Origin: Holophagaceae bacterium
GTDB lineage: Bacteria > Acidobacteriota > Holophagae > Holophagales > Holophagaceae
Reading direction: 5' to 3'
Assembly (NCBI GenBank): GCA_017859955.1
Contig: JAFNAB010000009.1
Coordinates: 1 to 47,378, forward strand
Length of the DNA: 47,378 nucleotides
Position 1 is the first letter of the stretch, and each line of letters opens with the position of its first letter. The notes beneath the pieces are model-generated. The model searched no databases. It was not told where the DNA came from and was given only the letters and a program-made list of their open reading frames with translations. Of this stretch, positions 1-47,378 are shown piece after piece. The translations under genes and the position numbers were made by a program.

Positions 1-114
1 CTGGGGAATCTGGAGGAAGCCCTCGGGATGCCTCTCCCCGCGGTGGAGGAGAGCTATCTCCTCGGCCTACGGGAAGGCAAGCTGAAAGACCTATGGGAGA
101 CTGTAGCCCGTTAG
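1..114 (+). CDS. C-terminal end of an unidentified protein
   Basis: The frame is open from the window edge and closes at the TAG at 112-114, giving the last 37 residues of a protein that begins outside the window. The tail is leucine- and glutamate-rich and probably helical (it ends LKDLWETVAR). It is too short to identify. The next gene starts about 100 bases further on. Confidence 0.5.
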   Translation: MGNLEEALGMPLPAVEESYLLGLREGKLKDLWETVAR

Positions 115-216
115 CCCGGGGGGATTCCACTGGAGCGGGAAGAACGCTCAAGCGAGAGCGGCGACAAACGAATCGGCGCCATCCCCCGCTGGCCGACCGA
201 GCCTATACTTCCCCCC

Positions 217-1317
217 ATGCCGACCGATCCATTCACCGTACTCACCCTCGACGCCGGGGGCACCACCCTCACCTTCCAGGCCATCCGGGATGGCCAGCTT
301 CTCGGGGAAGCCTTCACGGTCCCCAGCCGTTGCGAGACCCTGGACACCTTCCTGGGGGATCTCACGGCTGGATTTGAGTCCTTGAAGGCCAGTGCTGGCG
401 CCTGCGACGCCATCAGCTTCGGCTTCCCGGGACCGGCGGATTATCCCTCGGGCGTCATTGGCGATCTCTGGAACATGCCGGCCTTCCAGGGTGGTGTCCC
501 CCTGGGCCCCATCCTCCAGGATCACTTCGGAGTGCCGGTCCACATCAACAACGACGCCGATCTCTTCACCCTCGGAGAGGCCCTTCACGGACTCATCCCG
601 GAGGTCAACGGGCAGCTCAAGGCGGCCGGAAATCCCAAGCGCTACCGCCATCTCCTGGGCCTGACTCTGGGCACGGGCTTCGGGGCTGGCATCGTGGTGA
701 ACGGCCGCCCCCTCCTGGGCGACAATGCCAGCGGAGCCGAGATCTGGCTGATGCGCCACAAGCTGGCCCCGGAGTGCTACGCCGAGGAAGGCATCAGCAT
801 CCGGGCCATTCGAAGCGTCTACGCCGAGAAAGCGGGCATCCCCCTCCAGGAGGCCCCGGAACCCCGCCTCATCGCGGCCATCGCCCTCGGACGCCTGCGG
901 GGCCACCGGGCGGCGGCCCAGGAGGCCTGGCGGCGCATGGGAGAGGTGGCCGGGGAAGCCATCGCCTGCGCCCTCACACTGGTGGACGGGCTGGTGGTGC
1001 TGGGGGGTGGGCTCTCGGCGGCCTCGGAGCTCTTCATGCCGACCCTGCTCGGTGCCCTGAACGGCAGTATCCGGAAAATGGACGGCAGGGAGCTGCCCCG
1101 CCTGGTCCAGCACGTCTACGACCTGGACCGGCCTCAGGATCTGGATGCATTCCTGCGCGGCACGCCCATGCCCATCCAGGTGCCGGGCCGATCGGCTCCC
1201 CTGATGTGGGATCCCACCAAGCGCTGCGGAGTGGGCAGGACCCGCCTTGGCACCAGCCACGCCACCGCCCTGGGAGCCTACGAATTTGCCATCGCAGCCG
1301 GGACGACCATGGCCTGA
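217..1317 (+). CDS. ROK-family sugar kinase-like protein
   Basis: 366 residues with the ASKHA fold signatures of the ROK family: a phosphate-1 loop DAGGTT at residues 12-17, a GFPGPAD segment near residue 70, NNDAD at 111-115 that should hold the catalytic aspartate (D113), and LGTGFGAGI around 151-160 as the second phosphate loop. ROK kinases phosphorylate hexoses or amino sugars in the cytoplasm using ATP. The usual ROK zinc site (a CxCGxxGCxE cluster) is absent; the equivalent part carries a MRHKLAPECYAEEG segment instead, so the substrate cannot be assigned. There is no HTH domain, so it is the kinase rather than the repressor type. The ATG at 217 is the only sensible start. Confidence 0.8.
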   Translation: MPTDPFTVLTLDAGGTTLTFQAIRDGQLLGEAFTVPSRCETLDTFLGDLTAGFESLKASAGACDAISFGFPGPADYPSGVIGDLWNMPAFQGGVPLGPILQDHFGVPVHINNDADLFTLGEALHGLIPEVNGQLKAAGNPKRYRHLLGLTLGTGFGAGIVVNGRPLLGDNASGAEIWLMRHKLAPECYAEEGISIRAIRSVYAEKAGIPLQEAPEPRLIAAIALGRLRGHRAAAQEAWRRMGEVAGEAIACALTLVDGLVVLGGGLSAASELFMPTLLGALNGSIRKMDGRELPRLVQHVYDLDRPQDLDAFLRGTPMPIQVPGRSAPLMWDPTKRCGVGRTRLGTSHATALGAYEFAIAAGTTMA

Positions 1318-1449
1318 AGGGGGCTTCGGGGCGGGCGGCTATACTTGAACCACACCCCGTGCCGTGCCCCAACCGGGAACACGGCGCTCTGGCCCGGAGC
1401 CCCATCCAGAGACCAGGAATCCGACTTCGCCCCTTGCACGAGCAGTCCC

Positions 1450-1893
1450 ATGACCCAGCATCAGCAGCTTCCCGGCAACTATCCCATCCGCTTCGACACC
1501 CGTATCGACTGGTGCGAGGTGGACCCCTTCGGTCATGTCAACAATCTCGCCATCATGCGCTACGTGCAGTCCGCACGGGTGCACGCCAGCGAAGAGATCG
1601 GCATGATGCAGCACCATGCTGCCACGGGCGTAGGCCCTGTCCTCGTCTCCACCGCCTGCCAGTTCAAGAAGCAGCTCTACTACCCCGGCAATGTCACCGT
1701 CCTGGCCCGGGTCGATCACCTCAAGACCACCAGCTTCCACCTGCATCACGTGGTGTTGAATGATGCCCGGGAAATCGTCGCGGAGGCCCAGGACGTCCTG
1801 GTCTTCGTTGACTTCAAGCTGAACACCAAGTGCCCCATTCCGGACGAGGTCCGGGCCAAGTTCCTGTCCCTTGGGGCCAAGGATCTGGCCTGA
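1450..1893 (+). CDS. Hot-dog fold acyl-CoA thioesterase (4HBT type)
   Basis: 147 residues. The signature DPFGHVNN at about residues 25-32 matches the active-site aspartate and following loop of 4-hydroxybenzoyl-CoA thioesterase/YbgC-type enzymes, which hydrolyse acyl-CoA thioesters in the cytoplasm. The rest fits a single hot-dog domain of normal length. The frame is open further upstream to 1345, but that extension is low-complexity, so the ATG at 1450, just before the TQHQQLPGNYPIRF segment, is preferred. It lies 8 bases before the next gene and is probably co-transcribed with it. The acyl substrate is unknown. Confidence 0.8.
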   Translation: MTQHQQLPGNYPIRFDTRIDWCEVDPFGHVNNLAIMRYVQSARVHASEEIGMMQHHAATGVGPVLVSTACQFKKQLYYPGNVTVLARVDHLKTTSFHLHHVVLNDAREIVAEAQDVLVFVDFKLNTKCPIPDEVRAKFLSLGAKDLA

Positions 1894-1901
1894 TCTCCCG
1901 G

Positions 1902-2429
1902 ATGCTCCCAGTCCTCACCTGCTTCCTGCTGCCCTTCGGGGGCGGCATTCCCGCCGGGGTCCTGCTGGCCCATTCGCGGGGGCTCGCCTGGCCGGTGACC
2001 GCGGGGCTCTACCTCCTCTCGGACATCATCCTGGCCCTGCTTTTTGAACCCACTCTGAGACTCCTGGTGGCCCTCGGCAGGAAGGTCCCCTTCCTGGTCC
2101 GCTTCGGCACCGCCCTCAAGGCCTCCTCCCAGCAGGCGGCCGCCCGTTATAACCGGGCCGGAGCCGGTCCCATCTCCCTCATCGCCCTGTCCTTCGGCGT
2201 CGACCCCATGACGGGCCGGACGGCGGCCCTCGCGGCAGGCTTCGGCCCCCTGGCAGGTTGGTCCTTCGCCATCGCCGGGGATCTGCTCTACTACGCCGCC
2301 ATCGCCTTCGCCACCCTGCGCCTCAGCACCTGCCTTAAGAACCCCGAGGCAGCGGTCCTGGCGGTGCTCCTGGCCATGGCCCTGATTCCGAGTCTGGTGA
2401 GACGGCTGAGAGGTCGTCACGAAAACTGA
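1902..2429 (+). CDS. Small integral membrane protein
   Basis: 175 residues with about four hydrophobic helices: residues 1-20, a second pair around 25-55, one near 105-140 and one near 145-165. A glycine-rich LPFGGGIPAG turn follows the first helix and may resemble the polar re-entrant motif of small multidrug-export type (COG2426) proteins, but I cannot confirm that family. The start at 1902 keeps the gene 8 bases behind the thioesterase; an upstream in-frame ATG at 1830 would overlap that gene by 64 bases. The stop codon lies inside the terminator stem. Confidence 0.6.
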   Translation: MLPVLTCFLLPFGGGIPAGVLLAHSRGLAWPVTAGLYLLSDIILALLFEPTLRLLVALGRKVPFLVRFGTALKASSQQAAARYNRAGAGPISLIALSFGVDPMTGRTAALAAGFGPLAGWSFAIAGDLLYYAAIAFATLRLSTCLKNPEAAVLAVLLAMALIPSLVRRLRGRHEN

Positions 2430-2456
2430 GAAAGGCACGCCAGGCGTGCCTTTCTC
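2428..2456. terminator. Bidirectional intrinsic terminator
   Basis: A perfect 14-bp inverted repeat (2428-2441 with 2443-2456) has a one-base centre on paper, so the real loop must open a few pairs. It begins with A residues and ends in TTTCTC, so it can act for both the membrane protein gene (+) and recA (-), which converge here. Confidence 0.75.
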
Positions 2457-2475
2457 CTCTTGTCCCGGCCGATAC

Positions 2476-3401
<926 letters not shown>

Positions 3402-3533
3402 GGAATCTCCTCGGGTGGTGCGATGAAACAGGATGGATCACAAAAGCGAAAAAAACAAGAACCTTTTCCTTCGCCACAATCCCTTCCCAGGATGCCATGA
3501 TGGGGGGTTTTCCTGGACACTCAACGGACCCGC

Positions 3534-5799
3534 ATGCCTCCTGGTTCCCTCCCCACCAACTCCCGCACCAGTCAACTGTCCCTCGCCCTCGCCCGCCTGG
3601 AGGCCGAGGGGGTGGCTTTGCCCAGCGGCCCCGCCTGGGACCGTTTCTTGAGCGAGATGGACACGGGATGCCAACTCGTGGAGCTGCACCCCTGCCCGGA
3701 CCTCCTCCAGTACCGATCTCTGGTGGACCACCTCAAGGAGGTGGTCTTTCAGATCGACCGTGAGGGGAGCTGGTCCCTGCTGAACCCGGCCTGGACCACC
3801 ATCATGGGCTTTCCTTTGGAAGAGAGCCTGGGGCAGCCATTCCTGGGCTACATGCACCCCGAGGACACCAGCCGCTACATGAACCTGCTGACCTATGCCC
3901 TGGAAACCAGCCAGGACATCATCCGGGGCGAGTTCCGCTTTGTGACCCGGGAAGGACAGCCCCGGTGGGTGGAGATGTACAACCGCGTCACCGTGGACGG
4001 GAATGGCACCGTCACGGGAGTGACCGGGACCCTCAACGACATCACGGAGCGTCGCCGGGCCGAGACGGCCCTGGCCACCATCACCTCCCGCCTCATGGCT
4101 CTGCTGGAGAACATGCAGGCCGGCATCCTGGTGGAAACCCAGGACCGCAGGATCGCCCTGCTGAATGAGACCTTCTGCCGGATGTTCGATGTGCCGGTCC
4201 CGGCCCACATGCTCACGGACAGCCCGGCCACCGAACTCCTGGAGATGTGCCTGCCCCTGGCGGAATCCCCCTCCACCCTCCAGGAGCGCCTCCAAGAGAT
4301 CCACAAACGAGGCACTCTGACCAGAGATCCGGACCCCCATGAACGGCGTCATCGGCATGACGGACCTGCTGCTCCGAACCACCCTCAACGGCGAGCAGAT
4401 GGACTACGCCACCACCATCCGTTCCAGTGCCATGACCCTCCTGCGCCTCATCAACGACATCCTCGACTTTTCCAAGATCGAGGCAGGCAAGATGGAGTTG
4501 GAGAAGATCCATTTCGACCTCCAGGAACTCCTGGATGACCTCCTGGCCGCCCTGGGGGTCAAGGCCCACCATAAGGGGGTGGAGCTGCTGACCTGGGTTT
4601 CCGGGGACACCCCCACCCGCCTCATGGGGGATCCGATCCGCCTCCGGCAGGTCCTCTCCAACCTCACGGACAACGCTCTCAAATTCACGGAAAAGGGATC
4701 CGTCCTCATCAAGATCTCCCTCCAGTCCCGGGACTTGGACACCGCAGTGCTGCGTTTCGAGATCCAGGACAGCGGCATCGGCATGCCCCCCGAGGTATCC
4801 AGCCGCCTCTTCCAGTCCTTCTTCCAGGGGGATTCCTCCACGACCCGGAAATACGGCGGAACCGGCCTCGGCCTTGCCATTTGCAAGCGGATCGCCGAAT
4901 TGATGGACGGCAGCATTGGCGTGGACAGCACCCCGGGCAAGGGCAGCACCTTCTGGTTCACCGCCCATCTGGCCCTTCAGGAAACGGGGATGGATCCCTG
5001 GAAACCCGCCTGCCCCGCCCGGTTCTTCCTCCATGGCCTGCCGGATGCCACCGGAGGCATTCTCCAGGCCCAGCTCCAGGACTGGGGCTTCCAGGCTCGG
5101 ATCCTGGAGGCTGGTGCCGACCAGGACCTCTTCGCCGAATCCCCTGAACCCGCCTTCCTGGTCTTCCATCTCCAGAACGGCGTCCTTCCCCCCTGGATCT
5201 CGGAGCTCCTGGCAACCCGAAGGACGACAGGCCCCCGCCTCGTCCTGGCCCACAGCCTCTACGAGAAGGACGAGGTTCTCGCCCGCGAGGAATTGAAGGG
5301 AGTGGCCTTCCTTCCTCTCCCCCTCCGGCGTTCCCAACTCCGGGGCCTGGTGGACGGCACCCAGCCCCAGACCGAAGCCCTCCAGCCCCACCCCGAGGTC
5401 CAACCGGGCCAATCCGAGGCGGCCATCCTCCTGGTCGAGGACAACCTGGTCAACCAGCGGGTGGCCCTGGCGATCCTGAAGAAGATGGGTCTCAAGGCCG
5501 ATGTCGCGGTCAACGGGCGGGAGGCCCTGGACGCCGCCCGTCACAAGGCCTACGACGTGATCCTCATGGATTGCCAGATGCCCGAAATGGATGGATTCCA
5601 GGCCACCCGATTGATCAGGGACACCGAAGGGGAGGGACGGCGGGTGCCCATCCTGGCCATGACCGCCAACGCCATGCACGGGGACAAGGAGCGGTGCGTG
5701 GAGGCTGGCATGGATGACTACATTGCCAAACCCGTCACCCTTGATAGTCTGATGGTCCTCCTGCGTCGGTGGCTTCCTGCCGACACCCAGCCCCAGTAA
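3534..5799 (+). pseudogene. PAS-containing hybrid histidine kinase with response-regulator domain, internally deleted
   Basis: The first frame (3534 to about 4320) holds a PAS domain at roughly residues 60-180 ending in a PAC-like DITERRRAE segment, then the start of a second PAS (LMALLENMQAGILVE). The second frame (from about 4324) resumes at EIRTPMNGVIGM, the middle of an HK class-1 H-box, and continues with a dimerisation helix, an HATPase domain (N-box DNALKFT, DSGIGM, GGTGLGLAI) and a C-terminal receiver (VEDN, DCQMPEMDG phospho-acceptor, AKP). What is lost is the end of the second PAS and the H-box before EIRTP, including the phospho-accepting histidine; codon 4321-4323 reads Pro and a stop lies at 4318-4320. 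The full protein would be a soluble sensor with a phosphorelay receiver. Deletion or assembly fault; see findings. Confidence 0.8.
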
Positions 5800-5807
5800 G
5801 CCACCCC

Positions 5808-6959
5808 ATGACCAATGATCGCATTATCGAAGATTCCCTGGCTCTCCAGATGGTGCTCCAGCGCCTGTATCTGGCGAACGCCAAGGTGCGCTTGGCCTAC
5901 CGGGAGTTCCGGGAGGAATTCCAGATCCTCAAGCAGGAACCCGGGCGCTTCGCAGTTCGCATGCCGCTCACCCAGGCGACGAGCTGGAAGCTTGAGACTG
6001 GCGAAAAAGTAGGCCTGACCCTTGAGGACCGGGGGATGAAGTTTGAGGGTGTGGTCAACATCGAGGGACAGGGCGAGGAGGATGGCATGCCTGCCCTCTT
6101 CCTGCTGGGCCCCCGCTTCCTGCGCCGCTCCGACGAAAGCCGCCTGGTGGACTTCGTGCCGGACACCCCCCCCAAGTGCACCTTCATCAACGCCCGCAAC
6201 ACCCTCATGGACGGCCAGATCCGGGGCTTCGGCCGGAACGGCCTGGAACTGGCCCTCAACGACCCCCGGCAGAACATCCAGGAGTTCTTCAGGATCGGCG
6301 AAGAGGCGACCCTCGATATCGCCCTGGAGGGGGACACCCGGCTCCAGGCCCCCACCAAGGTCGCGTATTTCGGAGATGCCTTCGTCGGCCTCGAATTCAC
6401 GAACCGGATGGAGAACGCCGCCCTCAACCAGTTCCGCAACTGGATGGACGGCCAGCAGCGGCTCCAGGCCCAGCGGGACCGGGAGACTTTCGAGACCGGA
6501 GGCGCCCCCCGGGCCTCCCACGCCCCGATCCTGCCCACAGCCCGGCTCATGGTGGACCGGGATCCCCTGATCCTCCTGTTGACGGAGCGGGAGGACTTCG
6601 CGCGGCGCATGGCGGAGGGCCTCGGACGGAAGTTCGGCTTCGCCAGCCTCGACTACATCAAGGGAGCGGTCCATCCGCTTCTCAAACCCCTGGGAGCCGG
6701 GGAGAACAACTGGGGCCGCTTCCGTCTCATTCTGGTGCACAACCAGCTCCGCCTGGTGAGCCCTCTGGAATTGACCCGTCAGCTCATCGAGCAGGAGCGC
6801 TGCCCGCTGCCGGTCCTCCTGGTGGGCTCCGAGGAGGATCTCGAACTGAAGCGCAACCGTGCGGTGGGAGCAGGTGCCGTGGACTACTTTCCCGTGGAGC
6901 CCTTCAAGATCCTGTCTGTGCTCAAGAAAGTGGACGAGACCCTGAGCCTCTTCGCCTGA
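5808..6959 (+). CDS. PilZ-domain protein with C-terminal receiver-like domain
   Basis: 383 residues. The N-terminal 100 residues resemble the YcgR-like domain preceding PilZ. Residues about 105-215 look like a PilZ c-di-GMP binding domain, with an RRSDESR segment at its front that could supply the RxxxR motif and IRGFGRNGLEL in place of the usual D/NxSxxG. Residues about 250-383 have the alternating pattern of a response-regulator receiver (LILLLTERED, LPVLLVGSEED, GAVDYFPVEPFK) with the conserved lysine replaced near the end, so it may not be phosphorylated. The start at 5808 follows the sensor kinase stop by 8 bases, suggesting that the kinase and this c-di-GMP effector work in one pathway. 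Confidence 0.65.
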   Translation: MTNDRIIEDSLALQMVLQRLYLANAKVRLAYREFREEFQILKQEPGRFAVRMPLTQATSWKLETGEKVGLTLEDRGMKFEGVVNIEGQGEEDGMPALFLLGPRFLRRSDESRLVDFVPDTPPKCTFINARNTLMDGQIRGFGRNGLELALNDPRQNIQEFFRIGEEATLDIALEGDTRLQAPTKVAYFGDAFVGLEFTNRMENAALNQFRNWMDGQQRLQAQRDRETFETGGAPRASHAPILPTARLMVDRDPLILLLTEREDFARRMAEGLGRKFGFASLDYIKGAVHPLLKPLGAGENNWGRFRLILVHNQLRLVSPLELTRQLIEQERCPLPVLLVGSEEDLELKRNRAVGAGAVDYFPVEPFKILSVLKKVDETLSLFA

Positions 6960-7034
6960 GGCCTCCACCCGACGGTTTATCCACTCCCCCATTTGTGCTA
7001 GTCTCATGGATCACCACCTTTTGGGGGGGTTCCG

Positions 7035-7517
<483 letters not shown>

Positions 7518-8000
7518 ATGGGCGTTCGTCGCCGTGGGCGCGAGTACGCCCTACAGATGCTGTACGCCATGGACCTCAATGGCTACAAGCCGGACGAAGT
7601 GTTTGCCGGATTCAACGCCATCCAGGATCTGAACCGGGACGCGTTCTACCAGGCCCGGCGTCTGGTGGAGGGCATCCACGGCCGCCAGGAAGAGATTGAT
7701 GGCGTCCTGACCCGCTTCGCCGAGAACTGGAAGATCCACCGCATGGCCGTAGTGGACCGGAACCTGCTCCGCCTGGGGATCTACGAGCTGATGTATGTGA
7801 AGGACACACCCTTCCCCATCATCATCAACGAGGCCCTGGAGATCGTGAAGGAGTTCAGCGACCACGAGGGCACCCAGTTCGTGAACGGCATCCTGGATGC
7901 CGCCAGCCGGGAGTTCCGCAAGGAAGAGCTCGGAACCCACCCCAGGGGCAAGAAGCAGCAGCCAGCCCCCGCCCAAGCCCCCGAAGCTCCCAAGGAGTAG
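7518..8000 (+). CDS. nusB: Transcription antitermination factor NusB
   Basis: 160 residues. NusB with NusE (S10) binds boxA RNA and promotes antitermination, mainly at rRNA operons. The all-helical NusB signature is clear: RRRGREYALQMLYA at the N-terminus, the central DRNLLRLGIYEL around residues 80-91 and the INEALEIVKEFS and FVNGILDA helices near 100-128. A Pro/Ala/Lys-rich tail after residue 140 is an extension and probably disordered. It starts directly after the ribH stop, so the two are translationally linked, and ends 37 bases before tRNA-Thr. Confidence 0.95.
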   Translation: MGVRRRGREYALQMLYAMDLNGYKPDEVFAGFNAIQDLNRDAFYQARRLVEGIHGRQEEIDGVLTRFAENWKIHRMAVVDRNLLRLGIYELMYVKDTPFPIIINEALEIVKEFSDHEGTQFVNGILDAASREFRKEELGTHPRGKKQQPAPAQAPEAPKE

Positions 8001-8037
8001 CCCTGAGCGCGCAGATGCGCGACAATAGGGATTCCGC

Positions 8038-8113
8038 GCCGCTTTAGCTCAGCTGGTAGAGCACTCGCCTTGTAAGCGAAAGGTCCTCGGTTCAAATCCG
8101 GGAAGCGGCTCCA
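8038..8113 (+). tRNA. tRNA-Thr (anticodon TGT), CCA encoded
   Basis: The cloverleaf is complete: acceptor GCCGCTT (8038-8044) pairs with AAGCGGC (8103-8109), the D-arm is GCTC/GAGC, the anticodon loop CTTGTAA carries TGT, and the T-loop is TTCAAAT. Discriminator T and CCA are encoded at 8110-8113. Its 3' part is repeated at 11905, which marks it as an integration site. Confidence 0.95.
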
Positions 8114-8114
8114 G
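8074..8114 (+). repeat. Left attachment repeat (3' end of tRNA-Thr)
   Basis: These 41 bases, running from the anticodon stem through the CCA end, match 11905-11945 with three differences. The intact tRNA lies at this end, as expected after integration of an element into the 3' end of a tRNA gene. Confidence 0.8.
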
Positions 8115-8118
8115 GATC

Positions 8119-8152
8119 AAGCCCCGAAGATGATGAATCTTCGGGGCTTTTG
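8119..8152 (+). terminator. Intrinsic terminator after tRNA-Thr
   Basis: A 13-bp perfect stem (8119-8131 with 8137-8149) with loop GATGA is followed by TTG. It ends the nusB/tRNA transcript. A degenerate copy of the same hairpin follows the tRNA fragment at 11949-11979. Confidence 0.8.
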
Positions 8153-8439
8153 ATTTGTCCGCCCGTCCGACAATGATCCATAACCCTGCTGAGTGAGGTG
8201 GATAGTTGCCCTCGACGGCACCCCGAGAGTGCAATAGAGGTGCACTCATTCTACCACAGAAACCATTGTGGTAATTAATGTTACACCCCATCCGGCACCC
8301 CGGAGTGATATCGGAGCAGCGGAAATGCTCAGGGGTGGTCGAGTTGCGAAGTAGAGTCCCTTGAGGGACGAGTTAGGGCTTTACCAGGAAGTGATTACGG
8401 GGCGGAACACATTGAAGGCAACAGGGAAATCCAACTCCC
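8153..8439. other. Non-coding stretch with two hairpins
   Basis: No gene is visible. Two perfect 7-bp inverted repeats stand close together: 8227-8233 with 8241-8247 (loop 7) and 8252-8258 with 8267-8273 (loop 8). Neither has a T-run. A 15-base word at 8375-8389 recurs at 9433-9447. Confidence 0.5.
8375..8389. repeat. 15-bp direct repeat, copy 1
   Basis: AGGGCTTTACCAGGA, identical to 9433-9447. Each copy lies 30-50 bases beyond the stop codon of an exported-protein gene on the minus strand. Confidence 0.6.
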
Positions 8440-9384
8440 CTACCTGGTTTCCCGGGAGATCATCCGGAGGAAATACCTTGCCAGGGATTGCTGTGCAGGG
8501 GTGCCGTCTTTGGCGAGCGTCTCCAGTTCCCGCCGGTATGCACGACCAAACAGCCTCTCGTCATCGAGGTGCGTGAAACACCGAATCTGACTCTCTGAAA
8601 GCGGGGAAGAAACCACCTTGTATTTCCTCGCCATAGGCTCCCATCGGTAGGTCACCTCGGCGGTTCCCTTGACGAGCAGGTCGCCGTCCTTCGCATTGCC
8701 TGCATCCACCTTCAGTTTCTCTACGAGTGAGAATCCGGCATAGAACTCATAGGCGTAGGTCACATGCAGGTCATCCCCATGAACTGTGACCTTCGAAGCA
8801 TGGGCGTTCCCATTGAGGTTGTAACCCAGCAGCGCGAGGTTATGCTCCTCGACGCTCTCAAGTCCGCAGACAACATCCCCGTCCACGGCGCGCAAGAAGA
8901 GGTTCGTATACTGCCAGATGCCAGTTCCATGTGCTTCCATGTGAACGAATCGGACAGCGTGACGGCCTCCCCCACACTCCAGGACATCGTAGGGAGGTGG
9001 TTCGTTGTGTGCCCAAGCCTGATGGGTGTATACGATCTGCCAGTTGTCATGCCGACGTTTGAGTACGTATACCCGGGTCTGATCCTTATACGCCCCACTG
9101 ATGAACAAGACTTGTTCCTGGACGCCATCACCATCCAGGTCGACTGGCACTAGGTTCAGATAGGGTTCCGTCCACTCCGAGGACTTCGCAGGGAACGCCT
9201 CCGGGTCGTGATGACTACGTGCGAACTCACGGACAAGGTCCTCGACGGGAACCCCCTTCCCCACTGCCTGCTGGGCACGGAGCATCCAGTCTTGGGAAAC
9301 GGGGCGCTCGGCAGGGGAACCACCATTGACCACCCCCATCGCGCTGAACGCGAGGGAGAGGGTCAGCAAGATTCGCACGCACAT
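8440..9384 (-). CDS. Exported protein of unknown function
   Basis: 314 residues if translation starts at the ATG at 9384, which has AGGAG eight bases upstream; an upstream in-frame start at 9411 adds nine residues before the signal peptide. Residues 1-20 (MCVRILLTLSLAFSAMG) form a signal peptide, so the product is periplasmic or secreted. A segment PVDLDGDGVQEQVLF near residue 83 looks like the Asp-rich calcium-binding repeat found in FG-GAP/VCBS-type surface proteins. The rest (many beta-prone segments) is not recognised. It lies inside the tRNA-Thr island behind another exported protein on the same strand, separated by about 90 bases. Confidence 0.6.
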   Translation of the reverse strand: MCVRILLTLSLAFSAMGVVNGGSPAERPVSQDWMLRAQQAVGKGVPVEDLVREFARSHHDPEAFPAKSSEWTEPYLNLVPVDLDGDGVQEQVLFISGAYKDQTRVYVLKRRHDNWQIVYTHQAWAHNEPPPYDVLECGGGRHAVRFVHMEAHGTGIWQYTNLFLRAVDGDVVCGLESVEEHNLALLGYNLNGNAHASKVTVHGDDLHVTYAYEFYAGFSLVEKLKVDAGNAKDGDLLVKGTAEVTYRWEPMARKYKVVSSPLSESQIRCFTHLDDERLFGRAYRRELETLAKDGTPAQQSLARYFLRMISRETR

Positions 9385-9432
9385 GGTTGAGACTCCTGGT
9401 TCCGACGACAATCATGGAATCAGAGACAGATC

Positions 9433-9447
9433 AGGGCTTTACCAGGA
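9433..9447. repeat. 15-bp direct repeat, copy 2
   Basis: Identical to 8375-8389; it lies just downstream of the gene ending at 9478. Confidence 0.6.
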
Positions 9448-9477
9448 GAGGTAGGTCGCCGGTGGGTCCCCAGTCAC

Positions 9478-10383
9478 CTACCTGCCAATCTCTGACAACA
9501 CCCTGCTTTGCCTGGAGCGAAGTGACATATCAAGCACACAGCTCTCGCCCTTAACCTTCATAGGACCCTGCAAGCGCAGGTTTGCGTCATAGTTCGCGCT
9601 TTCAATTACGCTTCCTGCACGGCGAAAAAGGAACTCATATCGTCCGATGATCTTGCCAGTGGGTTGGGGGCTTCCCGGATCGAGGTTAGCGATCACCTGG
9701 GCAAACGCAGGTTGCTGAGCGAGATCAAAGTCCTGATCGATCTTGCCCGTCACCCGGATCAGATCTCCAGTAATTGAGTCGAGGGTATACCGGATCACAA
9801 TTGGGGACCTTGCGCCTTGCTTGAGCGGCAGGTCACAACTCCACGTCGAACCTGCCATAACGGCCCCCTCTGGCAGGATGTTGGCGGAGTATACCAAGTT
9901 GTCCCCTATGAGACCGAGCAATGCCTCCCCAGCAGTTCCATCCAGATTGGCGCCTGAAAGCAGGGAAGCACTCAGTAGGTTGCCGCGATCCCCGTAGGAC
10001 ACGATGACATGTCCCCCTCGGAAATAATCCGTGAAACGCTTGGTGACTTCAACCGGAGTTTGGGGACCATTGGAAGCCTCCACGACGGCCATGTCGTATC
10101 TGGAGACACCGTCCTTGTCTTTCCCGATCACCGATTCCAGCACCCGAAAATACATTGGAGCAGGGTTTGGAGCAGGTAATGCCTGCCCGTTCACAATCAG
10201 AGAAAATGTCGTTGAGATCCCGACCTGATATTCCAGCTTCTGTCCTACCACTGGAGCCCAACGGACGACACCCGAAGGCAGACTACCCTCCTGCACGGTC
10301 TGGGAGTGCTGAGCACTCAATTGCGTATTAGCGGTGAACGACAACATAAGAGCCGCTATGACGGTGACACTTCTCCATCGCAT
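9478..10383 (-). CDS. Exported protein of unknown function
   Basis: 301 residues from the ATG at 10383; the frame is open to 10422, but the shorter start puts a normal signal peptide at the front (MRWRSVTVIAALMLSF, cleavage probably after residue 25 near LSAQ). The mature part is beta-rich, with a repeated pattern of short hydrophobic strands (RYDMAVVEAS, IIGRYEFLFRR, YDANLRLQG) that suggests a beta-sandwich or lipocalin-like body. I do not recognise the family. It shares strand with the next exported protein gene and may be co-transcribed with it. Confidence 0.6.
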   Translation of the reverse strand: MRWRSVTVIAALMLSFTANTQLSAQHSQTVQEGSLPSGVVRWAPVVGQKLEYQVGISTTFSLIVNGQALPAPNPAPMYFRVLESVIGKDKDGVSRYDMAVVEASNGPQTPVEVTKRFTDYFRGGHVIVSYGDRGNLLSASLLSGANLDGTAGEALLGLIGDNLVYSANILPEGAVMAGSTWSCDLPLKQGARSPIVIRYTLDSITGDLIRVTGKIDQDFDLAQQPAFAQVIANLDPGSPQPTGKIIGRYEFLFRRAGSVIESANYDANLRLQGPMKVKGESCVLDMSLRSRQSRVLSEIGR

Positions 10384-10491
10384 ATGGGGTCCTTGTCCGG
10401 AGCAAACGAATCGCAGAGACACTAGGAGACCTTGGCATTGCTGCGTTGAGAGGTCAACAAAAGCGAAGGAGGAGGCTTTCCCCTGCCGCCC

Positions 10492-10827
10492 TCACCCCAT
10501 TCCCGGCGAAACGAAATGACGGTAGCACTCCTTGCAGATCCAGGTCGTGCCACCGATGCAGGGCCCCATGCCCACCTCAGGATCCTCAGAAACACCGATT
10601 GACCACCAGCAGATCCTGCAGTGGGCATGTTCATCGGCAGTGACGAACATCCTCAGCTCCCAGTTCTGCGCGGCACACCATTTAATTTCTTCTATTAGGT
10701 CCTGGCGTTCCCATACCTGCCCATGAATAAGAATGGTTGTCTGCACCGTGCCCCCCGAAGACGATTGGGACCGGGCGCTACCAAGAGAGAGGTTGCCCGA
10801 GAAGGTCATACTGAATAGATATGACAT
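10492..10827 (-). CDS. Small protein with two CxxC pairs
   Basis: Up to 111 residues. The C-terminal half carries HCRICWW near residue 70 and WICKECYRHF near residue 98, two CxxC knuckles that could bind one zinc ion. The N-terminal 27 residues are Ser-rich and lack a good ribosome site, and the start is only 18 bases from the divergent gene at 10846. A GTG at 10746, giving an 84-residue protein, may be the true start. Function unknown; the size and zinc site would suit a DNA- or protein-binding adaptor or an immunity protein, but nothing in the context proves this. Confidence 0.5.
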   Translation of the reverse strand: MSYLFSMTFSGNLSLGSARSQSSSGGTVQTTILIHGQVWERQDLIEEIKWCAAQNWELRMFVTADEHAHCRICWWSIGVSEDPEVGMGPCIGGTTWICKECYRHFVSPGMG

Positions 10828-10845
10828 TACGACAGGAGCTGAGGA

Positions 10846-11841
10846 TTGAGAGTGCCCGTATTCGTCTTAATCGCCGCGTTGTTGGCAGGAACGGCTGTGC
10901 ATGCCCAGTCATGGACTCCCTGGCAAGTTGCAGCGACCTTGACCAAGGATCAAGATGGGTTCAGATCGTTCCAGTGCTTTAAGGGCAAGGATTCGACGGG
11001 TGCTGCCTGGCAGATCAACTGGGCCCCCCCGGGTGTTTTCGTATCTTCTCCGGATGGGCAGCGAAAGAACCTCCCCAAGGCGTTCCCAGTCGAAGCGCAC
11101 CCCGAAGGTGGCATGACGGTTAGCAAGGCAGGCGTTGAATGCTGGGCAACCCAGGGATGGGAGTGTTTGAGGATTCTCATCGATACAGGTCGGAACGGCA
11201 TAGGCCTGGATTACTTCATCCTGATCACGATCGACCACCGCAGCAAAGACTGGGCAGTGTGCAGTGGAAGGATCACCGACGAGAGCATCGAGGGACCCGA
11301 CCTTCACGGTGACGACCTGATCGTCCGTTGGAGTGATGAAGAGGAGGAGCGACCGCTCAGAACGAACCATGAGTGGCACTGCACCAGAACCCAAGGGGGA
11401 ATCCTCACCAGCAAACCACCCGTGACCTACCAGTTTGAATACGGTTACCCCCACTGGTTCCGGTTCTGGTCCGATACACGATCGCCGGACCCTGACGAAG
11501 CGGAACAGGCAGGATGGAGCAGCGTTTCCTGGAAAATCGCCACCGCAGACCAGGGGGGTGGAACCGCTTTTGCATCAGGAACAGCGGTCCCCAAGAAGCC
11601 CGGAAAACAGGTCTGGCAGAAGGGAACAGGTCCGGACATCTGGTTCCCGGAGACAGGAACCGTCAATTTCCAATGGGCACAGGAGGTGGAAGTCAGGAGA
11701 CGCTCTGTCCCAGTCGAAAAGGTGTCCGCAAGAACCGCCGCAGAGCTGGCATCCACCGGAGAGTGGAACCTCATCATCAAGCGGGACGCTGACGGCACCT
11801 ACCTCGGGACAATGCTAATTCCCCAGAGCGTAAAGCAGTGA
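10846..11841 (+). CDS. Exported protein of unknown function
   Basis: 331 residues from a TTG at 10846; a GTG at 10852 is almost as good because GAGG at 10841-10844 is better spaced from it. A signal peptide (VFVLIAALLAGTAVHAQ) ends near residue 21. The mature part is Trp-rich, with two cysteines close together (ECWATQGWECLRI) near residues 105-115 that may form a disulphide. It ends with KRDADGTYLGTMLI, typical of small beta-sheet outer-surface proteins. No family is recognised. It runs toward the right attachment repeat, 63 bases away. Confidence 0.55.
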   Translation: MRVPVFVLIAALLAGTAVHAQSWTPWQVAATLTKDQDGFRSFQCFKGKDSTGAAWQINWAPPGVFVSSPDGQRKNLPKAFPVEAHPEGGMTVSKAGVECWATQGWECLRILIDTGRNGIGLDYFILITIDHRSKDWAVCSGRITDESIEGPDLHGDDLIVRWSDEEEERPLRTNHEWHCTRTQGGILTSKPPVTYQFEYGYPHWFRFWSDTRSPDPDEAEQAGWSSVSWKIATADQGGGTAFASGTAVPKKPGKQVWQKGTGPDIWFPETGTVNFQWAQEVEVRRRSVPVEKVSARTAAELASTGEWNLIIKRDADGTYLGTMLIPQSVKQ

Positions 11842-11904
11842 AAGACCCGGGCAAGGCAAGCCGCCCAGGTCCATTGAGATCGTCTCCAGCATCTATCCCG
11901 CAGC

Positions 11905-11945
11905 AAGCGAAAGGCCCTCAGTTCAAATCCGGAAAGCGGCTCCAG
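11905..11945 (+). repeat. Right attachment repeat: 3' fragment of tRNA-Thr
   Basis: It matches 8074-8114 in 38 of 41 positions and includes the T-arm and GGCTCCA end, but has no acceptor or D-arm upstream. It is a leftover of integration, not a tRNA gene. Confidence 0.8.
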
Positions 11946-12114
11946 TATTAAGCCTCGATAGCGAATGCCAACGGGGCTTTCTGGTATCAGATCAGGCAAT
12001 CAAGGCTCCCCCTGAGCCCAGCCAAATCACTCAGTCCATGGGTCACTTGCTGCGGACTCCGAGTGTTCCGGAGCATCCTGCGGCGGTGCGGCTTGGATGG
12101 TGCCCAGCTTCGTT

Positions 12115-14598
12115 TTATCGCCGCTCCGGCGCCTCGGCCTTGAGGGGATCTTCGGGCCAGAGGTGGCGGGGGTAGCGGCGGGAGAGCTGGGGCCGAAGCT
12201 CCTGGTAGGCCCGCTGCCAGAAGCCCGCCAGGTCCTTGGTGACCTGGACCGCCCGGAAGTTGGGGGCCAGGAGGTGCAGGACCAGGGGCACGGAGCCACC
12301 GGCCACCCGGGGGCCTTCATTCATCCCCAGGAAGTCCTGGAGGCGGGATTCGATCCAGGGGGCCTCGCCGCCGTAGTTCACCTTCACGCGCCGTTTGGGG
12401 AGCGCAACTGTCTCTGGAGCCCAGGAATCCAGGAGCTTGGCCCCTTCAGTCCCCAGCAGTTCCTTGGCGGCCCAGGCCCAGTTCACCCCCTGAAGCTCCT
12501 TCAGGGTGCCGCAGCCCAGGCAGCCCTTGGCCAGCAGGCTGTGGCGCAACTCCGCCCCCTGGGACAGAGCCAGATCCGTGCGCACCCGGCCCAGGAAGGC
12601 CAGGCGATCGAGCAGGGCGTCCAGGCCCTCCAGGGGCAGATCCTGGGCTGCCCGGGCCAGGACTTCGGCGGTCCGGGGGTCATCGGCCTCGGCCCGCCGG
12701 CGGGACTCGTCCACACAGAGATCCTCGTACCAAAGACTGGAGCGCCGCTCCACCCGCCCCTGATCGGGGTTCCAGGCGAAGTCCAGGCGGTCCTGAAGGC
12801 GCTCCGGGAAGGCCTCCAGCAGCCACTCGGGCTCGATGCTGGACGCGGCGCGCACCAGCACCTCCCGCCCCGTGCCCCGGATCACTTCGTCAGCCTCCAG
12901 GGCCAGAATCCACTCGGCGCGACGAACCCGGCTCCCGGGGTCCAGCCTGGCCCCGGTGCCCCCCACCAGGGCGAAGGTGCCCGATCCCCCGGCCCGGGCC
13001 ACCCGGTCCGGGTAGGCCTGCAGCAGGGCCAACAGAAGACGTTCCTCCCCATCGGCGGGGCCTCCCTCGCTGTGATGGCCCCCCAGGGCCTTGAAGGCCA
13101 GGTGGGCCTGCCGCACGGCACCCGAATCCAGCCCCGCCGCTCGGCAGGCCCCGGGGGCGAAGCGGGCCGCCTCGGCCTCCCGGAAGGCATCGAGACGGGG
13201 CCAGAGATCAGAGGCCAGGGCATGCCCACCCTGACGGCGCTCCAGACTGCCCCGGGCGCTGAGGTCTCCGGTCTCAAGCAGGGCCGCCGCGAGGCGCGCC
13301 AGCTCCGGAATCCCCGCATCCTCGCCCGCCAGCACCAGCCGGGCCAGGCGGGGGTGCAGGGGCAGGCGGGCCATGCGTCGCCCCAGGTCCGTGAGGCGGC
13401 CGTCCTCCAGGGCCCCCAGGCGCAGCAACAGCTGTTCCGCAGCATCCAGGGCCGCCACGGGGGGCGCCTCGAACCAGGGCATGGCGAGGGGGTCAACCAC
13501 CCCGGCACCATGGAGGCCCAGCAGGGTATCGGCCCAGTCGCTCCGCAGCATCTCCGGGGGGTCAAAAGCTGGACGGACCCGGAAATCGGCCTCGGTGAAA
13601 AGGCGGAGGCAGAGCCCCGGCCCCTGGCGACCGGCCCGGCCCGCCCGCTGGATGCAACGGGCCTGGCTGATGCGTGCTGTGCGCAGGCTGGAAAGACCGG
13701 ACCAGACGGAATGCTGGGCCTCCCGGCCCAGCCCCGAATCCACCACGGTCCGCACTCCGTCCAGGGTCACGGAACTCTCGGCCACATTGGTGGAGAAGAT
13801 CACCTTGGGTTCCCGGGAGGGAGTCACCGCCGCCTGCTGAGCCTCGAAGGAAAGGCTGCCGTGGAGAGGCAGGAGCTTGAGGCCGCGCCGCCGCCCCAGG
13901 TCCTCGCAGGCCCCCAGGCAGGCCCGGATCTCCGCGGCCCCCGGCAGGAATACCAGGGTATGGCCCGGACCCTCCAGGCGCTCCAGGGTCTCGGCCACTC
14001 TCAGGGCCAAGGGGCGATCATCCTGGCGATCGGCGTAGCGCAGCTCCACGGGGTGGGCGCGTCCCCCGCTGCTGAGGACCTCCGCCCCCAGGTAGGCCGC
14101 CACGGGCTCGGCATCCAGGGTGGCGCTCATCACCACCAGGCGCAGGCCGGGCCTGCGGGCCTGGAGAGCCTTCAGGAGGGCCAGGGCGACATCCGTCTGG
14201 AGGTGCCGTTCGTGGAACTCATCCAGGATCACGATACCGATGCCCTTGAGTTCCGGATCCTCCTGGAAGCGCCGTAGCAGCAGTCCTTCAGTCACGAAGC
14301 GCACCCGGGTCGCCGCCGAGACCCGGTGTTCGAAGCGCACCGCGTATCCCACCCGCTGGCCCGGCTCCTCTCCCAGCTCCTCAGCCACCCGGGCCGCCGC
14401 CAATCGTGCCGCCAGCCGCCTGGGCTCCAGCACCCAGCACTCCTGGTCCTTCAGCAGCCCCGAATCCAGGAGGGCTCGGGGCACCCGGGTGGTCTTGCCG
14501 GCCCCGGGCTCGGCGGTGAGGACCAGATCCCGCCCGGCACGGACCACTTCGATGATCCTGGGCAGAAGGGGGTCAATGGGAAGGGAGGTCAAAGACAT
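12115..14598 (-). CDS. hrpB: ATP-dependent RNA helicase HrpB
   Basis: 827 residues, close to the 809 of the E. coli protein. HrpB is a DEAH-box RNA helicase of unclear physiological role. Visible in order: Walker A AEPGAGKTT near residue 30, DEFHER (DEAH-box variant) near 120, the SAT motif VVMSATLDAE, motif VI region QRAGRAGRQGPG near residue 325, then the helicase-associated domain and the HrpB C-terminal domain (NPDQGRVERRSSLWYEDL). The start at 14598 is chosen because the conserved TSLPIDPLLPRI begins there; an in-frame ATG at 14634 adds 12 proline-rich residues. It stands alone, convergent with the tRNA island and divergent from the kinase at 14765. Confidence 0.92.
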   Translation of the reverse strand: MSLTSLPIDPLLPRIIEVVRAGRDLVLTAEPGAGKTTRVPRALLDSGLLKDQECWVLEPRRLAARLAAARVAEELGEEPGQRVGYAVRFEHRVSAATRVRFVTEGLLLRRFQEDPELKGIGIVILDEFHERHLQTDVALALLKALQARRPGLRLVVMSATLDAEPVAAYLGAEVLSSGGRAHPVELRYADRQDDRPLALRVAETLERLEGPGHTLVFLPGAAEIRACLGACEDLGRRRGLKLLPLHGSLSFEAQQAAVTPSREPKVIFSTNVAESSVTLDGVRTVVDSGLGREAQHSVWSGLSSLRTARISQARCIQRAGRAGRQGPGLCLRLFTEADFRVRPAFDPPEMLRSDWADTLLGLHGAGVVDPLAMPWFEAPPVAALDAAEQLLLRLGALEDGRLTDLGRRMARLPLHPRLARLVLAGEDAGIPELARLAAALLETGDLSARGSLERRQGGHALASDLWPRLDAFREAEAARFAPGACRAAGLDSGAVRQAHLAFKALGGHHSEGGPADGEERLLLALLQAYPDRVARAGGSGTFALVGGTGARLDPGSRVRRAEWILALEADEVIRGTGREVLVRAASSIEPEWLLEAFPERLQDRLDFAWNPDQGRVERRSSLWYEDLCVDESRRRAEADDPRTAEVLARAAQDLPLEGLDALLDRLAFLGRVRTDLALSQGAELRHSLLAKGCLGCGTLKELQGVNWAWAAKELLGTEGAKLLDSWAPETVALPKRRVKVNYGGEAPWIESRLQDFLGMNEGPRVAGGSVPLVLHLLAPNFRAVQVTKDLAGFWQRAYQELRPQLSRRYPRHLWPEDPLKAEAPERR

Positions 14599-14764
14599 CG
14601 GACCAGGATCGCATGGGAGCGGGGGCGAGGGCACAGACGCGATGGGATCAAGGGGGAACGCGGAGCAAGCAGACGGGCCCTCCTTTCATGCCAGAGAGCG
14701 CATACCTGTGGGTAAAGTTCTGGGATGAAGGTATAGTGCAGGCACTCTCTCAAGCAGGCCTTGC

Positions 14765-15913
14765 ATGTCCCAGCGCTCAGCCCCCTGCTCCAATCAACTG
14801 TCGCCCCCCCGCTCGACCCCCGAGGAGTTGGGCGAGCTGGCCTTGCATTGCCTCCAGAGCCCCATTCTGGAAGCCGTACTCTCCTCGCTGCAGGGACGGG
14901 CCCTGATCCTGGATCGGAATCGGCAGACCATCGCCGCCAACCAGGAGTTGCTGGAGGCCATGGGTCTCATCAGCTGCACCCCCCTCCTCGGCAGGCGACC
15001 GGGGGAGGTCTTCGGGTGCGTACGGGTGCCTTTCGGCCACGATGGCTGCGGCACCAGCCCGGCCTGTGCCCAGTGCGGCGCCCTCCTGGCGATCCTGGCC
15101 AGTCAAGCCCAGGAGGCTCCCGCCAAGGGGGAATGCCTCATGATGGTCCTGAATCATGGGAAGCAAGAGGCCCACGAGTTCGCGGTCCGGGCCGCGCCCC
15201 TGGAGCTTGAGGGAAACCCCCTGGTTGTGTTCGTGATCCAGGACATCAGCCCTCAGAAGCGCTTGGAGACCCTGGAGAGGGTCTTCTTCCACGACATGGC
15301 GAACACCCTGCAGGGACTTCGCCTGCGATCCGAACTGCTCTGCAAGGCGGATCCGGAGCATCGCCCGGCCATCCAGCAGATAACCGGGCTCTGCGAGATG
15401 CTGGATGCGGATATCACGCACCACCGCCTGCTCCTGGAGGCCGAGCGGGGAGCCTTGAAGCCCCAGATGAAGGATCTGGACGCCCAGACCGTGCTGGATT
15501 CCCTGGCGCAGTTCTTCCAGCTGCATCCCGCAGCCAGGGACAAGCGCCTCACCATCGTTCAGGCTGACCCTTCGGTGCGCTTCCGATCGGATCACTCGCT
15601 CCTCTTCCGGGTTCTGACCAACGCGGTGTTGAACGCCCTGGAGGCCTCCCCACCCGAAGGGGAGGTGCGGACCTGGTTCGGCAGGCAGAACACCCGCCCT
15701 GCCTTTTCCATCCACAATGCCGGAGCCATCCCGGAAGGCATCCAGCGCCAGATCTTCCAGCGCTCCTTCAGCACCAAGGCCTCCCAGGGGCGGGGCCTGG
15801 GGACTTACAGCATGAAGCTCCTGGGTGAGGATTACCTGGGCGGGACCTGGCAGCTCTCCTCCAACCCCGCCGAAGGCACGACGTTCACCCTGGCCCTACC
15901 CCCTCATGATTGA
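14765..15913 (+). CDS. Soluble PAS histidine kinase with Cys-rich sensor
   Basis: 382 residues without membrane segments. The N-terminal PAS-like domain (about 30-155) contains a cysteine cluster: the segment GCGTSPACAQCGA near residues 95-110, with a further Cys about ten residues before, which could bind a metal, haem or Fe-S cofactor. The H-box is VFFHDMANTLQ, with phospho-acceptor H176. The HATPase part has an N-box (TNAVLNALEAS) and GRGLGTYSMK as the G2 box; the G1 motif DxGxG is replaced by HNAGAIP, still compatible with ATP binding in this HPK subgroup. No partner regulator is adjacent. The last 29 bases overlap the convergent amidotransferase gene. Confidence 0.75.
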   Translation: MSQRSAPCSNQLSPPRSTPEELGELALHCLQSPILEAVLSSLQGRALILDRNRQTIAANQELLEAMGLISCTPLLGRRPGEVFGCVRVPFGHDGCGTSPACAQCGALLAILASQAQEAPAKGECLMMVLNHGKQEAHEFAVRAAPLELEGNPLVVFVIQDISPQKRLETLERVFFHDMANTLQGLRLRSELLCKADPEHRPAIQQITGLCEMLDADITHHRLLLEAERGALKPQMKDLDAQTVLDSLAQFFQLHPAARDKRLTIVQADPSVRFRSDHSLLFRVLTNAVLNALEASPPEGEVRTWFGRQNTRPAFSIHNAGAIPEGIQRQIFQRSFSTKASQGRGLGTYSMKLLGEDYLGGTWQLSSNPAEGTTFTLALPPHD

Positions 15914-16640
15914 TGGCGGAGGCCCCGACCCGCTCGACGAAGCTCCGGAACAGGTTCAGGGCGGCCCTGCCCGCTTCACCGGAAAGGCCCACCAGATTCT
16001 CGGGATGCCACTGCACTCCCACGGCGAACCGCTCGGGGTCCAGGGACTCCACCGCTTCCACCAGGGCACCTTCGACGTCCCGGGTTCCCGGATGCCAGGC
16101 CACGGCCTTCAGCCCAGGCGCGATGCGGCGCACGGCTTGATGGTGGCGGCTGTTCACCTCGGGGTCGAGGCTCCCCAGAAGCCCGGCCAGGGCCGAGCCC
16201 GGTTCCACGGCCACCGTGTGGGCCAACTCGGGCTGCTCCGGCGTGCCCCGCTGGTGTAAGGTCGCCTCAACCCCGAAGCGGCTCGGGATGTCCTGGTGCA
16301 GACTCCCACCCAGGGCCACATTGAGCACCTGCGCACCACGGCAGACGCCCAGAATAGGAATGTGGCGCTGCCAGGCCTCCCGCACCAGGGGGAGTTCCAG
16401 GGCATCCCGCCCTTCGTCCAGCTCCACCGTCCCGTGAACCGGCTCCGCGGGATCCCAGTGGCGGGGGTGGATATCTGCCCCACCCAGGAGCAGGAGCCCT
16501 GAATAGCCCTCCAGGGAGGGCACGGGATCGCCGGGGGACACCAAATCTACGGCGCCCACCCAGCCCCCGGCGCGGAGGGCCGCGACATAATGCTTGTGGG
16601 CACTTTCCTTGTTTCTGCAGGTCAGAAGGATGCTTGACAC
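15885..16640 (-). CDS. Class-I glutamine amidotransferase (peptidase C26, PuuD-like)
   Basis: 251 residues beginning with GTG at 16640. The fold and catalytic triad of C26 gamma-glutamyl hydrolases are visible: GLLLLGGADIHPRHW near residues 48-62, the nucleophile in LGVCRGAQVLN near 97-107, and WHPE near 215 with the catalytic His/Glu. PuuD relatives cleave gamma-glutamyl-GABA in putrescine breakdown; other members act in different gamma-glutamyl pathways. No putrescine genes are nearby, so the substrate is open. It diverges from ssb, whose ATG is 95 bases away. Confidence 0.8.
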   Translation of the reverse strand: MSSILLTCRNKESAHKHYVAALRAGGWVGAVDLVSPGDPVPSLEGYSGLLLLGGADIHPRHWDPAEPVHGTVELDEGRDALELPLVREAWQRHIPILGVCRGAQVLNVALGGSLHQDIPSRFGVEATLHQRGTPEQPELAHTVAVEPGSALAGLLGSLDPEVNSRHHQAVRRIAPGLKAVAWHPGTRDVEGALVEAVESLDPERFAVGVQWHPENLVGLSGEAGRAALNLFRSFVERVGASAINHEGVGPG

Positions 16641-16734
16641 GTTTCCCCCTCAGGGCATCATGTCAAACTACCATCAGCTCAGCGAGCCCAGGACGGAACG
16701 AGGAGCTATTCCCACCTTTGCCCGGAGGCAACAC

Positions 16735-17202
16735 ATGTTTAACTCATTGAACAAGGTCACCCTTATCGGGAAGACGAGCTTCAAGTTCCCCCCCGAGTTC
16801 AAGGTCACGCCCTCCGGGACGCCCATCCTGCGCTTCTCCATGGCCACCACCGAGGTCACCAAGGACAAGGAAGGCAACAAGAAGAAGAACACCGAGTACC
16901 ACCGCATCGTGATCTGGGGCAAGCTGGCCGAGCTGGGCGAGCGCTTCATCAAGATGGACACCCTCGTCTACATCGAGGGCAAGCTCCGCACCAACCAGTA
17001 CACGGACCAGAGCGGCAAGGAGGTCAAGAACACCGAGATCGTCGCCCACGACTTCGTGATCCTGGACTCCACCCCCTTCGGCGAGCGGGGCCAGGGCGGC
17101 GCCGCCCCCTCCGACTACCGGAGCAGCAGCCCTGCCCGGGAATACGAGCCCGGCCCCGCAGCCGGCCAGTCCGGTGGCTACGACGACGACATCCCCTTCT
17201 AA
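16735..17202 (+). CDS. ssb: Single-stranded DNA-binding protein
   Basis: 155 residues. The OB-fold occupies residues 1-110 (NKVTLIG at the start, RFSMAT, YHRIVIWGKLAE), followed by a Gly/Pro/Ser-rich linker and the acidic tip DDDIPF that recruits RecO, PriA, exonuclease I and other partners. The ATG at 16735 follows GGAGG with seven bases between; the frame runs upstream to 16594, but that part is not conserved. SSB coats ssDNA in replication and repair. It is the last core gene before the large accessory region, which begins within about 130 bases. Confidence 0.95.
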   Translation: MFNSLNKVTLIGKTSFKFPPEFKVTPSGTPILRFSMATTEVTKDKEGNKKKNTEYHRIVIWGKLAELGERFIKMDTLVYIEGKLRTNQYTDQSGKEVKNTEIVAHDFVILDSTPFGERGQGGAAPSDYRSSSPAREYEPGPAAGQSGGYDDDIPF

Positions 17203-17333
17203 AATATACTTGGCCAATGAGTGTAAATTTTTCAGGGAATCGCCTTCGTTTTAGGCAATTCACCTCTTGACAGCCAGAACCCCGAGCGTAACATCCCCGG
17301 CAGTAAGTCGTGTACTGCTGGGGAGTGTTAATT
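17203..17333. other. Junction between ssb and the accessory region
   Basis: AT-rich at first (17203-17260), then the leader of the recombinase operon. The 19 bases at 17221-17239 match 41723-41741 in 16 positions in the same orientation and may be one boundary of the large element. GGGGAG at 17320-17325 is the ribosome site that decides the TTG start at 17334. Confidence 0.4.
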
Positions 17334-18596
17334 TTGGACGACATCAAGATCAGGCTGATTGTGCTGGAGGGCGGAGAGCGGCTCCCCCTCCTGGTGGGGC
17401 AGAACGGGCTTCCCCTGTTCCACCCAGCGGTCTGGATGTTAACCATGCGCCGGGCTGTCAATCTTGCTAGCGCCACATTGAAGCAAGACCTGCACGCACT
17501 GAAAGTCCTATATAGCTGGAGCCTCCAAACAGGCAAGGACATCGAGGGCAGGATGCTTGCCGGAGAATTCCTTACTGCCACCGAGTGCGCAGCTCTAGTC
17601 GATGCGATAAAGCAGCCCATGAGTGCAATGGACAGCGCTCCTATGTCCTCAGCCAAGGCCAAGCCCATCCGTCTCAATAACATTGAGTCCAACCGAATGC
17701 GCCAAAAGGTGTGCGGCGCCCGTATCGGAACCCCAACAGCAGCACTTCGCCTACGCACCATCATCCAATATCTCAAATGGCTTGCAGACGAAGGAAGAAA
17801 CAGCTTGCCCATGAAGGAGGCCGAGGCTCGGACAAGGGCACGTGACGAGATGCTGGCCGGGCTGACGGCTAGGCTCCCAAGGATTGGAAACAAGAGCCTT
17901 TTAGGCAAGCGAGAAGCCCCTCCCCCGGAGGCCATTGAGACACTACTGCGAATCGTCGAGTTGGACTCTGTAGAAAATCCATGGATGGATTTGGGATTGC
18001 GGGTTCGGAACCGCCTTCTTATTTACCTGCTGTTCGGACTGGGAGTCCGTCGCGGAGAACTGCTGGGCATCAGGGTCGATCGCATCGATTTCCAAGGGAA
18101 CCGTTTGCTGATCGCCCGTTACCCAGATGACCCAGTGGACCCAAGGAAGTACCAACCCCTTACCAAGACCCGCGATCGGTGGCTCCCTTTGAAGGATCGC
18201 CTAGTCTCGATGGTCCAGGAGTACGTGACCCACGTGCGGTCGAAGTTACCGATGGCCAAAAAACACCCATATCTCTTCGTATCCCACCGTGACGGGGCAC
18301 CCCTGGCAATCATCTCCGTCAACAAGCTTTTCACTTCACTGCGAAGTAAGTTCAAAGAGCTGCCAGAGGACCTAACCCCACACCTCCTCCGGCACGCATG
18401 GAACGACGCGTTCAGCCGCTTGGCCGACTCTTTGGGGCTTGACTCTGCCCGAGAAAGGCAACTGAGAGCGGAGGTGATGGGTTGGGAACCAACATCTAAC
18501 TCTCCTGAGTTTTATTCGCGTCGACACACCCGAAATGCAGCCGAAAAGCTATCTCTCCAGCACCAGGAGAGCCTGTTCATGGAAAACCCAAAATGA
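17334..18596 (+). CDS. Tyrosine recombinase, first of three
   Basis: 420 residues from a TTG at 17334 preceded by GGGGAG at eight bases; an upstream in-frame GTG at 17310 has no ribosome site. The C-terminal half is a phage-integrase catalytic domain: GVRRGEL at 237-243 with the first catalytic arginine, KTRDRWLPL with the beta-strand lysine, HLLRHAW at 350-356 giving the HxxR pair, and the nucleophile Y394 in FYSRRH. The N-terminal half is helical and should be the core-binding domain. Tyrosine recombinases cut and rejoin DNA through a 3'-phosphotyrosine link. Its stop overlaps the next start by four bases (ATGA). Confidence 0.85.
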   Translation: MDDIKIRLIVLEGGERLPLLVGQNGLPLFHPAVWMLTMRRAVNLASATLKQDLHALKVLYSWSLQTGKDIEGRMLAGEFLTATECAALVDAIKQPMSAMDSAPMSSAKAKPIRLNNIESNRMRQKVCGARIGTPTAALRLRTIIQYLKWLADEGRNSLPMKEAEARTRARDEMLAGLTARLPRIGNKSLLGKREAPPPEAIETLLRIVELDSVENPWMDLGLRVRNRLLIYLLFGLGVRRGELLGIRVDRIDFQGNRLLIARYPDDPVDPRKYQPLTKTRDRWLPLKDRLVSMVQEYVTHVRSKLPMAKKHPYLFVSHRDGAPLAIISVNKLFTSLRSKFKELPEDLTPHLLRHAWNDAFSRLADSLGLDSARERQLRAEVMGWEPTSNSPEFYSRRHTRNAAEKLSLQHQESLFMENPK

Positions 18597-20125
18597 CCAT
18601 CGCGACTACCATAAAAATGGATTACGAACTCCCGGAAACAGCGAGTTCACGTGATGGTATTGAATGGAACCCTCGTGACCAAATTTGGCGATTTTCAGGT
18701 CTATCAAAAAATCATCTCTTCAATTTTGATCATTTATCATCAATTTCAACGGAGAACATCATAACGTCTTTAAAGTTTTTATTAACATACTACATCTGCA
18801 ACTACTCCATGAATCATTCCGACAATGGCTTCGGTCGCATTTGTGCATTAATTTCACATGCCCACAGGATCAATAACAAAAAAATTGATACAATTAGCTT
18901 AGAAATGGCAGTAGCATACCGCGTAACACTTGATCGAAGAAAAGAGTGGTACCTCGGGTCAATGAGAGGTTTTTTAAAAAAATGGATAGACTTGAGGCTC
19001 CCAGGACTTGACCCCAAAGTAGTTGTTTGGCTCGACGAAATTCACCTAAAAGGAAACATTAAGGGTGAGGCCGTTACGACATTAGACCCAGCCACAGGGG
19101 CATTTTCTACTATCGAATACCAGGGGATCATCACCGCACTCAATAACCAGTTTGCGAAGGGTGCGATTGAACTCGAGGATTACATCCTGGTATGGCTATT
19201 CATGGCACTGGGCACTCGGGCTATTAATCTAGCAGCCCTCAAAATCAAGGATTTCGGTAAGGTAAACACCTCCGACGGCATCACAAGCTATTTAATCCAA
19301 GTGCCACGCGCCAAGCAACGTGGCAAGCTTCCTCGTTCGGAGTTCAAGGCGCGTAAGCTGATCAGTGAATTAGGCATATTGCTCGACAACTATGCTCAAT
19401 CGGTCAGGATGAAATGGGGACATCTCATGGCAAATTCAGATGAATTGCCATTGTTTGTTAAATCCAATGACAGTGTTGCATTTGAAGGCCTTAAGCATCA
19501 CTACAACAGCAATGACATCGCAATTAGGCTTCGATCTATTTTTGACATTCTGGGAGTTAAAAGCGAACGCACTAACGGACCGCTCCACATCACGACCAAA
19601 CGATTCCGGTACACGATAGGGACGCGGGCAGCTGCCGAGGGCGCCAGTGAGCTTGTAATTGCCGAGCTATTGGACCATTCAGACACTCAAAATGTAGGTG
19701 TTTACCTGGAGACGGTGCCAGAAATTCTCGATCGGATCGACAAGGCAATGGCCATTCATCTCGCTCCCATGGCTCAGGCATTTGCTGGCCAACTTATCAA
19801 TGACGAGTCGCAAGCTAAGCGCGGCGGCGATCCCCGGTCCCGAATCGTCGGCCCCGAGGCACCGAAGAGGCCCGTCGGCAATTGTGGGAGCTTCGGCTTC
19901 TGCGGGGCTGCGGCCCCGATTGCTTGTTACACCTGTAGGAACTTCCAGCCATGGAGGGACGGCCCCCACGCGGAGGTCCTCAAGTCCCTAATCGCAGAGC
20001 GCGAGCGTGTGTTGGCGGAAACCGGTGACGCGAGAATCGCCTATGTGAATGACCGCACTATCCTGGCCTGCGCGGAGGTGGTACGGATGTGCAGCGGCTT
20101 AGCAACCAGCCCAATGGAGGAGTGA
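18593..20125 (+). CDS. Tyrosine recombinase, second of three, with Cys-rich tail
   Basis: 510 residues. The catalytic set is R209 (GTRAINL), KQRG near 243 with a candidate lysine, KRFR at 336-339 where lysine takes the place of the usual histidine in HxxR, and Y371 in GVYLE. After the catalytic domain comes a tail with four cysteines at 431, 437, 445 and 448 (NCGSFGFCG then ACYTC), likely a zinc-binding site. The first 450 bases are clearly more AT-rich than the rest. It ends at a TGA overlapping the ATG of the third recombinase by one base. Confidence 0.8.
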   Translation: MTIATTIKMDYELPETASSRDGIEWNPRDQIWRFSGLSKNHLFNFDHLSSISTENIITSLKFLLTYYICNYSMNHSDNGFGRICALISHAHRINNKKIDTISLEMAVAYRVTLDRRKEWYLGSMRGFLKKWIDLRLPGLDPKVVVWLDEIHLKGNIKGEAVTTLDPATGAFSTIEYQGIITALNNQFAKGAIELEDYILVWLFMALGTRAINLAALKIKDFGKVNTSDGITSYLIQVPRAKQRGKLPRSEFKARKLISELGILLDNYAQSVRMKWGHLMANSDELPLFVKSNDSVAFEGLKHHYNSNDIAIRLRSIFDILGVKSERTNGPLHITTKRFRYTIGTRAAAEGASELVIAELLDHSDTQNVGVYLETVPEILDRIDKAMAIHLAPMAQAFAGQLINDESQAKRGGDPRSRIVGPEAPKRPVGNCGSFGFCGAAAPIACYTCRNFQPWRDGPHAEVLKSLIAERERVLAETGDARIAYVNDRTILACAEVVRMCSGLATSPMEE

Positions 20126-22179
20126 TGGCAGAGGCTATCGTATTCATCCCCCAAGCGGAAGGCGAGGCCCAAGATAACCTCAGAGACTTCATCCAGTTCG
20201 CCCATGGCATTCTCGGTGGCTATCCGGAAATCAAGTCCTGGGAGGATGCCCCATGGGACCTTACCGGGGTGGTTTCCTGGAGAGGCAGGGGAAACGTAAG
20301 AGCCAGGGCGGTATTCAGTAGCCACGATGGAGCGGGGAGGGGTGACAGCGACTACATGGCACAGCCCTTCCTCGATTTCGCGAAGGCCTATTTCCTGTAT
20401 TCAAACGCGACATCCTCGCCCAAGACCTATGTTGTTCGGCTTGCGGCGCTGAGGGCGCTTGAGAAGGCATTGACGGGAACACATGGAACCCCAAATGTTT
20501 GCCTCGCAACCCCTGCCATCTTCAATATCGCAAGTGGCCACATCAAGGAGCGGTTCTCAGCCGGAGCTGGTTATCGGGTGGGCTTAGCCCTGGATGGCAT
20601 AGGCAAGTTCCTGGTCAACAAGCGACTAGTGGCGACTCCGTTTCAATGGAAGTCCCCCATTAAACGCGATCAAGACAGGAACCGCGTTGGGCCCGAGGCC
20701 GACCGTAAAAGGGCAGATAAACTACCGACCGAAGCAGCCTTGGATGCTCTCCCCCGTTGTTTTCGCAATGCAGAAACCGAGATCGACATCTTGGTCACCT
20801 CCGCCGCAGCCCTGTTTTGCTGCGCCCCTGAGCGAAGCGCAGAAGTAATGACCTTGCCAGCGGATTGCGAAGTCGAGGTGGAGCGTGATGGAAAGAAAAT
20901 GTACGGGTTGCGCTGGTGGGGTGCAAAGGGAGCCCCACCCAGGATCAAGTGGATAATTCCCGGGATGGTCCAGGTGGCCAAGGAAGCCCTAGCAAGGCTG
21001 CGCGCAGTCACGGACAAAGCCAGGGAAATAGCAGCATGGTATGAGGCCAATCCAGACCACCTCTATCTCCCAGCAGAAGCAGAACACCTCAGAGGAAAGG
21101 AGAACCTAAACGCCGGGGAGTTAAAACTGATCCTTGGTGTTGCCATGCAGAGTCCGGAAATATTACTCCAGCAAAACACGGGTCCATTGTTGGCCTCACC
21201 GAAGAGGTTGCCAAAGGCAGCAGCATCATTTGCGGCAGTAGAAAAGATGGTTCTCTCGAAACTTCCGCCAAGATTTCCGGTGTTCGATGAAGCAACAGGA
21301 ATCACGTATTCCAAGGCGCTCATGGTCGTTCAAAAGAACCAATTTCATCCGATCAAAGGTGTCTATCCCAGCATGATAGAGGCGTTCAGTACAAATAGAA
21401 TGAACTTCCACCTTGGGTCATGCAGGGAACGTTCGATCTCGCTGTTTGCCAGATTTGGCTTCAAGGAACCTGACGGTGGCCCCATCGAGTTGACAACCCA
21501 CCAGTTCCGGCACTGGCTGAACACCATGGCCCAACGTGGAGGACTGTCCCAAGTCGATATCGCCAAATGGTGCGACCGTATCGATATCCGCCAAAACCAG
21601 GCCTACAACCACATGACCAGCCATGAATTGGTGGAGATGACCAGGGGTATAACCAAGGAGGACCCCAAACTGTTCGGCCCCCTTGGCGAGCTGGCAATGC
21701 GGTCACCGCTGTCCCGGGACGAGTTCATGCAGTTGGAGTTCCCGACCGCCCACACCACAGAGATCGGATTTTGCGTCCATGACTTCACGATGCTGCCCTG
21801 CCAGAAGCACCGGGACTGCATTAACTGCAGCGAGCACGTGTGCGTTAAGGGCGATGCCCGGAAGACCCAGCGGATCATGGAACAGCTCGAAATCGCCGAG
21901 GAACAGCTGAAGCGTGCCATGGAGGCCACGACCGATGGCTATTTCGGGGCTGGCAGATGGGCCGAGCACCACCAGGCCACCATAGAACGCCTCCGAGCGT
22001 TGGCGCAGGTGCTGAACGATCCATCCGTTCCGGTCGGCGCCCTCATCCGGATGGTAAACCCAAACGAATATTCGCCCATCCGGATGGCTATCCAGGAAAG
22101 ACATGAACTGGGTGACGATTCAATCGCCTCTCTGGCGCTCGACTTTGGTCTCCTCAAGTCTCTCGCCGGGAAGGAATGA
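20125..22179 (+). CDS. Large tyrosine recombinase, third of three, with Cys-rich domain
   Basis: 684 residues from the ATG at 20125, which has GGAGGAG in front and overlaps the previous stop; the frame is open to 20089 but that part lies inside the second recombinase. The catalytic domain is around residues 240-500 with HQFRHW at 459-464 (HxxR) and Y494 in NQAYNHMT. Residues 550-573 hold five cysteines and two histidines (C550, C559, C565, C568, C573), probably zinc-binding. The long N-terminal region and its size resemble TnpB of Tn554-like elements in outline, but I have no alignment. It overlaps the next gene by four bases. Confidence 0.75.
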   Translation: MAEAIVFIPQAEGEAQDNLRDFIQFAHGILGGYPEIKSWEDAPWDLTGVVSWRGRGNVRARAVFSSHDGAGRGDSDYMAQPFLDFAKAYFLYSNATSSPKTYVVRLAALRALEKALTGTHGTPNVCLATPAIFNIASGHIKERFSAGAGYRVGLALDGIGKFLVNKRLVATPFQWKSPIKRDQDRNRVGPEADRKRADKLPTEAALDALPRCFRNAETEIDILVTSAAALFCCAPERSAEVMTLPADCEVEVERDGKKMYGLRWWGAKGAPPRIKWIIPGMVQVAKEALARLRAVTDKAREIAAWYEANPDHLYLPAEAEHLRGKENLNAGELKLILGVAMQSPEILLQQNTGPLLASPKRLPKAAASFAAVEKMVLSKLPPRFPVFDEATGITYSKALMVVQKNQFHPIKGVYPSMIEAFSTNRMNFHLGSCRERSISLFARFGFKEPDGGPIELTTHQFRHWLNTMAQRGGLSQVDIAKWCDRIDIRQNQAYNHMTSHELVEMTRGITKEDPKLFGPLGELAMRSPLSRDEFMQLEFPTAHTTEIGFCVHDFTMLPCQKHRDCINCSEHVCVKGDARKTQRIMEQLEIAEEQLKRAMEATTDGYFGAGRWAEHHQATIERLRALAQVLNDPSVPVGALIRMVNPNEYSPIRMAIQERHELGDDSIASLALDFGLLKSLAGKE

Positions 22180-22637
22180 TGGCCCGCCACCTAAGCGACA
22201 AGAACATCCGAGACATCGTCGAACTCCTGGACGGCTGGCGGGAACCTCTGACCTGGCAAACCCTCCAGGACGCGGTGAAGGGGCTGACGGGGCAAGCCTA
22301 CACCCGCCAAGCACTTAATTCACACGAGCGTATCCGCACTGCGTTTGCCATACGCAAGAACCTCCTAAAGGACCGACCTAGCCCCCCGACTGGCTCGACG
22401 GAAGAGATGCGCGCCTTGCAGGAAAGGATCGCCCGGCTGGAGGGGGAGAGGGCGCGCCTTTCGGTGGAGAACGAACGGCTTTTGAGCCAATTCATGGTTT
22501 GGGCCTATAACGCATCGATCCATGGGCTGAGTAAAGAGGTGTTGAACCGCCCCCTCCCTTCAACCGACCGTGATCGAACCAACATCTCAGCCCTAAGCTT
22601 CCAAGACAGAAAGGGCGGTAAGAAACATGGGAAATAA
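22176..22637 (+). CDS. Small coiled-coil protein of the recombinase operon
   Basis: 153 residues. Residues 1-60 look like a winged or simple HTH segment (LTWQTLQDAVKGLTG followed by YTRQALNSHERIRTAF), and residues about 70-108 form a heptad-rich coiled coil (MRALQERIARLEGERARL). A start at 22179 is equally possible. Position and size suggest an accessory DNA-binding factor for the recombinases, comparable in role to TnpC of Tn554; no homology is shown. It overlaps the next gene by 11 bases. Confidence 0.6.
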   Translation: MMARHLSDKNIRDIVELLDGWREPLTWQTLQDAVKGLTGQAYTRQALNSHERIRTAFAIRKNLLKDRPSPPTGSTEEMRALQERIARLEGERARLSVENERLLSQFMVWAYNASIHGLSKEVLNRPLPSTDRDRTNISALSFQDRKGGKKHGK

Positions 22638-23046
22638 CTCTCAGGACACAGGGAAAAGCGGCAAACAAATTAGCCAAGAATATATTGAAACCCTGAAGAA
22701 CTATCTAGACACCCTAAGAGCCAATGGAACGGGCCTTCCGAGTCGAAATGGCAAAATCTCTACATCAGCCATCGCCCTCGCAGCAGGCATAGACCGGCAG
22801 TCGCTTTACAAAAACCCACACTGCCGAGCCCTCCTGGAAGCAGCTGCCGGAGAAATGGAACTTTGCGGAATCGGAACTCACAAGCCCACTTCATCCATGG
22901 ATGACGGAAAGGATCAGCGGATCCAAACCCTTGAAGCCCAGATTGCAACCTTGACGGCGGAGGTTTACGGCCTCCGAGCCAAACTCGCCCAATATGGCCA
23001 CATTGAGGCACACATGGTCACCACTGGGCGCAGAGTAATTCCGTGA
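22627..23046 (+). CDS. Small HTH/coiled-coil protein of the recombinase operon
   Basis: 139 residues. A helix-turn-helix-like core at about 38-62 (ISTSAIALAAGIDRQSLYKN) is followed by a linker and a coiled coil at about 95-122 (RIQTLEAQIATLTAEVYGL). This arrangement matches the general shape of DUF6262/TnpC-like accessory proteins that accompany paired integrases, although I cannot verify membership. Its TGA overlaps the GTG start of the helicase gene by four bases (GTGA). Confidence 0.6.
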   Translation: MGNNSQDTGKSGKQISQEYIETLKNYLDTLRANGTGLPSRNGKISTSAIALAAGIDRQSLYKNPHCRALLEAAAGEMELCGIGTHKPTSSMDDGKDQRIQTLEAQIATLTAEVYGLRAKLAQYGHIEAHMVTTGRRVIP

Positions 23047-25154
23047 CCACCCTGGCTTTGACAGTACGAAAGGTGTGGCCTGGAAGCCAAGGTGGAGCCG
23101 TATTCACCGGTCTGGACGATTCCGGCGCCCTCCATAGAGTCGTAGCCGCCCCAAAAGCACTTCACCGAATCCCGCTAGCGGGTGAACACTGGGAAGTCGA
23201 AGGTCCAATCAGAGCCCATTACAAATTTGGCCCCCAGATCCATGCAGAATGGGCTGTGCCGGTTCGCCCCCAAGGGGAGGTGCTGCGAAGATTTCTAGCT
23301 CAAAACCCCAATTTTCAGCAAATAGGTGAAACACGGGCTAGAAGATTGTGGGAGGTCTTTGGCGAGGACCTTCCTTCCTTACTCGACACGGGGAACAATC
23401 CATTGCTCGCCGATATCCTGGGCGACAAACTCGCAACCTCGCTGATAGAGGCATGGAGACTCTCTCGGGGCGAGACAAGGGCCGTCCGGTGGCTCGATGA
23501 GCACAAGTTCCCTGTATCTCTGGCCACAAAGGCTTTGCGGCTCTGGGGCGTGGATGCCGCAGAGAAAATTGCAGAAAACCCCTACCGCCTTCTGGCCATC
23601 GCGGATTGGCCCCTGGTCGATGCAGCGGCCCTGGACGCTGGGGCAAGCCCTTACAGCCCTGAGCGCCTCGTAGCTGCCGTCGAGGCAACCTGCTATCGCG
23701 TTCTTCACGACAAGCACACGGTCGTCTCGGAAGGCGACCTACTCGCGGGAGTGCAAACCCTTCTGCGATGCCCCATCCAGACGGCCCAAGAAGCAATTTC
23801 AACGGCAGAAGCGGAGAGTGCAGTGGTCAAACTCTCACCTGGGCACTGGCAACCCTTTGGCCCATGGGTGATGGAGTCTTTTCTCCGTGACCAGCTTCGG
23901 GAACGAGCCAGAGGGGAAGGTACCCAAACCGCCGATCTATACTGGGCTCGCCCCGGCGATGACCAGATCGGATTGCTTACGACTAACTTCGAGTCCCGGG
24001 AGGGAATTCACCTGACCGAGGAGCAGAGACATGCGGTCTGGCTGGCAATGACTCAGAGGTGCTCCCTCATTATGGGTGGAGCGGGCACAGGAAAAACGTC
24101 CATCATCAGGGCCGTCCGCCACGTCCAAGAAGCGAGCGGAGGCTCAATCCTAGGGGTTGCCCTCGCCGGGAGAGCCGCCCAACGCCTTCGGGAGATTGGG
24201 TGCCAAGCGAGAACCCTCGCTGGGCTCTTGGGGGCACTGGAGCGCCAGGAGATTTCGCTTAGCGGAGCCGACTTGGTCGTCCTTGACGAAGCATCCATGG
24301 TAGACCTCCCTCTCGCCTATACCCTATTCAGGCATTTACCACCGGAGACCAGACTCCTGATGGTGGGTGACCCTTACCAACTGCCGCCGATAGGATTCGG
24401 CCTCGTGTTCGGAGCTTTGGTCAACGATCCATCGATTCCCAAAGTCGAACTGACGAGAATCCACCGCCAAGCCCAATCCACGGGGATTCCATCTGTCGCA
24501 CGCCAGATTCGCGATGGAAAGCTTCCGTCATTACCTCCATTCAGTGGACCAGGTCCAGGAGTGTCCTTCATCCACTGCAGGGTCGAGGAGGCTCAGGCTA
24601 CGATCATTGAGACCCTTGGCGCCCTCGGCAGCGAGACTCAACTACTTTCCCCGATCAAGCGAGGCCTTGCCGGAACTGAGGCAATCAACACCTCAATCCA
24701 TGCCCTTCGATCCACGGGGCAAACTTGGTCTGGGCTCGGATTGGGGGACCCGGTCATCCATCTAGAAAATGATTACGAATCTCTTGTTTTCAACGGAACC
24801 CTGGGCACCGTGAGCGAGGTTCTGGCGGATGGCGTCCAGATTCAATGGGATGGCCATGACCACCCAATGACATTCCGCGAGAGCCGTCGCGAAGCACTGG
24901 CTCTCGCCTATGCAATATCTATCCACAAGGCTCAAGGCAGTCAGTTTAGACGTGTTGTGATACCCATTTTCACCAACCGCCTCCTGGATCGCACATTGGT
25001 GTACACAGCCCTTACTCGGGCTGAGGAACAAGTCGTATTCCTTGGAGATTGGTGCGCATTGGAAGCAGCCGTGAAGGCTCAACCAGCTCCAGAGCAACGG
25101 CGCACAGGGATGATGCTAGCGGCAGATTCAGCTTGCTTCGAGAGTCCGATCTAA
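23043..25154 (+). CDS. RecD/TraA-like superfamily 1 DNA helicase
   Basis: 703 residues. The N-terminal third has the helix-hairpin-helix region seen before the motor in RecD2-type enzymes (IGETRARRLWEVFGE near residue 92). The motor shows Walker A GGAGTGKT at 345-352, the Walker B variant LDEAS at 414-418, VGDPYQLPPIG near 443-453 and SIHKAQGSQF near 626-635, all typical of RecD-like 5'-3' helicases. The end carries YTALTRAEEQVVFLGD. No relaxase or nuclease domain is visible. It begins with GTG inside the stop of the previous gene, so its supply is tied to the recombinases. It may open or process the excised or replicating form of the element (inference). Confidence 0.85.
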   Translation: MTTLALTVRKVWPGSQGGAVFTGLDDSGALHRVVAAPKALHRIPLAGEHWEVEGPIRAHYKFGPQIHAEWAVPVRPQGEVLRRFLAQNPNFQQIGETRARRLWEVFGEDLPSLLDTGNNPLLADILGDKLATSLIEAWRLSRGETRAVRWLDEHKFPVSLATKALRLWGVDAAEKIAENPYRLLAIADWPLVDAAALDAGASPYSPERLVAAVEATCYRVLHDKHTVVSEGDLLAGVQTLLRCPIQTAQEAISTAEAESAVVKLSPGHWQPFGPWVMESFLRDQLRERARGEGTQTADLYWARPGDDQIGLLTTNFESREGIHLTEEQRHAVWLAMTQRCSLIMGGAGTGKTSIIRAVRHVQEASGGSILGVALAGRAAQRLREIGCQARTLAGLLGALERQEISLSGADLVVLDEASMVDLPLAYTLFRHLPPETRLLMVGDPYQLPPIGFGLVFGALVNDPSIPKVELTRIHRQAQSTGIPSVARQIRDGKLPSLPPFSGPGPGVSFIHCRVEEAQATIIETLGALGSETQLLSPIKRGLAGTEAINTSIHALRSTGQTWSGLGLGDPVIHLENDYESLVFNGTLGTVSEVLADGVQIQWDGHDHPMTFRESRREALALAYAISIHKAQGSQFRRVVIPIFTNRLLDRTLVYTALTRAEEQVVFLGDWCALEAAVKAQPAPEQRRTGMMLAADSACFESPI

Positions 25155-25176
25155 CCCCGGCGCCCATGGCTCTGGT

Positions 25177-25611
25177 CTATGGCTTGATCTCAATAGCGCA
25201 GATGGTTCTTGCCTGGACATAGATAAGGACACATGCCTCTAGAACAGCAGAAACACTTATGTCTGACTTTGCAGCCACATCATTAAGAAGATCTAGTTCA
25301 TCTCCTTTCATGTATACCTGAACAGGAGACTTACCCCACTTCTTACGAGCCATGGACACCTCTCTCGCAGCGAGCTCAAGCTCTTCAGGGGTCGCCAGAT
25401 TACGCACTTCCATGAAGGCATTCACAATCCCTTGTGAATATTGTCCACGAGGGAAGTACCTCTCAAACAATTCAAATGTATAGCGATCAATTCGACACTG
25501 AGGGCCGCTGACTCTCATACTGCGAGTGCTGATTGATGCAGCACTGCTAGATATATGAGAAATAACAATCCTTATACATTCGTGCAATTTACGCTGCTGA
25601 GGGTCGACCAT
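25177..25611 (-). CDS. Possible ribbon-helix-helix protein
   Basis: 144 residues from the ATG at 25611, or 172 from 25695. The C-terminal 50 residues (VQVYMKGDELDLLNDVAAKS, then VSAVLEACVLIYVQ) have the strand-helix-helix spacing of an Arc/MetJ or toxin-antitoxin RHH DNA-binding domain. Before it is a helical AREVSMARKKWGKS segment. It converges on the helicase gene, with 22 bases between, and diverges from the XRE regulator. It is probably a regulator or element-maintenance protein; the RHH assignment is tentative. Confidence 0.5.
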   Translation of the reverse strand: MVDPQQRKLHECIRIVISHISSSAASISTRSMRVSGPQCRIDRYTFELFERYFPRGQYSQGIVNAFMEVRNLATPEELELAAREVSMARKKWGKSPVQVYMKGDELDLLNDVAAKSDISVSAVLEACVLIYVQARTICAIEIKP

Positions 25612-25660
25612 GTAGCCTCGTTGAACAGAATAGTCGGGTCTGGCGAAGGTGCTCCCCGAA

Positions 25661-25695
25661 ATGCTACTTATAGTCTGTAGACCTATAGTCGTCAA
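25661..25695. promoter_or_regulatory. Possible operator between the divergent regulators
   Basis: TATAGTC occurs twice about 15 bases apart and the sequence between forms an imperfect palindrome (TATAGTCTGTAGACCTATA). It lies just upstream of the XRE gene and over the front of the divergent one, a usual place for autoregulation. Confidence 0.35.
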
Positions 25696-25713
25696 TCCCG
25701 GACGATCCCAACC

Positions 25714-25947
25714 ATGGTCACTAGGGATTCAAGGCGAGGCGGGGCTAGACAAATTTTTGCGAGCAACCTCAGATCTATTCGCAAGCAGAAAGGACTCTCA
25801 CAAGAGGACCTAGCCGATTTGGCCCACCTCCACCGCACCTACGTTGGCTCTGTAGAACGTGGAGAACGGAATATTTCCATCGACAACATGGAAACCCTTG
25901 CCCTGGCCCTCGACACCTCACTGGCCGAGATGCTTTCCGACACCTAG
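25714..25947 (+). CDS. XRE (Cro/CI-type) transcriptional regulator
   Basis: 77 residues, essentially one HTH_3 domain: LRSIRKQKGLSQEDLADLAH then HRTYVGSVERGERNISIDN. Such single-domain repressors commonly control element excision genes or restriction/toxin modules. The Arg-rich start (TRDSRRGGARQ) is ordinary. It stands immediately behind the mobility operon, diverging from the RHH-like gene. No restriction-modification genes follow; the next 640 bases are non-coding. Confidence 0.8.
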   Translation: MVTRDSRRGGARQIFASNLRSIRKQKGLSQEDLADLAHLHRTYVGSVERGERNISIDNMETLALALDTSLAEMLSDT

Positions 25948-26231
25948 CCCCTGGCGGAAGCCTCCAGAATTTCTGATTGCGCTTCTACACCCGGTAGGCT
26001 AGCGTGGCTGCATCCGGACAGAGGATAGGGCAACGCAGGGATGCGACCCGAGCGCTGATCCGGGGCCGAAGCTGACGCTTCCGGGGCCTTCAATGGAGGC
26101 CCCGTCATCTTCAGCTTTGGCCGTAAAGCGTTAAATCCCGGGGGTCGTGGGGGCAGAGCCCCCACTCTGAATTCAGGACTATACATCGCATCTACTCACC
26201 TAAAGGGTAAGGGTCTGCGGGAAATGTATGA
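25948..26231. other. GC-rich structured non-coding block
   Basis: No gene is seen. Three hairpins can be drawn: GGGGCCGAAGC paired with GCTTCCGGGGCC around 26062-26088, a 7-bp stem at 26083-26089 with 26097-26103 (competing with the first), and an 8-bp stem at 26147-26154 with 26158-26165 around loop AGA. CCGGGGCC occurs twice. The block is more GC-rich than the DNA on either side. Confidence 0.45.
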
Positions 26232-26378
26232 AGGCCCTGGTTCCACATCCTGATCGAGTCACTGGAACAGCATGGGCAATTCAAGCTGGACGAAGGGGTC
26301 CGAATGGAGATGCGCATAATTTGCCCAGCCACCATGGACCGGACTCTTGCCAGCCGTGAGGAAGGAAATTTGGGGTAA
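26232..26378 (+). pseudogene. Remnant of an rve-type integrase/transposase
   Basis: A 48-codon open stretch reads WFHILIESLEQHGQFKL and continues to CPATMDRTLAS before a stop at 26376. This resembles the segment of certain DDE (rve) transposases in which a phrase like ALERHGHL...VSAATIDRLLA occurs. It is bounded by stops and has no catalytic residues, so it is a fossil fragment. Confidence 0.5.
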
Positions 26379-26473
26379 ATTACGATGACAAGCCACCACC
26401 CCAAGGTGTCTACTTTCTGATGTAACAGACATGTGATAGATTCCCGCAAATCCTCATCAAGCATGCGTATTCA

Positions 26474-26497
26474 GGGTTTCTCAGGTCCGACTACTTA
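26474..26497. repeat. Solo IS5-type terminal sequence
   Basis: Twenty of 24 bases match 31870-31893, which follows the IS5-family transposase remnant. It is probably the isolated end of a related insertion sequence. Confidence 0.45.
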
Positions 26498-26590
26498 GCC
26501 TACCGAAAAGACTGATTGGCGCAAAATTTTCACACAAAAACGATTTTGTCCTGCGAATATAGAGCTTAGGTCAAACACAAGAGGGCGGAG

Positions 26591-27106
26591 ATGGCAGCGT
26601 TCGCAATCCGGGTACCAATAGAATTCGACTTGCAACCATTCGCAGGGAGATGGTTCTCCTGGAGTGAGATAGAGGCATGCTTCTGGCCCGGACCAAGAGG
26701 GCGGTCCGAGAAGGTCAATTCAGAATTAGCTCCTGCCCGCGACCGTGGTGGGGTTTATCTTATGGCATGGTCTGAAGCCGCACCGGAGGAGGTCTCCCCA
26801 ATAGCGAAAGCCGTGAAGTATATCGGCCAAACCAACTGTTTTAAGGCACGTATGGGACAGTTTGCCTCCTCCGCAGGGCTGTGGGGGCCAAGGGCAGATG
26901 GACATTCCGCTGGATGGAGATGGCCGGAGGGTAAAAGCGAAAATCTTTTTGTGGCATTTTTCCCGATTAATGAGGGGATGGACACTCACTTAGCCAATGG
27001 TCTTCTACATTGGCTAGAAGCGGTAGGGATGGATATGTACAAGCAGCATCACGCCCGCCTCCCTTCTCTGAACGCCCGTGACAATATAGACTCCCTATCC
27101 ATGTAA
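26591..27106 (+). CDS. GIY-YIG nuclease-like protein
   Basis: 171 residues. RGGVYLMAW near residues 52-60 and KYIGQT near 76-81 correspond to the GIY and YIG strands, FKARMGQF near 84-91 could provide the catalytic arginine, and the helix NGLLHWLEAVG near 136-146 has a glutamate at the place of the metal ligand. GIY-YIG domains cut DNA in repair, restriction and homing enzymes. There is no second domain apart from 45 residues at the N-terminus (FAGRWFSWSEIEACF). The G+C content is below that of the core. It is an isolated cargo gene; restriction or mobile-element roles are both possible. Confidence 0.55.
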   Translation: MAAFAIRVPIEFDLQPFAGRWFSWSEIEACFWPGPRGRSEKVNSELAPARDRGGVYLMAWSEAAPEEVSPIAKAVKYIGQTNCFKARMGQFASSAGLWGPRADGHSAGWRWPEGKSENLFVAFFPINEGMDTHLANGLLHWLEAVGMDMYKQHHARLPSLNARDNIDSLSM

Positions 27107-27297
27107 AGCCCTGACATTGTCGCCAATATCCAAAACAGTAAATATTCACCATTCAATATACACTCTGACAATGACCCGATTGCCACACTGACAAATGCAG
27201 TAAATTCATGTAGGTGAATTCCTCAAAAATGGAAACAGAAAGGAGATCATTGATTCAACCTATGCTAAAACGAACATACCGCCAAGGGGACAACATA

Positions 27298-28011
27298 ATG
27301 CCATTAGATAAATTCACCAAGCACAAAATGTTTTTTTTCAAAACAGGCACAATTCCATTGATGAGAGCCTTAACTTTATTATTGTTGGCAACCTCATTTA
27401 GCTGTGACTCGACAAACCCAAAAGATAGTAATGCACTGTCAAAACCCAATGAGAGCGTCAATCTAACCACCAAGCTGCCTTCGCCAAAGGACGTGCAAGT
27501 CAAACAATTTGCGACTGCTTACCAATTCTGCCAGGCGTGGAATGACGCAAACAATAGGATACTCGCCAGATTTAATAGGATCATGCAAACACCCGATATT
27601 TTTTATTCTCAGATGAATGAAAGGTACCATATCGGTTCAATTAGGGAAATACCTCGTGCAAACAATGAGAGTTATGATTTCCATACAATCGACAATTCCT
27701 CCAGCATGGAGTTGGGTGCTTTAGAAACGGATATAAGTAGTAAAAAAGTAAACACGTTCATCATGCTGTGGTATCCGAAAGATATTCGTACTGCAGAATA
27801 TTTATTGATTACAACATTTGAAGTTTTTGGATGTGATCCAGAACGATCCCAGCAAGAAAGTCGATCAATTCTGCAAGATTACAGATCACTACAAGCTGGA
27901 AACCCAGGAGGCATAACTCGGCAATATAATGGCTACAGAATAACCATTAACCCCCATATCCACGGAGGAAGCGGGGTAACTGTTGAATTTAGTTCTGAAG
28001 GCCACTTGTAA
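27298..28011 (+). CDS. Exported or membrane-anchored protein, possible lipoprotein
   Basis: 237 residues from the ATG at 27298 (AAGGGG eight bases upstream); in-frame starts at 27229, 27262 and 27361 cannot be excluded. A hydrophobic stretch MRALTLLLLATSFSC sits at residues 22-36 behind a positively charged head; the final Cys could be lipidated, although SFSC is a poor lipobox. The mature part has no recognised domain; a HIHGGSGVTVEF segment ends it. The gene is markedly AT-rich compared with the core, a sign of recent transfer. Confidence 0.5.
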   Translation: MPLDKFTKHKMFFFKTGTIPLMRALTLLLLATSFSCDSTNPKDSNALSKPNESVNLTTKLPSPKDVQVKQFATAYQFCQAWNDANNRILARFNRIMQTPDIFYSQMNERYHIGSIREIPRANNESYDFHTIDNSSSMELGALETDISSKKVNTFIMLWYPKDIRTAEYLLITTFEVFGCDPERSQQESRSILQDYRSLQAGNPGGITRQYNGYRITINPHIHGGSGVTVEFSSEGHL

Positions 28012-28195
28012 AAGTTCTCTATAGACCAATTTAACTCCTGACGTTTCCCTGAAATCAAAGCACAAAAGATCGGAATAACAATCCACAGCATCAGGGTCGG
28101 ATTTATCAAAAATCAGCCAAGAAGTGGTCGGATAGAGGCCGTGCCCGATGGGGTTCAACTACCAGGGGGAGGTTCAGAGGTTCTGTCGCACAGTG

Positions 28196-28220
28196 GGTTC
28201 AAGAGTCTTGACGGTTGACA
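28196..28220. repeat. Imperfect 25-bp direct repeat, copy 1
   Basis: Matches 28386-28410 in 21 of 25 bases. Both encode a GSR-LTVD-like tail, so two related transposase ends are present in tandem. Confidence 0.5.
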
Positions 28221-28238
28221 GATGGCCACTCCACACCA

Positions 28239-28427
28239 GCCAGCTAGAGGGAATCAAGAACCACATCAAGGCCATCGAATGCAAGGTTTATGGCCTCCAC
28301 GATGACGAATATTGCTCTCAGAATCCGTGCTGCGTTCCCCGGCGTTCCGCAAAGAACTTTCAGGCGTCAAAAGAAACTAACTGGGGATTCAAGATTTTTG
28401 ACAGTTGACAAGAATCGTGATGTCTAA
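28239..28427 (+). pseudogene. Frameshifted tail of an ISL3-like transposase
   Basis: Read from 28239, the frame gives QLEGIKNHIKAIECKVYG and HDDEY, then must shift to continue as LRIRAAFPGVPQRTFRRQ and DSRFLTVDKNRDV before the TAA at 28425. The order (K-rich helix, YGLHDDEY, AAFPGVP) is that of the C-terminus of ISL3-type transposases. Only about 60 residues remain. Confidence 0.55.
28386..28410. repeat. Imperfect 25-bp direct repeat, copy 2
   Basis: Partner of 28196-28220; it lies within the transposase tail. Confidence 0.5.
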
Positions 28428-28463
28428 AGGAAAACTAATACCTACTAATATTGTGTTGCGATA

Positions 28464-28820
28464 TCACTGCGAGTATTCTCTTGTCAAAATTGAATTCAAC
28501 TCTTGCTGACTCGGCTTGCAATCAAAGTTTCTAATACCGTAAAACGAGTTATACCCATATTCAGTATTTTCGTCTGATATAAATAAATACAAATGCCAAT
28601 CACGATCGGGGTCCTTTGCATCAGGCGCTTGCCAGAGAACTGCAGCACCTTGAGAATCCTTTTTTACAACTTGTATTTTAAAATCATCAGCGCGGTATTC
28701 GCGGTTTGCTACAATTGATTTAAAATGCTTGACAGGATCAGGGCCACCCACACTGCATGATAATAAAACAATAGCCACCAATCCTAACATTGCCACTTTA
28801 GGCAAATGCGGTTTATCCAT
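28464..28820 (-). CDS. Small lipoprotein
   Basis: 118 residues with AGGGG eight bases before the ATG. A signal peptide with lipobox LLSC (Cys at residue 22) predicts a membrane-anchored lipoprotein. The mature 96 residues have an alternating pattern (FKIQVVKK, AAVLWQAPD, WHLYLFISDE) that suggests a small beta-sheet domain. It is not recognised. The gene belongs to the AT-rich cargo stretch and is followed on the same strand by a zinc-ribbon lipoprotein gene upstream of it. Confidence 0.6.
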   Translation of the reverse strand: MDKPHLPKVAMLGLVAIVLLSCSVGGPDPVKHFKSIVANREYRADDFKIQVVKKDSQGAAVLWQAPDAKDPDRDWHLYLFISDENTEYGYNSFYGIRNFDCKPSQQELNSILTREYSQ

Positions 28821-28853
28821 TACAACTACCCCTATACCAACACCATCTATCCA

Positions 28854-29090
28854 CTAATCATTAAAACCACAATTTGGACAAATTCTATTATACATAGTAT
28901 TACACTTGCTACACTGCCACATTAAACTCTTTTTATCAAAATAATGAGCTGTGCCCTTATTACCACAGCGGGAGCAAACCGCCTCACTGATATCAACAAC
29001 CTTATCGCATCGAGGGCAATTAGCAGTTGTTGAAGAACATGACACTGAAAATGCCAAAATAGAAACTACCGCGAGAAATTTACCCCACAT
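28854..29090 (-). CDS. Lipoprotein with paired zinc ribbons
   Basis: 78 residues from the ATG at 29090 (GGAGG upstream); the signal peptide ends at a lipobox-like SVSC. The mature part is almost all zinc ribbon: CPRC and CSRC, then CSKC and CPNC, four CxxC knuckles enough for two zinc ions. Zinc ribbons on an exported lipoprotein are unusual because the family is normally cytoplasmic. It sits 34 bases upstream of the other lipoprotein gene, so they are likely one transcript. Function unknown. Confidence 0.6.
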   Translation of the reverse strand: MWGKFLAVVSILAFSVSCSSTTANCPRCDKVVDISEAVCSRCGNKGTAHYFDKKSLMWQCSKCNTMYNRICPNCGFND

Positions 29091-29481
29091 GACAATACCT
29101 CCGCCTGAAAACCACACACAGGATTCACGGAAAACGTCTCTATGTCAAGTTGGTTTTTAGATTTTTTTCTAGATCAAATTGGCTGTTTTGTAAAGTTGCA
29201 AACAGCACGTTGTCATACATGAAACACCTTTAAATCCATATGTGACCCCAACTTTAAATACAGAATATTCCTTGATAAATGCCTATATTCATTCAAGGTC
29301 TCCACGCAAATCATTATCACTACAACGCTCTCTGCCATAGCACCCCCTACACCTAAATATCGGGCACAAACCCTGTCCTCGGCTTTGATCTGAAGATTGA
29401 CCATATTACTCGCCCTCGTGGTCGCATCACACACGCATCCATCAACAAATAGGAAGCTGACGGTAGGCTTTTTGGGCTTAT
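29091..29481. other. Stretch without a convincing gene
   Basis: AT-rich. The only open frame (29213-29485, minus, GTG start) begins inside an insertion-sequence tail and has no recognisable domain. I treat it as the former flank of that element. Confidence 0.35.
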
Positions 29482-29574
29482 TCACGGAATACCGGGGAAG
29501 GCAGCTCTGATCTTGAGAAAGAAGTAGGCGTTGTCGCGGAAGCCATAGGCCAAACGCTTGATGAGGCCTTTCAG
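29482..29574 (-). pseudogene. C-terminal scrap of an ISL3-like transposase
   Basis: The last 31 codons read LIKRLAYGFRDNAYFFLKI then RAAFPGIP and a TGA at 29482. This resembles the transposase tail at 28239 but is a different copy on the opposite strand. Upstream it joins directly to the IS5-family remnant, so the two were fused by deletion. Confidence 0.6.
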
Positions 29575-30064
29575 ACTCACAAGGGAACGCTGCCGCTCTC
29601 CGAGCTGATCCTGGCCCAGAAGAGGAAGACCAGGAACAAGGCCTACTGCCTGCATGCCCCCGAGGTGGAGTGTATTGCGAAGGGGAAGGCGCATCGGCCC
29701 TACGAGTTCGGGGCGAAGGTGAGTCTGGCGGTCACCCACAAGGAAGGCTTCGTGGTTGGCATCCAGGCCTGCCCGGAGAATCCCTACGACGGCCACACCC
29801 TGGAAGGTCAGCTTGACCAGGTAGAACGGCTCACCGGCCAAGTGCCCGCCCAGACATTTGTGGACAAGGGATACAAAGGGCATGGAATCGACCCAGCGAG
29901 AAGCCAGGTGTTCATCAGTGGAACGCGAAAGCTCGGCTGTCAAGCGACACGAAAGTTGACCCCCGGGACGACACGAATATTGACCCCCTTGTTGTGTGAA
30001 CCGGTGGGGTGTCCGCAGCGGAGGCCGTAGGCCGGAGCGGAGGGCACCCCACCGGGCGCGGTCG

Positions 30065-31503
<1,439 letters not shown>

Positions 31504-31869
31504 CTGCTTCCTCTCTCGTGAGGGGGGGCAGATTTCGTGTCGTCAGGGGGTCAGTTTCTGATGTCGCCTGACATCGGCTACACCCTGAAGCGGCACCTGT
31601 GGCGGAGATCGGCCATCGAACCAGAGATCGGGCACATGAAGGCGGATGGACTGCTGGGTCGAAACTTCCTCAAGGGCATGCAGGGCGATGCCATCAATGC
31701 CATCCTCTGCGGGGCCGGGCACAATCTCAGGAAGATCCTGGCCCGCCTCCGGGCTCTTTTGTATCCATTCGAAGGCGGCTTCAGGAAGGCCCTGGAAGCC
31801 ATCCTTGCCCGTTTAGAGCACTTGGTCGGCCCACAAGAGGCCCTGATGGCCTCCTGAGATCACAGCAAT

Positions 31870-31893
31870 GGGTTTCACAGGGCCGACTATTTA
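31870..31893. repeat. IS5-type right terminal sequence
   Basis: GGGTTTCACAGGGCCGACTA and the next four bases follow the IS5 remnant and recur in altered form at 26474-26497. Confidence 0.45.
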
Positions 31894-32018
31894 TCGATGA
31901 CATAGCCATTATTTTTATGAAAGCAACTTGGTATCAGAAACCCCCTCCATACGGAGGGGGCTGAACGGCTGCGATTATTTTTCCTGTCTGTTCAAGTTTT
32001 GATTGGCACAATATTTAT

Positions 32019-32921
32019 CTAATAATCAAACTCTGCACCAGTAGAAATCATATCCATAAAAATGTGCACACCATCAAGTTGAATACGAGCGCCACCCATT
32101 TCACCCTTTTGGCAATTGGCACTATATTTGTCATACATTTCATCAACCAACCCGTTAATCTCCTTGTTACTATGGCAAATATGTAAGGTTTTAACAACCA
32201 ATCCCAAGACAAGCACTGCCGAAAGATATTGATCGCCCGTTTGCCATGAAAATCTCTTTACCCTCCCGGTCGTCGCGTCAACAGCCAATCCCCCACAAAT
32301 TTGCCCATCAGGATTACGGAGTAGATATACTTTCAACTTGTTGTCTTGCTGGTTAGCTTTGGGCGCCTCAGCCATAGAAACAATACGTAAGCTATCTAGA
32401 AATTGGATTACATTTCCGGCATCTGGTGTATTTGACTTAGTTACATTGGAAATCATTTCCGATAGCGAATTATTCCAATTGCTCATAAATACAGAAGCAG
32501 ATGCAATTCCGTGCGGATTAGCTGCGACTTGTTTTGGGCCATTATGAAGAAAAATTTCATACAATGAGAAGAACGCCACTACAACAGTGCCTAGCCCAAG
32601 GAGAACTTTCCTAAGCAATTTTGAATTACTTGACTGTGTAGTCGGCATGGGAGCCACTAAATGCGGCGAGGATCCAGTCTCAGAATCCGAACCCACAGCT
32701 ATAGTGTTAGATATCACCACCACGGAGGAATCATCTGCTGAGGGTTCAGTTTTCTGCTTCTCAATATACTCACCCAGCGGGGTCCACTCGGCAAGATCTT
32801 CAGACCAAATCAATGTTGTATTATCAATCCTACCTTCCGAAGATTCTTTAATAATAAATTCCCAATCTACAGGCCCGCAAGTCTCGTTGTTTAGTCCATA
32901 AAACCACTGTTTATTGTCCAT
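32019..32921 (-). CDS. Membrane protein with N-terminal GYF-2 domain
   Basis: 300 residues. Residues 1-52 are a GYF_2 (DUF4339) domain: WFYGLNNETCGPVDWEFI and LIWSEDLAEWTPL show its typical Trp and Gly-Pro positions; such domains bind proline-rich peptides. A linker is followed by one membrane helix at about 105-125 (LLRKVLLGLGTVVVAFFSLY) and an external domain of 175 residues without recognised family. The neighbouring TonB-like protein has a proline-rich cytoplasmic start (PPPLPKNPKVPPPLPG), so the GYF domain may bind it (inference). AT-rich. Confidence 0.65.
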   Translation of the reverse strand: MDNKQWFYGLNNETCGPVDWEFIIKESSEGRIDNTTLIWSEDLAEWTPLGEYIEKQKTEPSADDSSVVVISNTIAVGSDSETGSSPHLVAPMPTTQSSNSKLLRKVLLGLGTVVVAFFSLYEIFLHNGPKQVAANPHGIASASVFMSNWNNSLSEMISNVTKSNTPDAGNVIQFLDSLRIVSMAEAPKANQQDNKLKVYLLRNPDGQICGGLAVDATTGRVKRFSWQTGDQYLSAVLVLGLVVKTLHICHSNKEINGLVDEMYDKYSANCQKGEMGGARIQLDGVHIFMDMISTGAEFDY

Positions 32922-32976
32922 TTGCCACCTTGTTTTTTAGATAATTAATTACATAAAGTCTCGCACTCTATGGTGC

Positions 32977-33834
32977 TCAAGATTTGGTTTGAGGTGGAAA
33001 TCGCATGCGATGCACGATCCAGCTAGCGCAAGGAACCCCTCCTTTGATCGCTGCCACAAAGCGTGACTGCATCAATGCTGATCCTGCGACTTCATTAAAA
33101 CCGAACGCTTCGGGGGGGCTATCTAGAACTTCATATCTAGTTGGTGCCCCACTTTGATCAATATATAATTTAATAGAAACAAGATATTCTTTATTTGGGT
33201 CAGCGCCTTTTGAGATGGCAGCCTTGGGGTAGTAAAATACTGGCTTCTTAATAAACGTTGGAGCGACATCCCAGTCTTTTACCTCAACCTTGGCTTCAAC
33301 CTTAGTTGTGTTTGGTTGTCGTTTGATGGAGCCTTCTCGGAATTGCTTCTTCGCTAATTCAATCTCTTTATCCTTTTGAACAGCTAAAGCATCAACCTGT
33401 TCCACTTCCGGTGTCTGCACCTTCTGGCTAGCGTCCTGCTCTGAGGGCGCGCCGACAGGCCTCTCACTCCCCATTGACTCTTCTGAAACAACACTTTTCT
33501 TTTCTTCCTCCGGAATGGTACTTTCGGCGGACACTCGTCCAATTTCAGCTTGTCGTATTCTATCCTGTGTCTCTTGAATAACTTTATTTTTTCTGCGGAT
33601 TATAAAAGCGAAAGCACCAGAAATAACAACCAACATCACCAAACATGATGCGATAATAAAAACAACTTTACTTTTCGAAATAGCATCCTTTTGCGACAGG
33701 CTACTACCTTTATTATTCTTCACTTTACCAACGTGATTAGGAACTTTTAAAGTCGGGCTAGGAGTGCCCGGCAGGGGTGGAGGCACTTTTGGATTTTTTG
33801 GCAATGGAGGAGGCATAGTCGGATTATTACTCAT
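32977..33834 (-). CDS. TonB-C-like membrane protein with proline-rich N-terminus
   Basis: 285 residues. The N-terminal 35 residues carry two PPPLP motifs, then comes a single membrane helix at about 57-80 (VVFIIASCLVMLVVISGAF). A charged helical spacer (about 85-190) leads to a C-terminal domain with the TonB pattern (PKAAISKG, YLVSIKLYIDQSGAP, ALMQSRFVAA). Proteins of this type span the periplasm and transmit energy or hold envelope complexes. The usual TonB partners ExbB/ExbD and a receptor are absent nearby. Its proline-rich cytoplasmic end matches the GYF-domain protein next door. Confidence 0.65.
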   Translation of the reverse strand: MSNNPTMPPPLPKNPKVPPPLPGTPSPTLKVPNHVGKVKNNKGSSLSQKDAISKSKVVFIIASCLVMLVVISGAFAFIIRRKNKVIQETQDRIRQAEIGRVSAESTIPEEEKKSVVSEESMGSERPVGAPSEQDASQKVQTPEVEQVDALAVQKDKEIELAKKQFREGSIKRQPNTTKVEAKVEVKDWDVAPTFIKKPVFYYPKAAISKGADPNKEYLVSIKLYIDQSGAPTRYEVLDSPPEAFGFNEVAGSALMQSRFVAAIKGGVPCASWIVHRMRFPPQTKS

Positions 33835-33855
33835 ATTCTTATCCCATGAACGCTG

Positions 33856-34296
33856 CTAATCATATGTTTCTGTTTCACGCAGCTGTATTCTTTTCAGGGC
33901 GCTAAATGCCTTGTAAAAATAGCTACCAGACTGAATGATTTCCCATTTGCAAGCGCCACTTTGGCTAATCCATTTTGAAACAATCTTGTCATTCAAATCA
34001 AGTATAGAAAATCGGCTCTCCATGCAGTATTTTTTCCCGTCCTCGCTAATGAGTATATTAAATCTAAGATGAGTTGGGTTTGTTTTACTCCACTCTTTTT
34101 TATCATATACTTCGAGCCACAAGAAGTAATGGCGATAAGGCCAGATCTCTAGTGATGAAACTGTTTTATCTATGTAGATAAGACACGTTTCATCCTTATA
34201 AAGACTAGACCAAGACCATGTAGATCCGAGATCTTTAGCGGATAGGGTGACCAGAGAAGCACAAGCCATTGCAAGCAGGTGTTTGAGGGAACTCAT
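33856..34296 (-). CDS. Small exported protein
   Basis: 146 residues with AGGA before the ATG at 34296. A signal peptide (HLLAMACASLVTLSA) ends near residue 20. The mature domain is about 125 residues with two cysteines (ETCLIYID, KKYCMESRF, GACKWEI gives three in all) and repeated aromatic strands, similar in outline to surface-adhesin E-like single-domain proteins, which I cannot confirm. It is first in the three-gene minus-strand cluster and 21 bases from the TonB-like gene. Confidence 0.6.
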   Translation of the reverse strand: MSSLKHLLAMACASLVTLSAKDLGSTWSWSSLYKDETCLIYIDKTVSSLEIWPYRHYFLWLEVYDKKEWSKTNPTHLRFNILISEDGKKYCMESRFSILDLNDKIVSKWISQSGACKWEIIQSGSYFYKAFSALKRIQLRETETYD

Positions 34297-34924
34297 CTAG
34301 CAATCCTTATCCAATGTCAAAGCTTGGGATGTCGACTCTCTTGTTGCTATTCTTCATACCTATCTGGGATTTATTTTGCTTTCAAGTAGAATTGCTGTCA
34401 GTTGCCTGAATTCCTGAATCAGTGAGCATGTCTTGTTTATTTTGCAATCAAGACCAACCTTATCAGCAATAGAGTCATCCACCCCATGTAGCCCCCCCTC
34501 ACGGCGGCTGTGAGGGGGGTGGCCCTATTCACGGGACGCAGGCCAACCGGATCAGAAGTCCGAACTTCGGATCGAATTTCCACATCGAGCGTAATGATAG
34601 GATCTCGATGAACCCACCTACCCCATCAACCACGAGAGCAAGGAACTGCGCCGAAAGGGTTGTAACAAGAAGAGGTGGTGCCAGGAAGAGGTATTTTCAT
34701 TCTTTCTCCTATAGGTGAAGGCAAATCCTTAAACCCGAGATTGTGTTCTGACTGAAGGATAGGAGTAGCCAAGAAGGAGTACTTGATTCGTCAGGAGATC
34801 TCCATCAGCGTCCATGCACGCCAGGATCGTATGACAAAATCGTATTGGCAAGAAAAAATTATATATAAATTGATCAACAAACAAACCAATAGCCATCAAC
34901 AGACCCAATCCTGCCAATTGAGTC
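34297..34924. other. Intergenic stretch with a GC-rich hairpin
   Basis: No convincing gene is seen. A 10-bp inverted repeat, CCCCCCTCAC with GTGAGGGGGG around a short loop, stands at about 34493-34519 without a T-run. AT-rich flanks carry scattered stops in all frames. Confidence 0.4.
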
Positions 34925-35368
34925 TTACTTCACCACAATCCAGACACCGCGTCCTTTGCGGGTGGCTTCAATGAGACGAAGGAGGGCTTCCTGGGTATCA
35001 GCCAGAGGCTGGGATTGGGGTTGGTCCAGGTCCATCCACTGGATGACGGCCGAACCCAGTGGGGGCAACTGGATGGATGTCGGTGAATCCTGGGGGGCAG
35101 CCGCGACTAAGGGCAGCATGAAGTCCCCTGGAGCCGTCCAAGCCTCGACAGGCACTCCAAAGAGTTGCGAGATGGCGACGAGGGCGGCCCCGGAAGGTTT
35201 TACACGATCTCTCTCCCAGGAGGAGACCGCTGTCTGATCCGTATTCAATGCGGTTCCCAGATTTTCCTGAGTCCATCCCTTCGCCAAGCGGGCGATACGA
35301 ATCCGCCCACCCACGGTGAGGTTCTCCCGGCCGAGCGGGGGGATGCTGCTTGGACCACGCACTGACAT
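34925..35368 (-). CDS. XRE-family transcriptional regulator
   Basis: 147 residues. An HTH_3 domain at about 18-72 (IRIARLAKGWTQENLGTAL, TAVSSWERDRVKPS) is followed by a linker and a C-terminal segment of 70 residues of unknown fold (VIQWMDLDQPQSQ, LRLIEATRKGRGVW). It diverges from the Ser/Thr kinase gene with 67 bases between, and three phased GGCAT repeats in that gap are candidate binding sites. It is likely to repress both itself and the kinase. Confidence 0.75.
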   Translation of the reverse strand: MSVRGPSSIPPLGRENLTVGGRIRIARLAKGWTQENLGTALNTDQTAVSSWERDRVKPSGAALVAISQLFGVPVEAWTAPGDFMLPLVAAAPQDSPTSIQLPPLGSAVIQWMDLDQPQSQPLADTQEALLRLIEATRKGRGVWIVVK

Positions 35369-35379
35369 GACTCCAGGAT

Positions 35380-35420
35380 GGCATATCCGACGCCACCAGA
35401 GGCATCATTCTGGCATCATT
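35380..35420. promoter_or_regulatory. Three phased GGCAT repeats (candidate operator)
   Basis: GGCAT starts at 35380, 35401 and 35412, spacings of 21 and 11 bases, so all sites face the same side of the helix. The last two are extended as GGCATCATT. A fourth GGCATCATT lies before the Xre antitoxin at 39333. Confidence 0.45.
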
Positions 35421-35435
35421 ACGCTTGGCCCCTCT

Positions 35436-38336
35436 ATGAATTTCCCAGAGCAAACCATCCAACCTCCACCCTGTCCCGAATCCCTGCCGCCGACCCGTCA
35501 CAGCGGCGAGGGGTTGCCTGTGTGGACACAGGAAGCACCGCGCAAGCTGGGGCGATACCTCCTTGGGCCCAAACTAGGCGAGGGCGGCATGGGAGAAGTC
35601 TATGAAGCCTGGGATATCCTCCTGCGCCGCCCAGTCGCTCTGAAACTCCTTCATAGCCAGTTAGCGGCGCACATCCTGCGTTTCATGCAGGAAGCCCACC
35701 TGCAAGCGCGACTGGAACACCCCAACATCTGCCGGGTTTTCGATGCAGACGCATCGGACGGCATCCCGAAGATCGCCATGCAGCTTGTGCGCGGCGGCAC
35801 CCTGGCTGACCTGGACCCACCCCTCCCGCCTCCGGCATTGGCCAGACTGATGGCCAAGGTCGCTTTGGCCGTTCATTCGGCTCACCAGAACCGGATGGTT
35901 CACCGGGATCTCAAGCCCGCCAATATCCTTCTAGCCCCTGACGACGAAAGCGGCTGGACTCCCTATGTCTGCGATTTCGGTCTTGCAAAGGATCTCAACG
36001 GCCCCGCCCTCACCCTGACCGCGGCCCCCTTGGGAACCCCCGCCTACATGGCTCCAGAGCAACGGACTGGAGATACCTCGCAGACGGGTCCGCAGACGGA
36101 CATCTGGGCACTAGGTGCAACCCTCCTGGCCTGTCTGGTAAAAGGGCCCCTCCCGGCCACGGAAGAGGCATGGCTGACCTCCTCTACCCGCAATAGCCTG
36201 CAACCCGCTCTCCAAAAGGTGATTGACCGCTGCTTAAGGAACGCCCCTTCAGAGCGCTACGCATCTGCTGAGAATCTTGCCGAGGATCTCATACGCTATG
36301 CCGTTGGCGAATCGGCGGCTTTGAGCGTTCGGTACTTTGTAGATAGCTTCCGCCGTATGATCGGCAGACACCCCCGCATCTCGGTCGCAAGCTCGTTACT
36401 GGTCATGCTCGTCTTAAGCACCGTTGGCTGGGTCACGCATTCTCTTTCCCTGGCGAACCGCCAGATCGGGTACGCCCAGACCTTCACCTCTGAGGCCGAA
36501 TCCATCGAACAAGCTCTCAAAACGGAACGAATGTTGCCTCCCCATGATCTGAGACCGGCGTTTGTCCAGGTCCAGAACCGAATTGCAGCCATGCGCACCA
36601 GAATCCAGAGCCTGGGATCTGGTGCGGAAGGCGCTGGTTCCTATGCACTGGGCCGCGCCTATCTTGCTCTTCAGGAACCTGAAGAGGCTATCCGGGAACT
36701 AGAGAAGGCTTGGTCCCTCGGATTCAAGGGAAGTGACGTCGCCTATGCCTTGGCCAAGGCCCATGCCGATTATTTGCTCCTTGTTTCTCAGCGATTCGAA
36801 ACCGGTATCGCAAGGGAAAAGTTGGACAAGATCCGCGCGCAACATTTGGCTCGTAGCAAAGAGCTTTTTTCCTTTGCCAAGGATCAGGCATGGGAACCCA
36901 AGGAGCTTCTGAAAGCTGAACTGCTAGACATTGAAGGCCACCCCCGTGAAGCCCTGACTCTGATTCAACCTGTTACCCGAACCCACCCAGGGGACATTGA
37001 CGCCCTTCTCATGGAGGCGAAGTGCTATCTCACCCTCTCCTGGAACGAACGCCGCCATGGAAGCCCTCGGGAAGGGCTCCATCTTGCCCATCAGGGCGAC
37101 GCCTTGCTCCGGAAAGCCCGAGAGTTGGCCCGGAGTCACGAAGGTGTCCTGCAACAACGGGTCAGTTGGCAATTTGTGGATGTGGATGACAGGGTATTTG
37201 CTGGCGAATGCCCAGAGCCCAAATTCCATGAGGCGTTAGCGGCGGCGGAAGAACTGCTAGTTCTCAATCCCGAACATTTCCAGGGCTTGGATATGAAGCT
37301 TGGAATCATTCTGGATCGGGCATGGAGCCGTTATGGGTCAGGCAAAGCATTCCAGTCGGATGTGGATCTTGGTGGCTCTATCCTTTCCCATCTCTCCCCT
37401 GAACTCCGCGCCCGACTGGCCTTCCGGAAGCAGCAGTTCCTTCTGTTGGAAGCACAGATTCTTAGCAGCAAAGGCCAGGATCCAACACCTGCCGTTCGAG
37501 CTTGTGAGCAGATCGGGATTAGAGGGTATCCCCTCATGGAAGCTTTGAACTATCGAGCCAAATGGCAGGTCAGACATGGCCAGGACCCTTCAGAGACGGT
37601 TCGCAAAGTGGTAGCAATCCACCAGGAATTGGACCCAGTGCTATTCGAGACATATCACTGGGATCTCTTGGCCTATGCATGGAACACCCAGGCGGCTTAT
37701 GAAGCTTATGCCGGAGAGATCTCCTCAGTGACTCGTGCAGCTGAGGAGCAAAATATTGCGAGACTTAGACGAGAAGACCCGAATGGACCGTACACCTTTA
37801 TCCGAGAAGCTCAATGGCGATGCACACTGGCCCAACTCGCACGGTGGAAGGGGCAGGATAGAACTCGGGAACTGGAAGCAGGGCGGGTCGCAGGCGAAAA
37901 GGGATTTGCCTTGGCTCCAAAGAATATTTGGGCATGCCAAGCCCTCGCGAACATCTGCCTCGAACAGGCCCAGGACGCCTTGAACAAAAAGGGTTCACTT
38001 GAAGAACCGGTTCAACGTTGTCTTAAGGTGGCCTCAATGGGCCTGTCCTGCATGAGTAACGATTCGCAGTGTTGGCTGTTGAAGGGGAGAGCCCTTCTGA
38101 TCCAAGCCCTCTGGAAGAAGCGTGAAAAACACCCCTACATGACGGATCTCACAAGGGCAAGCGCTGCCATAAAGAAGACTTGTGCATTAAACCCTGAACT
38201 CACTGAGGCATGGATTGCGTTGGGGCAGGTTGCAAATCTGAAGGGACAACCCGTTGCCCCCTTCTTGCGGGAGGCATACCGCATAAATCCTTTTCATCCC
38301 GAGATCCGTGGTGAAGTTGTTCGATACTGCGAATAG
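35436..38336 (+). CDS. Transmembrane Ser/Thr protein kinase with large repeat-like C-terminus
   Basis: 966 residues from the ATG at 35436; the frame is open upstream but that part overlaps the divergent regulator. A Hanks-type kinase domain occupies about 40-300: GEGGMGEV at 48-55, VALKLL near 70 with the ATP-binding lysine, HRDLKPAN with D158, DFG at 180-182, GTPAYMAPEQ. A single membrane helix lies at about 315-335. The remaining 630 residues are helical with TPR-like pairs (ALGRAYLALQEPEEAIRELE; a similar run near 905 reads EAWIALGQVANL) and should be outside the cytoplasmic membrane. No genes coding for a matching phosphatase or FHA partner are adjacent. Confidence 0.85.
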   Translation: MNFPEQTIQPPPCPESLPPTRHSGEGLPVWTQEAPRKLGRYLLGPKLGEGGMGEVYEAWDILLRRPVALKLLHSQLAAHILRFMQEAHLQARLEHPNICRVFDADASDGIPKIAMQLVRGGTLADLDPPLPPPALARLMAKVALAVHSAHQNRMVHRDLKPANILLAPDDESGWTPYVCDFGLAKDLNGPALTLTAAPLGTPAYMAPEQRTGDTSQTGPQTDIWALGATLLACLVKGPLPATEEAWLTSSTRNSLQPALQKVIDRCLRNAPSERYASAENLAEDLIRYAVGESAALSVRYFVDSFRRMIGRHPRISVASSLLVMLVLSTVGWVTHSLSLANRQIGYAQTFTSEAESIEQALKTERMLPPHDLRPAFVQVQNRIAAMRTRIQSLGSGAEGAGSYALGRAYLALQEPEEAIRELEKAWSLGFKGSDVAYALAKAHADYLLLVSQRFETGIAREKLDKIRAQHLARSKELFSFAKDQAWEPKELLKAELLDIEGHPREALTLIQPVTRTHPGDIDALLMEAKCYLTLSWNERRHGSPREGLHLAHQGDALLRKARELARSHEGVLQQRVSWQFVDVDDRVFAGECPEPKFHEALAAAEELLVLNPEHFQGLDMKLGIILDRAWSRYGSGKAFQSDVDLGGSILSHLSPELRARLAFRKQQFLLLEAQILSSKGQDPTPAVRACEQIGIRGYPLMEALNYRAKWQVRHGQDPSETVRKVVAIHQELDPVLFETYHWDLLAYAWNTQAAYEAYAGEISSVTRAAEEQNIARLRREDPNGPYTFIREAQWRCTLAQLARWKGQDRTRELEAGRVAGEKGFALAPKNIWACQALANICLEQAQDALNKKGSLEEPVQRCLKVASMGLSCMSNDSQCWLLKGRALLIQALWKKREKHPYMTDLTRASAAIKKTCALNPELTEAWIALGQVANLKGQPVAPFLREAYRINPFHPEIRGEVVRYCE

Positions 38337-38704
38337 TAATTTTTGTAAACGTTCAGGCCTGATCAGAGGTTGCTGGGGCGGCTTTCATCGGACGACAGTC
38401 AAAACCGACCCCCTGGCGACAGAACTATAACGGAGTTCTGGGATTCGCTCGCTGGAGATCAGGCTGCTGGGTAGGTCTCTCGGCCCGAGTGCCCCCAGCC
38501 CGTCGACAGCTTCGCCTTCGCCTGATCAAAGAACCCGCACGCCTCCAGCTCGTTCATCAGCAGGACCCGATGCGAGATCCGCATGGGAGGCTTCCTCCTC
38601 CACTTCGGCAAAGCCAGCTAGCAACCGCTCATCCCGCTGCTTCTCCCCGCGCCAAGTCATGCCCCGCCAACTGGAACAGCGCGTAGGCCGCAGCATGGGT
38701 CACA
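38337..38704 (-). other. Decayed mobile-element debris with IS21-type end
   Basis: GACAGTCAAAACCGACCCCC at about 38395-38414, followed by TGGCGACAGAA, resembles the end repeats of the IS21 element at 29938. The minus strand carries short open stretches (for example LLMNELEACGFFDQAKAK, ending at 38459) without recognisable function. It has evidently replaced the 3' part of the RES toxin gene. Confidence 0.35.
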
Positions 38705-38883
38705 TGGGAGGTCGTTGAGTCAAGGTTAACCAGGGCCTCCAGACAGCCCAGGGATAGGGTTCCTGCAAGGTAAACCAACCGTGTTCCCTTTTGGCTCTAT
38801 CGTCCGCCATAGAGGCGCGCGCTTTCTTCGGAGAGGGTGGCCGATAGGTATTTGGCGCGACAAAGCTGCCTGACCCAGATCAA
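38705..38883 (-). pseudogene. RES-domain toxin remnant, nonsense mutation and 3' loss
   Basis: A TTG start at 38883 overlaps the antitoxin stop (TTGA). The frame reads WVRQLCRAKYLSATLSEESA then RLYGGR, the typical N-terminus of a RES toxin in which W follows GGR. Here that codon is TAG at 38797-38799. Beyond it the same frame goes on with LVYLAGTLSLGCLEALVNLD, again RES-like, before homology ends. RES toxins degrade or modify NAD+. This copy cannot be active. Confidence 0.7.
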
Positions 38884-39308
38884 GAGAATATACCGTGTTC
38901 GATGCGTCCAAGAACATCCTGGACCGCTAGTGCTCCAATGCCGGTGTCCAGCAGACTCATGGGGGTGATGCCCCCCAGCGCACGATTCTCCTTCTGCATC
39001 CAGACCTTGGCTTTTTCGATGGACCCAAATGTGCCACTGGCCAAGTTCAGGATTCGAGCAAATCGGAAAACACGTTCCCCCTCTCCGATTGTGAGTCGCC
39101 CAGAGGCTTCCTTTCTTCGCACAAGGGTGCGGGACGGGATATGCAGGGCGGCAGAGACTTCCTCTTGAGGCATGTTGACCTTGCGGATCAGGAGGGACAA
39201 TTCGCTGAGAGGGAGCCCCTCCCGTAGTCGTTTGATCAACTGGAGCTGCGTGAGGAGATCCTCGGAACCCGCTTCCGCGAACCAGTCCATGGTCCCGGAT
39301 CTGCTCAT
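38880..39308 (-). CDS. Xre/MbcA/ParS-type antitoxin (DUF2384)
   Basis: 142 residues from the ATG at 39308, chosen because GGAGGG stands five bases before it; the frame is open to 39353. The N-terminal half has an Xre-like HTH (MPQEEVSAALHIPSRTL near 46-62). The C-terminal half is the toxin-binding DUF2384 domain: NRALGGITPMSLLDTGIG near 105-122 and LGRIEHGIFS at the end. Such proteins neutralise RES-type NAD+-depleting toxins and repress their own promoter. The cognate toxin directly downstream is inactivated. Confidence 0.85.
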   Translation of the reverse strand: MSRSGTMDWFAEAGSEDLLTQLQLIKRLREGLPLSELSLLIRKVNMPQEEVSAALHIPSRTLVRRKEASGRLTIGEGERVFRFARILNLASGTFGSIEKAKVWMQKENRALGGITPMSLLDTGIGALAVQDVLGRIEHGIFS

Positions 39309-39324
39309 CTTTCCCTCCAGCATG

Positions 39325-39341
39325 TGCCATTTGGCATCATT
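39325..39341. promoter_or_regulatory. Candidate antitoxin operator
   Basis: A 12-base palindrome TGCCATTTGGCA (39325-39336) overlaps GGCATCATT (39333-39341), upstream of the start at 39308. The position suits autorepression. Confidence 0.4.
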
Positions 39342-39464
39342 GTGGTAGCACATTGGCTGCAGTCAAGGGTCAGATCCTCCCAGGATGGGCTGCCGCGAAC
39401 CCGGCCGAAATAGACAAGACCTGGGTGCGGCTACCTCATAGAATAAGCAACGATCGGAGCTGAG

Positions 39465-41567
39465 ATGAACACGAAGGCGACTCTGCTAGATGATGTGAGC
39501 CCATCACGAATATTTCAGGGTTTTGTCGAGAGATGCCAATCGCTGCCAGAATACAGGAAGGGTGATCGACATCCGCTCTACGAGCGCTATTGCCCGGAAC
39601 CCGATGGACCCATCGATGCTCAGAAGGTCGGTAAATGTATATACAAAGAGATCAAGACAACGCTTGGGCGTAAAACGGGGTGGACACTTAAGGACCTAGG
39701 TCGCATCAAGCAGCAGATGATCTATGAACATGAAGTCTATGGCTCAGAAGTTCTACCGGCATTGAAAATCCTTTCCGTGATCCATGATGCTTTACTCCAG
39801 GAGAAGACCTTTTTGCCGATCACATCGGAAAGTGCTGAATGGCAGTCCGTAGCACAAGCGGCACACAACTATCTGGAATTAAACCCACACTTCATGGACA
39901 ACATCATAGAACTCCATAACCGAACCCGCAATGTCGGCAAAGCAGCCAAGGCCCTGCAAGACAGGGGATTTCAGGTCGAGCTTGCGAATGGCGAAGTTCG
40001 TCTATCGGAAAAAAGCTTTACTGCTGCGTTCGAAAGGCTCCAACGCCTCATCCGTATGGTTGGACCTCGATCGATCGTTTCATGCATTTTTCGATCGCTC
40101 ACACCGAGATTCGATCCAATTCAAGGGCGGTACCTGTATGTCCGCAATGCGCCCACAATGCCTGTGGAACGGCCGCCCGCCGCACCTGTCGGTTACATCC
40201 TCAACTTGTGCGTGCGCGAATGGGAGGCCCCGGTCACCAGGATCGATATGGGCGCTCGAACCAAAGCTATGAAGGAACTGGAAGACCTGGCCAGGGATCT
40301 CGTGGCTATTCTGGATGTCGAACCCTACAACGCCTTCGAATCCATGTTCGTCGGTGGGACGGAAATGCTCCCGTTTCTCCAGAAGGCTGTCATTTACGAT
40401 TCAGCGTTTTCGTTCCCGCAAATGAGACCATCGGATGTCCTGGGGTTTCTTAAGGGAGTTTTTGACTGGGTTGATGACGCTGCTTTCAAGAAGTCATCAG
40501 GCTGGAGCATGACAGATGCGCTCATCGTTATCGGGAACATCATCAACCTAGCCAAAGGCAAGCACGGGCCAGTCGACATCCTGGAGTCTGAGTTCGACCC
40601 AGGCGGCAGAATCCCGATACCCGAATTGCGGGCGCTTCTCAAGGCGATGTCACATTCGAAACAAGGTGTGAATCGAGGTTACCGATCAGCCATGGATGTT
40701 TCGAAAGCGGACTTCTCGTTGAAGCCATTGATGAAGCGAGCGGATAACCGGTACCTTCTTTTGGACCTATCCTGGTGTTCGCCAGCCTTCTACGAAGTCT
40801 TTGCATCTGCAGCACGGGCCTTCGATAAGAATGCGGATTCAAAGATTGGGACAGAAGCAGAGAGTTTCCTTGCAGCGGAGTTCAACCGACACGGGATCTC
40901 CATTGCGAAGGGAAACTATAAGGTCCCTGGAAAAGAAGGTGAGTGCGATGTCGTGGTTGAAATGCCCAGGTTCACCCTCTTCATCGAGATGAAGAAGAAG
41001 GTTCTTACTCGTTCTGCTCGAAGCGGTAACGACCTGGACATCCTGGTAGATCTTTCCCATTCCCTTGTCGCAGCCCAGACGCAAGCGGGGTGGCATGAGG
41101 TCCACATCCGGCAACAAAAGTCCCTTCAACTCGACGACAAGGGCCGGGTATCCACCATCTCGCTGGATGGGCGAGAAGTTGAACGGGTAGCGGTTTCTCT
41201 TCTGGATTATGGCGCCTTTCAGGATAGGAACTTGCTCACTCGATTCCTGACAACGGTAATGAATGTAGAATTTACAGCACACGACACCAGGCAAGATTCG
41301 AAATTGAATACCTTCCGGGAATATCAAGCGAATTTGAGAGCGCAACACACCCAATTGGTCGTGTTGAATCCGGGAATGGAACGATTCCCCTTCTTCAACT
41401 GCTGGTTTCTGAGTGTCCCGCAATTACTTGTTCTGCTAGATGGCGTCACTGATAATAAAGCTTTCCAAGAGGCTATTTTGGCAGTACGTCACATCCATTT
41501 CGGCACTTCCGACTTCTACGCTGAACTCTCCGCAGGAAGAAAGCTCAGCGAGGCAGCTGTTCCGTGA
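39465..41567 (+). CDS. Large protein with PD-(D/E)XK nuclease signature
   Basis: 700 residues with GGAG five bases before the ATG. The first 440 residues are mainly helical and match nothing I know. Residues about 460-560 look like a PD-(D/E)XK fold: EAESF helix at 464-468, D495 in GECDVVV, then the IEMKKK strand giving E508-x-K510, and a downstream helix LSHSLVAAQTQAG. The end (600-700) is again of unknown fold. Similar folds are used by restriction and anti-phage nucleases, repair enzymes and some transposases. It is a single-gene unit in an accessory region next to toxin-antitoxin and IS debris. Nuclease activity is inference. Confidence 0.6.
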   Translation: MNTKATLLDDVSPSRIFQGFVERCQSLPEYRKGDRHPLYERYCPEPDGPIDAQKVGKCIYKEIKTTLGRKTGWTLKDLGRIKQQMIYEHEVYGSEVLPALKILSVIHDALLQEKTFLPITSESAEWQSVAQAAHNYLELNPHFMDNIIELHNRTRNVGKAAKALQDRGFQVELANGEVRLSEKSFTAAFERLQRLIRMVGPRSIVSCIFRSLTPRFDPIQGRYLYVRNAPTMPVERPPAAPVGYILNLCVREWEAPVTRIDMGARTKAMKELEDLARDLVAILDVEPYNAFESMFVGGTEMLPFLQKAVIYDSAFSFPQMRPSDVLGFLKGVFDWVDDAAFKKSSGWSMTDALIVIGNIINLAKGKHGPVDILESEFDPGGRIPIPELRALLKAMSHSKQGVNRGYRSAMDVSKADFSLKPLMKRADNRYLLLDLSWCSPAFYEVFASAARAFDKNADSKIGTEAESFLAAEFNRHGISIAKGNYKVPGKEGECDVVVEMPRFTLFIEMKKKVLTRSARSGNDLDILVDLSHSLVAAQTQAGWHEVHIRQQKSLQLDDKGRVSTISLDGREVERVAVSLLDYGAFQDRNLLTRFLTTVMNVEFTAHDTRQDSKLNTFREYQANLRAQHTQLVVLNPGMERFPFFNCWFLSVPQLLVLLDGVTDNKAFQEAILAVRHIHFGTSDFYAELSAGRKLSEAAVP

Positions 41568-41897
41568 GTTGTGAGGTCACGCCAAAGACGGTTGACCGAG
41601 TAAAGAACCTTGAAGCGAAAGATCTCCTCGGCGAACTGGAGTGGGGAGGTCTTTCGGTCTCGCCCCACCGCCCTTGGGATGTCCGCTGATCTGCAGGCAT
41701 GATCTGGTCTAGCCACGCACCCGTGTAAACTTTTGGGGGAAAATCATAACCAGTCGGGCTTAAACTTTACTCTCCTCCAACACAAATTTGGCCAAATCCA
41801 CTGGCAATGAGGACTCACACACAATTTCACGCTACCCGGTATACATAACCCTTCTGAAACGAACCCGCCGAAAGGCGGGTTTCTTGCGGATGGGCCC
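41568..41897. other. Right edge of the accessory region
   Basis: No gene is seen. 41723-41741 matches 17221-17239 in 16 of 19 bases and may be the right boundary of the large element. A terminator hairpin lies at 41862-41881. Confidence 0.35.
41862..41884. terminator. Intrinsic terminator of the SGNH operon
   Basis: AACCCGCC (41862-41869) pairs with GGCGGGTT (41874-41881) around a GAAA loop. It lies just past the end of the minus-strand operon and on its other side faces the accessory region. Confidence 0.7.
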
Positions 41898-43103
41898 CTA
41901 CTTCCCTGAGCGGCTCTCCCGCAGCAACGCCTCCACCAGGAGGTCCCCCAGCTTCTCGTAGCCGGGTCCGGTGAGGTGGACGAGATCCTTCTGGGCAAGC
42001 CCTCTGCGTTTCCAGCCCAACAGGGAGCCTTCGCCCCCCATGGCCTGGCGGGCATCCCAGAAGGCGCAGCCCGAAGCCAGGGCGGCGGAACGAAGGGCCT
42101 TGGTGACCCAGCGGGCCCCTTCACGAAGACGAGGCAACTGCCGTCGGTTACGGCCCATGCGGTCCAAGGGGCCTACCACCAGCACGCAGGCACCGCTCTC
42201 CTGCTTCAGGACGGCCATCAGGCCACGGGCCCGTTCCTGGTAGTCCTCGGGCGAGATATCGGTGCGCCCCATGTCGTTGGTGCCGTATGCCAGGACCAGC
42301 AGATCCGGCTGGAGCTGGGCCAGGAGGCTCCGCCGCAGCTCGGGCCGCCAGCGTTCCAGATCCAGGAACTCCGCCCCGTTGAGTCCCAGTTCGTCGTAGA
42401 CGAGCCCGGGCCTGCCGGAGCGCAAGTCGACCCCCAGCAGGCTGCTCCCCTGGGGCAGCTGGAAGGCCAGGGTCTCCAACCCATAGCCCGGTGCCTTGAA
42501 GACCTGCAGGACCCGCTCCCCCACGGGCTGCTCCAGAATGGGCTCGATGGTAGCTCCCAACACCACTGGTTTACCGGGTCCCAGGACCTGGATGCGGGCT
42601 TCCTGATAGGCCGCCACCAGGGTGAAGGTGCCCCCCTCGGCGGGGGGCTGGATGGCCGCTCCGGTGAGCCCCACCCAGCCTTCGCAGGCCTTGGAGCGCA
42701 GACTGTCGGCGGGCCAGTGGAGGCCCTCCTGGAGGTTCACCCCCTCATGGTGGTAGCCCCGCCAGGGTCGCCCGGGCAGGATCAGTCCGGGTCCCCCGTC
42801 CCCGAAGCGGGCCTGGAGGCGCTGGCGCATCCGGCCGGTCCAATAATCCGCCGCAGTGTGGGAATCCCCGAACTGGAGAATGCGGACGCTCCGGATGGCA
42901 GGCGTGTGCTCCAGGGCCTCCAGGAAGGGGGCCAGGGCCTGGACATTGACGATGGGCACCTGGGAGGGCGGCCTGTCCTGCCGCCGGAGCTTCGCGGCAC
43001 GCGGCCTAGGCTTGGGCCGGACTTTCCGGTGGGCGTGGCCTCCCCAGGCCAAGGTGCCCAGGGCCAGGAGGGCCAGGGTCCTGCCGAATCGTCCAAGGGT
43101 CAT
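41898..43103 (-). CDS. Exported SGNH-fold hydrolase, second
   Basis: 401 residues from the ATG at 43103, which overlaps the upstream gene by four bases (ATGA); a start at 43124 would lie inside it. A signal peptide (TLALLALGTLAWGG) and a basic linker precede the domain. SGNH blocks: ILQFGDSHTAADYW (block I serine) near 75-88, AYGTND (block III asparagine) near 270-275, and DLVHLTGPGYE (block V Asp-His) near the end. These enzymes remove acetyl or other acyl groups from polysaccharides or peptidoglycan in the periplasm. It is the last gene of a three-gene operon whose first gene codes for an acyltransferase. Confidence 0.8.
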   Translation of the reverse strand: MTLGRFGRTLALLALGTLAWGGHAHRKVRPKPRPRAAKLRRQDRPPSQVPIVNVQALAPFLEALEHTPAIRSVRILQFGDSHTAADYWTGRMRQRLQARFGDGGPGLILPGRPWRGYHHEGVNLQEGLHWPADSLRSKACEGWVGLTGAAIQPPAEGGTFTLVAAYQEARIQVLGPGKPVVLGATIEPILEQPVGERVLQVFKAPGYGLETLAFQLPQGSSLLGVDLRSGRPGLVYDELGLNGAEFLDLERWRPELRRSLLAQLQPDLLVLAYGTNDMGRTDISPEDYQERARGLMAVLKQESGACVLVVGPLDRMGRNRRQLPRLREGARWVTKALRSAALASGCAFWDARQAMGGEGSLLGWKRRGLAQKDLVHLTGPGYEKLGDLLVEALLRESRSGK

Positions 43104-44344
43104 TGCGGTTTCCTCCCGATCCATTTCCCGCGCTGGTCGGCCACCACCGAGGCGCGATCCGTGATGATCGTGCGCCCGTCCTCGGTGCGGAACAGGAAGA
43201 GCCCCTGGGGCACCTCAGGGGCCTCCGAAGCTTCCGGGACAGGGGGCCTCTCCCGGACGGCCATGGGCAATCCCACCCCCTCAAAGAGGCGTCCCGCCAC
43301 CAGGCCCGCGAGCCGATCATAGCCCTGGGGGGTGAGATGGACGCCATCCCGAGCCGCCATCCCGGAGCGCTGCCAGGAGCCGATGCTGCCGGCCCCTCCC
43401 ATGGCCTCCCGCTGATCGAAGAAGAGGGCCCCCACCCGGGAAGCAACCGCCTGCTGCACGGCGATGACCTGATCCAGGGAGCCCGGCAGGCCCCGGGGCA
43501 GGCGCGCGTCAGGGGGACCGAGCAGGACCATGGCCGCCTCCGGCACCGCTTTCCGGAAGCGCCCCAGGAAGGCCTCCAGGTGGTGGCGATAGGCCCCCGG
43601 ATCGAATCGGGGGCCATTGGCCTCGTTGGTCCCGAAGGCCAGGATCACCATATCCGGGGCTTCCGCCCGGAGCTGGGAGAGCAGGAGCTCCCCCGGGGCC
43701 TCCATCCAGAAGAGGTCGGCCCCATTGAAGGCCAGGGGGCTGTAAGCAGCCCCAGTGGCGCCTTCCAGGGACACCCCCAAGACCCGCACCGGACCATCCT
43801 GGGAACTCAGGATCTCCAGGCGATGCCGCCCAGCCCCCACCCTGCGATCGAAGAGCTCCAGCCCCGGCTGAGCCCCGGCGAGGGAGACCGCCCCCAGGTC
43901 CTGCCCATCCAGCAGAACCCGGACGGAGCCCGCTCCCGGGGCCCGGAGGAAGTGGAGCCGGAGTCTGGAGAAAGTGCCTTCCAGGCGGGCCCATTCTCCG
44001 GCCCTGCGGGTCTCCATGAAACGCCCCCCCAGGCCCAGGCAGGCATCCCCGGTCGGATGGAGGGCCTTGCGCCAGCCCCGGCTGGCGGAAGCCGTGATGC
44101 CGCTCGGGGCATCGACCCAGGGGAGGCCAAGTCCCGAGCCCCCGTTCCCAAACTGGGACTGGAAGGTCTGCCGGTAGGCCCGGCGAGTGCTGGGGGCGGC
44201 CAGGTGGCTATCCCCAAAGTGCAGGATCCGCAGGAGGCCTCCCCCCGCCCGGACCTGTTTCCCCCGGGAGAGGAAAGCCGCCAGGTCCTCGGCCTGGGCG
44301 ACCCCCAGGGCAAGCAAGCCCACCAGAAGGACACGGCGTCCCAT
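43100..44344 (-). CDS. Exported SGNH-fold hydrolase, first
   Basis: 414 residues. Signal peptide MGRRVLLVGLLALGVAQA, then SGNH blocks ILHFGDSHLAAPS near residue 40 (serine), FGTNEANG near 238 (asparagine) and DGVHLTPQGYD near 335 (Asp-His). A tail after residue 375 (LFLFRTEDGRTIITDRA) is an extra feature. It shares overall design with the next gene's product, so the pair probably arose by duplication. It starts one base within the stop of the acyltransferase gene and overlaps the following gene by four bases. Confidence 0.8.
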   Translation of the reverse strand: MGRRVLLVGLLALGVAQAEDLAAFLSRGKQVRAGGGLLRILHFGDSHLAAPSTRRAYRQTFQSQFGNGGSGLGLPWVDAPSGITASASRGWRKALHPTGDACLGLGGRFMETRRAGEWARLEGTFSRLRLHFLRAPGAGSVRVLLDGQDLGAVSLAGAQPGLELFDRRVGAGRHRLEILSSQDGPVRVLGVSLEGATGAAYSPLAFNGADLFWMEAPGELLLSQLRAEAPDMVILAFGTNEANGPRFDPGAYRHHLEAFLGRFRKAVPEAAMVLLGPPDARLPRGLPGSLDQVIAVQQAVASRVGALFFDQREAMGGAGSIGSWQRSGMAARDGVHLTPQGYDRLAGLVAGRLFEGVGLPMAVRERPPVPEASEAPEVPQGLFLFRTEDGRTIITDRASVVADQRGKWIGRKPQ

Positions 44345-46293
44345 CAGTTGGCTTCCGCCGGGGCGGCCTTGGCATCGGCGGGCCGCTCCGGGGTCGCCTG
44401 CCGCGCCTGTTTCGGGGGCTGGGAACGGAGGACATCGGAGGCGATGCGCGCAAAGATCTCCCGGGCGTAGAAACGGGAGCCCTCGGGCCGCAGGTGAGTC
44501 TGATCCGAATAGAAAAGCTCTGGGTGAGCCTCGGAAGCACTCCGCCAGTCGTATAGATGGGCATTGGGGTACCGGGCGACCATGGCCTGAAGGGAGCGGT
44601 TCACGGCCTCGACGGCCTCGGCCTTGTCAGACTTGGCGGTCAGGAACCAGACGCTCCGCCGATCCGACAGGGCCTCCATGAGGTGAGCGAAATTGCGCGA
44701 ATCCAGGTTGCTGTTGTTGGCGCCCAGATGGATGACCACCACCTCTCCCAGGCGTTCCTGCTGCCGATAGGTCTGCACCACGCCAAGGGCCCGGGCAAAG
44801 GACCGGCACTCCTCAGCATTGATGGTGAGCTGCCCCTCCCCCAGTCGGGCCTCTCCGGCGGCTTTCAGGGATAGGGCCGCCCCCTTCATGACCGAGTCCC
44901 CGATGGCGGTGACGCTCAGACCCTCCAGGGGGACGGCTTCCAGGACCGGGTCCGGGGGAGGGAGGGGCAACCTGACCGGGACCGTGGCTACGGAACCGGG
45001 TGGCGGGAGCGCTGGAGTCGACACCGGTGTGCCTCCATCCAAAGCCGCCGCACTGGCCTTGAGGCTGGCCTGGACCTCGTCTATGTAGGCGGGGCGCCGG
45101 ATGAGGACGGCCGCCCCAGCCAGGGAGGCCGTCAGAAGCCCCATGCCAGAGGCCAGGACCAGGCGTCGGCGCCAGGGGCCGATCCCGGGGTGGCTGGACC
45201 ACCAGCGTCCCAGGACCCCCTGTCGGATGGGCGTCTCGACCCAGCGGTAGGAGATTTCAGAGAGGAGAAGCGTGAGTCCCACCCGCAGAGCGAAGCCCTG
45301 GCCCCCCTGCAGACCGGGAGCAACGACCCGGAAGATCGGCCAATGCCAGAGGTAGATGCCATAGGAACGGCGCCCCAGGGCCTCCAGCGGGGCCCAGCCC
45401 AACAGAGCCCGGAGAACCCGGGTCCCCGGCACGATCAGGGCGGCGATAACCAGGGCCATGAGAAGGTCCACACAGAGGAAGCCTCCGCGATAGAGGAAGA
45501 TCCCATCGGTCTCCGCAAGGCAACAGAAGGCCCCGAGCCCCACCAAGGCTCCGAGAGCCGCCACATCCAGCACCCAGGCCCGCCGCAGGCTTTCATCGGG
45601 ACGGGGCAGCACCGCCAGCAATGCACCCACCAGGAGCCCGGAGGCCCGGGTATCCGTCCCCAGGTATACCCGATTGAGGCTCTCCAGCGCCTTGACGCTT
45701 GAGGGGTTGGCAGGGTCCACCCGCAGGGCCATGAGGAGGGCCGAACCCAGGGCCATCAGGGCGAGGCCAGAGACCATCATCCATCGACGTTTGAGGACCC
45801 GACGCCCTGCGAGCACCAGGAAGGGCCAGACCAGGTAGAACTGCGCCTCCACCGAGAGGGACCAGAGATGGCGAAGGAGGGGGTGGCCCGCATCCGCGAA
45901 ATAGGAGCTTCCGGAGCGGATCTGGTACCAGTTCTCAAGATAGAAGAGCGAGGCCAGGAGATCCCCCCGGAACTGGGAAGCGGCGCCGCCCATCCAGAAG
46001 ACCCCCAAAGCCTCCACCGCCAGGATCACCACCAGCAGGGCGGGGAGGAGCCTTCGCAGCCTTCGAATCCAGAAGCGCCCAAGTTCGATGCGCTCCTCCC
46101 GCAGCAGCAGGTGGGTGATGAGGTAGCCGCTGATGACGAAGAAGAGTTCCACCCCCAGGAAGCCACCGCCCATCCACCCGAACCCCGCGTGGTAAAGAAG
46201 CACTGCGGCCACGGAAAGGGCTCGGGCACCGTCAAGGCCCAGGATCTGGTTGGCATCCCGATTCAGCGACAAGGGTACGCCCCTCCGGCCCAA
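44344..46293 (-). CDS. OatA-like acyltransferase (AT3 membrane domain plus SGNH domain)
   Basis: 649 residues. Residues 15-365 form the acyltransferase-3 membrane domain with about ten helices: LDGARALSVAAVLLYHAGFG has the conserved His, FFVISGYLIT follows, RRLLPAL and WSLSVEAQFYLVWP are typical, and another helix is at 380-400. From about 470 an external SGNH domain begins: IGDSVMKG (block I), LGANNSN (block III), DQTHLRPEG (block V). Such proteins move an acyl group across the membrane and transfer it to peptidoglycan or a surface polysaccharide. It is first of three coupled genes. Its start overlaps the end of the next upstream gene by about 30 bases. Confidence 0.88.
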   Translation of the reverse strand: MGRRGVPLSLNRDANQILGLDGARALSVAAVLLYHAGFGWMGGGFLGVELFFVISGYLITHLLLREERIELGRFWIRRLRRLLPALLVVILAVEALGVFWMGGAASQFRGDLLASLFYLENWYQIRSGSSYFADAGHPLLRHLWSLSVEAQFYLVWPFLVLAGRRVLKRRWMMVSGLALMALGSALLMALRVDPANPSSVKALESLNRVYLGTDTRASGLLVGALLAVLPRPDESLRRAWVLDVAALGALVGLGAFCCLAETDGIFLYRGGFLCVDLLMALVIAALIVPGTRVLRALLGWAPLEALGRRSYGIYLWHWPIFRVVAPGLQGGQGFALRVGLTLLLSEISYRWVETPIRQGVLGRWWSSHPGIGPWRRRLVLASGMGLLTASLAGAAVLIRRPAYIDEVQASLKASAAALDGGTPVSTPALPPPGSVATVPVRLPLPPPDPVLEAVPLEGLSVTAIGDSVMKGAALSLKAAGEARLGEGQLTINAEECRSFARALGVVQTYRQQERLGEVVVIHLGANNSNLDSRNFAHLMEALSDRRSVWFLTAKSDKAEAVEAVNRSLQAMVARYPNAHLYDWRSASEAHPELFYSDQTHLRPEGSRFYAREIFARIASDVLRSQPPKQARQATPERPADAKAAPAEAN

Positions 46294-46736
46294 TGCTGAC
46301 GGCCTCGACCACGGTCATAGATGACATAGAAGGCGGCATCCTGGTCCGCCGGGGACCAGCGGTTCGCCGGCACACCCACCAGGTCGGGGCGCTTCATGCG
46401 ACGCGCCGCCTCGTTGGAGGTATTCAGGTGGAATTGGTAAGCCCCGAACCAATGCCTGGACGGGTCAGCGATCCCGTAGTCCGCGCCCCCTTCCCGCCCC
46501 ATAATGCACTTTCGGACCCTCTCCACCTCCGGGTCCCCCTGCCCAGGCCAGGGACCGGTCTGGGTCGGCCCCTTGCGGCGCTGGCGGGTCCCCTTGCGGG
46601 GAGATCGCTTCTTGAGCGGCGCCTTGGCCGGAGGACTGGATTCCTGAACCCCCACCCCACCGCCAGCAGGCTGGGCCTGCATCGGAAGGGTAGACCAGAC
46701 GAGACAGCAGGCCAACCTGCCGAGGATCATTTTCAT
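46263..46736 (-). CDS. Small exported lysozyme-like protein
   Basis: 157 residues: signal peptide ending near residue 21, a basic proline-rich linker (KKRSPRKGTRQRRKG), then about 80 residues that look like a short transglycosylase/Rpf-type lysozyme fold. RKCIMGREGGADYG contains a glutamate at the position of the Rpf catalytic residue, and HWFGAYQFH is the typical G-AYQF motif. Cys residues in KCIMG and at the end (YPCR) could form a disulphide. It would cut peptidoglycan glycan strands. It overlaps the acyltransferase gene, so both may act on the cell wall. Confidence 0.65.
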   Translation of the reverse strand: MKMILGRLACCLVWSTLPMQAQPAGGGVGVQESSPPAKAPLKKRSPRKGTRQRRKGPTQTGPWPGQGDPEVERVRKCIMGREGGADYGIADPSRHWFGAYQFHLNTSNEAARRMKRPDLVGVPANRWSPADQDAAFYVIYDRGRGRQHWAGGAYPCR

Positions 46737-46756
46737 AGGAATATCGTAGCAACAGG

Positions 46757-46783
46757 AAAGGCGGGCATTCCGCCCGCCTTTTC
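46757..46783. terminator. Intrinsic terminator after the RDD gene
   Basis: AAAGGCGGGC (46757-46766) pairs with GCCCGCCTTT (46772-46781) around a 5-base loop. It can end the minus-strand RDD transcript and also works in the other direction (T-run at its right side). Confidence 0.75.
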
Positions 46784-46799
46784 GGGGAAATACGGGGGA

Positions 46800-47378
46800 T
46801 TATCGATCGACCTTGATGACGATGGACTTGGAGAAGATGTCCTGGAGTCCCTTGCGTTCCGAGCCGAGGATCATCAGGTAGGGCAGGCTGAAGAGGATGC
46901 CATTCACCCAGTGCCCGACCAGCCGCAGGATGGCGGAGCCCAGCTCGATGCGCCCATTGAGGTCATCCTCGGGCACCACTCGGAGCTTCATGATCTTCTT
47001 GCCCGGGGTGGCCCCGAACTTCATCCAGCACCAGGGGATGAAGATGATGTAGCCGATGCAGAGGGCGAAATAGATCAGGGAGAACAGGCAGCCCAGGAAG
47101 GCAGCTCCGGGCCCAATGGCCTTGGCCAGTACCGCAATGAGAATGAAGGACACGATCCAGAGGGCGATGAGAGGCACGGCGAAAATGACGCCGTCCAGCA
47201 GGTGGGCGCAAAGCCTCGTCACGAAATCGCCCCGCTCCCCGGTGGGGATGGCTTCGTCAGGCACCGAAGGGAGCAGCCCCCGCAGGAAGCCCGGGGCGGG
47301 ATTGGCGGCATGGGCCGTGAAGGAGGTGGGCGCCGGAGCGGGCCTAGGGGCCACGGGGGGCGGAGCCTGGGGAACGGG
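46800..47378 (-). CDS. RDD-family membrane protein, cut by the window edge
   Basis: The frame is open to the window end, so the N-terminus is missing. A proline/alanine-rich stretch leads into a membrane domain of about 130 residues with three or four helices: GDFVTRLCAHLLDGVIF holds the first conserved Arg and Asp of the RDD name, FGATPGKKIMKLRVVPED is the typical GxTPGKxxxxLRVV motif. RDD proteins act as ion or small-molecule transport-like membrane proteins in several bacteria; the role here is unknown. The Pro-rich start suggests a leading cytoplasmic zinc-ribbon or linker outside the window. Confidence 0.75.
   Translation of the reverse strand, partial: PVPQAPPPVAPRPAPAPTSFTAHAANPAPGFLRGLLPSVPDEAIPTGERGDFVTRLCAHLLDGVIFAVPLIALWIVSFILIAVLAKAIGPGAAFLGCLFSLIYFALCIGYIIFIPWCWMKFGATPGKKIMKLRVVPEDDLNGRIELGSAILRLVGHWVNGILFSLPYLMILGSERKGLQDIFSKSIVIKVDR

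Follow-up and report, generated by a model that had tools for sequence, protein, structure and literature searches.

The question raised by this locus is what kind of mobile element its six overlapping genes belong to, and what a helicase does among three tyrosine recombinases. The genes lie in the window, by which we mean the whole stretch of 47,378 nucleotides that was analysed (contig JAFNAB010000009.1 of a Holophagaceae bacterium). The original prediction saw in them a candidate for an undescribed mobility system. A mobility operon they do form, but the system as a whole is a published one: the element is a GInt island that carries this six-gene operon and has inserted at the 3' end of ssb. 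GInts were described by Bardaji et al. in 2017 as islands that encode three recombinases and one small protein, often sit at the 3' end of ssb and are bordered by short imperfect direct repeats (PMC5385486). They have four genes, and the word "helicase" is found nowhere in the main text of that paper; with four genes as the published definition, the operon is not one already catalogued with the helicase as a standard member. The new part is the extension by a small protein, P5, and a RecD2-like helicase, for which no earlier description was found in the literature surveyed, the primary paper on gamma-mobile-trio (GMT) islands (Mahata et al. 2024, as cited in PMC12715929) lying outside it. GInts, GMTs and strand-biased circularizing elements (SEs) mobilise cargoes of large size, defence and resistance genes among them, using several recombinases and often leaving no empty donor site. 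A helicase that accompanies two of these systems hints at where a step may be missing from the known mechanism.

The six-gene operon

All six open reading frames at 17334–25154 are present on a single strand (forward), with the sizes and overlaps of the first reading: the recombinases measure 420, 510 and 684 residues and successive genes, from ginA to the helicase gene, overlap by 4, 1, 4, 11 and 4 bases. The first gene, ginA, starts with TTG at 17334, or possibly with GTG at 17310, and ends at 18596; its product is a tyrosine recombinase (Pfam PF00589, E = 1.2e-14). The second recombinase gene, ginB (18593–20125), matches NF041502 (E = 1.4e-162; 542 bits for a cut-off of 350). The third, ginC (20125–22179, ATG start, in a frame open from 20089), encodes a large and divergent tyrosine recombinase, recognised by invariant catalytic residues and profile matches. 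As predicted, two genes for small proteins and one for a RecD-like helicase of the SF1B type complete the operon: a ginD-like gene for a coiled-coil protein (22176–22637), the gene for P5 (22627–23046) and the RecD2-like helicase gene (23043–25154). A larger unit, the island at 17194–41855, has this operon as its left part.

Within the island and 5' of ginA, a promoter-like site is present by consensus match (TTGACA-16-TAACAT, 17267–17294, forward strand). Between this site and ginA, a hairpin or palindrome of 12 pairs (TCCCCGGCAGTA-loop-TACTGCTGGGGA, 17294–17324) is a possible operator. In 13 relatives, a search for perfect inverted repeats, which also missed the imperfect one of the window, found no similar palindrome 5' of either ginA or gmtY.

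Each recombinase has its own catalytic tyrosine, as had been claimed: the residues named Y394, Y371 and Y494 are the invariant nucleophiles in alignments of 17 to 19 homologues, and correspond to GinA Y402 in the numbering from GTG (P0001), GinB Y371 (P0002) and GinC Y506 in open-frame numbering (P0003). In the same alignments, R247, H358, R361, W392 and Y402 of GinA are invariant or nearly so; in GinB, R209, R339 and Y371 are invariant and the usual catalytic histidine is not conserved; in GinC, R249, H471, R474 and Y506 are invariant, the first arginine thus being retained. Single-sequence searches with GinC gave almost no matches. The AlphaFold model of GinC (pLDDT 37) is too poor for use, and profile searches were taken instead: these lead to archaeal Xer recombinases (XerA/XerC-like) in the PDB (E = 6e-5), and an hhalign profile comparison reveals that GinC is homologous to GinB (E = 1.4e-9). 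The carboxy-terminal part of GinB contains an invariant cluster of cysteines and a histidine (C431, C437, C445, C448 and H459), and in the carboxy-terminal part of GinC, C562, C577 and C580 are invariant among 18 to 19 homologues. The two clusters align with each other, in the window (18593–22179) and in relatives, and are likely zinc-binding. The genes ginA, ginB and ginC are thus the three consecutive tyrosine-recombinase-like genes characteristic of a GInt. The ginD-like gene is compatible with ginD in place and size, and its product shows weak similarity, in a diverged alignment, to small proteins of other gin operons; its assignment as ginD is positional.

P5, the partner of the helicase, combines a helix-turn-helix (HTH) and a coiled coil and is of the DUF6262/VPA1267 kind (30.5 bits to Pfam DUF6262; 36.8 bits to VPA1267_fam, below the NCBIfam cut-off of 90). 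It is a remote homologue of the VPA1267 proteins of GMTs (hhalign profile comparison, E = 3.5e-9). Its model has a pLDDT of 75, and the structural search gave no significant match apart from weak hits to HTH domains, themselves not significant. The helicase carries the HHH domain of RecD2 in addition to its helicase core, and its motifs are intact: GGAGTGKT (Walker A), DEAS (II), HKAQGSQ (V) and YTALTRA (VI). It resembles RecD2 of PDB entry 3e1s (E = 1e-38) and scores 374 bits against TIGR01448, below the RecD2 equivalog cut-off of 500. Between closer pairs of these helicases, dN/dS is about 0.13–0.19 (NG86) or 0.09–0.16 (YN00), so the helicase is maintained by purifying selection. Two other assignments were rejected. 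A phage origin of the P5-helicase module finds no match for P5 in INPHARED and, in IMG/VR, only distant helicase cores, about 25–32% identical; for a defence system, the PADLOC matches are generic RecD-like models for the helicase, with none for P5.

Island borders, target site and cargo

The insertion target is the host gene for the single-strand binding protein, ssb (16738–17202, forward strand; Pfam SSB, E = 8e-25), the product of which ends in DDDIPF. In the complete genome of a bacterium of the same genus (G001, locus L080), an 88% identical ssb is followed by an empty site: about 66 bp separate it from a GDSL lipase region. Window positions 12119–17200 and 41929–47373 align to this locus, and everything between is absent there. 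The source assembly is a draft in 224 contigs; collinearity of both island flanks with G001 speaks against a chimeric contig.

The island of about 24.66 kb (17194–41855) starts with attL (CCCTTCTAAAA, 17194–17204, forward strand), which overlaps the Pro-Phe codons and the stop codon of ssb, and ends at attR (CCCTTCTGAAA, 41849–41859, forward strand). The two sites match in 10 of 11 positions, as imperfect direct repeats in the 10–17 nt range of GInts. Downstream of attR lies a terminator-like hairpin (around 41863–41882), and the ssb of G001 likewise has one at its 3' side. The empty site of G001 reads CCCTTCTGACA, and the stop codon of ssb is TGA there and TAA in the window; it is regenerated on insertion and the protein remains unchanged, so that the insertion is site-specific at the end of ssb, like that of GInts. 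The position of the att core within the Pro-Phe codons of DDDIPF is a possible reason for the use of ssb as a target by unrelated GInts.

Both ends have motifs in common. On the left (17205–17232, forward strand) these are TATACTTGG, TTGGCCAA, CAATGAG and GTGTAAA; the right end (41723–41848, forward strand) contains GTGTAAA, TTGGCCAA, CAATGAG and the arm CCCGGTATACATAA. Counting the core, five 7-mers are common to the two ends, against 1.2 expected and a 95th percentile of four. When the ends are joined, the 14-bp arms CCCGGTATACATAA and TAAAATATACTTGG (left) give an inverted match of 9/14 around a 6-bp core, CCCTTC; the chance of this is about 0.002 for a geometry picked after the GInt and SE papers had been read. 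As in GInts, cargo is followed by a short AT-richer 3' end, the AT content being judged by reading.

The cargo (25177–41722) is made up of HTH regulators, IS21 remnants, a Ser/Thr kinase with TPRs and proteins without a family. The IS21-type remnants (29482–31503) are an IstB and the carboxy-terminal part of a transposase. The Ser/Thr protein kinase with TPR repeats (35316–38336) has a kinase part resembling defence kinases of the PD-T4-6 type, and a protein without a Pfam match (26591–27106) contains, by eye, a GIY-YIG-like stretch, AVKYIGQTNCFKARM. Elsewhere in the window, a second lower-GC stretch (8001–12000, about 55–58%), located directly after a tRNA-Thr gene at 8038, is possibly another island.

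Recurrence of the P5-helicase pair

A search with GinC of the genome and its relatives gave ten gin operons. P5 follows ginD in eight. Six of these show the helicase at least in part, and two are cut off within P5 by the end of the contig. Neither gene is present in L020 and L025. The six-gene order of the window is also found in L019, L021 and L023, and in copies cut by contig ends (L022, L024, L026 and L027). None of these seven adjoins ssb within the stretch read, and the upstream neighbours of gin operons vary from locus to locus. In complete operons, P5 and the helicase are 52–61% identical to those of the window, and GinA, GinB and GinC 24–41% (GinB and GinC 24–32%).

A scan of genome contigs with P5 returned three Acidobacteriota loci, all found before, and plasmid records of PLSDB were used for breadth. 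The pair follows diverged ginABCD genes in Holophagaceae, in another family of Acidobacteriota, on rhizobial plasmids (six-gene order in L048, L050, L051 and L058, and one further, degraded copy) and in Paraburkholderia (six-gene order in P. caribensis, L056). Four-gene gin operons are present on PLSDB plasmids of Cupriavidus, Pseudomonas, Caulobacter and P. megapolitana; the four-gene loci are L020, L025 and L082–L086. The helicase is therefore a member of the operon, as claimed, in many relatives and missing from others, and the six-gene order does recur in other genomes. The P5 and helicase genes overlap by four bases in the Acidobacteriota copies and in the GMTs of Klebsiella and pKAZ1; in rhizobia, about 110–240 bases lie between them as annotated, and not every copy of the pair is therefore tightly coupled in translation. 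On a plasmid of Rhodovastum atsumiense (L055, 7435–13003), a helicase of the recombinase-linked clade and a protein like P5 lie in an unusual order next to a RepB-like primase and site-specific integrases.

The pair in GMT islands

The comparison with GMT islands that had been suggested proved apt: a homologous VPA1267-helicase pair follows gmtYZX in many of them. The genome G015 contains a second P5-helicase pair (L038), 66% identical to that of the window and located after GmtY, GmtZ and GmtX and before the antiphage gene hyoA; this trio scores above the cut-offs (498, 972 and 220 bits, for cut-offs of 340, 600 and 40, respectively). In the gammaproteobacterial GMTs of Klebsiella, Providencia and pKAZ1, the last two genes encode a protein of the VPA1267 family and a RecD-like helicase. 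In V. parahaemolyticus, VPA1266, the neighbour of VPA1267 for which an amplicon of 1.9 kb is on record, is a candidate for this helicase. Others are without the full pair: L087 and L179 stop after gmtX, and L088 after VPA1267. Of the two GMTs in the sample of the phylum, one has the pair and the other lacks it. Membership of the window element itself in the GMTs was rejected (18 bits for GmtY, against the cut-off of 340; no match for GmtZ or GmtX).

A tree was made of 22 helicases, namely recombinase-linked ones and chromosomal and other plasmid RecD2s; 13 are recombinase-linked, counting the putatively linked one of Rhodovastum (L055). The recombinase-linked helicases form one clade (support 100/100), apart from chromosomal and other plasmid RecD2s. 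The helicase of the Holophagaceae GMT (L038) is sister to the GInt helicase of the window (P0006; 100/99). Monophyly of the GMT helicases is rejected (AU test, p = 4e-13), and that of the GInt helicases likewise in the topology test. The pair, or at least the helicase, has thus moved between GInt and GMT; since both are also found without it, P5 and the helicase make up a portable module that is optional for either. N-terminally truncated helicases of the GMT type are present on Salmonella IncC plasmids (L053, 7914–9941), next to mer genes and without the trio. Matches to the GMT-type helicase occur in 26 plasmid records of Salmonella, and those among the matches listed are of this truncated form.

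A possible mechanism and its alternatives

In our main reading, which we give a probability of roughly 60%, the element is a GInt island with recombinases acting at a 6-bp core and an optional, portable P5-helicase module that unwinds an intermediate for copy-out. GinA, GinB and GinC, with GinD, would recombine attL and attR at CCCTTC into a circle or circle precursor; a 6-nt stagger has been reported for GInts and SEs (PMC5385486, PMC10214605). P5, with its HTH and coiled coil, would act as an adaptor that holds the helicase at the complex of recombinases and DNA. Duplex unwinding by the helicase would start from a nicked or single-strand-bridged intermediate, and the element strand would be displaced or replicated, leaving the donor copy in place; the circular form would then be inserted at the 3' end of ssb by the same recombinases and GinD. 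We infer that P5 contacts the recombinases, that circularisation is replicative, and with which polarity and on what substrate the helicase acts; unwinding or replicating a one-strand recombination intermediate is the most likely role of the helicase. The copy-out step is proposed by analogy with published work: GInts form circles, and often, in several GInts, no empty site is detectable (PMC5385486), while for SEs one-strand exchange followed by replication has been proposed (PMC10214605).

Such islands probably use the pair as an interchangeable component of their mobility. In Pseudomonas, ginABCD alone suffices and four-gene GInts work without a helicase (PMC5385486), so the pair would enhance the reaction or alter its outcome, for instance copy-out versus cut-out, rather than be a core catalyst; that GMT islands with three or four genes exist (L087, L088 and L179) also counts against a need for the helicase. 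The gap between the two genes in rhizobia and the structural search with P5, with its lack of a significant match, likewise weigh against the main reading. In a bolder form, which we advance tentatively, the odds being somewhat against it, P5 and the helicase would be a dedicated unwinding module, interchangeable between multi-recombinase systems, that makes one-strand tyrosine recombination a replicative copy-out. Helicase-coupled tyrosine recombinase transposition would then be a pathway not described before.

It is rather unlikely that the pair serves in defence or anti-defence, as an accessory module hitch-hiking behind recombinase operons without a part in recombination. GInt and GMT islands do carry defence cargo (HyoA beside the helicase in L038, Qat in L086 and, by eye, Gabija-like genes in L179), and RecD-like models of PADLOC match the helicase generically. 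However, the pair is located directly behind the last gene of the recombinase operon, on the same strand and usually overlapping, across widely diverged lineages, while the remaining cargo varies between loci and P5 itself is without a PADLOC match. Just as improbable, in our judgement, is that the helicase repairs or restarts the donor DNA after excision, by fork or gap repair like RecD2, and so protects the host instead of driving the reaction. Its homology to a DNA-repair helicase fits, and GInts without a detectable empty site could mean toxic or unrepaired donors (PMC5385486), but this does not readily account for the helicase being preceded by a small protein, with HTH and coiled coil, from a single family, or for a pair that two recombinase systems have exchanged. 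Relaxosome-like service in conjugative or plasmid-type mobilisation, as by the helicase domains of RecD/TraA, is very improbable: the core resembles the helicase domains of the relaxases TraA and TraI, but no relaxase was found among the cargo proteins scanned and the full-length similarity, HHH domain included, is to RecD2. That this is a plain GInt with the helicase as a chance neighbour, as its presence in only some gin operons might suggest, is refuted by recurrence in conserved order in Acidobacteriota and Alpha-, Beta- and Gammaproteobacteria.

Comparison with known systems

Tn554 and RIT elements are, by description, similar in having several tyrosine recombinases per operon; they are not known to include a helicase. 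The helicase of the window shares the SF1B core and HHH domain with RecD2, but is below the equivalog cut-off and belongs to a separate, recombinase-linked clade. SEs combine tyrosine recombinases and a small protein in one operon and have a 6-bp spacer between imperfect inverted arms, and copy-out has been proposed for them; they differ, by description, in their intA-tfp-intB-srap order, with no helicase described, and were reported to be without blast similarity to GInt genes (PMC10214605). The likeness to GMTs lies in the multi-recombinase operon and in the homologous VPA1267-helicase pair downstream in many copies, although the recombinases of the window are not GmtY, GmtZ and GmtX. Closest are the GInts, with three consecutive tyrosine recombinases, a small end gene (GinD has been likened to TnpC of Tn554; PMC5385486), variable cargo, imperfect repeats and the 3' end of ssb as target. 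The window differs from them in adding P5 and the RecD2-like helicase to the operon, in its acidobacterial host and in the first catalytic arginine of GinC, reported missing in PMC5385486 and retained here. One pair exchanged between GInt and GMT ties together island families that have been treated separately.
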